From assembly GCA_022822185.1 (NCBI GenBank), contig JAJECE010000001.1, forward strand, positions 1 to 64,000: DNA of 64,000 nucleotides, given 5' to 3'. Source of the stretch: Rhodothermales bacterium (lineage in GTDB: Bacteria > Bacteroidota > Rhodothermia > Rhodothermales > Bin80). The notes under the pieces are model-generated. The model was not told the DNA's origin and made no database searches. It saw only the letters and a list, made by a program, of their open reading frames with translations. Position numbers and translations under genes: made by a program. Of the stretch, positions 1 through 64,000 are shown piece after piece (positions within the stretch are counted from its first letter, which is position 1; each line of letters opens with the position of its first letter).

Positions 1-114
1 CCACTACATTGGCGAATTTTGGCAAAAAAATTTAAAAAGTGTAAATTTTGGCCGAAATTCGCCGGTTTTCGGCCAAAATCAGTGGGTTTTGACCGAAAAA
101 AACCGAAAATTAAT
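1..114. repeat. AT-rich palindromic non-coding stretch
   Basis: This stretch lies just beyond the stop codon of the truncated lipoprotein gene on the minus strand. It is rich in TTTTGGC and CCGAAAA words. A perfect 12-bp inverted repeat pairs 46-57 (TTTTGGCCGAAA) with 67-78 around a 9-base loop, and related words recur out to about 110. The hairpin could end minus-strand transcription, or the stretch could be the edge of a small repeat element that cut the gene short. The window edge prevents a choice. Confidence 0.5.
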
Positions 115-894
115 TTAGAAAAACCGCTGTGGCCGAGGCGAGATGTCAAACCCGCGGTAAACAAAGATATACGGGAGCCCCTTATATGCCAAGGCAATTC
201 GATCTCCGTCTGGAGTCACCGTTACCACATTGCTGTTTAATCCCGTTTGATTCGGAAGATCCAGAATAGGAAGCAATTCGATGCCCGGAATCCAGTCATG
301 CGGGGGCGATGTGCTGCGAGCACAAATGCCCCAATCATTCTCTGGTGGATCTCCCGGACATTGCAAAAATATATAATCGGGCGAAACTGAAAATCTTTCC
401 ACGAATGGATCCGGAGAGAAAAACGAATCTACATATTCAAACGTTTCTGTGAATATATGCACACGTCCTATCTCCTTGACGAATACCTGCGAGCCGCTGT
501 ATTGCATCCCTCTTATATGAGTAAATTCTCCAGGGCCTTGTCCCTGTCTGCCAATTTTCCGGCTGAGGTACCCATCAACTCCCACCGCAAAGATATTATA
601 TCCAAAACTCTCAGAGATATAAAGATTATCATCGATCTCAATCATGTGACCGGGTCTACCCAGAATAAGCGAATCATTTGGAAGCCCTAATCGAGTTGTA
701 GCCACCCATCGTTCCGGTTCAATGTCCGTATTGGCCACAAAGTGCGGAGCAGAATCCAGCAGGCGGTCAATGACCGGAGAATCTTCAAATCGGGTAAATT
801 CCGCACTCTGACATGCGATCAGGGGCAAAAGAAACAGAATCCCCGCATACCGCCACTCAACGGGTATGCGGGGATCAGAAGAGCAAAACGTCAT
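115..894 (-). CDS. Six-bladed beta-propeller lipoprotein, C-terminally truncated
   Basis: The protein has 259 residues. An N-terminal hydrophobic stretch ends in a lipobox (PLIAC, Cys28), which predicts an outer-membrane or periplasmic lipoprotein. The body shows propeller-blade features such as GRPGHMIEIDDNLYI, the GRQGQGPGEF turn and the strand HIRGMQYSGSQVFV. The GxGPGEF/GxGPGEY turn also occurs in the full-length paralogue at 60601-61752, which is 383 residues long. This copy stops about 100 residues early, right where the palindromic AT-rich stretch begins, so it looks truncated and possibly non-functional. It follows the small exported protein gene at 913 by 18 bases, which fits a two-gene operon. 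The ligand or role of this family is unknown to me. Confidence 0.75.
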   Translation of the reverse strand: MTFCSSDPRIPVEWRYAGILFLLPLIACQSAEFTRFEDSPVIDRLLDSAPHFVANTDIEPERWVATTRLGLPNDSLILGRPGHMIEIDDNLYISESFGYNIFAVGVDGYLSRKIGRQGQGPGEFTHIRGMQYSGSQVFVKEIGRVHIFTETFEYVDSFFSPDPFVERFSVSPDYIFLQCPGDPPENDWGICARSTSPPHDWIPGIELLPILDLPNQTGLNSNVVTVTPDGDRIALAYKGLPYIFVYRGFDISPRPQRFF

Positions 895-912
895 TCAGAT
901 TATCTTAGGTCT

Positions 913-1194
913 TCACCGCATAACGGTGCCGTTGTAACTTGGAACATGGCCCGGCCAACTACTGCCATCGTCGCAGCCGATAGTCATCCATTCGCTAAAC
1001 TCATAGTAGGTTGTCGTACACCCGTTGCACGATGCACTATTACCGGCTGTGTCGACATGGACACGAGTATTATCAGGCGGTGCCTCTTGGGACTGAATTT
1101 GCGGACTAACGAACAGAAACAGGCACATATATGCCAAAGAAAGTAAGTACTTCCTGTTGGAAAATGAATTTTGTGAGTAGTAAATCGCACCCAA
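913..1194 (-). CDS. Small exported cysteine-containing protein
   Basis: The protein has about 93 residues with a basic, hydrophobic N-terminus (NRKYLLSLAYMCLFLFVS) that looks like a signal peptide. A short polar mature part follows with three cysteines (CNGC and a later GCDDG). The start is uncertain: the longest reading uses TTG at 1194, and the internal ATG at 1128 would leave a short signal. The arrangement of a tiny secreted protein directly upstream of a six-bladed propeller lipoprotein is common in Bacteroidota, where the small partner is often a NVEALA-type peptide. The diagnostic NVEALA motif is absent here, so only the arrangement matches. Confidence 0.55.
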   Translation of the reverse strand: MGAIYYSQNSFSNRKYLLSLAYMCLFLFVSPQIQSQEAPPDNTRVHVDTAGNSASCNGCTTTYYEFSEWMTIGCDDGSSWPGHVPSYNGTVMR

Positions 1195-1453
1195 TATATC
1201 CCTTTTGACACAATTTGGATGTCTAGCGTCAACTGAGAAGGCGGATGATGACGACTGAGATAAGAGTTTTGGAATTAAAATTTACAATGGAGAATTGATG
1301 CATTGAGGCGAAGCAACTGGCTGTGAAGCCGAGATGCACCCATTTGTTTTCACGATTTTCAGTTCATGTCTGATTTCTCTATCGGCCTGCCGGACATGAG
1401 CAACAGCAGGCAGACCTGTCTCAAGCAAGTCTCCATGATTTTGATGGTCTGTT

Positions 1454-1630
1454 TTAGTCTGCGGAGGATTCCGTATCTGAACCTTCCTGGATGGCCGCCC
1501 TGCGGCGCTGTGCAACTTCCAGCCGGTAACTGGGAAGATTGAGTTCCAGAACCACGCAGTGATGCAACAGTCGGTCGACTGCGGCCGCGGTGGTCATGGG
1601 ATCGTGGAAGATCGTCCTGACTTCGACGGT
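1454..1630 (-). pseudogene. istB: IS21-type IstB ATPase, C-terminal remnant
   Basis: Read on the minus strand, this 58-codon open stretch contains MTTAAAVDRLLHHCVVLEL followed by SYRLEVAQRRRAA. That matches the extreme C-terminus of IstB, the AAA+ helper of IS21 transposition, whose family pattern is TxAxLDRLLHHxxxxxxxGxSYR. There is an in-frame stop immediately upstream at 1631-1633, no start codon and no Walker motifs, so more than three quarters of the gene is missing. The sequence between it and cas6 shows no further IstB or IstA similarity. It is a scar of an IS21 element at the left border of the CRISPR locus. Confidence 0.7.
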
Positions 1631-1793
1631 TTAGCGATGTCAGGACGGAGTCTATCGCCTGTTCATAGAAGCCGAAAGAGTTTTCCGTGCTCTTTCAGCA
1701 GGGATGATGTTTGTCAGGGGATGAATTTCTGACAATTCGATCAAGATCAAGACAATCAGTTTGGTCGTTGTCTGATGGCGCAGGCAGGAGTGC

Positions 1794-2675
1794 TCATACA
1801 TTTCGGTTTTGGTAAGGCAGGATATGAATTTGCCCCATCCCGAATACCGTACCTTTTCCAAGGTGACACCACTGCGCGGCTGCAAGAAGGGGCCAGATCG
1901 GGCCTGGGCCATTGGGCAGTGAAATGGTTCCCGTTACACCAAAGAGTTTGACTTCTCGCTGCTGCGCAGCAGACCAGCGCACAAGGTTACATTTTTCTCC
2001 GACCCACGGTTCTGTTACCGTATGGTTTGCAACGAATTTTGCCGCCCGCATCAGATCTCCATACACGGTGCTGCGCGGCATGCCAGCCAATCCGGCAATT
2101 CGTCGCAGTGAAGCGGTAATCAAGTCTTCGAATGCAGGTGATTGAATTAATCGGCTTTGTTTGATCAATCTAAGTGGCACATCAAATTTCAAAAGGCATG
2201 GCGTTAGAATTGGATCCTCTGGCAGGGGCCATCGAACATGTCCCAGTGTCCACGAATCCCATCCCGTCAGGCTGTTATCCGGTGCCAGAAACTTGTGTTT
2301 TCGAATGCGGAAGGGATTTCGCTTCGTTCCGAGTCCCATGGCGCACGCCATGTCCCAGGCTTTCCATAAAGTCCGCTCATGGCGTTGATCCACATCAAAA
2401 AGAATCCAGTCAATTGCTGGCGCGGTATTCGGGTCGGGAGGTGCGGGGCGCAAAATATAACGCGGCAAGTTGTGTCCCTGCTGATTGGAACCTGCAAAAA
2501 TCTGATCATAGAGGCTACGATCTACTCGCCGGAGCGCACGCCCCCATACCCCGCGAATCATTGGCGTCGTGGCATGGATATGTGGTGTTTGCAAGAACAG
2601 CCTCCACGCAGTCACCGTAACCTTGTCCATCAGAGACTGAAGCTTTGGAAGCGGGTTGGTTTCAAGGAGATTCAT
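1794..2675 (-). CDS. cas6: Cas6 family pre-crRNA endoribonuclease
   Basis: The protein has 293 residues. Cas6 cuts the long CRISPR transcript inside each repeat and leaves the 8-nt 5' handle on the crRNAs. The C-terminal region carries the RAMP glycine-rich signature (LGKGTVFGMGQI, about residues 273-284) preceded by GVTGTISLP, typical of the PF10040-type Cas6 C-terminal domain. The N-terminal GVWGRALRR segment corresponds to the first RAMP helix of this family. It is transcribed away from cas10 with a shared intergenic region, and it is the only processing nuclease candidate in the locus. The start at 2675 is an ATG; an internal ATG at 2630 (MDKVTVTAWR) is also possible. The catalytic histidine cannot be assigned from sequence alone. 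Confidence 0.85.
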   Translation of the reverse strand: MNLLETNPLPKLQSLMDKVTVTAWRLFLQTPHIHATTPMIRGVWGRALRRVDRSLYDQIFAGSNQQGHNLPRYILRPAPPDPNTAPAIDWILFDVDQRHERTLWKAWDMACAMGLGTKRNPFRIRKHKFLAPDNSLTGWDSWTLGHVRWPLPEDPILTPCLLKFDVPLRLIKQSRLIQSPAFEDLITASLRRIAGLAGMPRSTVYGDLMRAAKFVANHTVTEPWVGEKCNLVRWSAAQQREVKLFGVTGTISLPNGPGPIWPLLAAAQWCHLGKGTVFGMGQIHILPYQNRNV

Positions 2676-2893
2676 GTACGGCGATTCGGATGCAATTGGG
2701 GGTAAGATAGCATTTTACCCGTTTTGTTCGCCTGAATACAAAAAAATCTGAGTGGTACAGCATCGTGAGGGGAATGTCTGATGCTCTATTTGATCCAGTG
2801 ACGATGAATGGTAGATCAACGGTTTTGTTTTTCGGGTTCAAATTTGTACTTTTGGGCTTACTTCATCCAATCCAGATCTCATGTTCAGGTTTT

Positions 2894-5455
2894 ATGGGTA
2901 GCATTGAGGAAACGAAAGTATGTAGCATAGACTGGCATCGTGTGCTTCAGGCATGGATGCATGATCCGGTTGATAAGGCCCTTTCAATTCCTGGTCACCA
3001 GAGCCGTGCCGGACGTTATCTGTCGGTGGCTTTCAACGGAGGTCAGAAAGATGTCAATCCCGAGGGTTCATCAAAATCGGCTGACATTGTTGCATCTCAG
3101 GCAGATCGGATACCCATGCCTTCTGCTGGGCTGAACGGAGAGCGTGCAGTAAATCCAGTTGATGGCTTGATGCAGATATTTCATCCGGTCAGTGCGCAAC
3201 CGTATGAGATCACCGTTCCGAATGTATCCGAGGAAGATGTAGAAGGTGTGATCAGGAGTATTGTGCACGAACTTCCGATGGATCCGCGTTTGCGATTTCT
3301 GGCACTCTGGCGGCTTTTGCCAGATAAGTTGTACGAGCAGTTTGGACTGGATTTTACGCGATTGCCGGCGGATTCGCGGGTGCCAGACCATTCCCTGATT
3401 CAGCATGTAGACATTACAAGTGGAATTAAAGCCGCCAGTCAATTTGGCTCCTATGTAATCCTTTCGGTGACACTTGGTCCTGTTCAGTCGTTTATTAAGG
3501 CCGCAAGGAGTGTACGGGATTTATGGTCAGGAAGTGCGCTGCTTTCCTGGTTAATTTTTCAGGGCATGCGTCCCATTCTAGAGGATTTGGGACCTACTGC
3601 AATGGTATTTCCGACGCTACGCGGGAATTCGCTGACGGATTTGTGGCTAAGAAGTATTCCGGAACTTGCGTCTGTTATTAAAAAGCCACCCTCCGAGGTA
3701 TGCCACAATCCTTCTCTTCCAAACAGATTTGTAGCACTAGTGCCGAATGATGGTACGGGTGGCAAAATTGCATCTGCCTTCGCAGATGCTTGCAGAACAG
3801 GTATCAATACCGCATGGCAAGATCTGGCGGATAAGATCCGCAATGGGTTAGATCCCAAATTTTCGATTCTGGATCCTGGGTGGGCAAAACACTGGGATTC
3901 GCAGATTACGAGTTTCTTTGATGTAACCACCTCAATCTGTCCTGCAAGTCATATGAATGAATCCATGATGGCATCTCTTATTGGTGGTAAACAGAGTTTT
4001 GGTGAAGTCTGGACAGATGCTCAAAAAGTTCGAAGTTTGAGCGAAACTATTCCACCGGCGCACAGGCCTAGATATAATCAGGGCAGGGCCGGTCGCTGGC
4101 AAGCACAACTGGAGGTCTCGGCACGTATGATCGAAGCACAACGATCTATTCGGCATGTACCGAAGTCAGTGGAGGTATGGCCGGCAGGCCCCAAGTGTAC
4201 TCTTCTGGGCACTTATGAACAAATGGGACCCGCCAAATTGAACGAGTCGTCTGAATTCTGGAAGGAAGCGTGGAAGGAGATGCAGAATGAACTTCGAGAA
4301 CGAGAACGATTTTGTGCTATTGCGCTCTGTAAACGTTTGGCCCCTCGGCAGTTTCTCCGCAATCAATTGGATCTGAGCGAATCGGACTTGCAAGTTCCCG
4401 ATACGGCAACGATTGCAGCCATGGAATGGCTCCAAATGACGGATATTGATGCCAACAGAATCAACGGCTGGTGGCTTCATCAACAGAATCGTAATGAAGA
4501 TACTGAGTCCGTTCCTAGTTACGATCTTTGGGGTAAGATCAAACAAGCAAAGAAATTACATGGCAGTCCTCCTTCCTATTACGCTATTTTAATGATTGAT
4601 GCGGACGACATGGGGTTGTGGCTGAATGGGGAGAAAGCCCCATATGTTAAAGAAATACTCCATCCGAAACTGCGCAAATACTTTGAGCAACTGGAAGCCG
4701 AAGGACTTGAAGCCAAGCGTCCGGTAGGGCCTGCATTGCATGCAGCCATTAGTGAAGCGCTAAATAATTTTGCCAGTTTTAGTGTGCCGAGTATCGTCGA
4801 GAGCCATCACGGGACGCTGATCTATTCAGGCGGTGATGATGTTCTTGCATTATTGCCGACCCGTAACGTTATTCAGTGCGCGGTCAATTTACAAAAGGCA
4901 TTCTGTGGGCAAAACGGCAGCATTGAAGGTTATGCCGAGTGCAGGGGCAGACATGTTTTGGCCATGGGGGATAAAGCCACACTTTCCGCTGGCATCGCAT
5001 TTGTTCATTATAAGGAGGATTTACGGGGGGCTTTGCAGGCAGCTCGTGACGCAGAAAAGGAGTCAAAGGATAACGGGAAGAATCGAATAACGATGAACAT
5101 TATGCGGCGTTCGGGGGAACGCCCGAGATGCGAACTGACCTGGGATCTTACGGACTGGTTTCAGTCGGTTATTGAAACGTTCTGTGCAGGAGTATCTGAT
5201 CGGTGGCTGTACCAGTTGCGGCGTGAGGAGCCGGTACTGGCCAGTTTACCGTTTGAAGCCGTGGATGCTGAAATCAACCGCCTTATTCACCGGTCTGAGG
5301 CAATGGGTGACAGCCGAGCACCTGCAGGTGCGATACCAATTGACCAATGGTGGTCCCACTATAAGCAGCATACAGGGGATATAGACCATCAACTGAAACG
5401 CTTCATAGATCTTTGTCTTGGTGCTTCATTTTTATCCCGCGGATCTGATGGCTGA
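2894..5455 (+). CDS. cas10: Cas10/Cmr2, type III-B large subunit
   Basis: This is the signature subunit of the type III-B (Cmr) effector complex and the predicted source of cyclic oligoadenylate when target RNA is bound. The N-terminus has the Cmr2 HD-like motif HDPVDKAL plus GH (His23, Asp24). A Cmr2-type RSVRDLWSGSALLSWL segment follows, then a first palm motif (MIDADDMG) and the second palm with an intact GGDD at residues 646-649, so the cyclase looks active. The open frame extends upstream to a GTG at 2765, but family members start shortly before the HDPxDKAL motif, so ATG 2894 is preferred; it has an AGGT a few bases upstream. The gene overlaps cmr3 by 8 bases. Confidence 0.93.
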   Translation: MGSIEETKVCSIDWHRVLQAWMHDPVDKALSIPGHQSRAGRYLSVAFNGGQKDVNPEGSSKSADIVASQADRIPMPSAGLNGERAVNPVDGLMQIFHPVSAQPYEITVPNVSEEDVEGVIRSIVHELPMDPRLRFLALWRLLPDKLYEQFGLDFTRLPADSRVPDHSLIQHVDITSGIKAASQFGSYVILSVTLGPVQSFIKAARSVRDLWSGSALLSWLIFQGMRPILEDLGPTAMVFPTLRGNSLTDLWLRSIPELASVIKKPPSEVCHNPSLPNRFVALVPNDGTGGKIASAFADACRTGINTAWQDLADKIRNGLDPKFSILDPGWAKHWDSQITSFFDVTTSICPASHMNESMMASLIGGKQSFGEVWTDAQKVRSLSETIPPAHRPRYNQGRAGRWQAQLEVSARMIEAQRSIRHVPKSVEVWPAGPKCTLLGTYEQMGPAKLNESSEFWKEAWKEMQNELRERERFCAIALCKRLAPRQFLRNQLDLSESDLQVPDTATIAAMEWLQMTDIDANRINGWWLHQQNRNEDTESVPSYDLWGKIKQAKKLHGSPPSYYAILMIDADDMGLWLNGEKAPYVKEILHPKLRKYFEQLEAEGLEAKRPVGPALHAAISEALNNFASFSVPSIVESHHGTLIYSGGDDVLALLPTRNVIQCAVNLQKAFCGQNGSIEGYAECRGRHVLAMGDKATLSAGIAFVHYKEDLRGALQAARDAEKESKDNGKNRITMNIMRRSGERPRCELTWDLTDWFQSVIETFCAGVSDRWLYQLRREEPVLASLPFEAVDAEINRLIHRSEAMGDSRAPAGAIPIDQWWSHYKQHTGDIDHQLKRFIDLCLGASFLSRGSDG

Positions 5456-6536
5456 TACCACGATTACCCGGAGACTGCTGCTACGCCCGGTGGATATGCT
5501 GTCGTTTCGGGATGGGCGTTCATTTGGTCCGTCGCAGCAGGCAGATTCAGGTCTGCCTTATCCCCAGACATTGGCAGGTGCAATCCGGACCTATCTCCTG
5601 AAAGCGCACGGAGTCAACGTAAGAGAGTTCGGAAATCGTGTCAGGAAGTACGGCTCCTTTGACGATGCACTTGGCCAGTACGGTGATCCTGTCAAGGGAT
5701 TGCGGGGAATGCAGATCAGAGGTCCCTGGCTCAGTATGGACGGGCAGCTAGTTTTACCCATCCCTTCCAATGTACGCACCCAAAAATCTAGCAACGGAGT
5801 GCAGGAACCGCGTCAAATTTTCCGACTGGATCCGAAACGAACTTTGCCGCCTGGATGGAACCACCGGGAGCCGGGTTTACGTCCACTCTGGTACTATGGA
5901 AGGGAATCGCTTAAGTCTGTATCCGGGTATATTACAATGAGGGGACTACGTATTTTCCTTGAGGGAGGTGTGCCGAGTGAGGAAGATATCGTCAGAAAGG
6001 AGATGTTATATTCAATTGACCGGAGAGTTGGCATCGGTATTGACTTCAAGCAGAAGACCGCGAATGAGGGTATGATCTATACCGCGGGTATGCTGGCGCT
6101 CAAGCCTAACGTCGCTTTCTGTGCCGAAGTGACAGGCATCCCTTCTCTGATCATGCCACTCTGTCAGGAAGGTGTGCTTATGAAGTTTGGTGGGGAAGGC
6201 AGGTATGTGGAAATTTCGGAGCATGATGCCCCTTTGTGGCCAGATGTTTCGCACGGAACTGGGGATGGGCATCTGTTATTTCTTACGACACCAGCCTGGT
6301 TCAATGGCTGGAAGCCGGATAACCTCAAATGCATTGCGGCATCGGTTTCGCATTCAGATGGTATATCCGGATGGGATTTTGCGCGGGGCGGGCCCAAGCC
6401 CAACCGGTTTATGGTTCCTGCGGGTACTGTATATTTCCTGCCGAAAAATGCACACATTCCCCGATCTTTGGTTGAGCGCCATGATGTGCTGGCAGGATGG
6501 GGACACTATTTAAAAGGTAATTGGAATTATGTCTGA
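5448..6536 (+). CDS. cmr3: Cmr3, type III-B RAMP subunit
   Basis: The protein has 362 residues. Cmr3 binds the crRNA 5' handle beside Cas10 at the base of the complex. The N-terminus (RPVDMLSFRDGRSFGP followed by LPYPQTLAGAIRTYLL) is the classic Cmr3 opening, in which the first RAMP strand is followed by a PxTxAGAIR helix. The C-terminal part has GWGHYLKGNW. The start is ATG 5448, which overlaps the end of cas10 by 8 bases; a longer in-frame extension to 5418 lies wholly inside cas10. It overlaps cmr4 by 8 bases, so translation is coupled along the operon. Confidence 0.9.
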   Translation: MADTTITRRLLLRPVDMLSFRDGRSFGPSQQADSGLPYPQTLAGAIRTYLLKAHGVNVREFGNRVRKYGSFDDALGQYGDPVKGLRGMQIRGPWLSMDGQLVLPIPSNVRTQKSSNGVQEPRQIFRLDPKRTLPPGWNHREPGLRPLWYYGRESLKSVSGYITMRGLRIFLEGGVPSEEDIVRKEMLYSIDRRVGIGIDFKQKTANEGMIYTAGMLALKPNVAFCAEVTGIPSLIMPLCQEGVLMKFGGEGRYVEISEHDAPLWPDVSHGTGDGHLLFLTTPAWFNGWKPDNLKCIAASVSHSDGISGWDFARGGPKPNRFMVPAGTVYFLPKNAHIPRSLVERHDVLAGWGHYLKGNWNYV

Positions 6537-7413
6537 TCAAGCAATTTTGTTTATTCATGCACTTACGGGGCTCCATTCAGGGGGTGGCACTCCGTCCGGT
6601 GTAATTGACCTGCCAATTCGGCGGGAACGGCATACGAACTGGCCAACTATCCCCGGTTCTTCATTAAAGGGCGTATTCCGCAGTGCATTCAATCGTGTGA
6701 CAGGGGCCGCCCCTGATGCCAGTTCTGATGTACTGGCTTTATTTGGCCCTGCCACAAACACGGATGAAGACCATGCAGGTGCGCTGACACTTTCGGATGC
6801 ACGAATCCTCGCATTCCCTGTTCGCTCTCTCTTGGGAGTATTTGCCTGGGTTACCTGCCCTGCTGTACTGGAAAGATTGTCGAGGGATTTAGGTATCATA
6901 CAGGGAGAGTCGTTCCCGGAATTTCTAAGACCGGATCGTGATAACGCATATTGCATGCCTGACAGCCCACTGATTTCTGGTGACAAAATGATCCTGGAAG
7001 AGTTTGAATTTTCGGTCAGAAAAAGAGATAGTGTCTTATCTAAATGGATTGCGTCACGGGCGAGTTCAGATGAATCAACCCAGAAGCGTCTAACCAGTCA
7101 CTTGGCAATACTGCATGACGATGACTTCACACATTTTGTCAGCAACGCTACGGAAATAGTCGCCCGTATCGGACTGGACTACGAACTCAAGACGGCTCGA
7201 AAATCCGCCCTGTTCTATGAAGAGTACCTGCCTCCTGAGACGCTGCTGTACTCCCTTGTGATTTGTCATGACAGTTTTCGGCCCGGTGATAAAGCAACCG
7301 GCAGAGAACTGCGCGAAAAGCTTGAAAGCGTATTGGATCCATATATACAGATCGGTGGCGGCGAAACCGTAGGCAAAGGGATTTGTGCTATTTCTTTCCA
7401 CTCTCCGTCTTAA
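6529..7413 (+). CDS. cmr4: Cmr4, backbone RAMP and target-RNA nuclease
   Basis: The protein has 294 residues. Cmr4 is the repeated backbone subunit that cuts target RNA at 6-nt intervals. The N-terminus shows the family pattern LHSGGG, VIDLPIRRERHTNWP and IPGSSLKGVFR. The aspartate of the IDLP motif (Asp27) sits where the catalytic residue of characterised Cmr4 proteins lies. A C-terminal glycine-rich motif (IQIGGGETVGKGI) completes the RAMP fold. The start ATG at 6529 overlaps the end of cmr3 by 8 bases. The sequence looks intact and functional. Confidence 0.93.
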   Translation: MSDQAILFIHALTGLHSGGGTPSGVIDLPIRRERHTNWPTIPGSSLKGVFRSAFNRVTGAAPDASSDVLALFGPATNTDEDHAGALTLSDARILAFPVRSLLGVFAWVTCPAVLERLSRDLGIIQGESFPEFLRPDRDNAYCMPDSPLISGDKMILEEFEFSVRKRDSVLSKWIASRASSDESTQKRLTSHLAILHDDDFTHFVSNATEIVARIGLDYELKTARKSALFYEEYLPPETLLYSLVICHDSFRPGDKATGRELREKLESVLDPYIQIGGGETVGKGICAISFHSPS

Positions 7414-7427
7414 CTACTGGCAGTTTC

Positions 7428-7832
7428 ATGAGTAAACGCACTACATTGGATCAGCGTCGGGCCATGCACGCCTGGGATGCGGTCAAACGGATTTGTGAAA
7501 AAGGGAATACCGTATCGGCAGATTATAAAAGAGAGGCGAAACGCCTTCCTGTCAGGATTCAAACGGCTGGACTTGGGCAGGCATTAGGATTCCTGTATGC
7601 GAAGTCAGGCGGTGATAAAGATGCGAAGAATCTATTGTTGAAAGATCTGGAAAAATGGTTGCTTGAGGAGCGCGGGTTTGCCAACCAACCCCACAGCACA
7701 GCGAAAGATTGTCCGATTCTAAGACTGATTATTGGGGGTGACGCAGAATTATTGCGCCGGACCACAGGTGAATCGCTTGCATATCTGCAGTGGCTTGTCC
7801 GATTTACAGAGGCGGAAATAAAACCGGAGTAG
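7428..7832 (+). CDS. cmr5: Cmr5, type III-B small subunit
   Basis: The protein has 134 residues and is a small, helical, charged protein. Its position between cmr4 and cmr6 and its N-terminus (LDQRRAMHAWDAVKRI) match Cmr5, which lines the inner filament and helps hold the target RNA. Near the C-terminus, GDAELLRRTTGESLAYLQWLVRF matches the conserved Cmr5 ending, where a helix with two aromatic residues is usual. The start chosen is ATG 7428, 14 bases after cmr4; an in-frame upstream start at 7383 would lie inside cmr4 and add an unrelated N-terminus. Confidence 0.88.
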   Translation: MSKRTTLDQRRAMHAWDAVKRICEKGNTVSADYKREAKRLPVRIQTAGLGQALGFLYAKSGGDKDAKNLLLKDLEKWLLEERGFANQPHSTAKDCPILRLIIGGDAELLRRTTGESLAYLQWLVRFTEAEIKPE

Positions 7833-7836
7833 CAAC

Positions 7837-10113
7837 ATGGCTGGACAAAATCTCACAGGACCATTTCTCCCGGAGACTACGCGAAGGCTGGTACGGCTAC
7901 ATGGAGATGACATACGCTTTCCGCTTAAAAAGCGTCAATTGGGACTTCATCTAGACAAGTTTACTAAAATTTACAAAGGAGATGAAAAGGAAAAGAAAGA
8001 TGCCTTGCATGAGGTCACATGCATTAAGGGATGCAGTGATTTCCTAAAAAATCTTTTAGCAAGACGGGAAGCAGTACTGGAAGTCATGGGAGCATGCCGT
8101 GTAGAAATGAAAACGGCCGGACCACTGACACTCCATATCTCTCGTGCGGGAGCATGGGAAAATGCGGGCATTTGCCTTCATCCGGTATACGGTTTTGCGT
8201 ACTTACCGGGAAGCGGGATCAAGGGACTGGTTCGCAGCTGGGCAGAGACAGTGTGGGCACAGGAGCAGGAAAACAAGAAGGAGGCATGGAATATGATGGA
8301 TGAACTCTTCGGCTACAGTCCAAACTCTGAATCCCACAAATTTTCATCCAGAAGAGAGACACCCGGCTGGCGCCCTGATGACATCTTGCCGAAGGAGTCT
8401 TCTGCGGCGGGGAGGCTGATATTTCATGATGCATGGCCAAAGGTCTGGCCAGCCTTGGAAGTGGATATTTCTAATAACCATCACACCGGCTACTACGGTG
8501 GTAACGGAGATGGGCCGGGTGACTGGGAGGATCCAGTACCGGTTTATTTTCTGTGTGTCCGATCAGATACACCATTTGAATTTGCCATATCCGACCGCAA
8601 GCCCTGTGGGAATGATGCGCTTAAGAAAGCCTCTCAATGGCTGATAGATGCTCTGCAGGCCAAAGGAGCAGGTGCTAAAACTGCCGCGGGATATGGTCGT
8701 TTTTCTGTGGCCGGCTCCCCGAAACTGAGTATACCCATTGCGCTGCATAGCCGAGAGTATGAACTGGAACTTGTATCCCCGGCATTTTTAGCTGGTGCCA
8801 ATCAGGATTTGGAGGATTGCGACTTGCGCGGTGCAACACTAAGAGGACAGTTGCGGTGGTGGTGGAGGTCGATGTATGCGGGTAAGATTGATCTCAGAGA
8901 TTTGCAGAAGCTAGAGGAAGCAATCTGGGGAAGTGTTGAGAGTGGAAGTCCGGTGTCGTTATCGGTACGCCGGATATCTGGAGGCCCACCGCAACCATAT
9001 ACCAAGAACGAAGTATTCCTTCAGAGCCATGGCATATCATCCGCTGGAGGTGGACAGAAAACAACAACATTGGGGCTTTACTATACTACTTATGGTATGG
9101 CAGAAAAGGGTGATAAGAGGTGGTTCATGCCAGAAAAATCACAATGGCAAGTCGTGTCCATATTTAGGGATACATGGTGGATAGAATCTGCCATGAAGAT
9201 TAAGATTACTGCGGACGAAGTAGAGCGACAGGTTTCGGCAGCATTATGGCTCTTATGCCGGTATGGAGGCATCGGGGCAAAATCAAGGAAAGGATTCGGT
9301 TCGTTAGAGGACGCGCAAGTTCAAGGAATTAATTCATGGGAAGATTGCAGTAGACTCGCAGAGGAACTTGCAGCAAAGTGTGGAATCCAGATTGCCACAC
9401 AAGAGATCTATGGGCCCTCATTGGATACGGCTTTGTTCTTGGATAATATCCGTACCGAATGGAAGGATTCCTGGTTTGCGTCTCATATGATCGGCGAAAT
9501 CTTGAAGGCCTCGGCCACCAAGTCACTTGAAAAGCGTGACCGTCCTGCGTTGGGAATGCCTCGTAAGAATGCGGATGAGGGGAGATTTCGTGTGAAACGT
9601 CATGCATCTCCGGTTCTTTGGAGTCTAAGCCGTCATTCAGACGGGAAACTGTCTGTACATCTTGTAGCGTTCCCATCTCCGAAGCTTCCAAATGCAAATG
9701 AAAGTGAAGAGATTCTGAAAGAGTTTGTTGGGCAGGTAAAAACCGAGATTGGTTGGCGAGGAAAAAAGTCCGGTCCTACGACTGCTAGTCAGATCATAGA
9801 ACCTGAATCTGCATATACATCCAATCGGCCCCTTGCCGCCGGCGATATAGTTGAGGCCGAAATATTAAGCGAGAGGACAAAAAAAGGCAAACTTCAGGCT
9901 AGGCATATTGAAAGCGGCTGGGATGGTCACATCATGGACACGGTACCTGAAGACGTAAATCCTGGCGATAGGGTTCAACTTTATGTTCATGCAGTTTACG
10001 CTGAACGCGAAAGTGTCGGATTCAAATGGACAGCTCCGAAAAAATCCAGGCCTCGTAAATCTCAGTCGGGTAGGCCCAACCATTCTCGTGGTAGAGGGAG
10101 GCGGCGAAGATGA
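7837..10113 (+). CDS. cmr6/cmr1: Cmr6-Cmr1 fusion with C-terminal OB-like domain
   Basis: The protein has 758 residues, far longer than Cmr6 or Cmr1 alone. Residues about 85-295 are Cmr6: LHPVYGFAYLPGSGIKGLVR, and the RAMP glycine loop GAKTAAGYGRF near 280. From about 303 a second RAMP protein begins with the Cmr1 pattern (SPAFLAGANQ, ATLRGQLRWWWRSMY, LEEAIWGS) and its own glycine-rich GGIGAKSRKGFGS near 480. Residues about 661-730 (AAGDIVEAEILSE, GWDGHIMDTVPE, GDRVQLYVHAV) resemble an S1/TRAM-like OB fold, and the protein ends in an Arg/Lys-rich tail. Cmr6 and Cmr1 sit next to each other at the distal end of the Cmr filament, so a fusion is structurally sensible. No separate cmr1 occurs in the window, which supports the assignment. 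Confidence 0.9.
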   Translation: MAGQNLTGPFLPETTRRLVRLHGDDIRFPLKKRQLGLHLDKFTKIYKGDEKEKKDALHEVTCIKGCSDFLKNLLARREAVLEVMGACRVEMKTAGPLTLHISRAGAWENAGICLHPVYGFAYLPGSGIKGLVRSWAETVWAQEQENKKEAWNMMDELFGYSPNSESHKFSSRRETPGWRPDDILPKESSAAGRLIFHDAWPKVWPALEVDISNNHHTGYYGGNGDGPGDWEDPVPVYFLCVRSDTPFEFAISDRKPCGNDALKKASQWLIDALQAKGAGAKTAAGYGRFSVAGSPKLSIPIALHSREYELELVSPAFLAGANQDLEDCDLRGATLRGQLRWWWRSMYAGKIDLRDLQKLEEAIWGSVESGSPVSLSVRRISGGPPQPYTKNEVFLQSHGISSAGGGQKTTTLGLYYTTYGMAEKGDKRWFMPEKSQWQVVSIFRDTWWIESAMKIKITADEVERQVSAALWLLCRYGGIGAKSRKGFGSLEDAQVQGINSWEDCSRLAEELAAKCGIQIATQEIYGPSLDTALFLDNIRTEWKDSWFASHMIGEILKASATKSLEKRDRPALGMPRKNADEGRFRVKRHASPVLWSLSRHSDGKLSVHLVAFPSPKLPNANESEEILKEFVGQVKTEIGWRGKKSGPTTASQIIEPESAYTSNRPLAAGDIVEAEILSERTKKGKLQARHIESGWDGHIMDTVPEDVNPGDRVQLYVHAVYAERESVGFKWTAPKKSRPRKSQSGRPNHSRGRGRRRR

Positions 10114-11432
10114 GCATATCCAATAATGACCACAAGGTCTTGGTACTCACGGTCGGTACAGGCAATGCAAAGGACAAAGAAAATTCGCTATATGTGCCGC
10201 TGCAGAAGAGTATCGGCACTGATTGTTGGGGTCGAGTTATTCTGTTCCCATCTCAACAGACCGTAGAAGATGCAAATGAGGTGAAGCGCCGCATTAGCGA
10301 GATATCCGTAGAGGTACGCCCAATTCCAAATACGGGAGACGAAAATGATGCTGATGCCAGTTTTGCCCATTTTGACGCAATTCTGGGTGAACTCATTGAA
10401 TCAGATGGTATGTCTCCCCGAGATATTACGCTTGATTTCACGCGTGGCACCAAGGCCATGAGTGCTGCGCTTGTGCTGGCAGGTGTAGCATGCAATGTTC
10501 CAGTACTTCGCTACATTGAGGGAAAGCGTGGAAAGCGGGGTAATGTTCTCGCAGGAAATGAAGTTATCAAGGAGGTACGCACGGAAGTCGCCAATGCCCG
10601 CCAACAGATCAATCTAGCCGAACGGCTAATGATTCGTGGAGACTTTGAAGCCATCTGTACGATGCACCAAGAAATGTCGTCCACGCTGAACAATTTACCT
10701 GAACAGTTAAGAAGCAGGTTAAATGCTTATGCGTATGTCGCGGACATTTATGCTTCATGGGACCGGTTTGATTACGGCCGTGCATGTAGTTTAATCAAGA
10801 GCGGACGAGAGATTATTTCCTCGGCTGGGCAATTTGAGCCAACCCGATATATGGAGCAATGGCTAAAATGTCTAGCATCACATCCAAATCAAGATAAATT
10901 TGAGGAGATGTCTCCTTATTTAATGTACTTGGCATGTGACTTGTTAGCCAACGCCGAGCGCAGGTACCGGGATGGACTTTATGAAGATTCCGGGGTTCGC
11001 TGGTATCGCCTTTTAGAATTGATCGGGCAAGCCAGACTGTTTGATCAGGGGTATGATAGTAGTGGACTTCCCGAGGATAATCCAAAAGTGAAGGAATTTA
11101 ATGATAGGCTCAGTAGAAAGTCACAGGCGCTCAATAAAGGTAAAAAAGGCACACTGCTGGCCTCTAGGTTACAAGTCGCAAGATTCTTGAAACACTTGGG
11201 TGATCCTTTGTCCAAGAGACTTCTGCAACAGGATAATTCGGACTATGTAGTTGCCCGAAATCATGGCCTTTTGGCACATGGTTTCAATGCAAGAGCATAT
11301 CAGATGACACCAGGGCGTGTTCGTGCAATCATTAAAAATTTTGAGCAGTTATTGTGTGAGGACCGACCTGAGGCACATGAGTGGTTGGCGGTGGCTCGTT
11401 CTTTGGATTTCAGTAGTCTTCGCGAAAACTAA
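10110..11432 (+). CDS. CARF-domain CRISPR effector with HEPN-like RNase motif
   Basis: The protein has 440 residues. The N-terminal 160 residues resemble a CARF sensor domain of the TIGR02710 kind: strand VLVLTVGTGNAKD at the start and the motif DFTRGTKAMSAALVLAGVA near 110-130. CARF domains bind the cyclic oligoadenylate made by Cas10. The C-terminal part is helical and contains ARNHGLLAHGF, giving an R-x6-H pair (Arg383, His390) with the Asn that often follows Arg in HEPN ribonucleases. It is therefore a likely ancillary RNase of the Csm6/Csx1 type. The ATG at 10110 overlaps the fusion gene stop (ATGA), so it is translated with the complex. A non-nuclease CARF protein is the alternative. 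Confidence 0.82.
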   Translation: MSISNNDHKVLVLTVGTGNAKDKENSLYVPLQKSIGTDCWGRVILFPSQQTVEDANEVKRRISEISVEVRPIPNTGDENDADASFAHFDAILGELIESDGMSPRDITLDFTRGTKAMSAALVLAGVACNVPVLRYIEGKRGKRGNVLAGNEVIKEVRTEVANARQQINLAERLMIRGDFEAICTMHQEMSSTLNNLPEQLRSRLNAYAYVADIYASWDRFDYGRACSLIKSGREIISSAGQFEPTRYMEQWLKCLASHPNQDKFEEMSPYLMYLACDLLANAERRYRDGLYEDSGVRWYRLLELIGQARLFDQGYDSSGLPEDNPKVKEFNDRLSRKSQALNKGKKGTLLASRLQVARFLKHLGDPLSKRLLQQDNSDYVVARNHGLLAHGFNARAYQMTPGRVRAIIKNFEQLLCEDRPEAHEWLAVARSLDFSSLREN

Positions 11433-11720
11433 GTTTATGATAATCTAACCAAGTCAGTTAATTGTCAGGAATATCACCGTAATGTACATAATCGTTTTTC
11501 ACTGATCGTCTTGGCATCCAATGGGTATGATGGCGTCATTTTGATGCAGTTGATTAGTTGAAATCTGGAGCAATTGTTCAAGATAATATCTACCTGCGGC
11601 GAACTTCTTGATTGCCTTGGACTCGGATTCATTTTCTCTGTAGTGATTGTGTAAACCCAGAATGACATGCAACTGGTGCAATCACATTTAGTCGGACGAG
11701 TTTAGAGACATTTCAGTAAA

Positions 11721-12767
11721 ATGCCCACATTGTATATCACAGAGCCGGGTGCCACGGTTCGTTTCTCCACAGGATCTATTGAAGTGACGGTTTCAAAAGA
11801 TCCAGACGGGAGTGGCCCATTGAAGACCCAGACCAAACAACTCATTGAAGTTGAACCGCATCGCATTGAGATGATTGCTCTTGTAGGGCGTATTCATATT
11901 ACGAGTTATGCCACACGCTTTTGCCTTGAGAATAGAATTCCAGTCGCTTGGTTCAAGCGAAACGGAGATTTCCTGGGTCGGTTGGTTCCTGAACTTTCTC
12001 GAACCGCAGATCTTCGTTTGCTTCAATACTCGGCGGCTGTTGGCGAAGACAGTGCACTTTTACTTGCGAAGGAATTTGTTGCCGGAAAGATTCACAACTC
12101 CATGTCTGTTTTATCGGCAGTACGCTCAAATCGTTCAGATTGTCCTATTTTAGGATCCACGATCAGTCAACTAACTCACCTTCAGTCCCAAATATCAAGT
12201 GCGACTGAAGTTGAATCTTTGCTCGGCTATGAAGGTACTGGTGCTCGTACATATTTTCGGGGACTAACGGCAGGTTTTGATGGTGGACTTTCTTTTGATG
12301 GCCGTGCCCGAAGACCACCGCCCGATCCAGTTAATGCATTGCTGTCTTTTGGATATGTCATTCTTGCAAACACGCTGGCCAGTACATTAGAGGCCCGCAA
12401 TATAGATCCGTATGTCGGGTTCTTGCATCAGCGCCGATCAGGTCGACCAAGTCTGGCGTTAGATTTATTGGAAGAGTTCCGAGCGGCAGTTGTGGACAGG
12501 TTTATCCTTCGCATGTGCAATCGTAAACAGTTGCGTCTGGAGCATTTTGAGGACGACATCAAGCGTGGTGGGGTCAGACTTACTCGCAATGGGTTACGTA
12601 AGTTTTTCCGAGAATGGGAAGTGTTTATGGACAAGCCTATGCCGGGTCTCAAGAGTGTTGAACCTGTTGAATCCATCATTCGGCATCAAATCAATCGTTT
12701 AGCTGCTCATCTTCGAGGTCAGTGTCGATACAGATCTATTCGACTTGGAGAGGTTTACGATACGTAA
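11721..12767 (+). CDS. cas1: Cas1 spacer-integration endonuclease
   Basis: The protein has 348 residues. Cas1 with Cas2 inserts new spacers at the leader end of the array. The metal-binding set is present: Glu171 in LLGYEGTGARTYF, His236 in GFLHQRRSGRPSLALDLLEEF and Glu251 in the same helix. The N-terminal beta domain and the HITSYATRFCLENRIPVAWF strand fit the family. It lies 288 bases downstream of the CARF gene and 2 bases before cas2, so cas1-cas2 probably form their own transcription unit. There is no reverse transcriptase fusion. The enzyme looks intact, so the array could still acquire spacers. Confidence 0.95.
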   Translation: MPTLYITEPGATVRFSTGSIEVTVSKDPDGSGPLKTQTKQLIEVEPHRIEMIALVGRIHITSYATRFCLENRIPVAWFKRNGDFLGRLVPELSRTADLRLLQYSAAVGEDSALLLAKEFVAGKIHNSMSVLSAVRSNRSDCPILGSTISQLTHLQSQISSATEVESLLGYEGTGARTYFRGLTAGFDGGLSFDGRARRPPPDPVNALLSFGYVILANTLASTLEARNIDPYVGFLHQRRSGRPSLALDLLEEFRAAVVDRFILRMCNRKQLRLEHFEDDIKRGGVRLTRNGLRKFFREWEVFMDKPMPGLKSVEPVESIIRHQINRLAAHLRGQCRYRSIRLGEVYDT

Positions 12768-12769
12768 CC

Positions 12770-13057
12770 ATGCCCCGTTATGCAATTGCTTACGACATTG
12801 CAGACAATTCTCGTCGGCGCAAGGTAGCAAATCTTCTTGACTCCCTCGGCGACCGTGTTCAGAATAGTGTCTTTGAGTTAGTTGTAAGCAGATCAATGCT
12901 CACAAAATGTCTGCACTCTATCAAAGAACTGCTGAATATGGAAGAGGACAAGGTAGTGGTATATTTTTTGTGTCGTACATGCGAATCAAAGCGAATCTAT
13001 GTTGGCGCGGTTGACGGTATTACGGAGATAGGTGATGAGCAGGTTTTCGTTGTATAG
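12770..13057 (+). CDS. cas2: Cas2
   Basis: The protein has 95 residues, the usual Cas2 size. The first strand RYAIAYDIADNSRRRKVANLL carries the conserved Asp9 at the strand end and the basic helix typical of Cas2. A second ferredoxin-like half follows (DKVVVYFLCRTCESKRIYVG). The start at ATG 12770 is 2 bases after the cas1 stop, so the two are co-translated. It is followed by a hairpin at 13106-13131 and then the CRISPR leader. Confidence 0.93.
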   Translation: MPRYAIAYDIADNSRRRKVANLLDSLGDRVQNSVFELVVSRSMLTKCLHSIKELLNMEEDKVVVYFLCRTCESKRIYVGAVDGITEIGDEQVFVV

Positions 13058-13105
13058 GTGCAGATTCGTAACCGTCTATGCCCACTAAATAGCCCGGGAG
13101 TTACG

Positions 13106-13137
13106 AATTGCAAATATGCTGTTTTGCAATTTTCTCG
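13106..13137 (+). terminator. Candidate terminator after cas2
   Basis: A 9-bp perfect inverted repeat, AATTGCAAA (13106-13114) and TTTGCAATT (13123-13131), surrounds an 8-base loop and is followed by a short run of T (TTTTCT). It lies 49 bases after the cas2 stop. The stem is AT-rich, so it would be weak. It would separate cas1-cas2 transcription from the array transcript. Confidence 0.45.
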
Positions 13138-13339
13138 GTAATTACGGGAACATATGTCCGGTTTATGTGCTAAAATGGTTTCGATAGGCCGAGTTATAAC
13201 ATTCCGATGCTATGTACGGGCTAATGGGTGTTGTCAATTTCTGACAAGAAGTTGTTATATTGGCGTGTTCCGGTCAATTAAGGCTATTGATTCTGCCATT
13301 ATGGGGAGCCGTTTATGCAATTGATGCTTCAAAAAGTGC

Positions 13340-13368
13340 TTGACAGTACAAAATCCGTGGCTTGATGC
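13340..13368 (+). promoter_or_regulatory. Candidate array promoter
   Basis: TTGACA at 13340-13345 and TGATGC at 13363-13368 are spaced by 17 bases, and the second box lies about 23 bases before the first repeat. The -35 match is perfect and the -10 is weak. Bacteroidota use a different primary promoter consensus, so this is a guess based on spacing and position. Confidence 0.35.
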
Positions 13369-13391
13369 CTAGATGTTAGAAAACATTTGCC

Positions 13392-15111
13392 CTAACACAG
13401 GATGCCCCGCTCATTAGGGGATTGCGACTGATAGTGATGATGACTTTGCGCAGCATGTAAAAAGGAAGCTAACACAGGATGCCCCGCTCATTAGGGGATT
13501 GCGACAATACGGTCACGGTTGCTGTCATATTCTTGGTCGGTGCTAACACAGGATGCCCCGCTCATTAGGGGATTGCGACTGAAGCTAAATTGATTGTTCA
13601 TGTTTTCGTTGCGTTTATGGCTAACACAGGATGCCCCGCTCATTAGGGGATTGCGACAAGATCAGACTGCGAATGCTCCAAAAGCAGACCCATGTCTAAC
13701 ACAGGATGCCCCGCTCATTAGGGGATTGCGACCATCGTCTTGCACGGTAGACAAAAACGCCCACGCCTCACTAACACAGGATGCCCCGCTCATTAGGGGA
13801 TTGCGACTCCGCTATCTGGCTAAAGATGGCCCTGCTGTCCTCCAATTTCTAACACAGGATGCCCCGCTCATTAGGGGATTGCGACGGGTTTTCCATCCTT
13901 CGTGATAATGTCATAAGACCTGCGTCTAACACAGGATGCCCCGCTCATTAGGGGATTGCGACTGAAGTTTATCCACAGACACCCATACTTCTCCCTTGCT
14001 AACACAGGATGCCCCGCTCATTAGGGGATTGCGACAAACTCTTGCGGGTAATCCCGGACCGCACGAAGCAGAGATACCTAACACAGGATGCCCCGCTCAT
14101 TAGGGGATTGCGACCATAAATCGCGAAGTCAGGGGTGGTGTGCCAGATTTCCTAACACAGGATGCCCCGCTCATTAGGGGATTGCGACCAATGGAGATCC
14201 AAACTCTCCCGTTGATCATGACGAATCTAACACAGGATGCCCCGCTCATTAGGGGATTGCGACAGCTGACCCAGGTTGTCTGAGCCTCCTTTATCAAGAG
14301 GATCTAACACAGGATGCCCCGCTCATTAGGGGATTGCGACATCGTATTGCCGAATATCTCCGCTTTGGGTCTTGGAGAGGTCTAACACAGGATGCCTCGC
14401 TCATTAGGGGATTGCGACTTGATTCCGTGGCCGTTGCTCATCAGGCATCCCTTGCTAACACAGGATGCCCCGCTCATTAGGGGATTGCGACTCGTCAAAA
14501 CAACAATGCAGTTCGGCCTCTATCTGATTACCTAACACAGGATGCCCCGCTCATTAGGGGATTGCGACATCTGAGCGAGCAGTTGTTTGTACCGCTTCGT
14601 CACCCTCCTAACACAGGATGCCCCGCTCATTAGGGGATTGCGACAATTGGGTTAATTCGTGTTCAACGGCAAGATGGATAAATCGCTAACACAGGATGCC
14701 CCGCTCATTAGGGGATTGCGACTTTTTGTCAGCCCCTATTTGGGGATTATAGCTTCGCAATGCCTAACACAGGATGCCCCGCTCATTAGGGGATTGCGAC
14801 CTTCACTGGAATTTGCAAGACAAACCGTGCACACAAAGCACGCAACTAACACAGGATGCCCCGCTCATTAGGGGATTGCGACCAATCCCTAGTGTACGAT
14901 CATATGGCCACTCGCCTTGATACCCTAACACAGGATGCCCCGCTCATTAGGGGATTGCGACAATTGGATAAGGGAGCAGATACATGCCGATATTTTCATG
15001 ACTAACACAGGATGCTCCGCTCATTAGGGGATTGCGACAATTGGATAAGGGAGCAGATACATGCCGATATTTTCATGACTAACACAGGATGCCCCGCTCA
15101 TTAGGGGATTG
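13392..15111 (+). CRISPR. Type III-B CRISPR array, 23 repeats and 22 spacers
   Basis: The repeat is 37 bases, starting CTAACACAGGATG and ending ATTGCGAC, with an internal CCCC/GGGG stem. The last 8 bases match the usual type III crRNA handle pattern (ATTGAAAC-like), which sets the transcribed strand as plus. Repeats start at 13392, 13469, 13543, 13621, 13696, 13771, 13849, 13926, 13999, 14078, 14152, 14227, 14304, 14382, 14455, 14532, 14608, 14686, 14764, 14846, 14925, 15002 and 15079. Spacers are 36-45 bases. Repeats at 14382 and 15002 each have one substitution in the stem. The last repeat is degenerate: it lacks CGAC. The final two spacers (14962-15001 and 15039-15078) are identical. Polarity runs from the leader at the cas2 side. 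Confidence 0.98.
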
Positions 15112-15243
15112 TTCCAGTGTTCACTCAGATGGAGTCCAAAGATTGCACAAAATAGATTAGGTACAGACTAAGTTTGATGTTTTACGGGGGAACGGTCGTT
15201 CTCAATAAAAATTTCAACGGATGCTGCACAATTAGGCAACTTC

Positions 15244-16182
15244 ATGAACGGGAATTCCATATCACAGTCGGATCAGCAGTTCGACCTGTCTGATTCAGGA
15301 CCCAAACATCTAAGCCGTCCCAGGAAAGTCGGTAGTGCGGAAATATCCTACCAGACGACGCGTAGCATCCTTACGCGTACATCAGGGTTTCTGAACAAGT
15401 ATGATTACAGTCTGAATCCCTATTCAGGTTGCTCATTTGGATGTACATACTGCTATGCCGCATTTTTTACCACGACCAAGGAAGAACGGGATAACTGGGG
15501 CCACTGGGTAAAGGTTAAAGAAAATGCAGTTCAGGTCCTGCGCCGATGCAGGCCGGGCCGTCTGGATGGGGCCCGAATTTATATGAGCAGTGTCACAGAT
15601 CCGTACCAGCCGGTTGAACGGAAACTGAAACTAACCCGGAGATTGCTGCAAACCCTGTCCGACCATCACAAGCCAAAACTGGTCGTGCAGACCAGAAGCC
15701 CGGATGTAGTACGTGATATAGAACTGTTCCACAGAATCACAGAGAGGGGAGGACAGGTTCAGGTCAACATGACGGTAACGACAGACGATGAAGAGGTGCG
15801 ACGAACGTTTGAGCCGTTCTGTCCATCGAACCAGCAACGGCTGGATGCCATAGCAGCAGTGGCTCAGAATTCTATTCCTACCTGCATTACGATGACTCCA
15901 TTACTCTGGGTAAACGATCCGGAGCAGTTTGCAGACGCTCTCGTCAAAACGGGAGTAGAACACTTTATTGTTCAGGATTTTCATCCGACGAAAGGGCATT
16001 TTGTTGCAGGAACCCGAGAGGTTGCACGGCAGAAAATGGCCGAAAAACTTGGTTGCAGTACTGCGTCATTTCCTGGCAAGTACCATGAGCATTATGAGCG
16101 GATCCATAAAGTGCTGAGGAGTCGATTGTCAAGACATGGATCCTTTGGTGAAGGCAAAGACGGGTTTGCTCCGTCATTCTGA
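15244..16182 (+). CDS. Radical SAM protein, spore photoproduct lyase-like family
   Basis: The protein has 312 residues. The radical SAM cluster motif CSFGCTYCY places Cys63, Cys67 and Cys70 to bind a 4Fe-4S cluster that cleaves S-adenosylmethionine. The context NPYSGCSFGCTYCYA and the later YMSSVTDPYQPVERK and QTRSPDVVRDIE match the COG1533 (SplB-related) family, whose members outside spore formers have no clear substrate. The gene follows the CRISPR array by 132 bases, but nothing in it points to a CRISPR role. It ends 233 bases before the kinase gene and seems to stand alone. Confidence 0.85.
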   Translation: MNGNSISQSDQQFDLSDSGPKHLSRPRKVGSAEISYQTTRSILTRTSGFLNKYDYSLNPYSGCSFGCTYCYAAFFTTTKEERDNWGHWVKVKENAVQVLRRCRPGRLDGARIYMSSVTDPYQPVERKLKLTRRLLQTLSDHHKPKLVVQTRSPDVVRDIELFHRITERGGQVQVNMTVTTDDEEVRRTFEPFCPSNQQRLDAIAAVAQNSIPTCITMTPLLWVNDPEQFADALVKTGVEHFIVQDFHPTKGHFVAGTREVARQKMAEKLGCSTASFPGKYHEHYERIHKVLRSRLSRHGSFGEGKDGFAPSF

Positions 16183-16415
16183 GTTTTTGCAACATATGGA
16201 TTCCAGGGTTGGTGGTTGAGGATTGGACAACGGTTTATCCCTCCGAGAATCAGTCCGAACGGGAACGGGAATTTCCCATCCTGATCCTATGGAGAGGGCA
16301 CCTCCCGAAATTCCAAATAGATGCTACGGGCAGGCTTCTGGATTCAACTTCCATGCCCAAAGCTATGGGTACGTAGCGCAATTACTGTATATTTGAACTT
16401 TGCTATAGAGTCAGT

Positions 16416-18497
16416 ATGCTGAGTCAGGGTTATGTCCTTAATACCTATGAAATACGCTCCGTGATCGGACTGGGCGGGTTTGGTATTGTCTATAAAGGGC
16501 GACACACGGAACTGGGAATCACCATTGCGATCAAGGAATACTTCCCGTCGGAGCTGTCCGTCCGCCATGGCGAAACCGTTCAGGCAAGCGACCCGGAATT
16601 AAAGACTCTCTTTGAAGAAGGCCTGCAGCGCTTTCTTGGAGAGGCGAAGCAGTTGGTGAAATTCCGTGATCACCCCAATATAGTGACCTGTACAGATCTA
16701 TTTCTGGCAAACGGCACGGCATATATGATTATGGAGTATGTGCAGGGGTTAACGCTTTCCGCACTCCTGGAGCGCCGTGAGTCTCAGGGCAATCCCTTCA
16801 CGGAACAGGAACTGCTTGATCTGGTTCGGCCTCTCTTGACGGGGTTGCAATCCGTTCACGACTCAGGGATCTGTCATCGAGATATTAAGCCATCCAATAT
16901 TCTGGTCCGCTTTGAGGACAGTACTCCGGTTCTAATTGATTTTGGCGCAGCAAAGCACGAAATCAGTCGACACACTAAATCTCTCGCCCCCTATACGGAT
17001 GGCTATGCTGCCATGGAGCAGGTCGGGGAAGGAGAGATCGGTCCATGGACTGATATGTATGGATTGGGGGCGGTCATGTGGAGAATGATTGCCGGAGGCA
17101 ATCCTCCGTTTTCTCCGCCAAATCCACCAATCGTTCAAAAAAGAACCTTTGAGGTGGTGCATGGGCGATCAGATCCTCTGCCTTCAGCAAAGTCAATTGG
17201 CAAGAAGCGGTTTTCAAATAGAACATTGAAGGCGATAGATAGATGTCTGGTTATTAACATGGATAAGCGGACGCAGAATTGTACGCAGCTTCTGGATGCA
17301 TTAGATCTGGCGACTCCTGCGATTGGCCATTCTGAGGATGATTCCGGCTTCGTATACAAGAGAGGGAAAGTTCTCAGAGGGACTGCGGGATTGGAAGATA
17401 AAGGCGAAGCCGCCAAGATTAAGTCTACGAGGAGAACCAGAAGATGGCTGGTTGCACTTACGATTGTCACCTTGGGTGTAATCATTCTAGTTGCCCTGAT
17501 TCCGAACCTTCCGTTCATGATTACTGTTCCTCAGTTGGGGCCAAGGACAATCTCCCAGGAGGAGTTTGTCCTTACACATGACGATCAGGTCAGTACCGTG
17601 GAATTTTCTCCGGATGGCAGCCAGCTGGTTTCCGGGTCATGGGATGAAACCGTCCGTTTTTGGGATGTATCCACAGCGGAAGAAGTGCGCCGCTTAACAT
17701 GGCATACAGACCGGGTCCATGCCGTGGCGTTTTCCCCTGATGGCAGGTTACTTGCATCCGGGTCAAGAGACAATACGATCCGATTATGGAATGTATCTAC
17801 GGAGACAGAAGAGCGAAACCTGATTGGGGATACAAACGGGTATTCCGTGAATTCACTGGCCTTTTCCCCCGATGGTACTTTATTGGCATCCGGGCTGGGG
17901 CGTCGTCTTCATTATTTCTGGAAAACAGACCTTACCATTCGTCTATGGGATCTACCGACTGGCTTGGAATTGAGCAGTTTCTCTGCGCCTGCAGATCGGA
18001 TCAATTCCGTCACGTTTTCCCCCGATGGTATGTTACTTGCGTCTGGATCATGGGACAGTATCATCCGCTTGTGGGATGTATCCACAGAGGAAGAAGTGGA
18101 CCGCTTTATCGGGCATACATCTGCGATTCATTCCGTGGTTTTTTCCCCTGATGGCACATTGCTCGCATCTGCATCAGAGGATCATACGGTCCGTTTGTGG
18201 GGAGTATATACGGGAGTAGAGGAACAAAATTTTATCGGGCATACGGATCAGGTCAACTCCGTCGCTTTTTCGCCGAGGGGAGATCTACTTGCTTCAGGAG
18301 CGGGGAGCCCGAACTCATCCTCTGCAGAATCATCGGACTACACGGTCCGTCTGTGGGAGGTGTCAACCGGCGAAGAGGTACTCCGCTTTACAGGACATGA
18401 TTTTTGGGTGAACACCGTGACCTTTTCTCCTGATGGCAATCTACTTGCTTCAGGATCAGGAGACCATACCGTCCGAATTTGGAAGGTTGATAATTAG
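16416..18497 (+). CDS. Membrane Ser/Thr protein kinase with WD40 propeller
   Basis: The protein has 693 residues. An N-terminal Hanks-type kinase domain (about 11-280) has the P-loop GLGGFGIVYKG, the lysine in IAIKEYF, the catalytic loop HRDIKPSN and metal-binding DFG (LIDFGAAKH), so it should be active. One transmembrane helix follows at about 346-370 (WLVALTIVTLGVIILVALI). The C-terminal half holds seven WD40 repeats, each with FSPDG, a GS-D turn and RLWDV-type ending, enough for one closed seven-bladed propeller on the far side of the membrane. The repeats are very similar to each other, so recent duplication is likely. The partner or ligand is unknown. Confidence 0.92.
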   Translation: MLSQGYVLNTYEIRSVIGLGGFGIVYKGRHTELGITIAIKEYFPSELSVRHGETVQASDPELKTLFEEGLQRFLGEAKQLVKFRDHPNIVTCTDLFLANGTAYMIMEYVQGLTLSALLERRESQGNPFTEQELLDLVRPLLTGLQSVHDSGICHRDIKPSNILVRFEDSTPVLIDFGAAKHEISRHTKSLAPYTDGYAAMEQVGEGEIGPWTDMYGLGAVMWRMIAGGNPPFSPPNPPIVQKRTFEVVHGRSDPLPSAKSIGKKRFSNRTLKAIDRCLVINMDKRTQNCTQLLDALDLATPAIGHSEDDSGFVYKRGKVLRGTAGLEDKGEAAKIKSTRRTRRWLVALTIVTLGVIILVALIPNLPFMITVPQLGPRTISQEEFVLTHDDQVSTVEFSPDGSQLVSGSWDETVRFWDVSTAEEVRRLTWHTDRVHAVAFSPDGRLLASGSRDNTIRLWNVSTETEERNLIGDTNGYSVNSLAFSPDGTLLASGLGRRLHYFWKTDLTIRLWDLPTGLELSSFSAPADRINSVTFSPDGMLLASGSWDSIIRLWDVSTEEEVDRFIGHTSAIHSVVFSPDGTLLASASEDHTVRLWGVYTGVEEQNFIGHTDQVNSVAFSPRGDLLASGAGSPNSSSAESSDYTVRLWEVSTGEEVLRFTGHDFWVNTVTFSPDGNLLASGSGDHTVRIWKVDN

Positions 18498-18677
18498 AGA
18501 GATCACGAACAGCCTGTGCTTCCTCTCGTACATTGCGGGCTTTGATGTATTCCACCCGTGTGCGTATTCAGATGATACTTCCAGGCTATTCGGGCTGGAT
18601 TTTCAACGATTATGTACGAATTTGAAAAAAAATCACTAAAAGCGGGGAAAATTGGATCAAATGAAATTTTTTCCGTA

Positions 18678-18698
18678 TATTTAGACTAAATCTAAATA
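18678..18698. promoter_or_regulatory. Palindromic operator before the TonB receptor gene
   Basis: TATTTAGA (18678-18685) and TCTAAATA (18691-18698) form a perfect 8-bp inverted repeat around CTAAA, ending 3 bases before the ATG at 18702. An inner TTAG-A-CTAA palindrome overlaps it. AT-rich TTTAG/CTAAA dyads are known from metal-dependent repressors of the DtxR/MntR type. Its position over the start region fits repression of the receptor and HmuY genes by iron or manganese; that role is inferred. Confidence 0.5.
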
Positions 18699-18701
18699 AG
18701 A

Positions 18702-20870
18702 ATGCCGATTCAACTCTCTAATCACCCTTGGATAAGACTGATTTGGGCCGTCTACGCATCCCTGTTCCTGTGCACAGGGACAGGGATGGCGCAGGATATA
18801 CCGACTGATTCCAGTCGGGTCGACTCAATACGTACCGTACGGATGGCTCCTGTAGTGGTCACCGCGACGCGATCCGAAAAGATTCTTGAGGATGTCGCGG
18901 TGCCAGTAAGTGTGATTACTGCAGATATTATGGAGCGCGAAGGAGCATTGCGCCTTGGGGATGTATTGGCCAATGAGATGGGAATGGCCTTGTTTGATGA
19001 TCACGGTACTGGATTGCAGGTGCAGGGGTTTGCATCCGACTATACCCTCATATTGCTTGATGGCGAGCCGGTGATTGGTCGTACCGCCGGTACACTTGAT
19101 GTAGACCGAATTACTGTTAAAGGGCTGAGCCGTCTGGAAATCGTACGTGGACCATCCTCATCCCTGTATGGAAGTGAAGCACTTGCAGGAGTCGTGAATT
19201 TGATCACGGCTCCGCCGGCGGAAGGCATGCAGGGATCCGCCAGTTTCCGTATTGGCTCCCACACTACCTCAGACATGACATTTCAGATGGAAGGGGGGCT
19301 TGAGCACCTCGGTGCACGGCTTGTGGTCAATCGTTATGCCTCGGATGGGTATGATTTAACACCGGGAGTCTATGGCCCAACGACCCCCTCCTTTGCTGAT
19401 TGGACAGGGGATTTGCGGAGCCGCATGGTGATCTCGGATCGTGTTCAGGTCAGGCTGGGTGCCAGAGGAACTATCGAAAATCAGGAGAGTGTTTTTGCCT
19501 CCGTGACCGATGGGGTTGCTGAGGCACGCTACAATGATGAAGGAAAGCGGCTGGAATGGAGTATTCATCCAGAAATCGAAATGCAGTTCAGTGATAAAAT
19601 CCGACTCAACACAACGCTCTACGGAACCAGTTATCAGACAGAGACACATCACCGCCGCCAAAATGACGGATTCGTTCACTATGAGGATGAATTTGATCAG
19701 ATGCTTGCAAAGGCAGAGATGCAGATGGATGTCCTTTGGGGGACAAAGCATTTGACCAATCTTGGTGGTGGAATGATTGGTGAACAAATTGGGGGAAGCA
19801 GATACGGAGGGACCGAAAGTGATCCGAATCCGGAATCAACGCAGGCTTATTTATTTGCCCAGCACGAGTGGCTGGCTTCGGATCTCGTTCATTTCAATAC
19901 AAGCCTCCGGTTTGATAATCATTCCGACTACACGGCCAGAGTTACTCCAAAATTTGCTGTCCTGGTTCGCCCGTCAAGCAAAATACGCCTCCGTGCAAGT
20001 GTCGGCAGCGGCTTTAAGGCACCTGCCTTTCGTCAGCTTTATCTGTCCTTTACGAACCCGGCCGGAGGATACTCGGTATTTGGTTCATTACCCATGAATG
20101 AAGGGATCAGGCAACTGGAGGCCGAGGGACAAATTGAGCAAAAGCTGTTTGATATATCTCAACTAGATCCCTTATTGGCAGAGAGTTCGGTTGCCTTTAA
20201 TGTGGGGGGATCCGTAGAGCCATTTAGGTGGCTCACGGTTCAGGCGAATGTATTTCACAATAATGTTCGTGATCTCATTGAGACGCAGCCGGTGGCCCAG
20301 AAAACCAATGGATCCTTTGTATATGGCTACTTCAATTTGGCCCGAATCTATACACGGGGAATAGAACTGGAAGCGAATATCAGTTCCCAGTCGGTACGGC
20401 GGAACTCGTTTGATATTACACTTGGGTATCAATTTCTACAGGCCAGAGATCGTAAGGTGGTCACGGCACTCAAGGAGGGCACGGTGTTTGGCCGTCTTCC
20501 CAATGGACGGGATTACCGGTTGACCCTTGGAGATTATACAGGTATGTTCGGACGCTCCCCCCATTCGGCCACAGTTCGTGCTGCCTACATGAACACGGAC
20601 ATTGATTTGACGGTCAGTATCCAGGGGCGCTGGCGGAGTCGTTATGGGTACCGGGATCTTGATGGAAACAATCTTGCGAATCGGTCAGACGAGTTTGTCC
20701 CCGATTATGCGGTACTTGGTGCAGCAGTCACTAAGTCATTCACAGTTGTTCAGACATTGGAAGCAGTTGTGCAGGTTGGTCTGGATAACGCCTTTAATCA
20801 CACATACCCCACACTAGTCCCTTCACTTCCGGGGCGTCGGGGTTATGTATCCCTTGAATTCAATTTCTAA
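18702..20870 (+). CDS. TonB-dependent outer-membrane receptor (heme/iron type)
   Basis: The protein has 722 residues. A signal peptide ends near GTGMAQD. A TonB-box-like segment (APVVVTATRSEK) leads into the plug domain (DVAVPVSVITADIM, LLDGEPVIGR, LEIVRGPSSSLYGSEALAGVVNLI). A long beta-barrel follows and ends in the aromatic outer-membrane signature (YVSLEFNF). It imports a ligand across the outer membrane with TonB energy. The next gene, 2 bases away, encodes a HmuY-like lipoprotein, so heme or a porphyrin is the likely cargo, as in the HmuR/HmuY pair. A palindrome overlaps the start region and may mediate metal control. Confidence 0.92.
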   Translation: MPIQLSNHPWIRLIWAVYASLFLCTGTGMAQDIPTDSSRVDSIRTVRMAPVVVTATRSEKILEDVAVPVSVITADIMEREGALRLGDVLANEMGMALFDDHGTGLQVQGFASDYTLILLDGEPVIGRTAGTLDVDRITVKGLSRLEIVRGPSSSLYGSEALAGVVNLITAPPAEGMQGSASFRIGSHTTSDMTFQMEGGLEHLGARLVVNRYASDGYDLTPGVYGPTTPSFADWTGDLRSRMVISDRVQVRLGARGTIENQESVFASVTDGVAEARYNDEGKRLEWSIHPEIEMQFSDKIRLNTTLYGTSYQTETHHRRQNDGFVHYEDEFDQMLAKAEMQMDVLWGTKHLTNLGGGMIGEQIGGSRYGGTESDPNPESTQAYLFAQHEWLASDLVHFNTSLRFDNHSDYTARVTPKFAVLVRPSSKIRLRASVGSGFKAPAFRQLYLSFTNPAGGYSVFGSLPMNEGIRQLEAEGQIEQKLFDISQLDPLLAESSVAFNVGGSVEPFRWLTVQANVFHNNVRDLIETQPVAQKTNGSFVYGYFNLARIYTRGIELEANISSQSVRRNSFDITLGYQFLQARDRKVVTALKEGTVFGRLPNGRDYRLTLGDYTGMFGRSPHSATVRAAYMNTDIDLTVSIQGRWRSRYGYRDLDGNNLANRSDEFVPDYAVLGAAVTKSFTVVQTLEAVVQVGLDNAFNHTYPTLVPSLPGRRGYVSLEFNF

Positions 20871-20872
20871 AC

Positions 20873-21628
20873 ATGAACCAAACCTTACCTATCAGAAAGA
20901 CTCCAGTCATTTTTCGAAATGTCTGGTTAGCGGCAGTGGTGATCACCGTATTTATCGGGGCATGTGACAGTGCCAGTAACGAACCAGAACCGATCCCACT
21001 TGATACCCAGATTGCGGAGGATGTGCCGGCGGATCCAGAATCCGACAGGGATATGGAAACTGGCCGGTCGATTTCCAACAATCTCTTTACTCTTTATGAT
21101 CTGGATGCAAACAAGATTGTCCTTTCCTCTTCGGTGACCGATGCTGCCCAGCGTGAGGCAGATTCTACCGGCACGGTCTGGGATATTGGTTTCAGGGCCA
21201 CGACCATTATTTTCAATGGTGGCAAAAGTGGCCCGGGTAAGGCCGCTGCACAAATCCTTACTCAGACATTTGACGAGGTCGTTGAAGCTCCGGCTGGCGG
21301 ATACATTATGGACGGCGAAAACACGACCTGCCCCCAAGTCCAAACTCCGGCAGGCCCTGTACCCGGCAGCACCTTGGCCATCTGTACGGGTTCTGATAAC
21401 GGGTGGTACAATTACGATTCAAGTCAGCAGCTCATCAGTCCGATTCCTGGGCGTACTATCGTGATGAAAACTGCAACGGATAACTATGCATCGGTTCGGA
21501 TTCTAAGTTACTATCAGGGCAATCCCAATCCCCCCAATACGGAGCAGCCTTCACGTCACTATACCTTTGAATTTATTGTCCAGCCTGACGGCTCACGAGA
21601 TCTGCGGAGTACAACCCCCGACAGCTGA
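20873..21628 (+). CDS. HmuY family heme-binding lipoprotein
   Basis: The protein has 251 residues. The N-terminal signal ends at a lipobox (FIGAC, Cys31), so it is a lipoprotein. The C-terminal part carries the features of the HmuY family: TVWDIGFRATTIIFNGG, the segment HLISPIPGRTIV-like (QLISPIPGRTIVMKT), SVRILSYYQ and RHYTFEFIVQPDGS. HmuY proteins capture heme and hand it to the TonB receptor encoded just upstream. The ATG lies 2 bases after the receptor stop, so the two are co-transcribed. Heme-ligating residues vary in this family and cannot be named with confidence. Confidence 0.85.
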   Translation: MNQTLPIRKTPVIFRNVWLAAVVITVFIGACDSASNEPEPIPLDTQIAEDVPADPESDRDMETGRSISNNLFTLYDLDANKIVLSSSVTDAAQREADSTGTVWDIGFRATTIIFNGGKSGPGKAAAQILTQTFDEVVEAPAGGYIMDGENTTCPQVQTPAGPVPGSTLAICTGSDNGWYNYDSSQQLISPIPGRTIVMKTATDNYASVRILSYYQGNPNPPNTEQPSRHYTFEFIVQPDGSRDLRSTTPDS

Positions 21629-21668
21629 CGGCAGGTTCGGGGAATTTTGGACAAAAGATTGAAGTGCA

Positions 21669-21719
21669 CCAGTGACATGTATAATGCTCTTGAGGATGTA
21701 GCATTATGCATGTCACTGG
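21669..21719. terminator. 20-bp-arm hairpin between convergent genes
   Basis: Arms 21669-21688 (CCAGTGACATGTATAATGCT) and 21700-21719 are complementary with one mismatch around an 11-base loop. The hairpin lies between the ends of the HmuY gene (plus) and the receiver-domain gene (minus). There is no T-tract on either side, so it may be a bidirectional Rho-independent-like stop, an RNA-stabilising hairpin or a small inverted-repeat element. The stem is unusually long for a simple terminator. Confidence 0.5.
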
Positions 21720-21775
21720 GCTAAGGCTAAGATGCTTGTTTTGATCTCTGTTGTGACGGATCGAACGGTCGCAGA

Positions 21776-23374
21776 TTAACTTTTTCTCTCGGATCGTCTT
21801 AGCCATTCAGATTGGTTCAGTGCCACTCTGGACATCCTTTCTGCTATTTTTTGAGCGATGGACTGAGAGAGTTCAGGCTTAAGTTCTCCGGTCCACCGAT
21901 ATTTCTGATTACCCTCGTCCGTGAAAATGAAGGCATCACGGGGTTGATCCAGATATGCAAGTACACATTTCTTCTCTGAATCTGGCTTAAAATCCATCAT
22001 ACACCAATCCGAAGGCTTCATGGAAATGGACATATGCCGATATTTGTTTTCTCCAACCGGCACAACGACCTGTACCTGTATCACATTCTTCTCCGGGTCG
22101 GATAGAGGAAGAAAAAGAAACGATGTCTTCTTTATCAGTCGGACACTATCGCATTTGGGGGTGACGCAAAGCAAAAATTCCTCTTTCTCTGATTCATGTA
22201 ACTGAATTACGGTACCCATGCTAAGCTGCCTTTGTTGGGGATCCAGTACCTGCCGAAAACACATCATGGATGCAAGACGGAGATCCAGTTCACTGCTGTT
22301 TTCGGCACCACCAGAAAACCCGTGGGATAGGTCTTGGAATTTCTTCCGACCCAAAGGAGGATTCTCCATGTTTTCAATTCCTTGTTCCAGCATTTTCGTG
22401 ACTTCCTCTATTTTAGTGCTGGAGTTAGAATTAAACGACAGTCCGTCATTTTCAAATCGCCCAGAGAGCCAATGTTGGATAGCTTTTATGCCCGCGGGGC
22501 TTGGATCGGTGGTGACGGCATCATCCATGATACCGTGGAGTTCACTTGCAATCTGTTCCACAATATGCCGTTCTGCTTCTTGCGGCTGGGGCAGACATGC
22601 CCGGTGTGTTAAGAATGCGGGGTCCATTTGTGCTTCAAAACGCTCCAGAACCCGATAAACGTTCTTTCTGACCGCAGTTAACGCGGTCATTACAATACTG
22701 GGTAGAAGCCCCTCAACTTTGTCAGCAAAATCACGGATGAGACGGTCAGATAATTGTCCCTCAGTCACGACTCGGCTTGAGTTCTTATTGACGGAGTTAA
22801 CACCTTCCTTAAGATATACCACAATCCTGCAGGCACCGAAATCAATCGTGTGGGATGGATGATCTGCGGCATCTTCATGTTCATCTGTTTTGGTAGCGTC
22901 AATTTTGTCTGCTATCTCATCAAGGATTTTTTTGGGATCATTTTCTCCAGTGTAGATAGCGATCAGGCGAAGTTGATGTTGAGATCCTTCCGAAAGAATC
23001 TGCTGCAATAATGGCAAAGCAGTGTATCCATTTTTTCGACTCAATCGCCAGTCCAGAATAATGATGTCTGCCCGGTTTAAGGTCTTAGCAAGAGTTGATT
23101 CACTGCCTCCAGTTTCGGGTGAAATGACCCCACAAACCATACCATTGCGGGAAAATGACGACGTTATCTGATCAATTCCGATGGATCGTAGCGGTGGGTG
23201 GTTGTCCGATTCATCACCTGAGGTGTCGGTGTTGAAATTCGGTGTTTTGAGAACACCGTGTGCTACTGTCGGTTTAGAGATATCAAGTTCGTCGTCAACA
23301 ATAACTGCTGTCAGGAGGAAACGCTTGGTGATCTCCAAACAATGCATCTGAAAATCATTCATTGGCACTGGCAT
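21776..23374 (-). CDS. Receiver-domain protein of a methylase-linked two-component module
   Basis: The protein has 532 residues. The N-terminal 190 residues form a response-regulator receiver: acidic pair Asp27-Asp28 in AVIVDDELD, phosphoacceptor Asp108 in DIIILDWRL, Thr142 in AIYTGEND and Lys189 in VVYLKEG. An insert rich in polar residues separates the first strand and the acceptor. The remaining 340 residues are not recognised and contain no DNA-binding helix-turn-helix that I can see. The gene overlaps the end of the dual-ATPase gene by 20 bases, or by 8 if ATG 23362 is used, so it is the natural phosphorylation partner of that protein. Confidence 0.78.
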   Translation of the reverse strand: MPVPMNDFQMHCLEITKRFLLTAVIVDDELDISKPTVAHGVLKTPNFNTDTSGDESDNHPPLRSIGIDQITSSFSRNGMVCGVISPETGGSESTLAKTLNRADIIILDWRLSRKNGYTALPLLQQILSEGSQHQLRLIAIYTGENDPKKILDEIADKIDATKTDEHEDAADHPSHTIDFGACRIVVYLKEGVNSVNKNSSRVVTEGQLSDRLIRDFADKVEGLLPSIVMTALTAVRKNVYRVLERFEAQMDPAFLTHRACLPQPQEAERHIVEQIASELHGIMDDAVTTDPSPAGIKAIQHWLSGRFENDGLSFNSNSSTKIEEVTKMLEQGIENMENPPLGRKKFQDLSHGFSGGAENSSELDLRLASMMCFRQVLDPQQRQLSMGTVIQLHESEKEEFLLCVTPKCDSVRLIKKTSFLFLPLSDPEKNVIQVQVVVPVGENKYRHMSISMKPSDWCMMDFKPDSEKKCVLAYLDQPRDAFIFTDEGNQKYRWTGELKPELSQSIAQKIAERMSRVALNQSEWLRRSERKS

Positions 23375-26333
23375 CTCCCCCCTCGTCTTCCACTGGCATG
23401 ATCAAGAATGATGTATTCCAATTTGGTATTTCTTCTTCAAGAATGAGGTCGTAACCGACCTCATTCAGAGTTTTTTTGGCGATATATAACCCCATTCCCC
23501 GGCCTTCAGGTTTCCTCGTGAACCCAAGGTTGAAAATGTCATGCCTATCCCGATCATGGATACCCGGGCCCGAATCAGAAACTCGCAGTACATTATCAAA
23601 TGCATCCAGTTGGATCTTGCGTTCAAGCCGTTCGTTCTGACCTGAAAGCCAGTAGATAGCATTGTCCACAAGGTTAATAAACACAGGAAAGAAAGAGGAT
23701 GGGTATCCAAGCAGCTTCATGCTTGCAAAAGAATCCGTTTGAGACAGCGTTATATCATGCCTTGATAAGCGTGGACCGAAGAGGTGCATGATGAATTCAA
23801 AGATTTCCCAGCCATAAATATTAACCGCCTTGCGGTATAGTCTCCTTTGAAGTGGAGTGAAGAGGCTGAGGTATCCATCTAGATGTTCAAATCCGTTACG
23901 GATATTTTGATATAATGGGACTAAGTCACTATTTAAGTCAGCCCAAGGCTTCAGGCCCTGAACTCCAGATCTTACCGCCTGGGTTGCAGCACCGAACTCA
24001 TGGCCTATAATTTCAATTGCCATACCAATTTGGGCAAGATGGAGATCAATCGCGGACTGTTCCTTCAGTGCGATATTGCTCTCTTCAATCGCAACGAGTT
24101 CATCAACAATGGATGCATCCTCTTCAAGGTTGATCGCTTCAAGTTGGATCCGAAGGGATTCCAGTTTTTGCAGTGCTTCTTTTTCAGCATCCAGGATCTG
24201 TGTTTCCATAGAAGTACGCTCCGCAATGAATTGCTGCTGATCACGGCCGGAAAAGTCTCGCTGGCTAAACTGCGTCATTACATCGCGAATGGTCGTTTCA
24301 ACATCTTGGGCGCACTCCCTCGTCAATTTCCGGGCAGTATCAGAAATAACCGCAACCCTCGCCTCAATTTCCCGACGCTCTGCTTTCGTTTTTTGTCTGG
24401 CTTTTCTTGCAGCATCCTTTAGAACTGATTCCATGCGCTCTCTGACTTCCACATTTACCCCAATCTTGTCTAATTCCTCAGTAATGGTACTTTCAATTGT
24501 ATCTCGAACATTACCAACCTCCACTCGGAACTTCTCAAATGCCTCTTGATAGTTGCTCCATTCCCTTGACAGACGCTTACTGAGTCCTATCCTTGGCTTA
24601 GCAATTCGATAGCCGTCTTCCAATTCCTTCAGTGAGATCCTTGCCAAACGCTCTATTGCTAGGATTTGGACAGCAGCATGCTTTTGATTCTCATTTTTTG
24701 CAGCTTGCCGAACCCGTTCTTCAACATCTATCATCAGTTTCAGGGCTGATTCATGTGGAGTCTGCTGCTCTATTTTCTCAAAGAAACCATCCAACTCACT
24801 CTTGAACTTGCTCCGCTTCGCGGTAACTTTCTTCTTTCTGGCTTGACGGTGCCGTTCAGCTTCTTCCAGTTCTCGTTTCCGACCGGTGAAGAGGTCGGCT
24901 CGGAATCCTTCCTCACGGAAGAAATCGGCAGCAATCTGGACAAGAAAACTTTTCAGAATATCTCGCATCTGGCGATATGCCAGATTTTCTCTAAACCCTT
25001 CTCGGCCGGCCTTCTCGCTGAGATGTTTATTGTTAATAGAGTCTATTTCTACAATTCCAAACATCTGCCGGTAGGAGAAATAGTAATAGGATGCACTCTT
25101 CGTGCGCCGAAGTTCGATGTTGAGCCAATCGTAGTCTGTGTTTCCATAAGGCTGAATACGTACCCCATCACGATGGATGTATAAGCCCCCGATTTTTCGG
25201 GTCTTAGCTATCATACGAGTATGTTCAGTGGAGGGTATAGTAGAATGTCTTGCTAAGCCTTCAATGGCGGCAAATTTAATGCGAAAAGGGCCGCATTTGG
25301 TTTTTTCTCCCCGATTACGCCCACTCCAGTTGATTATATGATCTTTTATTTCTTCGCCATAGATCGACACATTGCCCTTGAATTGCCCCCAGTCGTCAAA
25401 TTGGCCCCAGATCCGATGGTCGGCATTTTGATATTCAGAGTCAGTGAAAAACTCACTGGGTCCAATAAGATCATTCCAAGTTCCATCCGTATTGTGTACT
25501 CTGAATGCAGTTTGGATGACAGGTTCTGGTTCGTCCCCGAATGCTGGAGTGGTGAAGGCTAGTAGAGATTTCTGAAGAGGTGCTGCTTCATCGGAACGGG
25601 AATTCCCGTCTATATCGTAGTCTAGATTTTCATCTGTGGGCAGAAGGTAGAAATGAGTACCGTGACCTCGGTTTAGAAGCGTAGGTCCTCCAAAGCGTCG
25701 GCAAAGTTCTTGGGGGTTTATGTTGAAATTCTGGATGTTTGTATCTATTTCGTCCCACTGCCCAGAATCAATACGTTCTCGTAGACTGATGTTTCTATCT
25801 CGAAAGTCCCGAACCATATCTGCTATATCCTCAGCATCAGGTAAACTACCACCGGGAAATGTTCGAAGTGGAATCCGAATATCCTCAAGGTTCAGTTCCA
25901 TACACTTAAAGAATTCCCAATTCAAAAAGGCGGCGGTTAGATCTGACAGTTTGCCGTTACGCTTGGCGCGTGTAAGGATTAACACCTGGGGAGCAATGGT
26001 TGCGATAGCGAGACGACCGATCCCTTTTTCTCCTAATACGGGCCTTTTTGACTTGATGGAGGTATAGCCCTGATTTTCTTTTTGCTTCCGCTTGAGGCTG
26101 GTATCTGTGGCGATTGTGAGCCATCTATTTTTGAATTCCTCTAACTCCATCCCGAATCCATCATCCCGGATCACGAGAAGCTTCTCATTGCGAAAATAGT
26201 CTGCCTCCACCCTCTCTGCATCCGCATCATGTGCGTTCTTGAACAGTTCGGAGATTGCAGTGGGAATCCCTGCAATCTGCTGTCTACCCAGCATGTCTAA
26301 CGTTCGGGCAGCAGCCTTGAAATTCACATCCAT
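23355..26333 (-). CDS. Dual GHKL protein: Hsp90/MORC-like ATPase plus histidine kinase
   Basis: The protein has 992 residues. The N-terminal domain is a GHKL ATPase with the Hsp90/MORC-style N-box AISELFKNAHDAD (Glu29, Asn33), G1 IRDDGFGM and GEKGIGRLAI. The centre (about 470-760) is highly charged and helical, likely coiled coil. The C-terminal domain is a second GHKL module of histidine-kinase type: an H-box-like IIGHEFGAATQ (His778), N-box FINLVDNAIYWL, G1 VSDSGPGI and G2 GRGMGLYIAKKTLNEVGY. No transmembrane helix is seen, so it is cytoplasmic. It lies 3 bases after the cytosine methylase stop and overlaps the receiver gene, implying one operon. It may sense DNA status and signal by phosphotransfer; this is inference. 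Confidence 0.82.
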   Translation of the reverse strand: MDVNFKAAARTLDMLGRQQIAGIPTAISELFKNAHDADAERVEADYFRNEKLLVIRDDGFGMELEEFKNRWLTIATDTSLKRKQKENQGYTSIKSKRPVLGEKGIGRLAIATIAPQVLILTRAKRNGKLSDLTAAFLNWEFFKCMELNLEDIRIPLRTFPGGSLPDAEDIADMVRDFRDRNISLRERIDSGQWDEIDTNIQNFNINPQELCRRFGGPTLLNRGHGTHFYLLPTDENLDYDIDGNSRSDEAAPLQKSLLAFTTPAFGDEPEPVIQTAFRVHNTDGTWNDLIGPSEFFTDSEYQNADHRIWGQFDDWGQFKGNVSIYGEEIKDHIINWSGRNRGEKTKCGPFRIKFAAIEGLARHSTIPSTEHTRMIAKTRKIGGLYIHRDGVRIQPYGNTDYDWLNIELRRTKSASYYYFSYRQMFGIVEIDSINNKHLSEKAGREGFRENLAYRQMRDILKSFLVQIAADFFREEGFRADLFTGRKRELEEAERHRQARKKKVTAKRSKFKSELDGFFEKIEQQTPHESALKLMIDVEERVRQAAKNENQKHAAVQILAIERLARISLKELEDGYRIAKPRIGLSKRLSREWSNYQEAFEKFRVEVGNVRDTIESTITEELDKIGVNVEVRERMESVLKDAARKARQKTKAERREIEARVAVISDTARKLTRECAQDVETTIRDVMTQFSQRDFSGRDQQQFIAERTSMETQILDAEKEALQKLESLRIQLEAINLEEDASIVDELVAIEESNIALKEQSAIDLHLAQIGMAIEIIGHEFGAATQAVRSGVQGLKPWADLNSDLVPLYQNIRNGFEHLDGYLSLFTPLQRRLYRKAVNIYGWEIFEFIMHLFGPRLSRHDITLSQTDSFASMKLLGYPSSFFPVFINLVDNAIYWLSGQNERLERKIQLDAFDNVLRVSDSGPGIHDRDRHDIFNLGFTRKPEGRGMGLYIAKKTLNEVGYDLILEEEIPNWNTSFLIMPVEDEGGDASANE

Positions 26334-26336
26334 AAT

Positions 26337-27434
26337 TTAGTGTACCTCCATTTCTGTTAAATGTCTCTCAATATGAAGTCCAGCGGTTTCGGCAAATCTC
26401 ACGGGAACTGCATTCCCAATCTGGCGCGCCTTTGAGTGCATTTTACCAGAAAATGAAAACTCCATAGGGAAGGTTTGAAGGCACGCCGCTTCACGGACGC
26501 TGATCGCACGATTCTGTTCAGGATGACCGAAACGGCCATTGGAGTAACTAACGCATCGTGTTGTAAGTGTTGGCGCTAGTTGATTCCAAGACATCCGGCC
26601 GTATACATCCATATATCCCCTAAATGAACGATGACAATTGAGTCGAAGATGATCGGGCCAATCTTGATTGCCCCCACCCTCAGGAGTGGACTGAATACGC
26701 TCTAGATTCAGGGCGGATAAACCCGCAGCCTGGTGATCAGGAATATGAGGATGCTGTTCGCCGGCAGCAATTTTAGGAAGGTCACCAATCCAGTCTCTTA
26801 CGGTATCAAAATCTGGATTGTCCGTTCCAGAACCATGGGTTTCTGGAGGCAGATTAAGGCGGCCATGTAGACTTGCCAAGAGCAGAAACCTTCGTCGGCT
26901 TTGTGGAATCCCATAACGCTTCAGGGGAACTGAAGCATATGTCGGGAGACTATAGCCCGCATCTTTCAGGCCTTGCAGGAATTTGCTAAGCGGCTCTGAT
27001 TCTGGACTGACGTTCTGAATCCCTGGTACATTCTCTACGAAGATAATATCAGGTCTGTACTTCTGGATGAAGCGTAAAAATTCAAGAATTAGAGGGATTC
27101 GTTCGTCTTCATCTAACTGCTGGCGGTTGGTGTTTTGGTTTGAGAATGGCTGGCATGGAGCACAACCACAAAACATGATTGGATTAGGTCTTGCCTGATC
27201 AACGAGTTCGCGGATTGCTTCTTCCCTCACTTGTCGGATGTCCTGCGCAATAAAGGTTGCTGCCGGGAAATTCTGCTGGAAGGTTTGTTTCGCGTCTTGA
27301 TCCCAATCAAGGGCAAACGTGATCTCCATTCCGGCATTTTGAAATCCCTGACTGGCACCACCACAGCCAGAAAAGAAATCAAATACTTTGACGGGTAGTC
27401 TGGAGTTAGAATCAGTATTCCGGTCAGAATTCAT
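26337..27434 (-). CDS. dcm: DNA cytosine-5 methyltransferase
   Basis: The protein has 365 residues. All main motifs of C5 methylases are present: SAM-binding FSGCGGASQGF (I), catalytic Cys94 in CAPCQPFS (IV), Glu134 in VENVPG (VI), QSRRR (VIII) and QIGNAVPVRFAE (X). It methylates cytosine in a specific sequence that cannot be read from the protein. It is the first gene of the operon with the dual-GHKL protein and the receiver protein. No restriction endonuclease gene is next to it, which suggests the partners replace or control the usual nuclease. The start is ATG 27434. Confidence 0.93.
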   Translation of the reverse strand: MNSDRNTDSNSRLPVKVFDFFSGCGGASQGFQNAGMEITFALDWDQDAKQTFQQNFPAATFIAQDIRQVREEAIRELVDQARPNPIMFCGCAPCQPFSNQNTNRQQLDEDERIPLILEFLRFIQKYRPDIIFVENVPGIQNVSPESEPLSKFLQGLKDAGYSLPTYASVPLKRYGIPQSRRRFLLLASLHGRLNLPPETHGSGTDNPDFDTVRDWIGDLPKIAAGEQHPHIPDHQAAGLSALNLERIQSTPEGGGNQDWPDHLRLNCHRSFRGYMDVYGRMSWNQLAPTLTTRCVSYSNGRFGHPEQNRAISVREAACLQTFPMEFSFSGKMHSKARQIGNAVPVRFAETAGLHIERHLTEMEVH

Positions 27435-27623
27435 GAACGATGCTGGTCGTTAGAGTGGGCACCATAAGAGATTAACAGCAACATAGTACAATCGGAGAAT
27501 ATACGGTTAGCCTGATATATATGCGCAATTTGTCCCATCCAGAGGTCCTATCCAGTGTGGGTTAGATGGGTCTGGTACTATCTGGATATCCAAGTTATAG
27601 CCCAGATTCGTCAGTTTGTGGCA

Positions 27624-27896
27624 CTATGGAATGCAGAGTTCGCCTAGTCTCGTGTTTGTTTTTTTTGACGCAATCTGGATTTTTCTGCGTGTAACCATCA
27701 CGACAACCTGATTTGATGTGTTTTCTACGTCTGCTTTGGAGGTTACTCCGCCTAAATCTCCAAGGATTTTCCGCCATATGTCCAAATTGGACATAGCCGG
27801 GGCGATTCCGTCTGAAGTTGTGTTTCTCCCGTCATGTGAGACAGCGTAGGGTTCACAAATCTGGCGTTTTTGACTTTTTTCCTTCGGTGTGTTCAT
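27624..27896 (-). CDS. Small hypothetical protein
   Basis: The open frame gives 90 residues with a start at ATG 27896. The sequence is polar and basic, with a regular helical segment (NLDIWRKILGDLGGVTSK) and no signal peptide or known motif. It lies upstream of the cytosine methylase gene in the same direction, 189 bases away. I do not recognise it. Composition looks like a real protein, but the frame is short and unsupported by a clear ribosome binding site. Confidence 0.3.
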   Translation of the reverse strand: MNTPKEKSQKRQICEPYAVSHDGRNTTSDGIAPAMSNLDIWRKILGDLGGVTSKADVENTSNQVVVMVTRRKIQIASKKTNTRLGELCIP

Positions 27897-28042
27897 TTCT
27901 TATGGGAATGCAGAGATTCTCCTTTGGTTCGAAGGCAACACATGATTGATCTGAACGCACAACTCCGTCCAGCATGTTACTGATTTAATGGGCATTGGTT
28001 GTGGGATTCAGGATATATCATTTTAGGCAAACACAGGATCAA

Positions 28043-28867
28043 CTAAAGATCCCACTCGGTATGTTTTATTGTTTTGTAAAATTCTACGCACGGTCTGTCT
28101 GGTGGGCAATGTCCCAGTTTTAGTCTCCCATCTTCCAGAAGTTGAAATAGTTCACGATAGAACACCTTTTCCCCACGCCAAGTCTCCGGCAATGATGTCA
28201 ATTCTAAATGTCTGCGGTAAATGTAGCAGATTACATCTGCAACTTGGATTAAGGTCGCATGATCTGACTTAATAGAAAAGGCTGTATTAATGATTTGATC
28301 AAATCGGTCTTTGTGATTTCTGGGCTTCCAACCCGGTCTTGAACCTGTCTTCTTTACCTCATAGAGACCATCAAACCAGTCGTTTTTTGTGTACAGTTCT
28401 TCGGAAAAAGAGGGCATGTATCTCGGATTATCGTCCATAATGAAAACAGTAAGTCCCTTATTTTTTGGCTTAACCTGCATTTTTTTCTGAACTAGTGAGG
28501 CAAGAAACATAGCTGAGACTGGCCAATGATGGAGTTGGGAAGGATGCGGAGTTTTCTTGATCAAAGAGAACGATAAGGCTAACCCTGCGGTATTCAGTCC
28601 TCTACTTTTGGCCAATGCACAAACTTTTTTCAAGAATTCCATTCGATCAGACGGTTCGATACTTTTCCATACCCCCTTTCCTTCGATGAACTTTTTTGTC
28701 TTAAACTCCTTTACCGTTGTCTGGGGAATTCCTAGGATTGGATTTAGGAGTTCTTCAAATTTTTCGGTCTTCTTTCGAAGTGAGTAAGCATCTACCATTA
28801 ATCCACACATAACGAAAACATCGCCCTGATCCTCTGCACCACTTTCATCAACGTAAACAAATTTCAT
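28043..28867 (-). CDS. DUF3800 family protein
   Basis: The protein has 274 residues from ATG 28867, where it opens with MKFVYVDESG, the hallmark first strand of DUF3800 (an RNase H-like fold with an early acidic residue). Later signatures are VFIMDDNPRY and the C-terminal IQVADVICYIYRRHLE, matching the conserved QxADxxxY helix. The function of the family is not established; members are frequent in defence islands and on mobile DNA, and nuclease activity is suspected. A GTG start at 28918 is open but would add an unrelated 17-residue N-terminus. Confidence 0.8.
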   Translation of the reverse strand: MKFVYVDESGAEDQGDVFVMCGLMVDAYSLRKKTEKFEELLNPILGIPQTTVKEFKTKKFIEGKGVWKSIEPSDRMEFLKKVCALAKSRGLNTAGLALSFSLIKKTPHPSQLHHWPVSAMFLASLVQKKMQVKPKNKGLTVFIMDDNPRYMPSFSEELYTKNDWFDGLYEVKKTGSRPGWKPRNHKDRFDQIINTAFSIKSDHATLIQVADVICYIYRRHLELTSLPETWRGEKVFYRELFQLLEDGRLKLGHCPPDRPCVEFYKTIKHTEWDL

Positions 28868-29126
28868 GGTTTGAGATTGAATATCTTCATTGCTCTGTTG
28901 AACTTGGATTGATAACACACGGTTCCAGATTAGGTGGTATGGTAAACCGAAATACTCAAGCCGATTCAGCCCGGGGATGCACCATTGTCAGGGTTTTGAC
29001 AAGGAGGTTTCCCCAGAACTTGGGAAAATCGTGAACGAATTCCCAAGTTCATCGTTTATTATGTGGAGATAGCACAAAAGCTTTTTCGAGTCAGAATATC
29101 TCAGAGTAAACAACCAATGGAAGGTC

Positions 29127-29345
29127 ATGAACAAGATTGACCAACAACACAAAAGCATTTCGAAAGCTGGAAAGCATTTTAACATGGATTTTGCAAGAAT
29201 TGCGAATGACATGGAAAATAGGTTGAAAGAGATGGGCATTGAGATTCCCCGTTCCGGCCCTCGTCTTTCAGATCCAGCACATTTGAGAGGTGAGGACGCT
29301 CAAGTTCCAATATCCCCTAAATGGCAAGATAATAGAGATAGGTGA
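29127..29345 (+). CDS. Small hypothetical protein
   Basis: The protein has 72 hydrophilic residues (MNKIDQQHKSISKAGKHF at the start), probably helical over the first 40, with no known motif. A purine-rich GGAAGG at 29119-29124 sits just before the ATG, closer than ideal. It is divergent from the DUF3800 gene. The opposite-strand frame in the same place is strongly hydrophobic and looks like a shadow of it. A small regulator or antitoxin role is possible but not supported. Confidence 0.35.
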   Translation: MNKIDQQHKSISKAGKHFNMDFARIANDMENRLKEMGIEIPRSGPRLSDPAHLRGEDAQVPISPKWQDNRDR

Positions 29346-29657
29346 CAGCGCATATCTCTTGCGTTTATGTCCATTTTTGAGGGGATCATCTGTGAGCCCT
29401 CAAGATGGTCTTGTCAGTTTTTCGAAATTATTGCGAGGAATCGCAACGATTTAATCTGCTGTGCAAACTACCCTCAATCTGTATCTATCCAGAGATCCAC
29501 ACCGAAGGGGGAGATGGCTGCACTAAATTTCGACATTGCGAAGGCAGTGGGAATAACCGGCCGAAAATCACACCTACCATAGCATGCCGGATAACGAGGG
29601 GTGTGGTTTTAAGACAATTTTCATAAATTTGTCCTTCGGTCTGGTAAAGATTTGAAA
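29346..29657. other. Gene-less stretch upstream of the SNF2 gene
   Basis: About 310 bases with short open frames only and no recognisable gene remnant, repeat or hairpin of note. The last 60 bases are AT-rich and probably hold the promoter of the helicase gene. Confidence 0.4.
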
Positions 29658-32600
29658 ATGGTCGTTCTTCATCTTGGTGCCTGTGATGGGCAGTTGTTCC
29701 TGTGGGGCGAAACGCCCCCTGGAAGTAAAACCAAACCCAAAACGGGTTCGTCACCAAGTCTCCCCTACAATACGACGGCAAAGGCACTGGTGAGTGCGGC
29801 CTCCGAGGGCGGTCTTCGTCTTCAGGTCAAAAGAGCAGTTCCCCTGCATGTGTGGCTGCCTGCGTGGGATGGCGTTCCCCTGCCGTCAAGTCCGTTGATT
29901 GCAGACACTCCAACTGAAGATACAGATCCGGTACTGGCTCTCTGGCGCATCACTGCGATTGCTTTGTCGGATGATGAGGCGTTTCATTTTCTGGCGGCCT
30001 GTTACGGTAAGGAAATGCTTGCTCCAGGTGTGATCCTTGGTTCGGATATACGCTTCTTCAAAAAAATATTACGCTTTACCAGTGCGCTGGTAACCAGAGA
30101 GCAGTTTCTGCCGGGCGTGGGGGAACAGGATGGAGAGTTTCAGGCAGTATGGGAGCCGGTTTTTCTCAGCAATGACTCTGACAAGCTTACTACACTCGCC
30201 GGGGTGATGCCCCAGGTTTGCAGGGCATTGAGTCATAAGGCGAAGAAAGCCCCTAGAGAATCATCCATCTCGGTTGTATCAAAGGTCGTGAATCGGTTCG
30301 TTGACTACTTGGTACGCTTGTCCTGGATGGAGAAACGGCCGGCGCGTACCCGCTCACGTAAGGCTAGTAAAAAGTCGTATGCAAGTGTACATGATCAGTG
30401 GATCCAAGCCCTGCGTATCTGGAATGGGAGCATGTCAGGCGGAACCGAAGAATTGGAGCATTTGGCCGGGCAAATCAGGGCCTGGCGGCGCTCAATCTCA
30501 GTTTCAGCCATTGCTCCGTTCCGTCTCAGTTTTCGTCTTGAAGAGCCCGAAGAACAAGAGTATGCAGATCTGTGGTATGTGCGCTATCTGTTGAACGCAG
30601 TGGACGATCCCAGTTTGTTTATTGAGGTGGCAGATGCCTGGGATCCAGGAAAACAAACAAAGTCAATTCTTGCCAGGCGACAGGCGAATATTCAGGAATA
30701 TCTCCTCACCTCACTTGGGCATGTCTCCAGCCTGGATCCAGTTCTTGAAGAAAGCTTGAAGCAGCCCCGTCCAGGCGGTGCGATCCTTGATACTGCAGGG
30801 GCCTATGTGTTTCTGACAGAAACCGCCTGGCTGTTACAGCAGGCGGGGTATACGGTACAACTTCCTGCATGGTGGTCTTCCACTGCCGGTGCACGAAATA
30901 AACTGTCGGTAAGTGCTTCTATTTCCTCTCCATCAATGAAGAGTGCTGGAAGTCTTTCTCTTGACAAGGTTGTTGAGTTTGACTGGAAGATTGCGCTGGG
31001 AAATGAAAAACTCACACTTCAGGAACTGGAAACCCTGGCCGAGATGAAAATGCCTCTCGTAAAAATTCGGGGGCAATGGGTACAGTTTGATGCCAAGGCC
31101 ATCCAGGAAGCGATTGATTTCTGGAAGAAGAAAAGCCGGAGTCAATCGGTTACGGCCCGTGATGTTGTGCATATGGCACTGGGGCTCGCCGAAACCCCGG
31201 AGATACTGCCCTTCGAAGGGGTGGAGGCGACGGGATGGGTTGGAGATCTGCTGGATTCTCTGGAGCACGGTGCAGAGATAGAAGAGATTCCTGTTCCGGC
31301 TCAGTTTGAGGGTACGCTGCGGCCTTATCAGTCCCGTGGCTACGCATGGCTGGCATTTTTGAAGCGATGGGGTTTTGGAGCCTGTCTGGCTGATGATATG
31401 GGTTTGGGGAAAACTCCCCAAACCCTAGTCTTCATTCAGCATAACTGGGAAACGAACGACCAGCGTCCAGTGCTTGTGGTATGCCCAACCTCTGTGATGG
31501 GCAACTGGCAAAAAGAAGCAGCACACTTTACTCCGTACCTACCGGTCATGGTGCACCATGGTGCAAGGCGTATTAAAGAATCCGAAGCGTTCCAGGAAGA
31601 AGCAGAAAAGCATGCGATTGTGATTACGAGCTTCCCGCTTCTGCATCGTGATTTTGAGGCATTGGGGCAGGTCAACTGGGCAGCGGTGATTCTGGACGAA
31701 GCGCAGAACATCAAAAATCCCAATACTAAACAGGCCAAGGCGGCCCGGGCACTTCAGAGTGATTTTCGGGTTGCGCTCACGGGTACACCGGTTGAGAATA
31801 ATGTCGGTGAGTTATGGTCAATCATGGAATTCCTGAACCCGGGCTTCCTTTACAGTCAGGCAAAATTTAAACGTAATTTTTTCGTTCCGATCCAGGTTGA
31901 TCGTGACATGAAGGCGGTTGAGCGTCTCAAAAAAATTACCGGACCATTCATCCTCCGCCGCCTCAAGACTGACAAGACCATTATTAATGATCTGCCTGAA
32001 AAGCAGGAAACGAATGTTTTCACCAATCTGACCAAGGAACAGGGTTCACTCTATCGGGCCGTTGTTAAAGAAATATCAGACTCTCTTGAAGGCGCGAAGG
32101 ATGATGGGATTAAGCGCAAAGGGCTCATTCTGGCTACACTTATGAAACTCAAACAGATCTGCAACCATCCGGCGCAGTTTCTGCATGACGGGTCCGCAAT
32201 TCCAGAACGCTCTGGCAAATTAACCCGACTCATTGAGATGCTTGAGGAAGTCTACGAAGTTGGAGACCGGGTACTCATCTTTACGCAGTTCACCGAAATG
32301 GGAACCATGCTTCAGAGGCACTTGCAGGAGACCTTCGGGCATGAGGCCCTGTTCCTGCATGGGGGGATACCCAAGAAACATCGTGATCGTATGGTGGAGC
32401 GCTTTCAGGAGGATGAAGACGGCCCACTATTTTTCATCTTATCACTGAAAGCAGCAGGTACCGGACTTAATCTCACGCGTGCCAACCATGTCTTCCATTA
32501 TGACCGGTGGTGGAACCCGGCTGTGGAAAATCAGGCGACAGACCGCGCCTTCCGCATCGGACAGAAAAAGCATGTACAGGTATACAAGTTCGTGTGTACG

Positions 32601-32750
32601 GGCACCATAGAGGAACAGATCAACGAAATGATTGAACAAAAGCAGGAGGTTGCAGACAGTATCGTCGGGACCGGCGAGCAGTGGATTACCGAACTCTCTA
32701 CCCGTGACCTTAAAAAAATACTCCGACTACAAAAAGGAGCTGTCCAGTAG
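29658..32750 (+). CDS. SNF2-family DNA-dependent ATPase/helicase
   Basis: The protein has 1030 residues. The C-terminal half is a SNF2 motor: motif I DDMGLGKTPQTL (Walker lysine near residue 584), motif II DEAQNIKNP near 680, motif III ALTGTPVENNVGELWS, then HELICc motifs including LFLHGGIPKKHRDRMVERF, LKAAGTGLNLTRANHV and the final RAFRIGQKKHVQVYKF. The N-terminal 550 residues match the long helical region usual in the bacterial SNF2 proteins that pair with SWIM-finger partners. The start is taken at ATG 29658; a TTG two codons earlier is possible. It lies 38 bases before the SWIM gene. Likely role: remodelling nucleoprotein or RNA polymerase complexes, by analogy to RapA-like enzymes. Confidence 0.9.
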   Translation: MVVLHLGACDGQLFLWGETPPGSKTKPKTGSSPSLPYNTTAKALVSAASEGGLRLQVKRAVPLHVWLPAWDGVPLPSSPLIADTPTEDTDPVLALWRITAIALSDDEAFHFLAACYGKEMLAPGVILGSDIRFFKKILRFTSALVTREQFLPGVGEQDGEFQAVWEPVFLSNDSDKLTTLAGVMPQVCRALSHKAKKAPRESSISVVSKVVNRFVDYLVRLSWMEKRPARTRSRKASKKSYASVHDQWIQALRIWNGSMSGGTEELEHLAGQIRAWRRSISVSAIAPFRLSFRLEEPEEQEYADLWYVRYLLNAVDDPSLFIEVADAWDPGKQTKSILARRQANIQEYLLTSLGHVSSLDPVLEESLKQPRPGGAILDTAGAYVFLTETAWLLQQAGYTVQLPAWWSSTAGARNKLSVSASISSPSMKSAGSLSLDKVVEFDWKIALGNEKLTLQELETLAEMKMPLVKIRGQWVQFDAKAIQEAIDFWKKKSRSQSVTARDVVHMALGLAETPEILPFEGVEATGWVGDLLDSLEHGAEIEEIPVPAQFEGTLRPYQSRGYAWLAFLKRWGFGACLADDMGLGKTPQTLVFIQHNWETNDQRPVLVVCPTSVMGNWQKEAAHFTPYLPVMVHHGARRIKESEAFQEEAEKHAIVITSFPLLHRDFEALGQVNWAAVILDEAQNIKNPNTKQAKAARALQSDFRVALTGTPVENNVGELWSIMEFLNPGFLYSQAKFKRNFFVPIQVDRDMKAVERLKKITGPFILRRLKTDKTIINDLPEKQETNVFTNLTKEQGSLYRAVVKEISDSLEGAKDDGIKRKGLILATLMKLKQICNHPAQFLHDGSAIPERSGKLTRLIEMLEEVYEVGDRVLIFTQFTEMGTMLQRHLQETFGHEALFLHGGIPKKHRDRMVERFQEDEDGPLFFILSLKAAGTGLNLTRANHVFHYDRWWNPAVENQATDRAFRIGQKKHVQVYKFVCTGTIEEQINEMIEQKQEVADSIVGTGEQWITELSTRDLKKILRLQKGAVQ

Positions 32751-32788
32751 AGATCAGAATATAGAAAATCAATCCGACGATTTGAAGG

Positions 32789-33649
32789 ATGTCCTATTAT
32801 GACCATTATTATTTCCCGCCTTCCCGGCCGCGCTCGGTCGAAGGAGGGATCAAGGCACAGTCAAAACGGGGCGAGTTTGGACAGACATGGTGGGGCCGCC
32901 GCTGGGTTCAGAAGCTTGAGAGTTTTTCCATCGGAGCCCGTTTGGGGCGTGGGAAGTCCTATGCCCGCAGAGGGCAGGTGCTGTACATTGACATTTTGAA
33001 GGGGAAGGTGGATTCTGCGGTTCAGGGTTCCCGCAGCGGATCGTATGATCTTGAGATTAAACTAAAAGTCTACAAACGTACAGAATGGAAAAAACTGGCA
33101 GAATCTTTGCGGCAGCAGCCTTTCTATGTGGCACGGCTTCTGTCGGGGGAGATCCCGGAGGACTTTGAGCGGATTATGAAAGAGCATAGGATGCCGCTTT
33201 TACCCGAACCCAGGAACGATCTCAAGATGGAGTGTGACTGTCCAGACTGGTCGAATCCATGTAAGCACATTGCGGCGGTCATTTATTTGTTGGCGGAAGA
33301 ATTTGACCGTGACCCGTTTCTGCTTTTTGAACTGCGCGGAATCACCCGCGAACAGTTCCTCTACGAAATCACCGGAGCCAAGGCAGTGAAAAAGAAAGAT
33401 TCGGATGAGGCAGAGGAAACAGCCCAGGCACCGGTTCCGCTAAGTCCGGGGGATGATTTCTGGGAGGAGGGGGCGTTGCCTGATGATTTTTACGGAGTCG
33501 TCCGTACTCCGCCTGCACCGGCGGCATTGCCGAAACGTCTGGGCAAGTTTCCCTTCTGGCGTGCAGAAGAGTCACTTTCGGATGTACTGGATCCCCTGTA
33601 CAAGAAAGCCTCACTGCGTGGACTGAGAGTTTTCCAGGGCGAAGATTGA
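32789..33649 (+). CDS. SWIM zinc-finger protein, SNF2 partner
   Basis: The protein has 286 residues. The SWIM finger is explicit: Cys149-x-Cys151-x6-Cys158-x-His160 in ECDCPDWSNPCKHIAAVIYLL, followed by the conserved FDRDPFLLFELRG. The N-terminal GEFGQTWWGRRWVQKLE is also conserved in these partners. The C-terminal third is acidic and proline-rich. SWIM domains bind DNA or proteins. The gene follows the SNF2 gene closely, and this pair occurs together in many bacterial lineages, so the two probably act as one complex. Confidence 0.88.
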   Translation: MSYYDHYYFPPSRPRSVEGGIKAQSKRGEFGQTWWGRRWVQKLESFSIGARLGRGKSYARRGQVLYIDILKGKVDSAVQGSRSGSYDLEIKLKVYKRTEWKKLAESLRQQPFYVARLLSGEIPEDFERIMKEHRMPLLPEPRNDLKMECDCPDWSNPCKHIAAVIYLLAEEFDRDPFLLFELRGITREQFLYEITGAKAVKKKDSDEAEETAQAPVPLSPGDDFWEEGALPDDFYGVVRTPPAPAALPKRLGKFPFWRAEESLSDVLDPLYKKASLRGLRVFQGED

Positions 33650-33810
33650 TTCGGAGCATTGCTGCAAGGGAAGATGTCCGTATGATATTGATGCAAATCA
33701 AAATCCGCCAAAATTGGCTAACATAACCAAGCCGTTGTCTACGCTGAGCATTGGAGACTAAACACCGACCACTTATGCGGCATACATGTTGCAATTAGAG
33801 TCAGTATCGG

Positions 33811-34095
33811 TTAAAATCTGAGCACAAAATCCCGGATATCGTAACTCTTAAGAGATGGTACATTATTGTTTTTGTTTGCCTCAATGACATGCCGAGATAA
33901 TTCTTTCCTTCCGTAAGGAGACAATTTTTCTGGCAAGCCTCCAACGGAACCGGACAATTTGTAGTCTCCACATATTCTACATGATACTAGATCATAGTCG
34001 TATCCTCGAGGCATGTGCTCCGATTCTATATCTGGGCAAAGGCAAATTCTACAGTGCATGAATTGTATGAAATTTTTGTAATTGGTAAACCGCAT
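33811..34095 (-). CDS. Short zinc-ribbon protein, possibly a truncated larger gene
   Basis: The protein has 94 residues (82 if the internal ATG before HCRICLCP is used). Two Cys pairs, CRIC with CP and SCRICGDY, form a likely zinc ribbon of the kind found at the N-terminus of longer uncharacterised proteins, in which the second pair is followed by a YxLSG-like strand. The rest is helical and the protein ends shortly after KSYDIRDFVLRF. It is divergent from the methylase gene. A missing C-terminal domain would explain the small size; no remnant of one is visible in the 160 bases after the stop. Confidence 0.55.
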   Translation of the reverse strand: MRFTNYKNFIQFMHCRICLCPDIESEHMPRGYDYDLVSCRICGDYKLSGSVGGLPEKLSPYGRKELSRHVIEANKNNNVPSLKSYDIRDFVLRF

Positions 34096-34461
34096 TGAAA
34101 TGAACTGTAAACTGTAGCAGAAGTTCCAGTGATTTGAATAAATATTTTTTACTATCTATACCAAAATACATAATATCCCAATAAATGGTAAGTTGTAGTC
34201 ATATTTTTTTGTGAATCCTGGAACATTTCATGCGATACGGGCGTTTCAAATAAAAAATTCCTCACACTCCCACGATGCAATCTTGCGAAGAGACTCCAGA
34301 TCTACTTGCCTACTTGCCTACTTGCCAAATTTCCATTTCTTATATTGAATTTTTCCCGGCAGATCAGGACAAATTCCCCGCTGTATTATGACTTTAGAGA
34401 ATCGTTTGGCCTCGACCATGATTAGCCAGGGTATCTCGTGCAGAAAAGGGATTGGATTCGA
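34096..34461. other. AT-rich intergenic stretch with an 8-bp tandem repeat
   Basis: These 366 bases lie between the divergent zinc-ribbon and methylase genes and are clearly more AT-rich than the surroundings. Three tandem copies of CTACTTGC span 34302-34325. No gene or remnant is seen. Promoters for both genes are expected here, and the tandem repeat could vary in copy number. Confidence 0.5.
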
Positions 34462-35910
34462 ATGAATCGTCGCATCATAAAAGATTTGCCCAGTCTGTTT
34501 CCCGAAAACATGAATCATCCAATGAAAATCTGCAACGGGGATTGGAGATCAGAATGGGTAGCGGGTCTTGAAGCGGTATTAAGGCGTTCCGAAAAGGCGG
34601 AGTTGACGCTATCCTACTCGTCACCATGCCAGTCCGAAGATGCCCGCAAAAAGGTAGGCGCGTATTACACACCCGCAGATGCCGCCGCGTTCTTCTGGAA
34701 CGAATTCATGGTGCTCAATGGTATTCCTGAAGAGCAGGACATTAAGGCTTTCTGGCAGGAACACCACTTCATAGAGCCTGCATCTGGTGCAGGAATCCTT
34801 GTGTATGCGTTACTCAAAAAGGTTATCGAACTTGGCTTACCACTGGATTGCCTTTCATCTGCTGAAATCACATTAATTGACATCAACCCCAAAGCACTAG
34901 ACTTTGCCCGTGACGAAATTCGGAAAATTTCAAAAAAATGGGATTTCTCTTTTTCAGACATTAGGTATGTGTGTACCGATTTCCTTAACTACACACCCTC
35001 TGGATCATCCAAGAAGCCATTATTCTTCGGGAACCCTCCATACGTAGCGAATCCCAAGGGGAGCCGATGGAAAAATAGCTTTGCAGATTTCCTGGAGCGT
35101 GCGCTGACAGAGAGTGGAGAACATGGTTCGGTTCATTTTATTCTGCCTTTGTCAGTCGCCTTTAGTCGCGACTATGTGGAATTGCGATCCATGATTAGAA
35201 ATTCCGGGAAGAGTGTTGCGATTTCCAGTTTTGATAATATCCCTGACTGCCTCTTTTCGAGTGGGAAGCCTAAGCATAAAAACACAAACAAGGCCAATAG
35301 CCAGCGGTGCTCAATCGTTACCGTATTTCCTGAAGACAATCCCAGAACACTGTCCACACGAATGCATCGGTGGAGGAAAAAGGATCGCAGCAGACTGCTG
35401 AATTCTACCCCTTGCTATCATGATATAACCGAATATAATTTTGGCGGACAATTTCTACGGCCGGAAAATGCCGCCATCCTGAACTTACTCAAGGATGCTC
35501 ATTTGCATCCTCCACTGAAAACCATTCTGGCGGCAGATGGCATACATTCTCTGTACATATCGGGTGTTGCGAGAAACTTTATGGGCTTTCGTGAGCATCA
35601 TTCATCTGGAGTTCTTCGGCTACGCTTCAAAACAGAGGTCGACTTGTACAAAGCCGTCCTCATCATGTCATCAGATCTATTCTTGGATTACTGGCGTACA
35701 GTTGGCGATGGATTCCATTTAACGCGTACCAATCTTGAGAATTTCCCCCTGCACCCACTTCTTGTGCAAGAAGTGGATGCCAACATCTCAAGAGGTAAAT
35801 CAATTTGGGAAGCGCGGACAAACTACGCCAAGAGCAAGCGCCATCCGGCAGGCATGACAATATCCTACGATTTGACGAAGGTTGCCTTGAAAATCTCCAG
35901 TAAGTTTTGA
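34462..35910 (+). CDS. N6-adenine DNA methyltransferase, Eco57I/PglX-like
   Basis: The protein has 482 residues. SAM-binding motif I is EPASGAGIL (105-113) and the catalytic motif IV is FGNPPY (NPPY 191-194), preceded by the KVGAYYTPADAAAFF entry motif common to Eco57I-, TaqI- and PglX-like enzymes. The C-terminal segment (DLFLDYWRTVGDGFHLT and LENFPLHPL) matches the end of the target-recognition region of such enzymes. It is too short to carry a nuclease domain, and no restriction partner or PglZ is next to it. The start is ATG 34462; a GTG at 34438 is open. It converges on the dprA-like gene. Confidence 0.85.
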   Translation: MNRRIIKDLPSLFPENMNHPMKICNGDWRSEWVAGLEAVLRRSEKAELTLSYSSPCQSEDARKKVGAYYTPADAAAFFWNEFMVLNGIPEEQDIKAFWQEHHFIEPASGAGILVYALLKKVIELGLPLDCLSSAEITLIDINPKALDFARDEIRKISKKWDFSFSDIRYVCTDFLNYTPSGSSKKPLFFGNPPYVANPKGSRWKNSFADFLERALTESGEHGSVHFILPLSVAFSRDYVELRSMIRNSGKSVAISSFDNIPDCLFSSGKPKHKNTNKANSQRCSIVTVFPEDNPRTLSTRMHRWRKKDRSRLLNSTPCYHDITEYNFGGQFLRPENAAILNLLKDAHLHPPLKTILAADGIHSLYISGVARNFMGFREHHSSGVLRLRFKTEVDLYKAVLIMSSDLFLDYWRTVGDGFHLTRTNLENFPLHPLLVQEVDANISRGKSIWEARTNYAKSKRHPAGMTISYDLTKVALKISSKF

Positions 35911-36061
35911 TTTCGTATGAGGCGTGAGGGAGCATTCATGCCCGTATCAACGGGTTGCGGTTTTGCAGATTCCGCAAAAGGTTGTACCTTCTCATGTATA
36001 GGATCTGCGCAGATGCGTGAATGGAAACTGATTAACTGGTGCCGGGCCCAGCTTCCGACTC

Positions 36062-36988
36062 TCAATCAGGAAACAGTTCAAGTTGCCCACTTGTGCAGTG
36101 CTGTTCAGGCCGGTTCCCATTCCGGTTATGAATGAGCGGGATTAAATCATCGGGGCCATCAATCCATGTTGCATTTCGCGTTTGGACAATGTCAGCATTT
36201 CCCTGTACACTGGGGTGGTGTAATTCACTTTCGTGAGGTCGCAGGCACAAGATCGTTTTTTGTTGGGTTTGGGCAAATGCAGCGGTATGGTGTGTGCCGC
36301 CGTGGATCCCCGTCTGGATGACAACTAAAATATCTGAGAGTGCGCTTTGCAGTCGGTCACGGGCAATGAATGACCATTTTCTGGCTTGAATGCCTGGGGG
36401 ATATTCGCTCAAGAGGCAGCCCCCTTTTTCGATGATTTGATTTGCCAGATTCCCATGCTCCCGCGGATACACCATGTCCAGTCCATGAGCAAGTATGGCT
36501 ACAGCGATACCACCTTCATCTAAGCAACCGGCATGACCATGATAGTCACACCCATAGGCGAGGCCGCTTACGACAGGTAGGTTGTTCTGAGCTGCGATAC
36601 AACCCAGATCATATGCTGCTTTGCTTCCCCTGTCCGTAGGTTCACGCGTTCCAATGATTGCGACAACCACAGAATTGCTTTGAAGCGCCTCGTGGGCCCC
36701 CTTGAGGTATATCACGGGCGGCCTGTCTTCCCGTATTTCGTGAAGTTTCTCTGGATAGTTCTCATCTATTACTGTAACCACATTTATATTTGACTGGAGG
36801 CATTCATCCATGATTTGTAGGGCTTGATCCCACGCATGTGCGGTTTCCTGTAATGGATGTCCAAACCTAGAGTTAACAAAGTCGGCAAACTCCACAGGGC
36901 CACTTGGCACATCGCTGGCTATTTTGAGCACTGTCTTTGCCCCAATCCCGGGTAGATGTTGGAGTGCAATGAGCGGAATGTCTTTCAT
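36062..36988 (-). CDS. dprA: DprA/Smf-like DNA-processing protein
   Basis: The protein has 308 residues. An N-terminal helix-hairpin-helix (LPGIGAKTVLKIA) precedes the Rossmann-like DprA core: VVVAIIGTREPTDRGSKAAYDLG, VVSGLAYGCDYHGHAGCL, VYPREHG, LLSEYPPGI and FIARDRLQSALSDILVV. Normal DprA loads RecA on incoming single-stranded DNA during transformation. This protein lacks the C-terminal winged helix seen in many housekeeping copies and sits in a defence island beside an adenine methylase, which suggests a defence or mobile-DNA variant. A decayed gene lies immediately upstream. Confidence 0.85.
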   Translation of the reverse strand: MKDIPLIALQHLPGIGAKTVLKIASDVPSGPVEFADFVNSRFGHPLQETAHAWDQALQIMDECLQSNINVVTVIDENYPEKLHEIREDRPPVIYLKGAHEALQSNSVVVAIIGTREPTDRGSKAAYDLGCIAAQNNLPVVSGLAYGCDYHGHAGCLDEGGIAVAILAHGLDMVYPREHGNLANQIIEKGGCLLSEYPPGIQARKWSFIARDRLQSALSDILVVIQTGIHGGTHHTAAFAQTQQKTILCLRPHESELHHPSVQGNADIVQTRNATWIDGPDDLIPLIHNRNGNRPEQHCTSGQLELFPD

Positions 36989-37404
36989 TGATACGGGGGA
37001 TTGGAGGCTTGTTGTGTAGGATTCTCAATTTCAACCAACTATTGAGGGTCTCTCTATCCCGCTCGAAGAGTAAATTCTCCGGGGGAATATGTCTGCCCGA
37101 TACGGGGTCAAAAAATTCTCACATCAGGATTAGACAGGTGGCAACTTTGGTGATTGCCGACAGAGTCCCACAATTATGTGGTTTCGCATTTGAACTTTGG
37201 AGTACGATGGCTTATCTCGTTGAGTGCGGAGTATCTATCCCCTGGCTACTATCCAGATTGTTGCAAGATCTCAAGGGTTTCAAACGGGTACATTTTCCTA
37301 CATCCAACGTGTCTTGCATGTTCACTGCATTCCCGCAGCATGACGTGACGAATGCTCTGAATTGCATTCTCTGGTAGCCTAAACAGATTCTTTGCGGCCG
37401 CGAA
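36989..37404 (-). pseudogene. Decayed gene upstream of dprA
   Basis: On the minus strand one frame reads protein-like from 37404 downward (KNLFRLPENAIQSIRHVML, CRKMYPFETLEILQQSG) but is broken by TAG TAG and a TAA. It continues as LSNPDVRIF up to a T6 run (37110-37115 on plus). One base out of frame, it carries on as FDPVSGRHIPPENLLFERD and LNSWLKLRILHNKPPIPRI into the dprA start. Dropping one T joins NPDVRIF directly to DPVSGRH. I do not recognise the parent family. It may be the first gene of an operon with dprA, lost by frameshift and stop mutations. Confidence 0.35.
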
Positions 37405-37675
37405 TTACGGATCCGGTCTGACCTTGTTTGCCGTGAACTACAAATCGGACTGGCCGCAACCGATCTCCATGGATAAACGGAGAGAACCGCAATTATGCTA
37501 CGGTTTGGTGAAAACATCTCCATGTATTATCTTGGGCGTTTCAACATTGTCAGATCCCATGAGCACTTCACGATTTGCAGGACGTAGACATTCGGCGAGT
37601 TCCTCCGGTGCCATACATCAGGGGTGCATGTCCGTGACGGGGGATAGTGTCATCCGCCCAAATTCAAAGTCCAAA
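37405..37675. other. Upstream region of the tubulin/actin-fusion operon
   Basis: About 270 bases. An in-frame extension of the first operon gene runs back to 37424, but its composition is not protein-like, so I treat this as non-coding promoter territory. No operator-like palindrome stands out. Confidence 0.4.
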
Positions 37676-38146
37676 ATGACACATGAACAAAATCCCCCCC
37701 CCCATTTTTTATCTAAAACCCCGGTTTTAGTACTCTTATTCACAGTTACAGGCTGTTCCCGACTTGATACGGTCTGCCAGAGCGGTTTTTCAGGCACCAA
37801 CTACACCTTCGGGTTTATAGAGACACTCGTTCTGGCGGTGTTGGTCACTCTTGTTATCTGTACAGTCTTCTATTTGCTGCAAAGTCGGGCGGTGCACAAA
37901 TGGAATCTCCGGAGAACTGAGTCGGCACCGAAGCTTTCTGCTGCTCCGTTATTTCCGTTTATCATCATACTGCTCCCGTTTTTTCTTGCAGGACCTTTCG
38001 TAGGTGCTGATTGCTCTGATGCGCAGAAGTGGACTCATGTTTTAGGAGCGTTCCTGGGATGCGTTGCCGGTTGTGCAATGGGCTTTACGATTTTTCATGC
38101 AAGAACGCGGCCCTACAAGAAGAAATCCAGCCAAGAGAGAAAATAA
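37676..38146 (+). CDS. Small multi-pass lipoprotein-like membrane protein, first gene of new operon
   Basis: The protein has 156 residues from ATG 37676. A short N-terminus leads to a hydrophobic stretch ending in a lipobox-like VTGC (Cys27). Three further hydrophobic segments follow at about 45-68, 92-112 and 121-141, with a basic C-terminal tail. It is not a family I recognise. It lies 11 bases before the 1686-residue fusion gene. A C10 tract sits at codons 7-10, so slippage could switch the gene on and off. Position at the head of the operon and membrane location suggest it anchors the system to the envelope. Confidence 0.6.
   Translation: MTHEQNPPPHFLSKTPVLVLLFTVTGCSRLDTVCQSGFSGTNYTFGFIETLVLAVLVTLVICTVFYLLQSRAVHKWNLRRTESAPKLSAAPLFPFIIILLPFFLAGPFVGADCSDAQKWTHVLGAFLGCVAGCAMGFTIFHARTRPYKKKSSQERK
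37694..37703 (+). repeat. C10 homopolymer in the 5' end of a coding region
   Basis: Ten consecutive C bases encode the Pro run at codons 7-10 of the first gene of the operon. Tracts of this length in early coding regions are classic sites of slipped-strand phase variation. The next base run is T6. It could also be a site of sequencing error, which would move the true start. Confidence 0.6.
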
Positions 38147-38157
38147 TCTGAAAAGAC

Positions 38158-41100
38158 ATGAATAATCGTTTCATCGCGTGTGGGGGCACAGGTGCCCATG
38201 TAATGCTGGCAATGGTGCGTCTCCATATGTTGGGATACCCATTTGGCTTCTTTGTCAAAACAGGCAAAAATTTCCCAGACCTGTTTCTGGTTGATCAGGA
38301 CTCTGGTGATGGGAAAGAACAGGAGGAAAGTACGCCCTGGCAGGAAGTCAAAAACTTGATCAAGAACCACCCGGGTAAGTATGATCTTTCAGAATTCTTC
38401 GGTCGTTCAGACCGCCCAATCTGCCGGGATGTCAGTCCATTACCCGTGGGTAAAGACAAAGATTGGTATAAGCCCCCAAATCATCGCCTGAAGTACAAGT
38501 TCAAGGGATCGCCCATACTCCCGTTAATCACATCCGAAGCACAGCGGGAGATCACCTATTCTCTGGGGATGATGGCCTCCCCATCGGTGGGGTCGCTACT
38601 GTTTGCACTCAAAGAACTAGATATTGAGGGGAAGGGTAAGCCGAATTACGATGAGGCTTATAACGATATGCTGAACGATTGTGGTGATCGGAGGATGGTG
38701 GTTTGCGGTTCAAGTGTCGGCGGAACAGGTTCATCTGTCACTCCAACTCTCGCCCGTCTGTGTAAGGAAAAGAAAGCTGAGGTGATGGCGATCATGGTGC
38801 ATAGATGGTTCCAGTTCAGCAGGCCTGATGAATCAAGGGAGAAGTTTGACAAGTCCGTTGAACGCAATAAGGTGATGAAGGAGAACGCAGCAGGTGGACT
38901 TGCATCCTATGGGGAAGACTTGGCCAGGAAAGTACCTACCGTTCTGGTAGGCGTGCCGGATCATAGAAGAATATTGCGCCAATACACATCCGACAATCAA
39001 CAGCCCTCCCTGGACTCCTATGCCCATGCGGTCGGGGCACTGGCAGGAATAAAATATTTTTTGACGACGAAGGATCGTGAAATCAAAGAAGGGCTGTATG
39101 GCGTGTCGGCATCGGATGCTGATTATCTGACCGGTGATATGATCATTAAGGAGGATAATGGCGCTACCTTGCGTGAGATGATCGGTCATGCACAGATCCT
39201 CACGTATCTACTCGGAGAGTTTTCCGATGTGTTAAGAAAAACGGGAGAGAACGCGAAAGACGGAGGGTACGCATCTTTTTCTAATTTCTTTATTTTTGCC
39301 GGTCAGACCCCTGTCCCTGCCATTGTTGACTGGGCAAATTCAGAGTTGCGGAATGATCGTTCAAGCCTGAAAGAAGTCGCAGATGAATTGGATTCCATCC
39401 GGCATAGCTATCGGGAGCTTCTGGCATGGATATCGTCACTGGGGAAGGAAAGCCGGGGAGATATTCAATATGAGAGCCGCAGTGTGGAGGAGAAGGGAGG
39501 AAAATTCTTTCTTTCGGAGAAAGAATGCATTAAACGACTGAAAAAGAATTCACTGCCCAGTGTTTCCGAGTTACAGAATGCACGCCTGTCCGATTTGGAC
39601 AAGGTTGAGTGTATGGCATTGGCTCTTTTTCATTGGCTTGCGCACTGGATTAAAGATGAATGGGAGAATCTGCAATTGACCAAAAAGTCAGGGAAGGCAC
39701 GCGAAGGGCAGGGCTACTGGCCTGATATTGATTCCAAAGATGATACGGGGCTCTTACCGACATGGGGGGCACCCGGTGAATTGGGAAAGGTGTCGGATGA
39801 CAAGATTAGTAGTACGATTGAGTATTACTTTGACCGTGACCATGTGTCCCCCAATAGTTGGCCACATCATATTGCGGTGGTAGAGGAGTACAAGTTCCAG
39901 ATTGTAAATCAGAGTCCTGTTGCTCTGCGCAAACTTGAAATGCTCTTGGTGGGACGGGCGCTTGGCGTACTGGAACTGCAGAAGGTTGAAACCAGAAATG
40001 GGCGAAGTTTTCTGTCTCTTGAGCGTCTGCTCAGGGATACAGATATAGCGGAGTACCTTCTGATTCATCAGAAGAGCGGTAAGGTGTATGGGTTCAATTC
40101 ACCGGAGACATTTCTCTGTCCCGCGCCAGATGTAAGTAATGAAGATTGGGAAAGTCTCTGGAAAGACTTGACGGGGATTCATTGGGATGTTGACTGGAGA
40201 TCAAAGAATTGGAGAGATGAAGTCGGAAAAGCCGGGAAATATCTCGGCGGCACCCTCAAGCGTGCAGCAGACCGCGTGAAAGACAAAGTTGGTTCTGACA
40301 ATCAGGACAAATCCGCCTGGAGGGATTCTACGGATTGGGGGTTCGAAGGGGAAAAAGCCAGAAAGTGTGTCAGAGGTTGGCTGAAATGCGTGGAAAGCCA
40401 TGTTAAGGACAAAGTTGTCAAAGAGACTTCCCGGATATGGGTTGATGTCTTAGACACACATCTGGACGCGGAAGCCGGCCCGTTTGGGGTTGCAGAATGG
40501 CTTCCTTTACCAGATGGCAACGTAAAAATCCCCATGCCCGTTATGGGGGATTCTCTGTATCTGTTTGAAGATCTTGATCCCGGCAGAAAAGGTGCGGAGA
40601 AAAGCATAGATGAATTGATCAGCGGGGTCCCCGATTTTGAAAAGTGTACCGTTGAGAAATCTGGCAAATCTGAAACATTCGAGATCATCAAGAACTTTCG
40701 ATTGCCCAGAAATATTGACTATCCGATTGGAGCAATATGGAGGGAGCATTTGGATCAACTTCAGGAAACGGGTAAAATCTTTGCATGGAGGAGGGACCAA
40801 GAGAATAGAGGCATCTGGATCAGGGAAACGTTAGGCGAAGAGCCAATCTATATTCGGAATCTACAGGTCATTGACAGGGAAACGATTCAGATTGATACCT
40901 GTGTCCCTCTGACCCAAAAATCGGTGAATGGAACCGGAGAAAATAAAACGCTATATCCAGATATTCCGCTTCGCCCCGACTACATTGATCTCTTGAAGAT
41001 CCCGAAAGGTGAGAAAAATGAGGGAGAAAAATGCATAGATCACGACCATGCCTGGAGACGGCTCAAACAATCCGGTGATGTAGATAGAGGGCGTAAAGTC

Positions 41101-43218
41101 GTTCATTGGAACTTGGATCTTCTGGGGCGATCTGAGCCAGTTCCGGTCACGATTTCTGTGGATGGTATCGAATCTTCAAATGCTCACTGGATGATTTGGC
41201 CCAACATTAAAGCGCCGAGCGGGAAGGAGCAGTGGCGGGCTTATTATCTGTATGAGCATTCTCCAAGACTGGAGGCTCAAACCATTTATCTGGACCAGAA
41301 AGGCAGTCTGTCCGAGTTGAAGAAGCGACCACTGAGTCGCCCTGGATACAGCCAGGCTGTGGATTTCAAGGATGGCCGACATGTGGGAGGGCCGCCTGTA
41401 GCTTTATCGGCCTACGATCACAAAACAGATCGTGATGCGGGGATCTATGTAATTTGCCTGAAGGAATATTCCAGAGACGAGAATATCTGGAAACTCGCCA
41501 TAGATTTTGGGACCTCCCATACCGTTGCCGCATACCAGATTAATGAGAGACATTCGGTCAATCTTGACAATGAACTGTCGGGTGAGGATGGCTTGTCGTT
41601 GCATATCAGTCAAAACTATGATGGTCACCTTGCAGAGATGGGACTGGATACATGGCGACCAACCTACAAAAAGGGGGAAGAGGACAAAATATCAAAGGCG
41701 CTACTGCCGTCAGATCTCTGGTCTTTCGGAGAACTTGATTCTGTAGAGACCGAGAGATTCAGGGATGAATGGGCTCCGATGACGCATTATGCAATCCCCG
41801 TTATGCAACTGCAGCGTTCAGATCTCCAGAATCATATTATATCCGGGTTCAAATGGGAGATGGATAGAGGTCGATTTACGCAGAAGGAACAATGGCTCCG
41901 GGAGAGATATCTAAGGATGGCAATTGAGATTTTCCTGGCAGATATCGCTAAGCGTGAAGAGAGTTTGCCTGGGACAGTTGAGGTCACTTTCACGTACCCA
42001 CTGCGTGGAACCACCACGCAGGCTACAAGTCGTTATGGGGAAGTAGTCGGTAAGGTATTGGAGGTCTGTGCAGCAGATCTTGGATCGAAGTTCAGGCTCA
42101 CGGAAGGCCGTGAAGGGGCCAAAGGTAATGGGCTATACAGCGAGTCAAGTGCCGCATTCGATTCAATAGGGCCAGGAATTCCGATTGCGGTGAAACTTGT
42201 GGCTGATTTAGGTGGTGGAACGTTGGATATATTCATGGCGACGAAGGATATAGACAGTTATGGGTCTGAGGACAGGGGATTTGGCGAGGTGGCGGAAAGT
42301 GTAAAGATGGGGAGCGATCTTCTTCTTCAAGTTTTAGCAAGGCACTCAGAGAAATACTTGCCAAGGAATAGAGGCTGGAAGCCGGATAAGGCATTTGAAC
42401 AACTACGTGCGTGGATGCGTTCGGTTGGATCAGAGAAATTGTTCGGAACTCAGAGCAGGAACTGGAGTGTTGATGCTTTAAAACTTAAGGGGTTTGAAAA
42501 GCCTCAGGATGCCAATGATGCAAGGGAATTAATCAATCGATACTTCCGGGTCATTAATGATTTTCTGGCTCGCAACCTCGTCGCCTATGTTGCGAAAAAT
42601 GTCTTACCGTTATTGGAATCGGAGAGCGATCTTCAGAAGTTGAAACTCATCGTCCATCTCAAGGGGAATGGGTGGCGTCTTTGGTACCGTAGAACGAGTT
42701 ATAAGGAGATTCAGGAAGATATGGAAGAGTGGGTGAAGCAGCGTGCCATCAAACTTTGGAAAGAAGTAGGCTTTGAGGGTATTTCACTAGAAAAGGTGTG
42801 GTACCCGGCTGATTACAAGGACGATTCGCCGCCGAAGCTCGGACCAATTAAGCATGCGGTCGGCAAGAGTATGAGCCCGGAGAAAGCGGTTGCGGGAAGC
42901 CATCGCTTTCCTTTGTCGGATGTGCTGCTTCTTAGTAGAGGGACCGAAGATGAACGGAGAAATTGGTATGAGAAACTTCCATTTGAGGGAGTCAGCAGGT
43001 CGGTTAGTTTGTGTATTGGTGAATTCAATCCACCGCTCATTATACATTCTCCAAATAGTGGCGAAGGCGTAAAAAGGATTGAAGATGTGTTTATGAAAGA
43101 AATTAACGACAGCATTTCGGGTGACGAGGCAACACGGAGTGATGATACGGTAGATGCACCGATTGCAGCCCTTATCTGGGAGAATGTGCTCAAGTCAAGG
43201 GAATTCCAGGAAGGATAG
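38158..43218 (+). CDS. Tubulin-like / Hsp70-actin-like NTPase fusion protein
   Basis: The protein has 1686 residues. The N-terminus MNNRFIACGGTGAHVMLAMV has the glycine-rich first loop of tubulin/FtsZ-like GTPases, and residues 184-193 (CGSSVGGTGSS, GGTG at 188-191) match the tubulin signature loop GGGTGSG; this is closest to the tubulin-like (Tubulin_2) families. The middle 800 residues are unrecognised. From about 1110 an Hsp70/actin-fold ATPase begins: phosphate-1 motif LAIDFGTSHT (Asp1116) and phosphate-2 motif VADLGGGTLDI (Asp1350). No signal peptide or membrane segment is seen, so it is cytoplasmic. It may be a nucleotide-driven filament or chaperone-like motor. Spacing of 11 bases from the gene before it and the shared strand place it in the operon 37676-47590. 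Confidence 0.8.
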   Translation: MNNRFIACGGTGAHVMLAMVRLHMLGYPFGFFVKTGKNFPDLFLVDQDSGDGKEQEESTPWQEVKNLIKNHPGKYDLSEFFGRSDRPICRDVSPLPVGKDKDWYKPPNHRLKYKFKGSPILPLITSEAQREITYSLGMMASPSVGSLLFALKELDIEGKGKPNYDEAYNDMLNDCGDRRMVVCGSSVGGTGSSVTPTLARLCKEKKAEVMAIMVHRWFQFSRPDESREKFDKSVERNKVMKENAAGGLASYGEDLARKVPTVLVGVPDHRRILRQYTSDNQQPSLDSYAHAVGALAGIKYFLTTKDREIKEGLYGVSASDADYLTGDMIIKEDNGATLREMIGHAQILTYLLGEFSDVLRKTGENAKDGGYASFSNFFIFAGQTPVPAIVDWANSELRNDRSSLKEVADELDSIRHSYRELLAWISSLGKESRGDIQYESRSVEEKGGKFFLSEKECIKRLKKNSLPSVSELQNARLSDLDKVECMALALFHWLAHWIKDEWENLQLTKKSGKAREGQGYWPDIDSKDDTGLLPTWGAPGELGKVSDDKISSTIEYYFDRDHVSPNSWPHHIAVVEEYKFQIVNQSPVALRKLEMLLVGRALGVLELQKVETRNGRSFLSLERLLRDTDIAEYLLIHQKSGKVYGFNSPETFLCPAPDVSNEDWESLWKDLTGIHWDVDWRSKNWRDEVGKAGKYLGGTLKRAADRVKDKVGSDNQDKSAWRDSTDWGFEGEKARKCVRGWLKCVESHVKDKVVKETSRIWVDVLDTHLDAEAGPFGVAEWLPLPDGNVKIPMPVMGDSLYLFEDLDPGRKGAEKSIDELISGVPDFEKCTVEKSGKSETFEIIKNFRLPRNIDYPIGAIWREHLDQLQETGKIFAWRRDQENRGIWIRETLGEEPIYIRNLQVIDRETIQIDTCVPLTQKSVNGTGENKTLYPDIPLRPDYIDLLKIPKGEKNEGEKCIDHDHAWRRLKQSGDVDRGRKVVHWNLDLLGRSEPVPVTISVDGIESSNAHWMIWPNIKAPSGKEQWRAYYLYEHSPRLEAQTIYLDQKGSLSELKKRPLSRPGYSQAVDFKDGRHVGGPPVALSAYDHKTDRDAGIYVICLKEYSRDENIWKLAIDFGTSHTVAAYQINERHSVNLDNELSGEDGLSLHISQNYDGHLAEMGLDTWRPTYKKGEEDKISKALLPSDLWSFGELDSVETERFRDEWAPMTHYAIPVMQLQRSDLQNHIISGFKWEMDRGRFTQKEQWLRERYLRMAIEIFLADIAKREESLPGTVEVTFTYPLRGTTTQATSRYGEVVGKVLEVCAADLGSKFRLTEGREGAKGNGLYSESSAAFDSIGPGIPIAVKLVADLGGGTLDIFMATKDIDSYGSEDRGFGEVAESVKMGSDLLLQVLARHSEKYLPRNRGWKPDKAFEQLRAWMRSVGSEKLFGTQSRNWSVDALKLKGFEKPQDANDARELINRYFRVINDFLARNLVAYVAKNVLPLLESESDLQKLKLIVHLKGNGWRLWYRRTSYKEIQEDMEEWVKQRAIKLWKEVGFEGISLEKVWYPADYKDDSPPKLGPIKHAVGKSMSPEKAVAGSHRFPLSDVLLLSRGTEDERRNWYEKLPFEGVSRSVSLCIGEFNPPLIIHSPNSGEGVKRIEDVFMKEINDSISGDEATRSDDTVDAPIAALIWENVLKSREFQEG

Positions 43219-43264
43219 ATTCCAGAGGGCCGTCACCTGCTGAAGTGAAAGATGGGAGTCGTAC

Positions 43265-43819
43265 ATGTTTGTGATCACAATGAATGACCCAAGTCTAAAT
43301 TTTGAAGGCTTCATGCTTCTTGTGTCCCATCTGTCGCTGATCAGCATTTCTCTATACGAAGCAGTCCTGCTGCGGATTTCTTCTCTCCTGGTCAAATGGG
43401 GGGCGATTCCAGTTGTCCAGTCAGTGATTGAAAAGCTGGTTTACCTTGATGCAAAAATACACCGCCGCCCTGCTTCGATGGATCAACGTGTCCTTCAAAA
43501 TATGTTGTATGTTGCAGAGAGTTTGCCCCGATTTCAGACAATGAGAGAACTTCCGGCAGAAGTGCAGGGGGATTCCAAGGCAGTTCATCCTTCTTCACAA
43601 AAATCCCCTTGGCGGAGTAATCCAATTTCATCTAGGTTACTTTCTCTACCGGTCAGAGGGGCGATGAAATTGGCGAATGGAGTACTGCGGTCACTTGACC
43701 GCCGCCGGAATCATCAAGTCTCAATCCTCAGGGACGCATTAAATCGTCTGGAAAGCATTCTGGAATTCGTTGCGGATTTGAAATCCACCGGTAAACCACG
43801 AACACAGACACAAATATGA
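43265..43819 (+). CDS. Hypothetical protein of the fusion operon
   Basis: The protein has 184 residues. The first 40 are hydrophobic and helical (FEGFMLLVSHLSLISISLYEAVLL), the rest basic and helical with a likely short coiled coil near the end (LRDALNRLESILEFVADL). I recognise no family. ATG 43265 is the longest start; ATG 43280 is equally possible. Its stop overlaps the next gene start as ATGA at 43816-43819, so the two are translationally coupled. It could be a small adaptor between the cytoplasmic fusion protein and the membrane parts. Confidence 0.55.
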   Translation: MFVITMNDPSLNFEGFMLLVSHLSLISISLYEAVLLRISSLLVKWGAIPVVQSVIEKLVYLDAKIHRRPASMDQRVLQNMLYVAESLPRFQTMRELPAEVQGDSKAVHPSSQKSPWRSNPISSRLLSLPVRGAMKLANGVLRSLDRRRNHQVSILRDALNRLESILEFVADLKSTGKPRTQTQI

Positions 43820-45183
43820 TACGGAAAGTCTCCAATAGCGACACGCAGTGGTGGATGACAATCGTGGGTGCAGGACTTCTGGTGACCGGGATGTTTTTGC
43901 AAATTGGCTGTGTCTCATCTTCGGATGGAGAAGAAGGTGAGTTTCTCAGCGTCACTGCGGAAGTTGAACCGGTATGGGAGGATTCGGAGGCATTATGGGA
44001 ATCGGTAGACCGTGACTCGGTCACGCATGTTTTTCAACTTCTTTGGGATCAGTCTATTCCAATGGGGGGATATGTTCATCGGACGAATCCAGACAGCCAG
44101 GACGCGCTTCAGAGGATCCACAATTTATTGAAGAGTGCGCGATTGACCACAGATTATGGGGGCGGGGAGTCTTCGCTCAAGTGCCTTGGAATCACGGATT
44201 CCATTACAACGGTAGATTGTGAAAGCACTTTGAACAGAGGATTTTTTACCGGTGGAGAATCCCGTCTGGATCAGGGCATTCGAGATGTGATTGAAGGACT
44301 CAAGAGCGGCACGCTCAAAGGAGCAGCATTGGTTACTGATTTGATTACGACTACCAACTATGGAATCGGGGCTACAGCCCTGCTGCCGTACTTCAAAGAT
44401 CCAGCAATAAGGGCATACTACAATGCAGGCGAAATTGATGTTGCCATCGTAGGGATTCGCATTGATTACTGGGGGGTACACAGTGGAACGTGTCGTTCGG
44501 TACCCGGACCTTTAGGTTGCTGGTTTCATGAAGGCCAACAGCGCTATCAGTCCATGGAAGCAGTTGCGAAGAGGCCAATCTATGTTCTCATTATGGGACG
44601 GAGGCCAGAGGGGGATAGCCGTGAAAACAACCCTGTACACAATCTGGCAACGGAGTTTACGGAGTCTATTGAGGATATTGGATTGGGTGTGAAGCATACG
44701 ACCATAACTCTAGGCTCCTTAACCGGGCAGGCCAATTTCGAATGGCTGGCTTATGAAGGAACAGGTTTTCAGCCCGTTGGGCTTGATAAGGAGCGCGGTT
44801 ACTATTGCAAAGACAGTGGAACACATAGTTTGGCCGGCAGATTTGCAGACAGTCTGGTGACGATTACATCGGTGGAAACGGATGATGTTAAGGGGATCAT
44901 TCGCGTGAGTAAGGACGATGATGAGATCGCGCAGATCAACATGGACCTCAACTGTAAGGTGCTCCGAGAAACGATCCGTGAGGATCGTACCGGAGTGTGC
45001 AGTGATACATCTATTGATGTGGGAGTAGAGTATGGAGAGTCCACGGATTGGGCCGACTGGTCTTCAGTTGAGCATCGTAGCGATCTCACCCTTGGGCTTG
45101 AGCAATTCATGGAAGGCATACAGCCCAGTTACTATCAATCAAAGATACCTTCTCCGAAAATCCGGGAGTGCGAGAGTAAATAA
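43816..45183 (+). CDS. Exported vWA-like protein of the fusion operon
   Basis: The protein has 455 residues. An N-terminal hydrophobic stretch ends at FLQIGC (Cys32), which resembles a lipobox although Gln at -3 is atypical. The body looks like a von Willebrand A-type domain: a first MIDAS-like motif DQSIPMGGYV (Asp78, Ser80) followed by a helix, and a second acidic position in AALVTDLI, then strands such as EIDVAIVGIRI and RPIYVLIMG. vWA domains bind proteins through a metal ion. Many cysteines in the second half suggest an oxidising periplasmic location. It is coupled to the gene before it by ATGA and lies 2 bases before the MotA-like gene. Confidence 0.6.
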   Translation: MIRKVSNSDTQWWMTIVGAGLLVTGMFLQIGCVSSSDGEEGEFLSVTAEVEPVWEDSEALWESVDRDSVTHVFQLLWDQSIPMGGYVHRTNPDSQDALQRIHNLLKSARLTTDYGGGESSLKCLGITDSITTVDCESTLNRGFFTGGESRLDQGIRDVIEGLKSGTLKGAALVTDLITTTNYGIGATALLPYFKDPAIRAYYNAGEIDVAIVGIRIDYWGVHSGTCRSVPGPLGCWFHEGQQRYQSMEAVAKRPIYVLIMGRRPEGDSRENNPVHNLATEFTESIEDIGLGVKHTTITLGSLTGQANFEWLAYEGTGFQPVGLDKERGYYCKDSGTHSLAGRFADSLVTITSVETDDVKGIIRVSKDDDEIAQINMDLNCKVLRETIREDRTGVCSDTSIDVGVEYGESTDWADWSSVEHRSDLTLGLEQFMEGIQPSYYQSKIPSPKIRECESK

Positions 45184-45185
45184 AT

Positions 45186-46934
45186 ATGGGATTTATCGCT
45201 GCACTGATTCTTATCATAGAAATTGGGGCGTTCGTTTTTCTGATATGGTGGCAGAAAAAAGTTTTTGGAGATTCCGACCGTGCTTTAAGAGAAATTGACC
45301 ATATCCTGAGTCTGAAAAAGTTTGACATCAAGGATGTCACCGCATCGGATATAGTCATTGATCAGTTTGATCGGATGGTGGAACTTCCCCTAGAGAAAAT
45401 CCGGTCATTTTCCAATGCTGCCCTTGTAGCCGGTATCGGGGGGACAATGGGTATTTTTCTTCTGGAGGCAATTTCCACAGGGCTATGGGTAGGTTATTCA
45501 AGAGATATAAGTTCCGTGTGGTTTGGGGCGATTATTTTGGGCCTCCTCCTTGCCTTGCTTTCCAGTTTAATTGGTGTCTTTAATCATCTCCACATTACAT
45601 CTAGTATATTGTCCACCGCACATGACCAGATAAGCAAGAAGGAAGCCGAACTACTGGATGCGCAGGCACAAGAGAAAGTCCCAGAATCCGAATTAAGTAA
45701 ACAACTAGAAGAGTTGACAGAGGCATGGAATGAGGCGGATGCTTTGGATCTTTTTGAGATGATTCCAGAGTTTCTTCAAGGGCAGACCGCCGTGATGAAT
45801 GATATGCAGAGGCGTTTTGGAGAACAACAGGCTATTGTTTGGGATGCATTGGAAAATCAGAAAGATGTTACCCAAAAAATCGACGAAGTGCTTATAGAAT
45901 TAAAGAATTATTCAAGGGAGCAGCAAGGATCCGTCGCAAAAATCCAGGCAGATCAGCAAAACTTGCTGGAGAGAGTTGATGATTCTCTAAGAAGACTGAT
46001 TAATGAAAGAAAATCCCTAACAACAGAAATTGAGCGGCTGCCCGGTAAAATCCAAAAATCAATTAACGCGGAGAAGATAGGCGAGATTTTTGGAAGGCAG
46101 GCAATAAACTATGTGAAGGGGTTGGAAGACGCTTTTCAGGAAACAGTGTTCCGGTTCGGGGAGTCGCTTAAAAGTAATCAAAAGCACCTGATCAACAGGA
46201 TTGTCAACGAGAATCAGGCAGTAATCAAACCCCTGTCCGAATTTACAGGAGAGGTTAAAAACAGTCTGGATCATCTGTTTAACAAGCTCGTCAGCGAGAA
46301 TCAGAGAATCATGGAGGGCTTTTCCGAATTCACAGATTCACTTGAAAATAGTCAGGCTATCCAGATCAATAAGCTCATCAGCGAGAACCAGACGGTAATC
46401 AATTCCTTATCCGAATTCATCAGATCGCTTGAAAGTAGTCAGGATCGTCGGTTCGGGAGTCTCGTCAGCGAGAATCAGAGAATCATTGATTCTTTATCCG
46501 AATTCACAGACTCACTTGAAAATAGTCAGGCTATCCAGATCAACAAGTTCATCAGCGAGAACCAGAAAATCGTTGATTCTTTCGGCGAACTTCGCGATAA
46601 AATGGAGGAGCATATTGTTAATCCTCTGGGAGGAATAGCTGTACGATTGGAGGAGACGGCGGCGACGATGCCTGGGGCTGCACAGCAGTTTGGGGATAAA
46701 TTACGAGAAGCCGTGCAAGTTCTATCGGGGATTCCAAAGGAATTAGAGGAAGTGGGGACGAATATCAACGAGGTGGTAGGTTCGACTACCGCGGAAGCGT
46801 TAGCCCCACTCTCTGACAAGATGAACAGATATATTGAAACTGTTCAGCATACACACGAGAGCCTGGAAAAAATTATCCAAGGCCTTGTTCATCTTATTCG
46901 GGACATGGTTAAGGAGATGGAAAGGGAAAAGTGA
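45186..46934 (+). CDS. MotA/ZorA-like membrane protein with repetitive coiled-coil tail
   Basis: The protein has 582 residues. Three transmembrane helices are at about 2-22, 76-100 and 111-133, the middle one opening with SNAALVAGIGGTMGIFLL, which recalls the GLLGTVxGI core of MotA/TolQ/ExbB-type proton-channel subunits. The long cytoplasmic tail is mostly coiled coil. Residues 341-456 are four tandem 29-residue units with consensus SENQ-I--LSEFT-SLE-SQ---NKL, plus a partial fifth. This layout (three helices, then a long tail) resembles ZorA of Zorya. The stop overlaps the next gene start (TGATG). It probably forms an ion-driven stator with the next protein. Confidence 0.7.
   Translation: MGFIAALILIIEIGAFVFLIWWQKKVFGDSDRALREIDHILSLKKFDIKDVTASDIVIDQFDRMVELPLEKIRSFSNAALVAGIGGTMGIFLLEAISTGLWVGYSRDISSVWFGAIILGLLLALLSSLIGVFNHLHITSSILSTAHDQISKKEAELLDAQAQEKVPESELSKQLEELTEAWNEADALDLFEMIPEFLQGQTAVMNDMQRRFGEQQAIVWDALENQKDVTQKIDEVLIELKNYSREQQGSVAKIQADQQNLLERVDDSLRRLINERKSLTTEIERLPGKIQKSINAEKIGEIFGRQAINYVKGLEDAFQETVFRFGESLKSNQKHLINRIVNENQAVIKPLSEFTGEVKNSLDHLFNKLVSENQRIMEGFSEFTDSLENSQAIQINKLISENQTVINSLSEFIRSLESSQDRRFGSLVSENQRIIDSLSEFTDSLENSQAIQINKFISENQKIVDSFGELRDKMEEHIVNPLGGIAVRLEETAATMPGAAQQFGDKLREAVQVLSGIPKELEEVGTNINEVVGSTTAEALAPLSDKMNRYIETVQHTHESLEKIIQGLVHLIRDMVKEMEREK
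46206..46640 (+). repeat. 87-bp tandem repeats within the MotA-like gene
   Basis: Units start at 46206, 46293, 46380 and 46467, each 87 bp, with a partial fifth from 46554. Units 2 and 4 are nearly identical at base level over the segment coding for EFTDSLENSQAIQINK, which shows recent duplication. Copy number would set the length of the cytoplasmic rod. Confidence 0.85.
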
Positions 46935-47590
46935 TGAGGCGGAAGCGGACTAGGGTTACGGTATGGCCCGCAATCACCGATTTGATGACGGCAATCCTGA
47001 TCATTGCATTTCTTTCGGGTACGGTTACGGTGGCCTACATCAATAATAATTCGGCCGATGATGGATTAGATAATCCAGAAATCGATGAGATGCTCCGTGA
47101 CTCAATAAGCGAATTGCAAACCCAGGTAGACAGCCTCCTGGATGTGTTTGACGAATATCTAAATGAATATCCAAGTGCTCAGTTGGTGATTGTTCTTAAG
47201 GACTCCATCGAGAATTTGCTGGACGATGAGGGGAAAATCGGGAGTCGCAGTTGCCTGGGCAGAGACGAAGATAAGCAGCCCAATTCCCCCATGACGATCC
47301 GAGTGAATCCAGCGGACTACCAAATTAGATTGAATACCCAACTCATAGAGTCTGGGTGGCATGGGTTACAGCAGTATGTTCGCCCGTATGATCAAAGAGA
47401 ACTCAGTGAATCCGAAATGATTGACTTTGCCAGAGAGATGTATAGACTAGGAGACGGGCGCATAGAAGGGAAGTGCAGATTCTTTGTGCGTCTAGAAAAA
47501 AGTGAGGAAGTGTCGCAGGAAGCGCTTGTGCTAAGGTGGAATAATTTGAAAGACTATTTTGCCGGGCTTACCAATCCGAGCGTACTGTAA
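46934..47590 (+). CDS. MotB/ZorB-like plug protein, last gene of the fusion operon
   Basis: The protein has 218 residues from ATG 46934. A basic N-terminus is followed by one transmembrane helix with the MotB-plug pattern VWPAITDLMTAILIIAFL; Asp16 lies where MotB and ZorB carry the proton-binding aspartate. A short coiled coil follows (ISELQTQVDSLLDVFDEYL). The C-terminal 100 residues (MTIRVNPADYQIRL, CRFFVRLE) are not an obvious OmpA-type peptidoglycan-binding domain. It pairs with the MotA-like protein encoded just before, with overlapping TGATG. It may anchor the stator in the periplasm through the vWA-like protein rather than the cell wall. Confidence 0.68.
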   Translation: MRRKRTRVTVWPAITDLMTAILIIAFLSGTVTVAYINNNSADDGLDNPEIDEMLRDSISELQTQVDSLLDVFDEYLNEYPSAQLVIVLKDSIENLLDDEGKIGSRSCLGRDEDKQPNSPMTIRVNPADYQIRLNTQLIESGWHGLQQYVRPYDQRELSESEMIDFAREMYRLGDGRIEGKCRFFVRLEKSEEVSQEALVLRWNNLKDYFAGLTNPSVL

Positions 47591-47922
47591 TATTAATAAT
47601 CGGCCTCTAGCTGTTCCTTGCGGTGTTCATCAGAGTCTCCAGATGTAGAGTGAATTATTATAATCCGGTTTTTCGTTTGGACGGGCGGTTAGATTCAGAG
47701 AAATTGGCTGACTCAGTGACTACCGACCATGTACGTGGAATATGAACGACTTTTAAGTCCTCCTTATAGGTACAGGCAGGGTTACTGACTGAAAACTGCG
47801 ATCAGTGACCGTCCGTTGTGGACGAAATTACGTCTTAGTCGTCATCGTCTTCCGCCCTAGTTGTTGCCGGACAGTTGTTCCTTGTGAACATTGACACAAT
47901 GATATTGTTGTACTTGTTGACA
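47591..47922. other. Gene-less stretch between the fusion operon and the DUF6932 pair
   Basis: These 332 bases contain only short open frames. I see no hairpin with a T-tract and no repeat. It probably holds the end of the operon transcript and the promoter of the next pair. Confidence 0.4.
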
Positions 47923-48360
47923 ATGTTACCAAACTTTAATTCGGAGACGGGTTATTTGCCATCAGGAACGTATCGGATGAACTGGACAAACTTCTCCGAC
48001 CACTTCGGTTTTAATGGGCATAGGTCTCGTTTGCTATGTGGGTTGCTTGCTGCTTTGAAGAACTTGGCTGATGCGGGATGTCGTTCCGTATTACTCAATG
48101 GCAGTTTTGTGTCCAACAAAGAATTGCCGGAAGACTACGACGGAGTCTGGTATACGATGGGTGTCAATGAAGATCTCCTTGATCCGGTATTGCTTGATTT
48201 TCGTCACCCTCGGTTTGCCATGAAATCAAAATACCAGGGTGAACTATTCCCGGCGGGAATCATGGCAGCCCCTGGAGTTACGTATGAGATTTTTTTCAAA
48301 ACGGACCGTAACAATATCCCGAAAGGAATCGTTCACATTGACCTTGCCACATTCCCATGA
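47923..48360 (+). CDS. DUF6932 family, nucleotidyltransferase-like protein
   Basis: The protein has 145 residues from ATG 47923. It opens with the family pattern YLPSGTYRMNWTNFSDHFGFN, continues with LLCGLLAALKNLADAGC and then LLNGSFVSNKELPEDYDGVW. The last segment has the nucleotidyltransferase layout GS (60-61) followed by Asp71-x-Asp73, the metal-binding pair of minimal nucleotidyltransferases. Such enzymes act as toxins or antitoxins in several systems. Its stop overlaps the next start as ATGA, so it is coupled to the XRE-ImmA/IrrE gene. An in-frame start at 47875 would add a hydrophobic tail and is less likely. Confidence 0.72.
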   Translation: MLPNFNSETGYLPSGTYRMNWTNFSDHFGFNGHRSRLLCGLLAALKNLADAGCRSVLLNGSFVSNKELPEDYDGVWYTMGVNEDLLDPVLLDFRHPRFAMKSKYQGELFPAGIMAAPGVTYEIFFKTDRNNIPKGIVHIDLATFP

Positions 48361-49808
48361 TTACCAACGATCAACAGTATAAGATCACCCGCAAGAAGGC
48401 GGATCAATTTCGTGAGGCGATTGAGAAACTTGTATCTAATCAGGCGAATCGTAAGGATATTTCACCTCGCCTGATTCAAGCAGAGCGTGAGGGGATGGAA
48501 AGTCAGCTGGCAGACCTTACAGCCGAACTGGATGAATATGATCGACTGAAGTCCCCAAGTTCTTCAAGACTCAGCGTCAATTCGTTTGACGAACTAGGTG
48601 AGGGACTGATCAAAGCACGAATTGCCAGTGGTCTGACCCAGCAGGATCTGGCTCTCCGAATGGGTTTGAAACAGCAGCAGATCCAGCGTTACGAAGCGAC
48701 GCGTTATGCATCTGCTAGTTACAGTCGCCTGCGTGAAGTAGCAGATGCCCTTGAATTGCACATAAGGAATGACATTTTTTTGCATGTGCAGCCTGGAAAT
48801 TTTCAAGCTCTCCTCAAGAAGCTTCGCAATGCCGGTCTGGAGAAAAAATTTGTATTAGATCGTTTGCTGACCTCGGGGGATAAATCCCTTGCTATGGGTG
48901 AAATTGAGACACAGGACGAAAACACTGCACTTGCTGCCAGAACTGCCGTGGTACTGAACCGTATCTTCGGTTGGAACACTGACGGTTTATTCGGTTCAGA
49001 CAGACTTGAACCACCGAAGTTCGCCACAGACGAAGCGAGATTTAAAATGCCTCCAAGGCGCAGGCAGGATGCCATTGATCTGTATGCAGCGTACGCCAAT
49101 TATCTTGCCGTACTCGTGCTGAAAGGATCAGAGTCTCTTCCCAGAGATACGGTACCTACCAACCCCGGTGTTTTTCGAAAATACGTACTCGAAAGATATG
49201 GCAGTATTAGTCTCCAAAATCTTTTGCACACCGCCTGGGATTTTGGTGTAGCCACCTTACCGCTGTGCGACTCCGGTAAATTTCATGGGGCGTGCTGGAG
49301 ATATGAACATCGTAATGTCATTGTATTGAAGCGGAATTCAGCCTACGAATCAAGATGGCAGTTTGATCTGCTACATGAGTTATATCACGCAGGTCAAATG
49401 CCGGATAACGATACGCTTGAGGTAATTGAGTTGGATAAAACAATGCCGGAGTACAGGGATTCTCCAGAAGAATTAGCCGCCAACAAATTCGCTGCCGATG
49501 TAGTTCTCAATGGCAAAGCTGATATTCTATTACAAGAGTGTGTCAGCACGGCGAAAGGGGAAGCTAGAAAAATGAAGCGTGCCGTTCAGACAGTCGCGGC
49601 CCGGAATGAAGTAGATGCTGGATTTCTCGCCAACTACGTTGCATTCCGTCTCTCAACCCAGGGGGAGAATTGGTGGGGAATGGCCGCTAATCTTCAAACT
49701 TCTGACAATGATCCATGGCGGACTGCACGTGATATATTCATTCAGCGTTTTCCCTACGAGATTGACAATAAACTTGACCGGCAGTTACTTGACCGAGCAT
49801 TGCACTAG
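48357..49808 (+). CDS. XRE regulator fused to ImmA/IrrE metallopeptidase
   Basis: The protein has 483 residues. An N-terminal coiled region (LIQAEREGMESQLADLTAELDEYDRL) as in HigA-like antitoxins precedes an XRE helix-turn-helix at about 80-130 (GLTQQDLALRMGLKQQQIQRYE). The C-terminal part is an ImmA/IrrE zinc peptidase with HELYH (His340, Glu341, His344) and a downstream EELAANKFAADVVL helix supplying the third ligand. Such proteins cleave a repressor or antitoxin on stress. Coupled translation with the DUF6932 gene suggests a toxin-antitoxin or phage-sensing pair. It converges on the AIPR gene with a 27-base gap. Confidence 0.85.
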   Translation: MITNDQQYKITRKKADQFREAIEKLVSNQANRKDISPRLIQAEREGMESQLADLTAELDEYDRLKSPSSSRLSVNSFDELGEGLIKARIASGLTQQDLALRMGLKQQQIQRYEATRYASASYSRLREVADALELHIRNDIFLHVQPGNFQALLKKLRNAGLEKKFVLDRLLTSGDKSLAMGEIETQDENTALAARTAVVLNRIFGWNTDGLFGSDRLEPPKFATDEARFKMPPRRRQDAIDLYAAYANYLAVLVLKGSESLPRDTVPTNPGVFRKYVLERYGSISLQNLLHTAWDFGVATLPLCDSGKFHGACWRYEHRNVIVLKRNSAYESRWQFDLLHELYHAGQMPDNDTLEVIELDKTMPEYRDSPEELAANKFAADVVLNGKADILLQECVSTAKGEARKMKRAVQTVAARNEVDAGFLANYVAFRLSTQGENWWGMAANLQTSDNDPWRTARDIFIQRFPYEIDNKLDRQLLDRALH

Positions 49809-49835
49809 TGTCTACCGTCAGCAGCGATTTTCGTG

Positions 49836-51689
49836 TTATTTGACAAGGCTCTCCCCGCTGGAGCTGCGAGTCACTTCTTCGGTTGGCACGAAATAGCGCC
49901 AGAAATCCCGTGTCAGTTCTCGGTTCATTTCAGGCATATCTCGTCTGAGGTGCGTCCAGAATTCCTTCTTTTTCGCCCATTCCGAGCAGTTGTCAATCGG
50001 TCTGTCGTCAAGGTATAAAACATCTCTGACGAAGGTTGCAATCAGGGCAAGCTGGTCTCGGAAGGAATCGTCAATTCCCTGATCTTTCCAGATTTTCTGG
50101 TGGTCCAACATCCTGTCCCTGTTTTTTCCGAGCACATTGGCGGTTGCGATTGTATATGCTACAATATTGGCTCGATACCCGCTCCGCTTCCGATACCAGT
50201 ACTGCCGTGAGATGAGTCGCTCGGTTTCTTTGAAAACGATGGCACGGGCGACCACCCTTTGATAATAGGTCTCGTCAAACTGCTCTGAGGACTCCTCCCA
50301 TGCCTTGCTGATCCTCTCCATATACTGGATAAAATTCTTCTGTGCCCCTAAGTTCACCCAAAACGGCTCTTCATCCCAGACATTCTCGAATTTAGCAAGA
50401 TCAGTCTTGGTGAATCTTTTAGGGTATTCCGTCTTGAATCGCTTCTTTTCTCCCGGGGTCATTCGGGATTGAGCATCCGCATATTGCCCCCGGGAGCGTT
50501 CATAGAACCACTTTGTCTCCTTAAACTGACCTTCAATGGCGGGAACCCATATACGGCGGGAGAATTGTTCCATCTGAACATGGAATGGATGATTTGACCG
50601 GAGGTCCGGAATGCTCACTCTATTCTGGGTGTTTGCATATTTGGCAATGTTGTGCACGATCTCCATGCTGCGGTTGTCGCTTATCTCAGAGAGTTTCATC
50701 TGGACGAAAACCTTGGACAGATCCGGCGGATTTTTGGCCTGAGATATGTGGTACAGCGAGGCGGTCGTCTGCCCGCCATTCACAATCTGGAGATCCCGGA
50801 TATGAATAATCCTGCTCCGGTCCTCATTGAGTTTAATATCCCGTGCAGTGGCGGTTATACCGTTGTTGTAGGCAAAAAAATTATGGGGTTCTTCGATCAG
50901 AGTATCACGAATGCCTTTATTTACATTTCCGCGTGCCTGCAGGAAGCATCGAACATTCTGCTCCAGCAGGCGTGCGCCGAACTCTTCATACAGACCCGCC
51001 AGAATTTTCCCGGAAATCACCACGAGGTAGGTGCGGAAAACATTGGTCCCCACATGTGCCCTGAGACATGGTAACCCTTGCTGAAACATGGCCTTGAAAT
51101 CCACATCAAGCGGTTCCTGACCTCCGCGTGAACAGTACTGCCGGTGCAGCCGTGAGATATCCCAGATGGAGTAGACTGCTTTAACACCGCTTAAATCGTG
51201 CGTATCAAGCACCTTTTTGTGTGTGCTCAGTTTCCGCTCAGAGGATAAGATGAAGTTGACGCGTCGGATCCGGTCTTTCCGGTCATAGATTCCGCGGGCT
51301 AACCGATACTCAGTTGCTGTTTCATCAAGATCCAGATGGAGATGGTTATTTCTGGCAGTCAGAAAAAATCGGCGGCATTTCCCAAACACACTTTCATAGT
51401 CTTTCTTGTTCAGTGATTCAAGTGCAATTCTGTTTTCAAAATCGGCAATATGCAGATCCAGTGTGGTGCCATCTTCATTGAAATAGAATCCATCCACCTT
51501 GATGCCGCCTTTTTTGCCGCTGTCCCGGTCGTAATAACAGGGTTCAAATCCATTAATCGCACCGGTCTCTTTCAGTTCTTCTGAGACTGTTTCAAGAAAA
51601 GTGCTGCGTTGAAAGTTGTTCCGGGTTTCTGCATCAATCTGCAATTGCCTGCGGAACTCGTTAAAATACTCCTCAAGTGTCAGTTGCAT
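49836..51689 (-). CDS. AIPR family abortive-infection protein
   Basis: The protein has 617 residues from ATG 51689 (MQLTLEEYFNEF). The AIPR core is clear: TYLVVISGKILAGLYEEFG, RDTLIEEPHNFFAYNNGITATA, LQIVNGGQTTASLYH and VHNIAKYANTQNRVSIPDL. AIPR proteins were named for abortive-infection phage resistance, and their exact activity is not settled. It is the last gene of the six-gene operon and overlaps the DUF4420 gene by 10 bases. An upstream start at 51704 is open but adds only five residues. Confidence 0.88.
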   Translation of the reverse strand: MQLTLEEYFNEFRRQLQIDAETRNNFQRSTFLETVSEELKETGAINGFEPCYYDRDSGKKGGIKVDGFYFNEDGTTLDLHIADFENRIALESLNKKDYESVFGKCRRFFLTARNNHLHLDLDETATEYRLARGIYDRKDRIRRVNFILSSERKLSTHKKVLDTHDLSGVKAVYSIWDISRLHRQYCSRGGQEPLDVDFKAMFQQGLPCLRAHVGTNVFRTYLVVISGKILAGLYEEFGARLLEQNVRCFLQARGNVNKGIRDTLIEEPHNFFAYNNGITATARDIKLNEDRSRIIHIRDLQIVNGGQTTASLYHISQAKNPPDLSKVFVQMKLSEISDNRSMEIVHNIAKYANTQNRVSIPDLRSNHPFHVQMEQFSRRIWVPAIEGQFKETKWFYERSRGQYADAQSRMTPGEKKRFKTEYPKRFTKTDLAKFENVWDEEPFWVNLGAQKNFIQYMERISKAWEESSEQFDETYYQRVVARAIVFKETERLISRQYWYRKRSGYRANIVAYTIATANVLGKNRDRMLDHQKIWKDQGIDDSFRDQLALIATFVRDVLYLDDRPIDNCSEWAKKKEFWTHLRRDMPEMNRELTRDFWRYFVPTEEVTRSSSGESLVK

Positions 51690-52684
51690 CGGTTCACGTT
51701 CCAAATTGTTTCAAGTGGGCAGATGAAAGGTTCTAGAGACTCAATCTGCAGCTGGTATTTCACATTCTGAATTCCATCGGGTATTTGAGACCGGATAATC
51801 CGGGGGAACTCATCGGTGATTTCGTATACGCGTATTTCAGCAATCTGCATGGATGGATTGTCATAGTAGGGGAGTTCCACATACCCGGCTTCGGCAAGTT
51901 TGGTCTGATACTCATCACGTACGGAGCTTCCAGTCAGATCACTTTCAATCCTCGTGACCATTTCGTTGAGTGAGATGGCCGAGGAGAGTTCAGAACTTTC
52001 AATGATACGATTTGCCGTGAGATACAGTTTTTCCGCCGGGCTCTCCAACTGGTTTTCGGAGGCGATGTTGAAAAGATTAGGCCCCTGATTCGAAATGGTT
52101 TTGATTTCTGCGGCCGTGTTTCCAAACACGAAGTCCTGATTTCCCCCCTTCGGTCCAATCCAGGCACTGAGTGCTTCATCGTGATTCAGGAGATGCGTGT
52201 AGAGCAGTTTGAGAAAATGCAGTTCTGCAAAAAGGCCGCGGACTTCCCAGGGAGACAGCAGGCGCGGTCTTTTTCCTGCAAGGAACCGCTGCCAGCGTTT
52301 TAACTGATTCAGCGCAATGGTCAGAGCAGTTCTCGAATTTGAAACATCACGGAGATTCCGCGTCAGTGGTTTGCAGAGTGCATAGAAAAGATCAAGATTG
52401 GAATGACTGGTTAGAGTGAGCACCAGCGTCTGCTCCTGTTTTCTTGAACGCTGACGCAGATCAACATCAATACCTTGAATGTTCAGATTTGCGTTCAGGA
52501 ATGCTTTCTGATGATCTCCTTCAAGTTCCGTAATGAGAAGGCAGTTCCCGTGCACATCTTTGCCCCAGAAAGTGGGGATCAGCGCATTGGAATATACGCG
52601 CCGAACATTGTAGTCTGCATCGGGCTGCCTGATGTCATCCCAGGGGGTGGTGTGCGGTTGAGATTCAGGATAGTCGGTTGTCAT
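51680..52684 (-). CDS. PD-(D/E)XK nuclease-motif protein, DUF4420
   Basis: The protein has 334 residues from ATG 52684. The nuclease-like core is visible: Glu154 in GLFAELHFL, Asp184 in GNQDFVF and the Glu193-x-Lys195 pair in AAEIKTI, matching the order of a PD-(D/E)XK active site. It is likely the DNA-cutting subunit of the operon, or one of two. The gene lies 16 bases after the Z1 stop and overlaps AIPR by 10 bases. A longer open frame up to 52792 would overlap the Z1 gene and shows no family similarity in its extra residues. Confidence 0.83.
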   Translation of the reverse strand: MTTDYPESQPHTTPWDDIRQPDADYNVRRVYSNALIPTFWGKDVHGNCLLITELEGDHQKAFLNANLNIQGIDVDLRQRSRKQEQTLVLTLTSHSNLDLFYALCKPLTRNLRDVSNSRTALTIALNQLKRWQRFLAGKRPRLLSPWEVRGLFAELHFLKLLYTHLLNHDEALSAWIGPKGGNQDFVFGNTAAEIKTISNQGPNLFNIASENQLESPAEKLYLTANRIIESSELSSAISLNEMVTRIESDLTGSSVRDEYQTKLAEAGYVELPYYDNPSMQIAEIRVYEITDEFPRIIRSQIPDGIQNVKYQLQIESLEPFICPLETIWNVNRCN

Positions 52685-52700
52685 AATAGGCGGTATGATT

Positions 52701-55352
52701 TTAATCTTCCTCTGCATCCCAGTCGGGATCCGCTTCGCCGTGAATAGCAAATAACTCCTGCTGGATATACACCGGGTTTGCCACGACATCAACCTCTGTG
52801 GTATAATTGTCCGGCGGGAAACTCATACTGATCGTCGGGATTCGGACGTTTTCGAGTGCAGATCCGGTCTCGCCGGTCATCACATGGATCATAAGCAGGG
52901 GACGTTTCCGTACTCTTCGATAGTGCCAGCCGCTCAAATTTTCCGGCTTATCACCTGTCTTTGTCTCCCTTTGCGCCTCATGAACCTGCTGCTTTGACAA
53001 GCCGAGTCCCTCATCGCCTCGACTGGTTACCCGATTGTTACGGAGGCACCATCGGTCATTTTTGATTTCGTTTCCGGAAGCTCGCTGCTGGGCTCCCAGA
53101 TGCAGCCGTTTCGTCTTATCCTCCCGGCTCTCAATAGAAACCAGAACCACATCACACGTGTGGTACAGATCGGATTTAGCCCTCAGATATTCAATGATCC
53201 CCTCTTTTTTGTATTCAAGGGCCGTGTGTGTGGTGAATTGCACCAAAAACTTCTCCACCCGTTCCACAGGCACACGGCGCACAATCCATCCCTTGCTGGT
53301 TTCTTTTCCCGGCCGCTTTGCACGCTGAAGCGTTTCCGTTTCCCAGGTATCAGTTATAAGTTTTTCATTTCTGGAATTTATGGAGGGATCCAGGGGCAGG
53401 ATTGCAAATTCTCTGTGCTGCCCTCCGTAATTATGCCGCAGGTTGATTTTTTCCCCGCGTTGCATTTTTCCTGGTGATGTGACAAGAAGCTGATCAGGAT
53501 GTGACCTTACGTACAGTCCGAAATCCGTGGGAGTTTTATCAAGCAGTCTCATTTCCCGAATCTGGGCAACCAGTTCGGATGAGGCATTGGTGATGTATGA
53601 ATACCACGAAATTGCATCTCTGGACAGGTGAATCCGGCAAAGATCCTCGTAGCCGATGCGGTAGCCAAACCATCGCCCCATCTGCATAAGCGTATCGTAC
53701 ATGCGTGTACTTCGATAGATATAGCTTACGCACAATCCCTGCAAAGTCAGCCCGCGCGAAAGGCTGAGCCCTCCAATGGCAATTGCAGTCAGCCCCCTGC
53801 CATCGGATTCGTATTTCCTGTAGTCCAGCTTTTGGTCAGATTTACTGTTGATCAAAAACAGATGAGTGCTGATGATTGCGTCGTGAAGTCCGGTTTTGAT
53901 TTTCTTCCAGGAGATGTCACAGTGAGGGTAGGTCTCTTCGTATACTTCTTTTAAGGTTTTCATGTAGGCATTGCGGGAGGCAATCAGATCCGGCATTGCA
54001 TAATTCGCCAAGATTGCAGACTTGAGCTTTTGCAGGTAGAGACTGACCAGATCACGAACGATTTTCTGAACGTTCACGAATCGTGACACATTGATCATCA
54101 TCGAACAGTGGTGTGCTTCATGTCCCCGCAGATCCCGAATGGTTCTTGCAATGATGAATTCACTGACAGCCTTGCATAAACTGGTTGGCAGTTCAAATAT
54201 TTCGTGATCTTTTTTATGGGCCAGAGGCAGTATATCCTCGCAGTCAGTGATAGGGACGGTGAACCCGTTGTAAGAATCTTCCTTAGAGAATACCCTGTCC
54301 GGTCCGAAGTAACTGCTTGGCGGGTCAAGGCAGTAGATGAAGTCACGCGGGAATAAATCATCCTTGTCCTCCGGTGTGATGAAGATGTTGGCGAATGGCG
54401 TGGCAGTGTATCCTACGAAGCTGGATTTTGCAAAAAGCTTCAGAATTTTCCGGATCAGCTGATTGGTTCTGGTAGGGTCATGGTCGGGGTTATTTGTATT
54501 AATTGAGGCATGGTCAGCCTCATCGTCAATCAGCAGCATCGGGGCCGATTCAATTTGATCTGCTCCGTGAGCATTCATGTCCTTTAACCACCCGTAAAGG
54601 GAACGCAGAACGCTCACGTTTTTCTTGATGACCAGAATAATCGGTGTACTGAAGTCGGTCAGTTTATATATACTTTGTCGGGCGATCTGCTTATTGAAAT
54701 CATCACTGATGGTTGTGAGTGTCATCGGGTGAGGAAAATTCGGGATGATCTGTCCTACACCAATCGGGTTTTTTGTTTCCGAATGCCGACCCACAAATCC
54801 TTCTTCAATGCGCCTCTGGGTCTGGCTTCGGAGGGCATTCTGGATCCCCGCGATGACGATGATGAATTTGTATCCTGCGTCTGCGGCCCGTGCTATCAGG
54901 GCGAGGTAGTTGGCTGTTTTCCCGGATTGCACACTGCCGATAACGAGACCGCGTCTGTCCCAGGTTCCATCAGAAGCTGGATCCTTCAACAGCCCAAGTA
55001 TTATTTTGCTTACATCACGAAGTGACTGCTGCATCCTGTCGGACCATCCGTAGGATGCCAGATAACGGAAGTACCCACTTGTATAGATCCAGTTGCTGTC
55101 GGTCAGTCTGTCAGCCCAGTCAGTATTATGTTGAGAATCCGGCTGAATCAGGGAGACTCCGGATTCCATTGTAGTGGTGATTGAAATCTCAGCTCTCTTA
55201 ATCAGAGGATCCAGATTTCCGTCAAAATCCATCACTTCGGCAAGTTGGTCTGCTTTTTGCCTGACTTCACTGGTTGACAGGCCCGACAAGTGCTGCATGG
55301 AGAGAATCAGCGAGTTCACGATATAATTTTCGATTTCCAGCCGGTTTGCCAT
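52701..55352 (-). CDS. Z1 domain ATPase/putative endonuclease
   Basis: The protein has 883 residues from ATG 55352. A P-loop GSVQSGKT (about 139-146) and Walker B LLIDDEADHASIN (DDEAD about 276-280) are followed by YTATPFANIF, the helicase-like motif III. Later come GGLSLSRGLTLQGL and MGRWFGYRIGYEDLCRI, both typical of Z1 proteins (PF10593), a superfamily 2-like fold found with MORC-type ATPases and restriction genes. The start overlaps the MORC stop as TAATG, so translation is coupled. It probably translocates on or unwinds DNA for the nuclease partner. Confidence 0.9.
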   Translation of the reverse strand: MANRLEIENYIVNSLILSMQHLSGLSTSEVRQKADQLAEVMDFDGNLDPLIKRAEISITTTMESGVSLIQPDSQHNTDWADRLTDSNWIYTSGYFRYLASYGWSDRMQQSLRDVSKIILGLLKDPASDGTWDRRGLVIGSVQSGKTANYLALIARAADAGYKFIIVIAGIQNALRSQTQRRIEEGFVGRHSETKNPIGVGQIIPNFPHPMTLTTISDDFNKQIARQSIYKLTDFSTPIILVIKKNVSVLRSLYGWLKDMNAHGADQIESAPMLLIDDEADHASINTNNPDHDPTRTNQLIRKILKLFAKSSFVGYTATPFANIFITPEDKDDLFPRDFIYCLDPPSSYFGPDRVFSKEDSYNGFTVPITDCEDILPLAHKKDHEIFELPTSLCKAVSEFIIARTIRDLRGHEAHHCSMMINVSRFVNVQKIVRDLVSLYLQKLKSAILANYAMPDLIASRNAYMKTLKEVYEETYPHCDISWKKIKTGLHDAIISTHLFLINSKSDQKLDYRKYESDGRGLTAIAIGGLSLSRGLTLQGLCVSYIYRSTRMYDTLMQMGRWFGYRIGYEDLCRIHLSRDAISWYSYITNASSELVAQIREMRLLDKTPTDFGLYVRSHPDQLLVTSPGKMQRGEKINLRHNYGGQHREFAILPLDPSINSRNEKLITDTWETETLQRAKRPGKETSKGWIVRRVPVERVEKFLVQFTTHTALEYKKEGIIEYLRAKSDLYHTCDVVLVSIESREDKTKRLHLGAQQRASGNEIKNDRWCLRNNRVTSRGDEGLGLSKQQVHEAQRETKTGDKPENLSGWHYRRVRKRPLLMIHVMTGETGSALENVRIPTISMSFPPDNYTTEVDVVANPVYIQQELFAIHGEADPDWDAEED

Positions 55353-56830
55353 TACGATTGCCACTGTTCGATGTAAGCGTCAACAATATCCCGGTGTTGA
55401 TCAAAGAGGTGGGTCGCCTCCACTAATTCACGAAATGCGCCCATATCGTACTGCAAGTCTTCCGGAAGGCTGTTATGGAGCTGTTCAAGGCGCTTGGTGA
55501 TGGACTCATTTATCTGATTTGAAGAGTATAGTTTCTGCGGATTGTCATTCCAGTCCATGCAGATGCTGTCCACCGGAAGATCATCCCCGACCGAGTTAAT
55601 AAGCAAGTTCAATTTAGACTGACCGATCTGGTCAAGTTTCTTTGCCAAATTTTGAATCAGCGGGTGCCTGCTGTTCAGTATATATCGGATGCCTGTGTGA
55701 TTTGCAATCCGTTCCCATAAGGAATAAGGATCATCCGGGATAAGCCGCTGTCCGCGTTCCCGGTAGACCCTCTTGCTGGGTGTGATAATCCTGTCCAGAA
55801 TCTGACGCAGGCGGGTGCGGACGGCCGGAGGAGGCTGGACGCGTGATTTTTTGATGTCAATTGTCCACCAGTCATCAAGTGAACTCGGGAAATCAATCTG
55901 GACCCGTGCCAGTTGTGCGGCTTTCTGTTTAGCAATCAGACGGAACCAGCCTCCCCATGCAACCAGACGGCAGTTCCTGTATACGTAGACTCCCTGATTC
56001 TCAAAAAAACTGCTTTGGTCTTTGTATAGATTAAATTTCTGTGCAGAAAGCTTGCTGTGGTGCGGCAGGATATATCCCTGAAGCAGAATTTCCTGAGACT
56101 TGATGCGGATGCGTTCGGGCGGTTGGTGCTGAGTCGCCGAATGATCCCGGCAAAACGGATCAAAGGGATCGACTCCGTGGCCGTTTACACAGATGTGTAA
56201 TGGACTGGACCATGGGACACTTCCCTCCATGAACCGGTGAAATACCAGCGCAATATGCTGTTGCACCTCAACCAGCTGTTTGTTGACCAACTCCTGCCGC
56301 TCCGGCCCTTCACAGTCCCCGAAAAGCCGATCCAGATTACGCCAGAGCACCATGGTTCCGCGCTCTGGCAGTAATTCAAAACAGGGAAGTCTGTGGATTT
56401 CCGCCTCACTCAGAAGAGAGATGATCCAGTCGTCCCGGTTGTCCACAACATCAAGATCCCATTCGGCTGCATTAAGCTCTTCTCCCCTTCGACTCACAAC
56501 GGTAAGGCGTTTACACTGGGAGAAGGAGGCCGTTTTCAGTCCCAGTCCGAACTTTCCGAGATCGTGAGGCGTTCGCTTCCGGTTTCGACCGGTCCCGCCG
56601 TGCTTCATGGCATGGATGAGTTCATCTGCTCCCATTCCATGGCCGTCATCAATAATGGCCATAACGGGCTCCTCCGTATCGGTGATGCAGTAAATGTCTA
56701 TTTTCCCTGCATTGGCTGAAATGCTGTTATCAATCAGGTCTGCGACAGCAGTCTCCAGTGAATATCCAATATCACGCATTGAAGCGGACAGAGATGCTGC
56801 ACTTGGCGGGAGGCGCATTTCATGCGGCAT
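55352..56830 (-). CDS. MORC/MutL-like GHKL ATPase
   Basis: The protein has 492 residues from ATG 56830. An N-terminal GHKL domain has N-box AVADLIDNSISANA (Glu27 to Asn35 region), G1 AIIDDGHGMG and G2 DLGKFGLGLKTASFSQ, the layout of MORC and MutL proteins that clamp DNA by ATP-driven dimerisation. The middle carries a S5-like domain (IDFPSSLDDWWTIDIKKS). The C-terminus is helical and unrecognised. It overlaps vsr by 11 bases and Z1 by 1 base (TAATG). In this operon it is the likely DNA-sensing clamp that recruits Z1 and the nuclease. Confidence 0.9.
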   Translation of the reverse strand: MPHEMRLPPSAASLSASMRDIGYSLETAVADLIDNSISANAGKIDIYCITDTEEPVMAIIDDGHGMGADELIHAMKHGGTGRNRKRTPHDLGKFGLGLKTASFSQCKRLTVVSRRGEELNAAEWDLDVVDNRDDWIISLLSEAEIHRLPCFELLPERGTMVLWRNLDRLFGDCEGPERQELVNKQLVEVQQHIALVFHRFMEGSVPWSSPLHICVNGHGVDPFDPFCRDHSATQHQPPERIRIKSQEILLQGYILPHHSKLSAQKFNLYKDQSSFFENQGVYVYRNCRLVAWGGWFRLIAKQKAAQLARVQIDFPSSLDDWWTIDIKKSRVQPPPAVRTRLRQILDRIITPSKRVYRERGQRLIPDDPYSLWERIANHTGIRYILNSRHPLIQNLAKKLDQIGQSKLNLLINSVGDDLPVDSICMDWNDNPQKLYSSNQINESITKRLEQLHNSLPEDLQYDMGAFRELVEATHLFDQHRDIVDAYIEQWQS

Positions 56831-57248
56831 ATTCAACCTCCCCGAGATGGCGTGCTATTTGCTGTGCTGCCTGACTCGCATCTGAGTTGATTTCGCATTC
56901 CCAGACGATGAGGACCTGCCAGCCCAGATTATTGAGTGCTTTCACATTCTGTTGATCCCGGTCAAGTGTTCTGCGAAATTTTTCAAGCCAAAAAGACTGA
57001 TTGGATTTCGGGGTGGATGTGTGTTTACATCCATCGTGACGATGCCAGAAGCAGCCGTGTACGAAGACAGCGGTGCGATACTTCGCAAGCACGATATCCG
57101 GTTTGCCAGGCAGTTTCGTGTCATGAATACGAAACCGAAATCCCAGCCGGTGAAGGCATGAGCGGAGTTTGAGTTCGGGAGTGGTGTTCTGTCCTTTGAT
57201 TCTGGACATATTCCAGCTGCGCCGTTCTTTTGAGAGATGATCTGCCAT
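56820..57248 (-). CDS. vsr: Vsr very-short-patch mismatch endonuclease
   Basis: The protein has 142 residues, the usual Vsr length. The fold is clear: RSWNMSRIKGQNTTPE at the N-terminus, catalytic Asp51 in GKPDIVLAKYRTAVFV and the zinc/active-site segment HGCFWHRHDGCKH. Vsr nicks next to T:G mismatches that arise when 5-methylcytosine deaminates. It matches the neighbouring cytosine methylase, whose stop overlaps this start as TAATG. Here it may simply protect the methylated genome, or double as a nuclease of the defence operon. Confidence 0.93.
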   Translation of the reverse strand: MADHLSKERRSWNMSRIKGQNTTPELKLRSCLHRLGFRFRIHDTKLPGKPDIVLAKYRTAVFVHGCFWHRHDGCKHTSTPKSNQSFWLEKFRRTLDRDQQNVKALNNLGWQVLIVWECEINSDASQAAQQIARHLGEVEYAA

Positions 57249-58792
57249 TATAATTTCGGTTTAGCGGCATCCAGTGCGTCAGCAACAACATCTCCGATCT
57301 GGCGGGCAAGATATGGGGGCACCGCGTTTCCGATTTGACGATACTGTTGAGTCCGGGGGCCCTCAAATTTATAATTGTCCGGGAAGGTCTGCAGCCGTGC
57401 TGCCTCACGCACCGTTAAACTCCTGCACTGCTCCAGGTCGTAATGGATATAGAAATGACCGTCTTTCGCTATGTGTGCTGTGATCGTAGAGGCAGGGCGG
57501 TGAGGCAACTGTACTCTGAAGCGGTCTGTAAAATTTTTCTCAACTCCGCCATTTGTGACATCACGATGAGCCGGGAGCAAGGCGGATGGAAAGTCGCGCA
57601 GCCGCGGGCTCTTGCCCGTGACTTTCGCGAATGCGGTTGCATATGCATAGCGCCGGAGATCAGAGGGCATATGCGCCCGTGATTCATGTCCGGTCAATGT
57701 ACGCATGCGCGGATCGTACATGAATGCGACCGCATCGTCTGTATCTGCGGATTGCGCTGGATAAGAACTGTCCCGTCTTCGGAATAGGCCCGGTACGAAT
57801 TCAAATACAGAGGTCACTTCGTTACGAATCGTTTCTGTGCGGGCACAGTTTTCAAAATTCATCTTATCCAGGGAAGCAATTGCCTTTGTCCATGTTTCAA
57901 GAGTGTCTGGTCTCCCCGTAATTCCACTGCGAATTTTAGGCAACTGTCCAATCGTCTGCTCTACGGTTGGAGGTTCTCTGGTTGTCAGCTGAGGCAGTTC
58001 AATATCCAGATCGCTTCGGACTCCTACAATGAAGACCCGATGCCGGGTCTGGGGTACGCCGTGCAGTTCAGATTTTACAAGAAATTCGCCTGGCTGCGCC
58101 GGGCCGGGTAAAGTTTTGGGGCAGTAAAGCCCGTGGAGTTCATATCCCGGTGAACGGGCACTGAGTACACCAAGAGCACTGCCTGGATTTTTCAGATCTT
58201 CCAGGATCATCTGGAATATGGAATCTCCGTTGTATGTGGCGGAAAGCAGGCCTCTTACATTTTCCATTACGAAGATGGGGGGAGTGTGCTCGGCAATGAC
58301 TCTCAGATATTCTCTATAAAGGAAGTGGCGCTCATCATGTTTAAACTCAGGCATATTTTGCATACGTGATCTTCCCGCCAATGAGTATGCCTGACAGGGA
58401 GGGCCTCCAATCAGTACCCAAAGGGGGGCATTTGATAGCCGTTCAGCGATGATTTTGCGAACATCGGCATGGTTTTCCTGACTGAGTGTAAGGTGCAGTG
58501 CCGACTTTCGGGCGTGATGGGATGCGTCAGGATGGCAGGCGAAGAGTTCGGCAGACTCAATGGCTCCATCCAGATAATGGTAATAGGCATCAGGGGCTTC
58601 TCCAGGTGGAAAATGACGAAAAAAATGTCGCAGATACAATGTCTTATATGCCCAGGTATCCTTTTCAATGGATGCAGCCAGAAAAAATCGGGGGTTATTT
58701 TGCCGTCTGCTACCCGTGGCGGCGGCAAATCCTTCTCCCAGTCCTCCAGGCCCTGCGAAGAGATCAACGACAGGGTATGGCGGTATTTTCAT
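57248..58792 (-). CDS. dcm: DNA cytosine-5 methyltransferase of the MZA-like operon
   Basis: The protein has 514 residues from ATG 58792. Motif I is VVDLFAGPGGLGEGF, the catalytic PCQ lies in GGPPCQAYSLAGRSR, motif VI is VMENVRGLL, motif VIII RHRVFIVG and motif X RQIGNAVPPYLARQI. A long variable region before motif IX is the target-recognition part. It differs strongly from the first methylase at 26337-27434 in sequence and length, so the two should recognise different sites. As the first gene of the operon it marks host DNA for the downstream ATPases and nuclease. Confidence 0.93.
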   Translation of the reverse strand: MKIPPYPVVDLFAGPGGLGEGFAAATGSRRQNNPRFFLAASIEKDTWAYKTLYLRHFFRHFPPGEAPDAYYHYLDGAIESAELFACHPDASHHARKSALHLTLSQENHADVRKIIAERLSNAPLWVLIGGPPCQAYSLAGRSRMQNMPEFKHDERHFLYREYLRVIAEHTPPIFVMENVRGLLSATYNGDSIFQMILEDLKNPGSALGVLSARSPGYELHGLYCPKTLPGPAQPGEFLVKSELHGVPQTRHRVFIVGVRSDLDIELPQLTTREPPTVEQTIGQLPKIRSGITGRPDTLETWTKAIASLDKMNFENCARTETIRNEVTSVFEFVPGLFRRRDSSYPAQSADTDDAVAFMYDPRMRTLTGHESRAHMPSDLRRYAYATAFAKVTGKSPRLRDFPSALLPAHRDVTNGGVEKNFTDRFRVQLPHRPASTITAHIAKDGHFYIHYDLEQCRSLTVREAARLQTFPDNYKFEGPRTQQYRQIGNAVPPYLARQIGDVVADALDAAKPKL

Positions 58793-59108
58793 CACGATCA
58801 GCACAGAGACAGGGATTCCATAGGAACCGTATTATAGTGAATTCTGAGATATTGGCAGTCAATTCAGACACATTTTTGAGAATGATGCTTCAAAGTGCAG
58901 GAACAGAGAATCTGCCGCCATGGATTCAACGGTCCAAGGCCGGCAAATTGTCCAGAGTCATCCTCCCTGTAGACAATTGACCAGATCTCCGGTACTTCTA
59001 AGAATGCCTGTCCTTATGTTTCGTTAGAGTATTGTGCTAATGGATTACCAAGTTTTCATGGTGATGACATACTTTTGCAGATAATGGGCTGAAAATCCCT
59101 CACAGAAC
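58793..59108. other. Divergent intergenic region
   Basis: These 316 bases separate the divergent methylase (minus) and oxidoreductase (plus) genes. Short frames that run into the methylase gene on the plus strand are its antisense shadow. No clear operator or hairpin is seen; promoters for both genes must lie here. Confidence 0.45.
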
Positions 59109-60497
59109 ATGACCACTATTGAAAGTACCGAAACCCCCTTCAGGGTTGCAATCATCGGAGCCGGTCCGGCAGGATTCTATGCCGCAGGACACCTGCTGAA
59201 GCAAAAATCTCACGTCGTAACGGTAGACATATTTGACAAACTGCCCGTTCCCTACGGGCTCGTTCGAAGCGGTGTTGCCCCGGACCATCAGAAGATCAAG
59301 AATGTGACGCGTGTGTACGCAAAAACTGCTGTACAGGAAGGGTTTCGGTTTTTTGGAAATGTTGAGTATGGCAAAGATATTGGCATTGCAGAGTTGAGCA
59401 GTCATTATCATCAGGTCTACTTTTCCACAGGTGCACAGGTGGATCGCAGACTCAATATCCCTGGAGAAGATTTACAGCGCAGCTACTCGGCAACGGATTT
59501 TGTCGCCTGGTATAATGGTCACCCGGATTATACGGATCTGCAGTTTGATCTATCCAGACGATGTGTCGCAGTGGTAGGAGTCGGGAATGTGGCAGTGGAT
59601 GTCTGCCGAATCCTCTGCCGCACGGTGGATGAACTGAAAAAAACAGACATTGCGGATTATGCCCTGGAAGCATTGGCAGAAAGTCAGGTACGCGAAGTTT
59701 ATATGCTGGGCAGGCGAGGGCCTGCGCAGGCAGCCTTTACCCATCCAGAAGCCAAAGAACTCGGTGAACTGCCCGGTACGGATATTTTTATCCCCGAAAG
59801 GGAAGCAGAACTAGATCCAGGGTCCGAAGCATGGATGGCCGTCCATGGCAATCGGCTGACGGCGAAGAAAGTGGAACTCATTCAGGGACTTGCAAAAAAG
59901 ACGGGTGGACAGAAACCGCGTCGCCTGTCGTTGCGCTTTTTGGTTTCCCCTGAGGTGTTGCATGATGACGGGGCAGGTGGAATCGGCAGGGTAACCCTGC
60001 GCAGAAATACACTTGCAGCAGATGGAGATCGTTTACGCCCGGTGCCGACGGATACGACCGAGGAGCTGCCGGCAGAAGTTGTATTTCGATCTGTGGGATA
60101 TCGGGGCGTACCGCTTCCTGGACTTCCATTCAGGGATGACTGGGCAGTGATCCCGAGTGAACAGGGGAGAGTCACCGGTGACGGAATTTCCTGTGGTGTC
60201 TATGTAGGAGGATGGATCAAGCGGGGGCCTACCGGGGTGATCGGCACAAATAAGCCGGATGCGATGGAAACTGTTCGGTGCATGCTGGAAGATATGGAAG
60301 CCGGTCACTGTTTTGATCCTGATCATACAGATCCTGAATCGGTTGACCGTCTGTTGGAGGATCGGTGCGAAAATGTGTTTCGGTGGGAGGACTGGGCAGA
60401 ACTGGATCGTCTGGAAATCGCTGCCGGCGATGTTTTGGGTCGTCCCCGGGTGAAATTCACCTCAACGGAAAGTATGCTGAAGGCGCTTGGGCGTTGA
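59109..60497 (+). CDS. Adrenodoxin-reductase-type ferredoxin/NADP oxidoreductase
   Basis: The protein has 462 residues. The FAD-binding Rossmann motif is at the N-terminus (VAIIGAGPAGFYAAGHLL), followed by DKLPVPYGLVRSGVAPDHQKIKNV, the signature of the adrenodoxin reductase/FprA family. The NADP site is VAVVGVGNVAVDVCRIL and MLGRRGPAQAAFT. The C-terminal GWIKRGPTGVIGTNKPDA is also conserved. It transfers electrons between NADPH and ferredoxin-like partners. It is a housekeeping gene and marks the right end of the defence region. Confidence 0.93.
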   Translation: MTTIESTETPFRVAIIGAGPAGFYAAGHLLKQKSHVVTVDIFDKLPVPYGLVRSGVAPDHQKIKNVTRVYAKTAVQEGFRFFGNVEYGKDIGIAELSSHYHQVYFSTGAQVDRRLNIPGEDLQRSYSATDFVAWYNGHPDYTDLQFDLSRRCVAVVGVGNVAVDVCRILCRTVDELKKTDIADYALEALAESQVREVYMLGRRGPAQAAFTHPEAKELGELPGTDIFIPEREAELDPGSEAWMAVHGNRLTAKKVELIQGLAKKTGGQKPRRLSLRFLVSPEVLHDDGAGGIGRVTLRRNTLAADGDRLRPVPTDTTEELPAEVVFRSVGYRGVPLPGLPFRDDWAVIPSEQGRVTGDGISCGVYVGGWIKRGPTGVIGTNKPDAMETVRCMLEDMEAGHCFDPDHTDPESVDRLLEDRCENVFRWEDWAELDRLEIAAGDVLGRPRVKFTSTESMLKALGR

Positions 60498-60600
60498 TTG
60501 AGGGAGATGGTTCAGTTTGCCCCCAAATTTCCATACAATATGCACCGGTGCAACGCTCATAGAGGTTTTGGCCCGTCCGGATACGGCGTGTGTATTCAAC

Positions 60601-61752
60601 TCATTCCTGGATCATGTAAACGACAACCATGGGTGCCGCATCCCTTTCGTGGTGTATGCCGTAGGCGTAGCCGCCCTGGATCACTTCAAGTTCCACGGCA
60701 GCGGGCAGGACAGCACGGCTAACTGTATGAGATTCCCGGTTCAGGATCAGCCATTCGGCCTCCTCTGCATCTTCGGGAGTACTGAGTTTGATCCACACAC
60801 GACCCATTTCATCCACCACAAAGGTTTGAAATGCCGGCTTCGTCTCGTGCGGGTCATGGGATTCCACTAATTCCCGGTAGGCGGGAAATTCCGGGGTTGC
60901 TTCCGTCATTTCCGAATCCGTGATGGGCACGGGATCATGCTCGTAGCGGATGGTATCCCGCAGGGATCCATCCGCAGATACGGTCGCAATTTCAATTACG
61001 TCATTCCAACCGTAGTAGAGTACATCATCGTAGCCGATGGCCACGGCCGGTGAGCGTCCAAATGGAACAGGAAAAAAGTTGAATCCGCCGCCTTCCCGGG
61101 GGCCGAAGATCATTTCATTTTGGGACACCGTGGACAAAAGGTCGGTGCCGTAGGTCCCATCCGGGCTGACTTTGATCAGTTCATAGCGAAGATCCATGTT
61201 CGGGGTCATGGAACCGTCTTCAGATTCCAGAAAAGGAGGTAAATTCTTCGCCATGATCCAGCCATGATCCACGGCACCGACCAGGGCATTGAACTGTTTC
61301 TCCCCGTCATCCTTCACCTCAATGCTGCGCACATAGACGAAGTCCGCCGGATCATAGACCATGATCTGATTTTTCGAGAATTCCCACAGATATACAGAGT
61401 CTGCGGCTCCAAGGGCTGCACCTCCCAGATATTGGTACTCTCCCGGTCCTTCGCCATATCCCCCGACTAGGCGCTGGTAGGTACCGTCTGCCCCGAATAG
61501 GCTCACCAATAAGGGCCGCCTTTCTGCTACGATAATCTCGCCGCGCTGATTGACGATGATTTTATTGATTGGCCCGAAGATGATCGTGTCCCCGACAGAC
61601 TCATCACCAATCCGAAAGATTTCTTCCAATGCAATCCAACCGGTTTTTTCTTGCTCTGCGGGGTCCATATTGCGCCCGCACCCGGCAACGAGGAGAATGC
61701 AGATAAGGAGTAATGGAGCGGGGAGATCGTCCTTCCGAGTTTTGGAGTTCAT
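60601..61752 (-). CDS. Six-bladed beta-propeller lipoprotein
   Basis: The protein has 383 residues from ATG 61752. The signal ends at a lipobox (LVAGC, Cys25). The body has propeller strands and the turn VGGYGEGPGEYQYLGG, with later blades IMVYDPADFVYVRSIEV, DDVLYYGWNDVIEIATV and FVVDEMGRVWIKL. It looks complete, unlike the related copy at 115-894. No small partner gene precedes it within 150 bases. The role is unknown; such proteins may bind glycans or small ligands at the cell surface. It converges on the oxidoreductase gene. An open frame upstream to 61827 lacks a reason to be used. Confidence 0.82.
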   Translation of the reverse strand: MNSKTRKDDLPAPLLLICILLVAGCGRNMDPAEQEKTGWIALEEIFRIGDESVGDTIIFGPINKIIVNQRGEIIVAERRPLLVSLFGADGTYQRLVGGYGEGPGEYQYLGGAALGAADSVYLWEFSKNQIMVYDPADFVYVRSIEVKDDGEKQFNALVGAVDHGWIMAKNLPPFLESEDGSMTPNMDLRYELIKVSPDGTYGTDLLSTVSQNEMIFGPREGGGFNFFPVPFGRSPAVAIGYDDVLYYGWNDVIEIATVSADGSLRDTIRYEHDPVPITDSEMTEATPEFPAYRELVESHDPHETKPAFQTFVVDEMGRVWIKLSTPEDAEEAEWLILNRESHTVSRAVLPAAVELEVIQGGYAYGIHHERDAAPMVVVYMIQE

Positions 61753-61977
61753 GGTATGTATAGCGTTTTCTGGCGATAAATTGACGGCTGATGAACGACA
61801 ATATAACACACATGCTGCCCGTCGCATGTGAAATAGAATGAAAGAACGCCCTCTTCAGAGTCAATGGCCGCCCCGTGGTGGTCCCATGAATTTGCGGTTT
61901 TCCTGGAGACGCAAAGCCACCAATCAACCTTGATTGAGCCAATTAATTAAATTTGCGTTATATTAAGACTAGTGTCG
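61753..61977. promoter_or_regulatory. Intergenic region with small dyad and possible promoter
   Basis: A perfect short dyad CAATCAA-CC-TTGATTG lies at 61921-61936. TTGAGC (61934-61939) and TATATT (61959-61964) are 19 bases apart and could form a plus-strand promoter for the structured element that starts at 61978. No gene is visible. Confidence 0.35.
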
Positions 61978-62180
61978 TGATTTATGGAGAAGCGACTGGC
62001 ACGATTGGTGCTCCCATAACGTCCATTGCGTTAGCCGGTTCGTTGGACTGGTGAACACGCGTTGTCTAGTAGTTGACTTCGGGAAAACCCGAAGTCATGC
62101 GTTACCGCCCCTCGGGGTCAAACACGCGAATATAGACTAGACTGTCGTCATGACTGCCAGGATCGCTTCTCCATGGATCA
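61978..62180 (+). ncRNA. Candidate structured RNA of about 200 nt
   Basis: The ends pair over a long stem: TGAT (61978-61981) with ATCA (62177-62180), ATGGAGAAGCGA (61984-61995) with 62163-62174, and CTGGCA (61996-62001) with TGCCAG (62155-62160), separated only by a TT/GG internal loop and a GA bulge. Inside are GTCCA/TGGAC (62021-62025 with 62044-62048), GTCTAGT/ACTAGAC (62064-62070 with 62136-62142), a 9-bp hairpin GACTTCGGG-AAAA-CCCGAAGTC (62075-62096) and CCCC/GGGG at 62108-62117. This branched rod looks like a folded RNA. The transcribed strand is not certain; plus is suggested by promoter-like boxes at 61934-61964. A miniature inverted-repeat element is the alternative. Confidence 0.45.
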
Positions 62181-62508
62181 GACGAAACCCTCCAATGTAG
62201 TCCACAGTGAGCATGCACCGTTTCAGTTCTACCCTGTGAGAAGCTGCATCCGTGATCAAAAACCTGTTGGTGTAAACCCGGGATTCATCGGTATCAACAC
62301 GTCTGAAGATATCGTCAGTTCCTTACTTTGGGGGATGGATGAGTGTTGGCGGATGAGAGTTCAGCGACCAACCAGAAGCGGATCAGGTAAGAGTACGGTC
62401 GTTAGACAGTGCGATTTCTCTCCCTAAATCAAACTTTTTTTTCTTCCTGGATATCCGACTCTTTGCATTTCAGTATACTGTCTGCTATTTCATGTTTCAT
62501 GATATAAG
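62181..62508. other. Gene-less stretch before the transposase
   Basis: About 330 bases with only short open frames. A T-rich run at 62427-62441 and an AT-rich stretch just before the ATG at 62509 may belong to the end or promoter of the insertion element. I could not identify a terminal inverted repeat because the other end lies outside the window. Confidence 0.4.
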
Positions 62509-64000
62509 ATGAGTCGCCGCTCTGAATTCTTTGCCCGGCCCGAGGGCATCCCCATGCGTCGCTACGAAGCCCTTCGCGCCTATGAACATGAAGGTGCTTC
62601 CATTCAGGAAGCCGCCGAGATTGGCGGCTATACCCCCGGATCCTTCCGAAACCTACTGACGAGCTTTCGAAAAAACCGCTCCGCACACTTCTTTTGGCCG
62701 GAATCCACGAAAGTATCTTCCACCGACAGGCCCCCCAACCCCCGACCTGCCCGCATTCTTGCCCTCCGACGCGAAGAGAACCGCTCCATTCAGGAAATTC
62801 AGGCGATCCTGAAACAGGAGGGGATTCCTGCCAGTCTGGGCTATATCCAGAAGATCTTCAAGCAGCACCGTATCTCACGCCTTGCCCGTCGCTCTGCGGA
62901 TGAGCGCTCCCCCCGAGTGATCCCTGCGGATCGTACGAAACTGGATCTCCGTGAACGGACCTTTTCGACTGACTTTGCGGGCCTGTTTTTATTTACCTTT
63001 GATCTGGCGCAGATGGATCTGAAGAACATGCTGGATCAGGTCAAAATGCCCGGTACCAGTAAGGTCCCCGCGGCGTGTGCGCTGCTTTTGCTCCTGGCAC
63101 TGAAGTTATACGGGACCGGTCATCCCTCTCAGGTCGTGGCCGAATCCCTGGATGAAGGGCTTGCGCTGTTTACCGGACTCAATGCGATTCCCAGACGCAC
63201 CACCCTGACCGAATACTCGATCCTGGCGGATCCCGCATTTGCAGGACCGCTCATGCACCGGTGGGGTCATGCGGCCGCAAACATTGCAAATGTGGTCGGC
63301 AGGGGAAACTCAATTGATCTGGATTTTCATACGATTCCCTATCATGGGGATCAGGCCCTGCTGGAGAAACATTTTGTCTCCAATCGAAGCCGGCGGCAGC
63401 GGGGAATCCTCACCGTGCTGGCACGGGATGCCGATTCGAATGTCTTTTGTTATGCAGACCCAACCGTCCGCAAGGAAACCCGGAACGATGCCGTTCTCGC
63501 ATTCGTCAGGGACTGGGAAGTCCGAACCGGAACGGTTCCGAAAGAACTTGTCTTTGACAGCCGGTTTACCGTCTATGCCAATCTGGCAGCATTGAATCAG
63601 ATGGGGATTCCGTTTATCACGCTGCGCCGCCGCCATACTTCCCTGATCCAGCGGATCCATTCTCTGGACAAATCGGCCTGGACGAATGTTCGGCTGGGCA
63701 ACATTGGACGCAGGTATCGAACTCCCGGCGTAGTGGATGAAATCATCCATCTACGGGATTATCCCCATCCAATCCGGCAGCTGCTTATCAGGAATTTAGG
63801 GCATGACAGGCCAATGGTACTGATCACCAATCAGATGAAACGGGATCCCAGGGAACTCATTGACCGCTATATTCGGCGCATGGTCAGGGAGAATGTCATC
63901 AGCGATGCCATCAACTTCTTTCACATCGATGCATTGAGTTCAGTCGTTCCGATGCGTATCAATGTCGATGTGCAGCTGACCGTCATGGCCAGTGTACTTT
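62509..64000 (+). CDS. DDE-type transposase, 3' end beyond the window
   Basis: The frame is open from ATG 62509 to the window edge (497 codons, partial). The N-terminus has two helix-turn-helix-like segments (ALRAYEHEGASIQEAAEIGG and NRSIQEIQAILKQEGIP). The central part is a transposase catalytic region with likely acidic residues in NSIDLDFHTIPYHG and LVFDSRFTVYANL, separated by about 90 residues, as in IS4/IS1634-like DDE enzymes. The basic segment FITLRRRH follows. The third acidic residue would lie in the C-terminal part, near the edge or outside it. GC content is higher than that of the defence genes. The exact IS family is not settled. Confidence 0.75.
   Translation, partial: MSRRSEFFARPEGIPMRRYEALRAYEHEGASIQEAAEIGGYTPGSFRNLLTSFRKNRSAHFFWPESTKVSSTDRPPNPRPARILALRREENRSIQEIQAILKQEGIPASLGYIQKIFKQHRISRLARRSADERSPRVIPADRTKLDLRERTFSTDFAGLFLFTFDLAQMDLKNMLDQVKMPGTSKVPAACALLLLLALKLYGTGHPSQVVAESLDEGLALFTGLNAIPRRTTLTEYSILADPAFAGPLMHRWGHAAANIANVVGRGNSIDLDFHTIPYHGDQALLEKHFVSNRSRRQRGILTVLARDADSNVFCYADPTVRKETRNDAVLAFVRDWEVRTGTVPKELVFDSRFTVYANLAALNQMGIPFITLRRRHTSLIQRIHSLDKSAWTNVRLGNIGRRYRTPGVVDEIIHLRDYPHPIRQLLIRNLGHDRPMVLITNQMKRDPRELIDRYIRRMVRENVISDAINFFHIDALSSVVPMRINVDVQLTVMASVL

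What the first reader, a model, noticed from the sequence alone, without database searches (positions are those of the whole stretch)
37676..47590. Six-gene operon joining tubulin-like, actin-like, vWA-like and MotAB/ZorAB-like parts: a possible new system
The genes are tightly spaced on one strand: 11-base gap, 46-base gap, ATGA overlap, 2-base gap, TGATG overlap. They encode a membrane lipoprotein-like protein, a cytoplasmic two-NTPase fusion, a small unknown, an exported vWA-like protein, a three-helix MotA-like protein with a long coiled coil, and a MotB-like plug protein. The logic is an ion-driven stator in the membrane coupled to a nucleotide-driven cytoskeletal protein inside and a metal-dependent adhesion domain outside. 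It is flanked by a DprA/methylase region and by an ImmA/IrrE pair plus an MZA-like operon. Zorya uses ZorAB with ZorC/D or ZorE; none of those is here. I recall no named system with this composition. The defence role is inferred from neighbours.
Basis: partly seen in the sequence, partly recalled or inferred. Interest (0 to 1): 0.93.

Follow-up and report, generated by a model that had tools for sequence, protein, structure and literature searches.

The report
Ion-motor operon with tubulin-chaperone fusion protein
A conserved six-gene set in one family of Rhodothermales bacteria joins a membrane ion motor like that of the Zorya phage-defence system to a giant protein that fuses a tubulin-like and an Hsp70/actin-like domain, a combination I found described nowhere; what it does for the cell is unproven.

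Summary
Six tightly spaced genes (37676-47590) form a real, conserved operon. The giant protein (B) and the vWA-like protein (D) occur in exactly the same 8 of about 113 Rhodothermales-order genomes, all in one family. In all five loci with complete operons the six-gene order is kept, interrupted only by one transposase gene. Most genes are under purifying selection. One copy is a 10.5-kb insertion into a gene that is uninterrupted in three relatives.

Domain calls: B = tubulin-superfamily domain (Foldseek top 50 all FtsZ/tubulin) fused to an Hsp70-like ATPase domain. D = exported, probably lipidated vWA fold. E/F = MotAB-class ion-motor pair closest to ZorAB, ion-path residues invariant, no OmpA peptidoglycan-binding domain. 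A = small multi-helix, lipoprotein-like. C = poorly conserved.

It is not Zorya: ZorC/D/E are absent from the operon, although a ZorD-like helicase lies 5 kb upstream in this copy only. The closest precedent is the FtsZl1/vWA 'membrane-remodelling' class (Makarova & Koonin 2010); one Bacteroidota FtsZl1 cluster also encodes vWA-like, small multi-TM and kinase-Hsp70 proteins as separate genes.

Best reading: an accessory, ion-powered envelope sensor/response machine, possibly anti-phage.

The parts
37676..38146 (+). Gene A: about 156 aa, lipobox-like ...VTGC plus about 3 membrane helices; small membrane component
   Evidence: Lipobox-like GC and 3 hydrophobic stretches; homologues or same-position genes in 7 loci; dN/dS 0.31
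38158..43218 (+). Gene B: 1686-aa cytoplasmic fusion, tubulin-superfamily domain + middle region + Hsp70-like ATPase domain
   Evidence: No TM-like segment; conserved over its length in 7 genomes, 35-97% identity; split in two ORFs in G012
38158..39105 (+). Tubulin/FtsZ-like domain of B (aa about 1-316): T1 loop ACGGTGAHV, T4 loop VGGTG(S/A)S, S6 VLVGVP; canonical T7 NxDxxD not found
   Evidence: Pfam Tubulin in 7/7 members at the T4 region, best E=0.0014; AF2 model -> 50/50 top PDB hits FtsZ/tubulin; motif table
41410..43215 (+). Hsp70-like ATPase domain of B (aa 1085-1686): phosphate-1 (I/V)DFGTS, connect-1 SES.AA, phosphate-2 DLGG.T.D, GNGWRL adenosine-like motif
   Evidence: HHalign vs Hsp70 sets E=1.5e-4 to 5.7e-4 and vs FtsZl1-associated kinase-Hsp70 E=4.9e-5; reversed controls 0.06-0.08
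43265..43819 (+). Gene C: 184 aa, poorly conserved, hydrophobic N-terminus
   Evidence: 28-29% to G008/G002 counterparts; dN/dS 0.55
43816..45183 (+). Gene D: 455 aa exported, probably lipidated vWA-fold protein; MIDAS-like DxSxP (44047-44061), S/T motif 2, D motif 3
   Evidence: AF2 pLDDT 68; Foldseek list dominated by vWA/I domains, none at E<=0.001; motifs
45186..46934 (+). Gene E: 582 aa MotA/ZorA-like motor subunit: 3 TM, invariant T87 (45444-45446) and S126-S127 (45561-45566), long cytoplasmic coiled-coil tail
   Evidence: PADLOC ZorA in 6/6 members, best 1.8e-11; TM part vs ZorA 2.1e-5; TM scan
46281..46582 (+). 87-bp (29-aa) tandem repeat in the tail of E; tail length differs between sister genomes (582 vs 524 aa)
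46931..47590 (+). Gene F: 218-219 aa MotB/ZorB-like plug: WPA.ADLMT with invariant Asp (46979-46981), one TM, periplasmic domain with two invariant Cys; no OmpA domain
   Evidence: HHalign vs ZorB N-termini 9.9e-6, reversed 0.02-0.06; PADLOC ZorB 0.0048; no OmpA hit; motifs

Best explanation
The operon encodes an accessory, envelope-spanning machine. E and F form a MotAB-class (by analogy 5:2) ion channel-motor in the inner membrane, with F's Asp and E's Thr/Ser forming the ion path. E's long coiled-coil tail reaches into the cytoplasm and acts on B. B is a two-switch protein: a GTP-binding tubulin (FtsZl1-like) module, probably able to assemble, and an ATP-driven Hsp70-like module. The vWA lipoprotein D and the small membrane protein A sit on the periplasmic side. 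When D/A or F's periplasmic domain is disturbed, for instance by a phage or another envelope attack, the ion path opens, E turns or changes its tail, and B assembles or changes state at that spot. The folds, motif conservation, topology and co-inheritance are shown. The 5:2 stoichiometry, ion flow, tail-to-B contact, B assembly and the trigger are inferred. An anti-phage purpose is the likeliest single role, but only modestly so.
For: Strict co-occurrence and conserved order. Motor pair closest to ZorAB: E TM part vs ZorA 2.1e-5 against 0.015-0.057 for ExbB/MotA-class sets; F vs ZorB 9.9e-6. Ion-path residues invariant. Tubulin fold, Hsp70 domain, vWA fold. Patchy (8 of 16 family genomes) and mobile: in G002 a 10.5-kb insert, 46% GC between 52-55% GC flanks, with a 208-bp direct repeat and empty sites in G005, G004 and G010. 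The window copy lies between a ShosA-like gene and an MZA system. Zorya precedent: ZorAB is proposed to sense envelope damage, and its cytoplasmic tail and ion flow are needed (PMC11890865).
Against: No nuclease or other killing domain was recognised. Four other independent copies are not among defence genes. The system was found in one family only; Zorya-type defence usually spreads wider (own knowledge). B and FtsZ divergence rank together, fitting partly vertical descent. F lacks the OmpA-type domain that ZorB uses to bind peptidoglycan. B-to-E contact is untested.
Confidence: 0.42

Rival explanations
1. A non-defence envelope machine in the FtsZl1/vWA mould: the ion motor passes force outward (as TolQR/ExbBD/GldL-M do) to D and the envelope, while B organises the site from inside; role in membrane remodelling, vesicle or surface functions.
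For: FtsZl1 operons with vWA and OmpA-family proteins were predicted to remodel membranes (PMC2875224). A Bacteroidota FtsZl1 cluster has vWA-like + small 3-TM + kinase-Hsp70 genes (G462/L176). Several copies lie in housekeeping surroundings. Restricted to one family.
Against: Patchy and mobile rather than fixed. Motor parts nearest to ZorAB, not ExbB/TolQ. No A3/A4 (motor) hit in 8 FtsZl1 neighbourhoods.
Confidence: 0.35
2. A Zorya subtype whose effector is the ZorD-like SNF2 helicase (29652-32750) lying 5 kb upstream, with B to D as extras.
For: That protein matches ZorD1 at 2.6e-139; E/F match ZorA/ZorB.
Against: The match covers the helicase part only and is nearly as good to DpdE. It pairs with a SWIM gene, is separated by other genes including one on the opposite strand, and none of the flanking genes scanned at the other copies is such a helicase. 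The genome already has a separate ZorA/ZorB pair with a ZorC-like gene (G000:C130). F has no OmpA domain.
Confidence: 0.06
3. Chance neighbours: two or more unrelated modules (tubulin/Hsp70/vWA and ZorAB-like) that happen to be adjacent.
For: E/F have no counterpart in the FtsZl1 clusters inspected.
Against: Same order in five complete loci with different flanks (G000 and its sister G006 share theirs); D in exactly the B-bearing genomes, 1 in 5x10^11 if independent and unrelated by descent; tight spacing and overlaps.
Confidence: 0.02

Closest known systems
FtsZl1 (Pfam Tubulin_2, PF13809) / vWA / OmpA operons, predicted membrane-remodelling system (PMC2875224)
   Same: Diverged tubulin with GGTG T1 loop, vWA partner, small membrane proteins; in G462 also an Hsp70-domain protein
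   Different: Tubulin and Hsp70 fused in one 1686-aa chain; B below the Tubulin_2 cut-off; a ZorAB-like motor in the operon, not found near 8 Bacteroidota FtsZl1 genes
Zorya (ZorAB + ZorCD or ZorE)
   Same: MotA-class subunit with long coiled-coil tail, ZorB-like TM with the ion-path Asp; accessory and mobile
   Different: No ZorC/D/E in the operon; F without OmpA/peptidoglycan-binding domain; tubulin-Hsp70 and vWA proteins instead
ExbBD / TolQR / GldLM motors
   Same: 3-TM topology, GT and A..SS..G motifs, Asp plug
   Different: Weaker sequence match than to ZorA; 430-aa cytoplasmic tail; no TonB/TolA/GldM-like force arm recognised
vWA + Hsp70-like modules in CoCoNuT/TerY-P conflict systems (PMC11090510)
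   Same: vWA and Hsp70-like modules combined in defence-related operons
   Different: No McrBC GTPase, kinase/phosphatase triad or nuclease here

Membership tests
Zorya | ZorA: 3-TM MotA-class subunit with long cytoplasmic tail | tested here: met
   partly resting on coiled coil, but the TM part alone scores 2.1e-5 against ZorA (about 30 columns)
Zorya | ZorB: TM with ion-path Asp | tested here: met
Zorya | ZorB OmpA-like peptidoglycan-binding domain | tested here: not met
   No OmpA hit in 6 members at E<=1
Zorya | Effector ZorC+ZorD or ZorE in the operon | tested here: not met
   No PADLOC hit for A-D; ZorD-like helicase 5 kb away in this copy only
FtsZl1 (Tubulin_2) system | Tubulin_2 domain over the Pfam cut-off | tested here: not met
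   Only 2/7 members, best E=0.077; HHalign E=0.0046 vs reversed 0.06
FtsZl1 (Tubulin_2) system | vWA protein in the operon | tested here: met
   (fold level, none at E<=0.001)
FtsZl1 (Tubulin_2) system | Coiled coil + helical C-terminus after the tubulin domain | tested here: not met
   B has a middle region and an Hsp70-like domain instead
Tubulin/FtsZ superfamily (domain) | Nucleotide-binding fold with T1 and T4 loops | tested here: met
Tubulin/FtsZ superfamily (domain) | T7 NxDxxD hydrolysis loop | tested here: inconclusive
   GLYGVSASD at the place proposed by eye; Asp not invariant
Hsp70/actin ATPase superfamily (domain) | Phosphate-1, phosphate-2 and connect motifs in order | tested here: met
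Hsp70/actin ATPase superfamily (domain) | Overall fold | not tested
   Structure jobs spent on D and B 1-720
vWA domain | vWA fold | tested here: met
   Foldseek: Rpn10 prob 0.99, 4jdu 0.96, SpaC, integrin I domains; E about 1e-3 to 1e-2
vWA domain | Canonical MIDAS DxSxS...T...D | tested here: inconclusive
   DxSxP, S/T, D
Anti-phage defence system | Enrichment in defence islands | tested here: inconclusive
   One of five independent contexts
Anti-phage defence system | Protection from phage | not testable with these tools
   Needs experiment

The most novel reading that the evidence does not exclude
An ion-driven rotary membrane motor directly drives or gates a cytoskeletal NTPase (a tubulin-Hsp70 fusion), turning an envelope signal from a vWA lipoprotein into local polymer assembly inside the cell: a new kind of transmembrane mechano-signalling machine, perhaps anti-phage.
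Probability: 0.25. Interest if true: 0.92.

Novelty: new variant of a known kind. Interest (0 to 1): 0.74.

Why it matters
It joins two poorly understood classes, ZorAB-type ion motors and FtsZl1/vWA tubulin systems, in one co-inherited operon, so each gives a testable handle on the other. A natural fusion of tubulin-superfamily and actin/Hsp70-superfamily modules in one chain is, to my knowledge, undescribed. If the motor's tail acts on B, it would be a case of an ion motor working on a cytoskeletal protein, and it would show what ZorAB-like motors do when no nuclease is present.

Tried and rejected
Zorya membership was rejected (no ZorC/D/E in the operon, no OmpA domain). Pfam, NCBIfam and PADLOC as sources of a ready name: nothing for A, C, D or F beyond weak hits. 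PDB sequence profiles: only weak FtsZ, coiled-coil artefacts and chance hits. HHalign of B's tubulin domain to FtsZ failed (E=0.17), to FtsZl1 weak (0.005); the fold search settled it. Sequence comparison of D with the FtsZl1-linked vWA proteins gave nothing (E about 0.3). Plasmids, phages and three viral-contig scans: no relative. The genome-contig scan found only the 97% sister; it uses exact peptide patterns and is insensitive. Profile searches could not leave Bacteroidota, so absence from other phyla is not shown. Literature: no paper found with this composition.
Full report
WHAT WAS CHECKED. The window is contig C18 of a Rhodothermales-type genome of 3.7 Mb; the nearly identical sister G006 matches record JAJECV010000070.1, 'MAG: Rhodothermales bacterium'. 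The six ORFs are present at the stated coordinates with spacings 11, 46, -4, 2 and -4 bases. B (1686 aa) was sought in 114 genomes of the order: 8 carry it, all in one family. A profile of D gave exactly the same 8 of 113 genomes and no stray. A profile of F in 394 phylum genomes gave only genomes with the operon, plus one marginal coiled-coil-region hit. Neighbourhoods keep A-B-C-D-E-F in G000, G006, G002, G011 (an IS3-like transposase gene between D and E) and G015 (F partly duplicated). In G007 C and D form one ORF; G008 and G012 are cut by contig ends, and in G012 B is split. dN/dS for window against G006 is 0.10 (B), 0.08 (F), 0.15 (D), about 0.3 (A, E) and 0.55 (C). This is a selected, co-inherited unit, and C is its least constrained part.

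PROTEIN B. All 7 members match Pfam Tubulin at the T4 region (best E 0.0014) and 2 match Tubulin_2 weakly. The AlphaFold2 model of residues 1-720 has moderate confidence (pLDDT 65, pTM 0.68), yet all 50 listed PDB matches are FtsZ, CetZ, PhuZ or tubulin (Foldseek probability 0.87-1.00, best E 1e-3). T1 (ACGGTGAHV) and T4 (VGGTG[SA]S) are conserved; the canonical T7 loop NxDxxD was not found, so hydrolysis by the usual route is doubtful. The C-terminal part carries (I/V)DFGTS, SES.AA, DLGG.T.D and GNGWRL in the right order. HHalign aligns it in register to Hsp70s of the same lineage (E 1.5e-4 to 5.7e-4; MreB 0.04; FtsZ 0.35; reversed controls 0.06-0.08). The Hsp70 fold itself was not modelled. 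No membrane segment was predicted.

PROTEINS D, E, F, A, C. D has a hydrophobic leader followed by a conserved Cys (probable lipoprotein). Its model (pLDDT 68) returns mostly vWA/I-domain structures, although none at E<=0.001; the MIDAS is DxSxP...S/T...D. E has three TM segments in TolQ/ZorA topology and a 430-aa coiled-coil tail with a 29-residue repeat. The tail alone attracts coiled-coil hits, so the TM part was tested separately: 2.1e-5 against ZorA, 0.015-0.057 against ExbB/MotA-class sets, 0.02-0.27 reversed; the ZorA alignment covers only about 30 columns. T87 and S126-S127, at the positions expected of the ion-path ring, are invariant. F carries WPA.ADLMT with an invariant Asp at the position essential in ZorB (D24N, PMC11890865), but no OmpA domain; two Cys in its periplasmic part are invariant. 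A is a small multi-helix, lipoprotein-like protein; C is variable.

CONTEXT AND MOBILITY. In the window the operon lies in a defence island: SNF2 helicase + SWIM gene, methyltransferase-like, ShosA/DprA-like, then HTH-ImmA/IrrE and MzaE-D-C-B with a C5 methylase. In G007, G002, G011 and G015 the flanks are ordinary genes. In G002 the operon is part of a 10.5-kb insertion: 208 bp of a symporter gene's start is repeated directly on both sides, the left copy is a remnant, and G005, G004 and G010 show the uninterrupted gene. The locus is therefore accessory and has moved. B divergence follows FtsZ divergence in rank where both were measured, so it has mostly stayed within the family.

CLOSEST KINDS. 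Two known kinds bracket it. (1) FtsZl1/Tubulin_2 operons with vWA proteins, predicted to remodel membranes (PMC2875224). B's T1 region resembles FtsZl1 (IGLGGTGGK; HHalign 0.005, reversed 0.06), though below Pfam's cut-off. A search of 394 Bacteroidota-phylum genomes found 9 with Tubulin_2. In one (G462/L176) the adjacent genes encode a vWA-like exported protein, a small 3-TM protein and a kinase-Hsp70 protein (Pfam HSP70 1.3e-9), whose Hsp70 part aligns with B's at 4.9e-5. So the toolkit tubulin + Hsp70 + vWA + small membrane protein occurs elsewhere as separate genes; here tubulin and Hsp70 are fused. (2) Zorya: E/F are nearest to ZorAB, but ZorC/D/E and the OmpA domain are missing. The genome also carries a separate ZorA/ZorB pair with a ZorC-like gene on C130. 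No ZorAB-like pair was detected around the 8 FtsZl1 neighbourhoods inspected, so the coupling of motor and tubulin-Hsp70 module is the new element.

MECHANISM. Shown: composition, folds, conserved active or ion-path motifs, co-inheritance, mobility. Inferred: a 5:2 motor; signal from D/A/F through ion flow and the E tail to B; nucleotide-dependent assembly of B; anti-phage use. The alternative, outward force for envelope remodelling, is nearly as likely. I put the defence-flavoured sensor model at 0.42 and the remodelling model at 0.35.

LIMITS. Profile searches reached only Bacteroidota; absence from other phyla is not established. Models rest on 8 sequences. The Hsp70 fold was not modelled. 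Only open-licence literature was searched.

Noticed in passing
window 29652-33649 (+): SNF2 helicase (DUF3670; ZorD1 2.6e-139, DpdE 7e-133 over the helicase part) followed by a SWIM zinc-finger gene: a separate two-gene cassette, possibly ZorD/DpdE-like.
   Followed up: partly
window 49836-58804 (-): MZA defence system: MzaE (AIPR), MzaD (DUF4420), MzaC (Z1), MzaB (HATPase) and a C5 DNA methylase.
   Followed up: partly
window 36062-36988 (-): DprA-like protein matching ShosA (3.4e-65); whether a ShosT partner is present was not checked.
   Followed up: no
L134 = G000:C130:12583-16882: A separate ZorA/ZorB pair followed by a ZorC-like gene in the same genome, with counterparts in G005 and G009.
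   Followed up: partly
L019 (G002:C129) 3408-3615 and 14101-14308: 208-bp direct repeat from a sodium/sulfate symporter gene flanks the operon; the left copy is a remnant with both gene ends; empty sites in G005, G004, G010. Looks like single-crossover integration.
   Followed up: yes
L176 (G462) 3923-12511: FtsZl1 cluster with a protein kinase-Hsp70 fusion, a vWA-like exported protein and a 3-TM protein: a possible 'unfused' relative worth its own survey.
   Followed up: partly
L020 (G011) 15056-16063: IS3-like transposase gene inserted between D and E of the operon.
   Followed up: no
L022 (G015) 9060-9858: Partial tandem duplication of E's end and F; the first F copy is shorter.
   Followed up: partly
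window 46281-46582: 29-aa repeats in the coiled-coil tail of E; tail length differs between near-identical sisters (582 vs 524 aa).
   Followed up: partly
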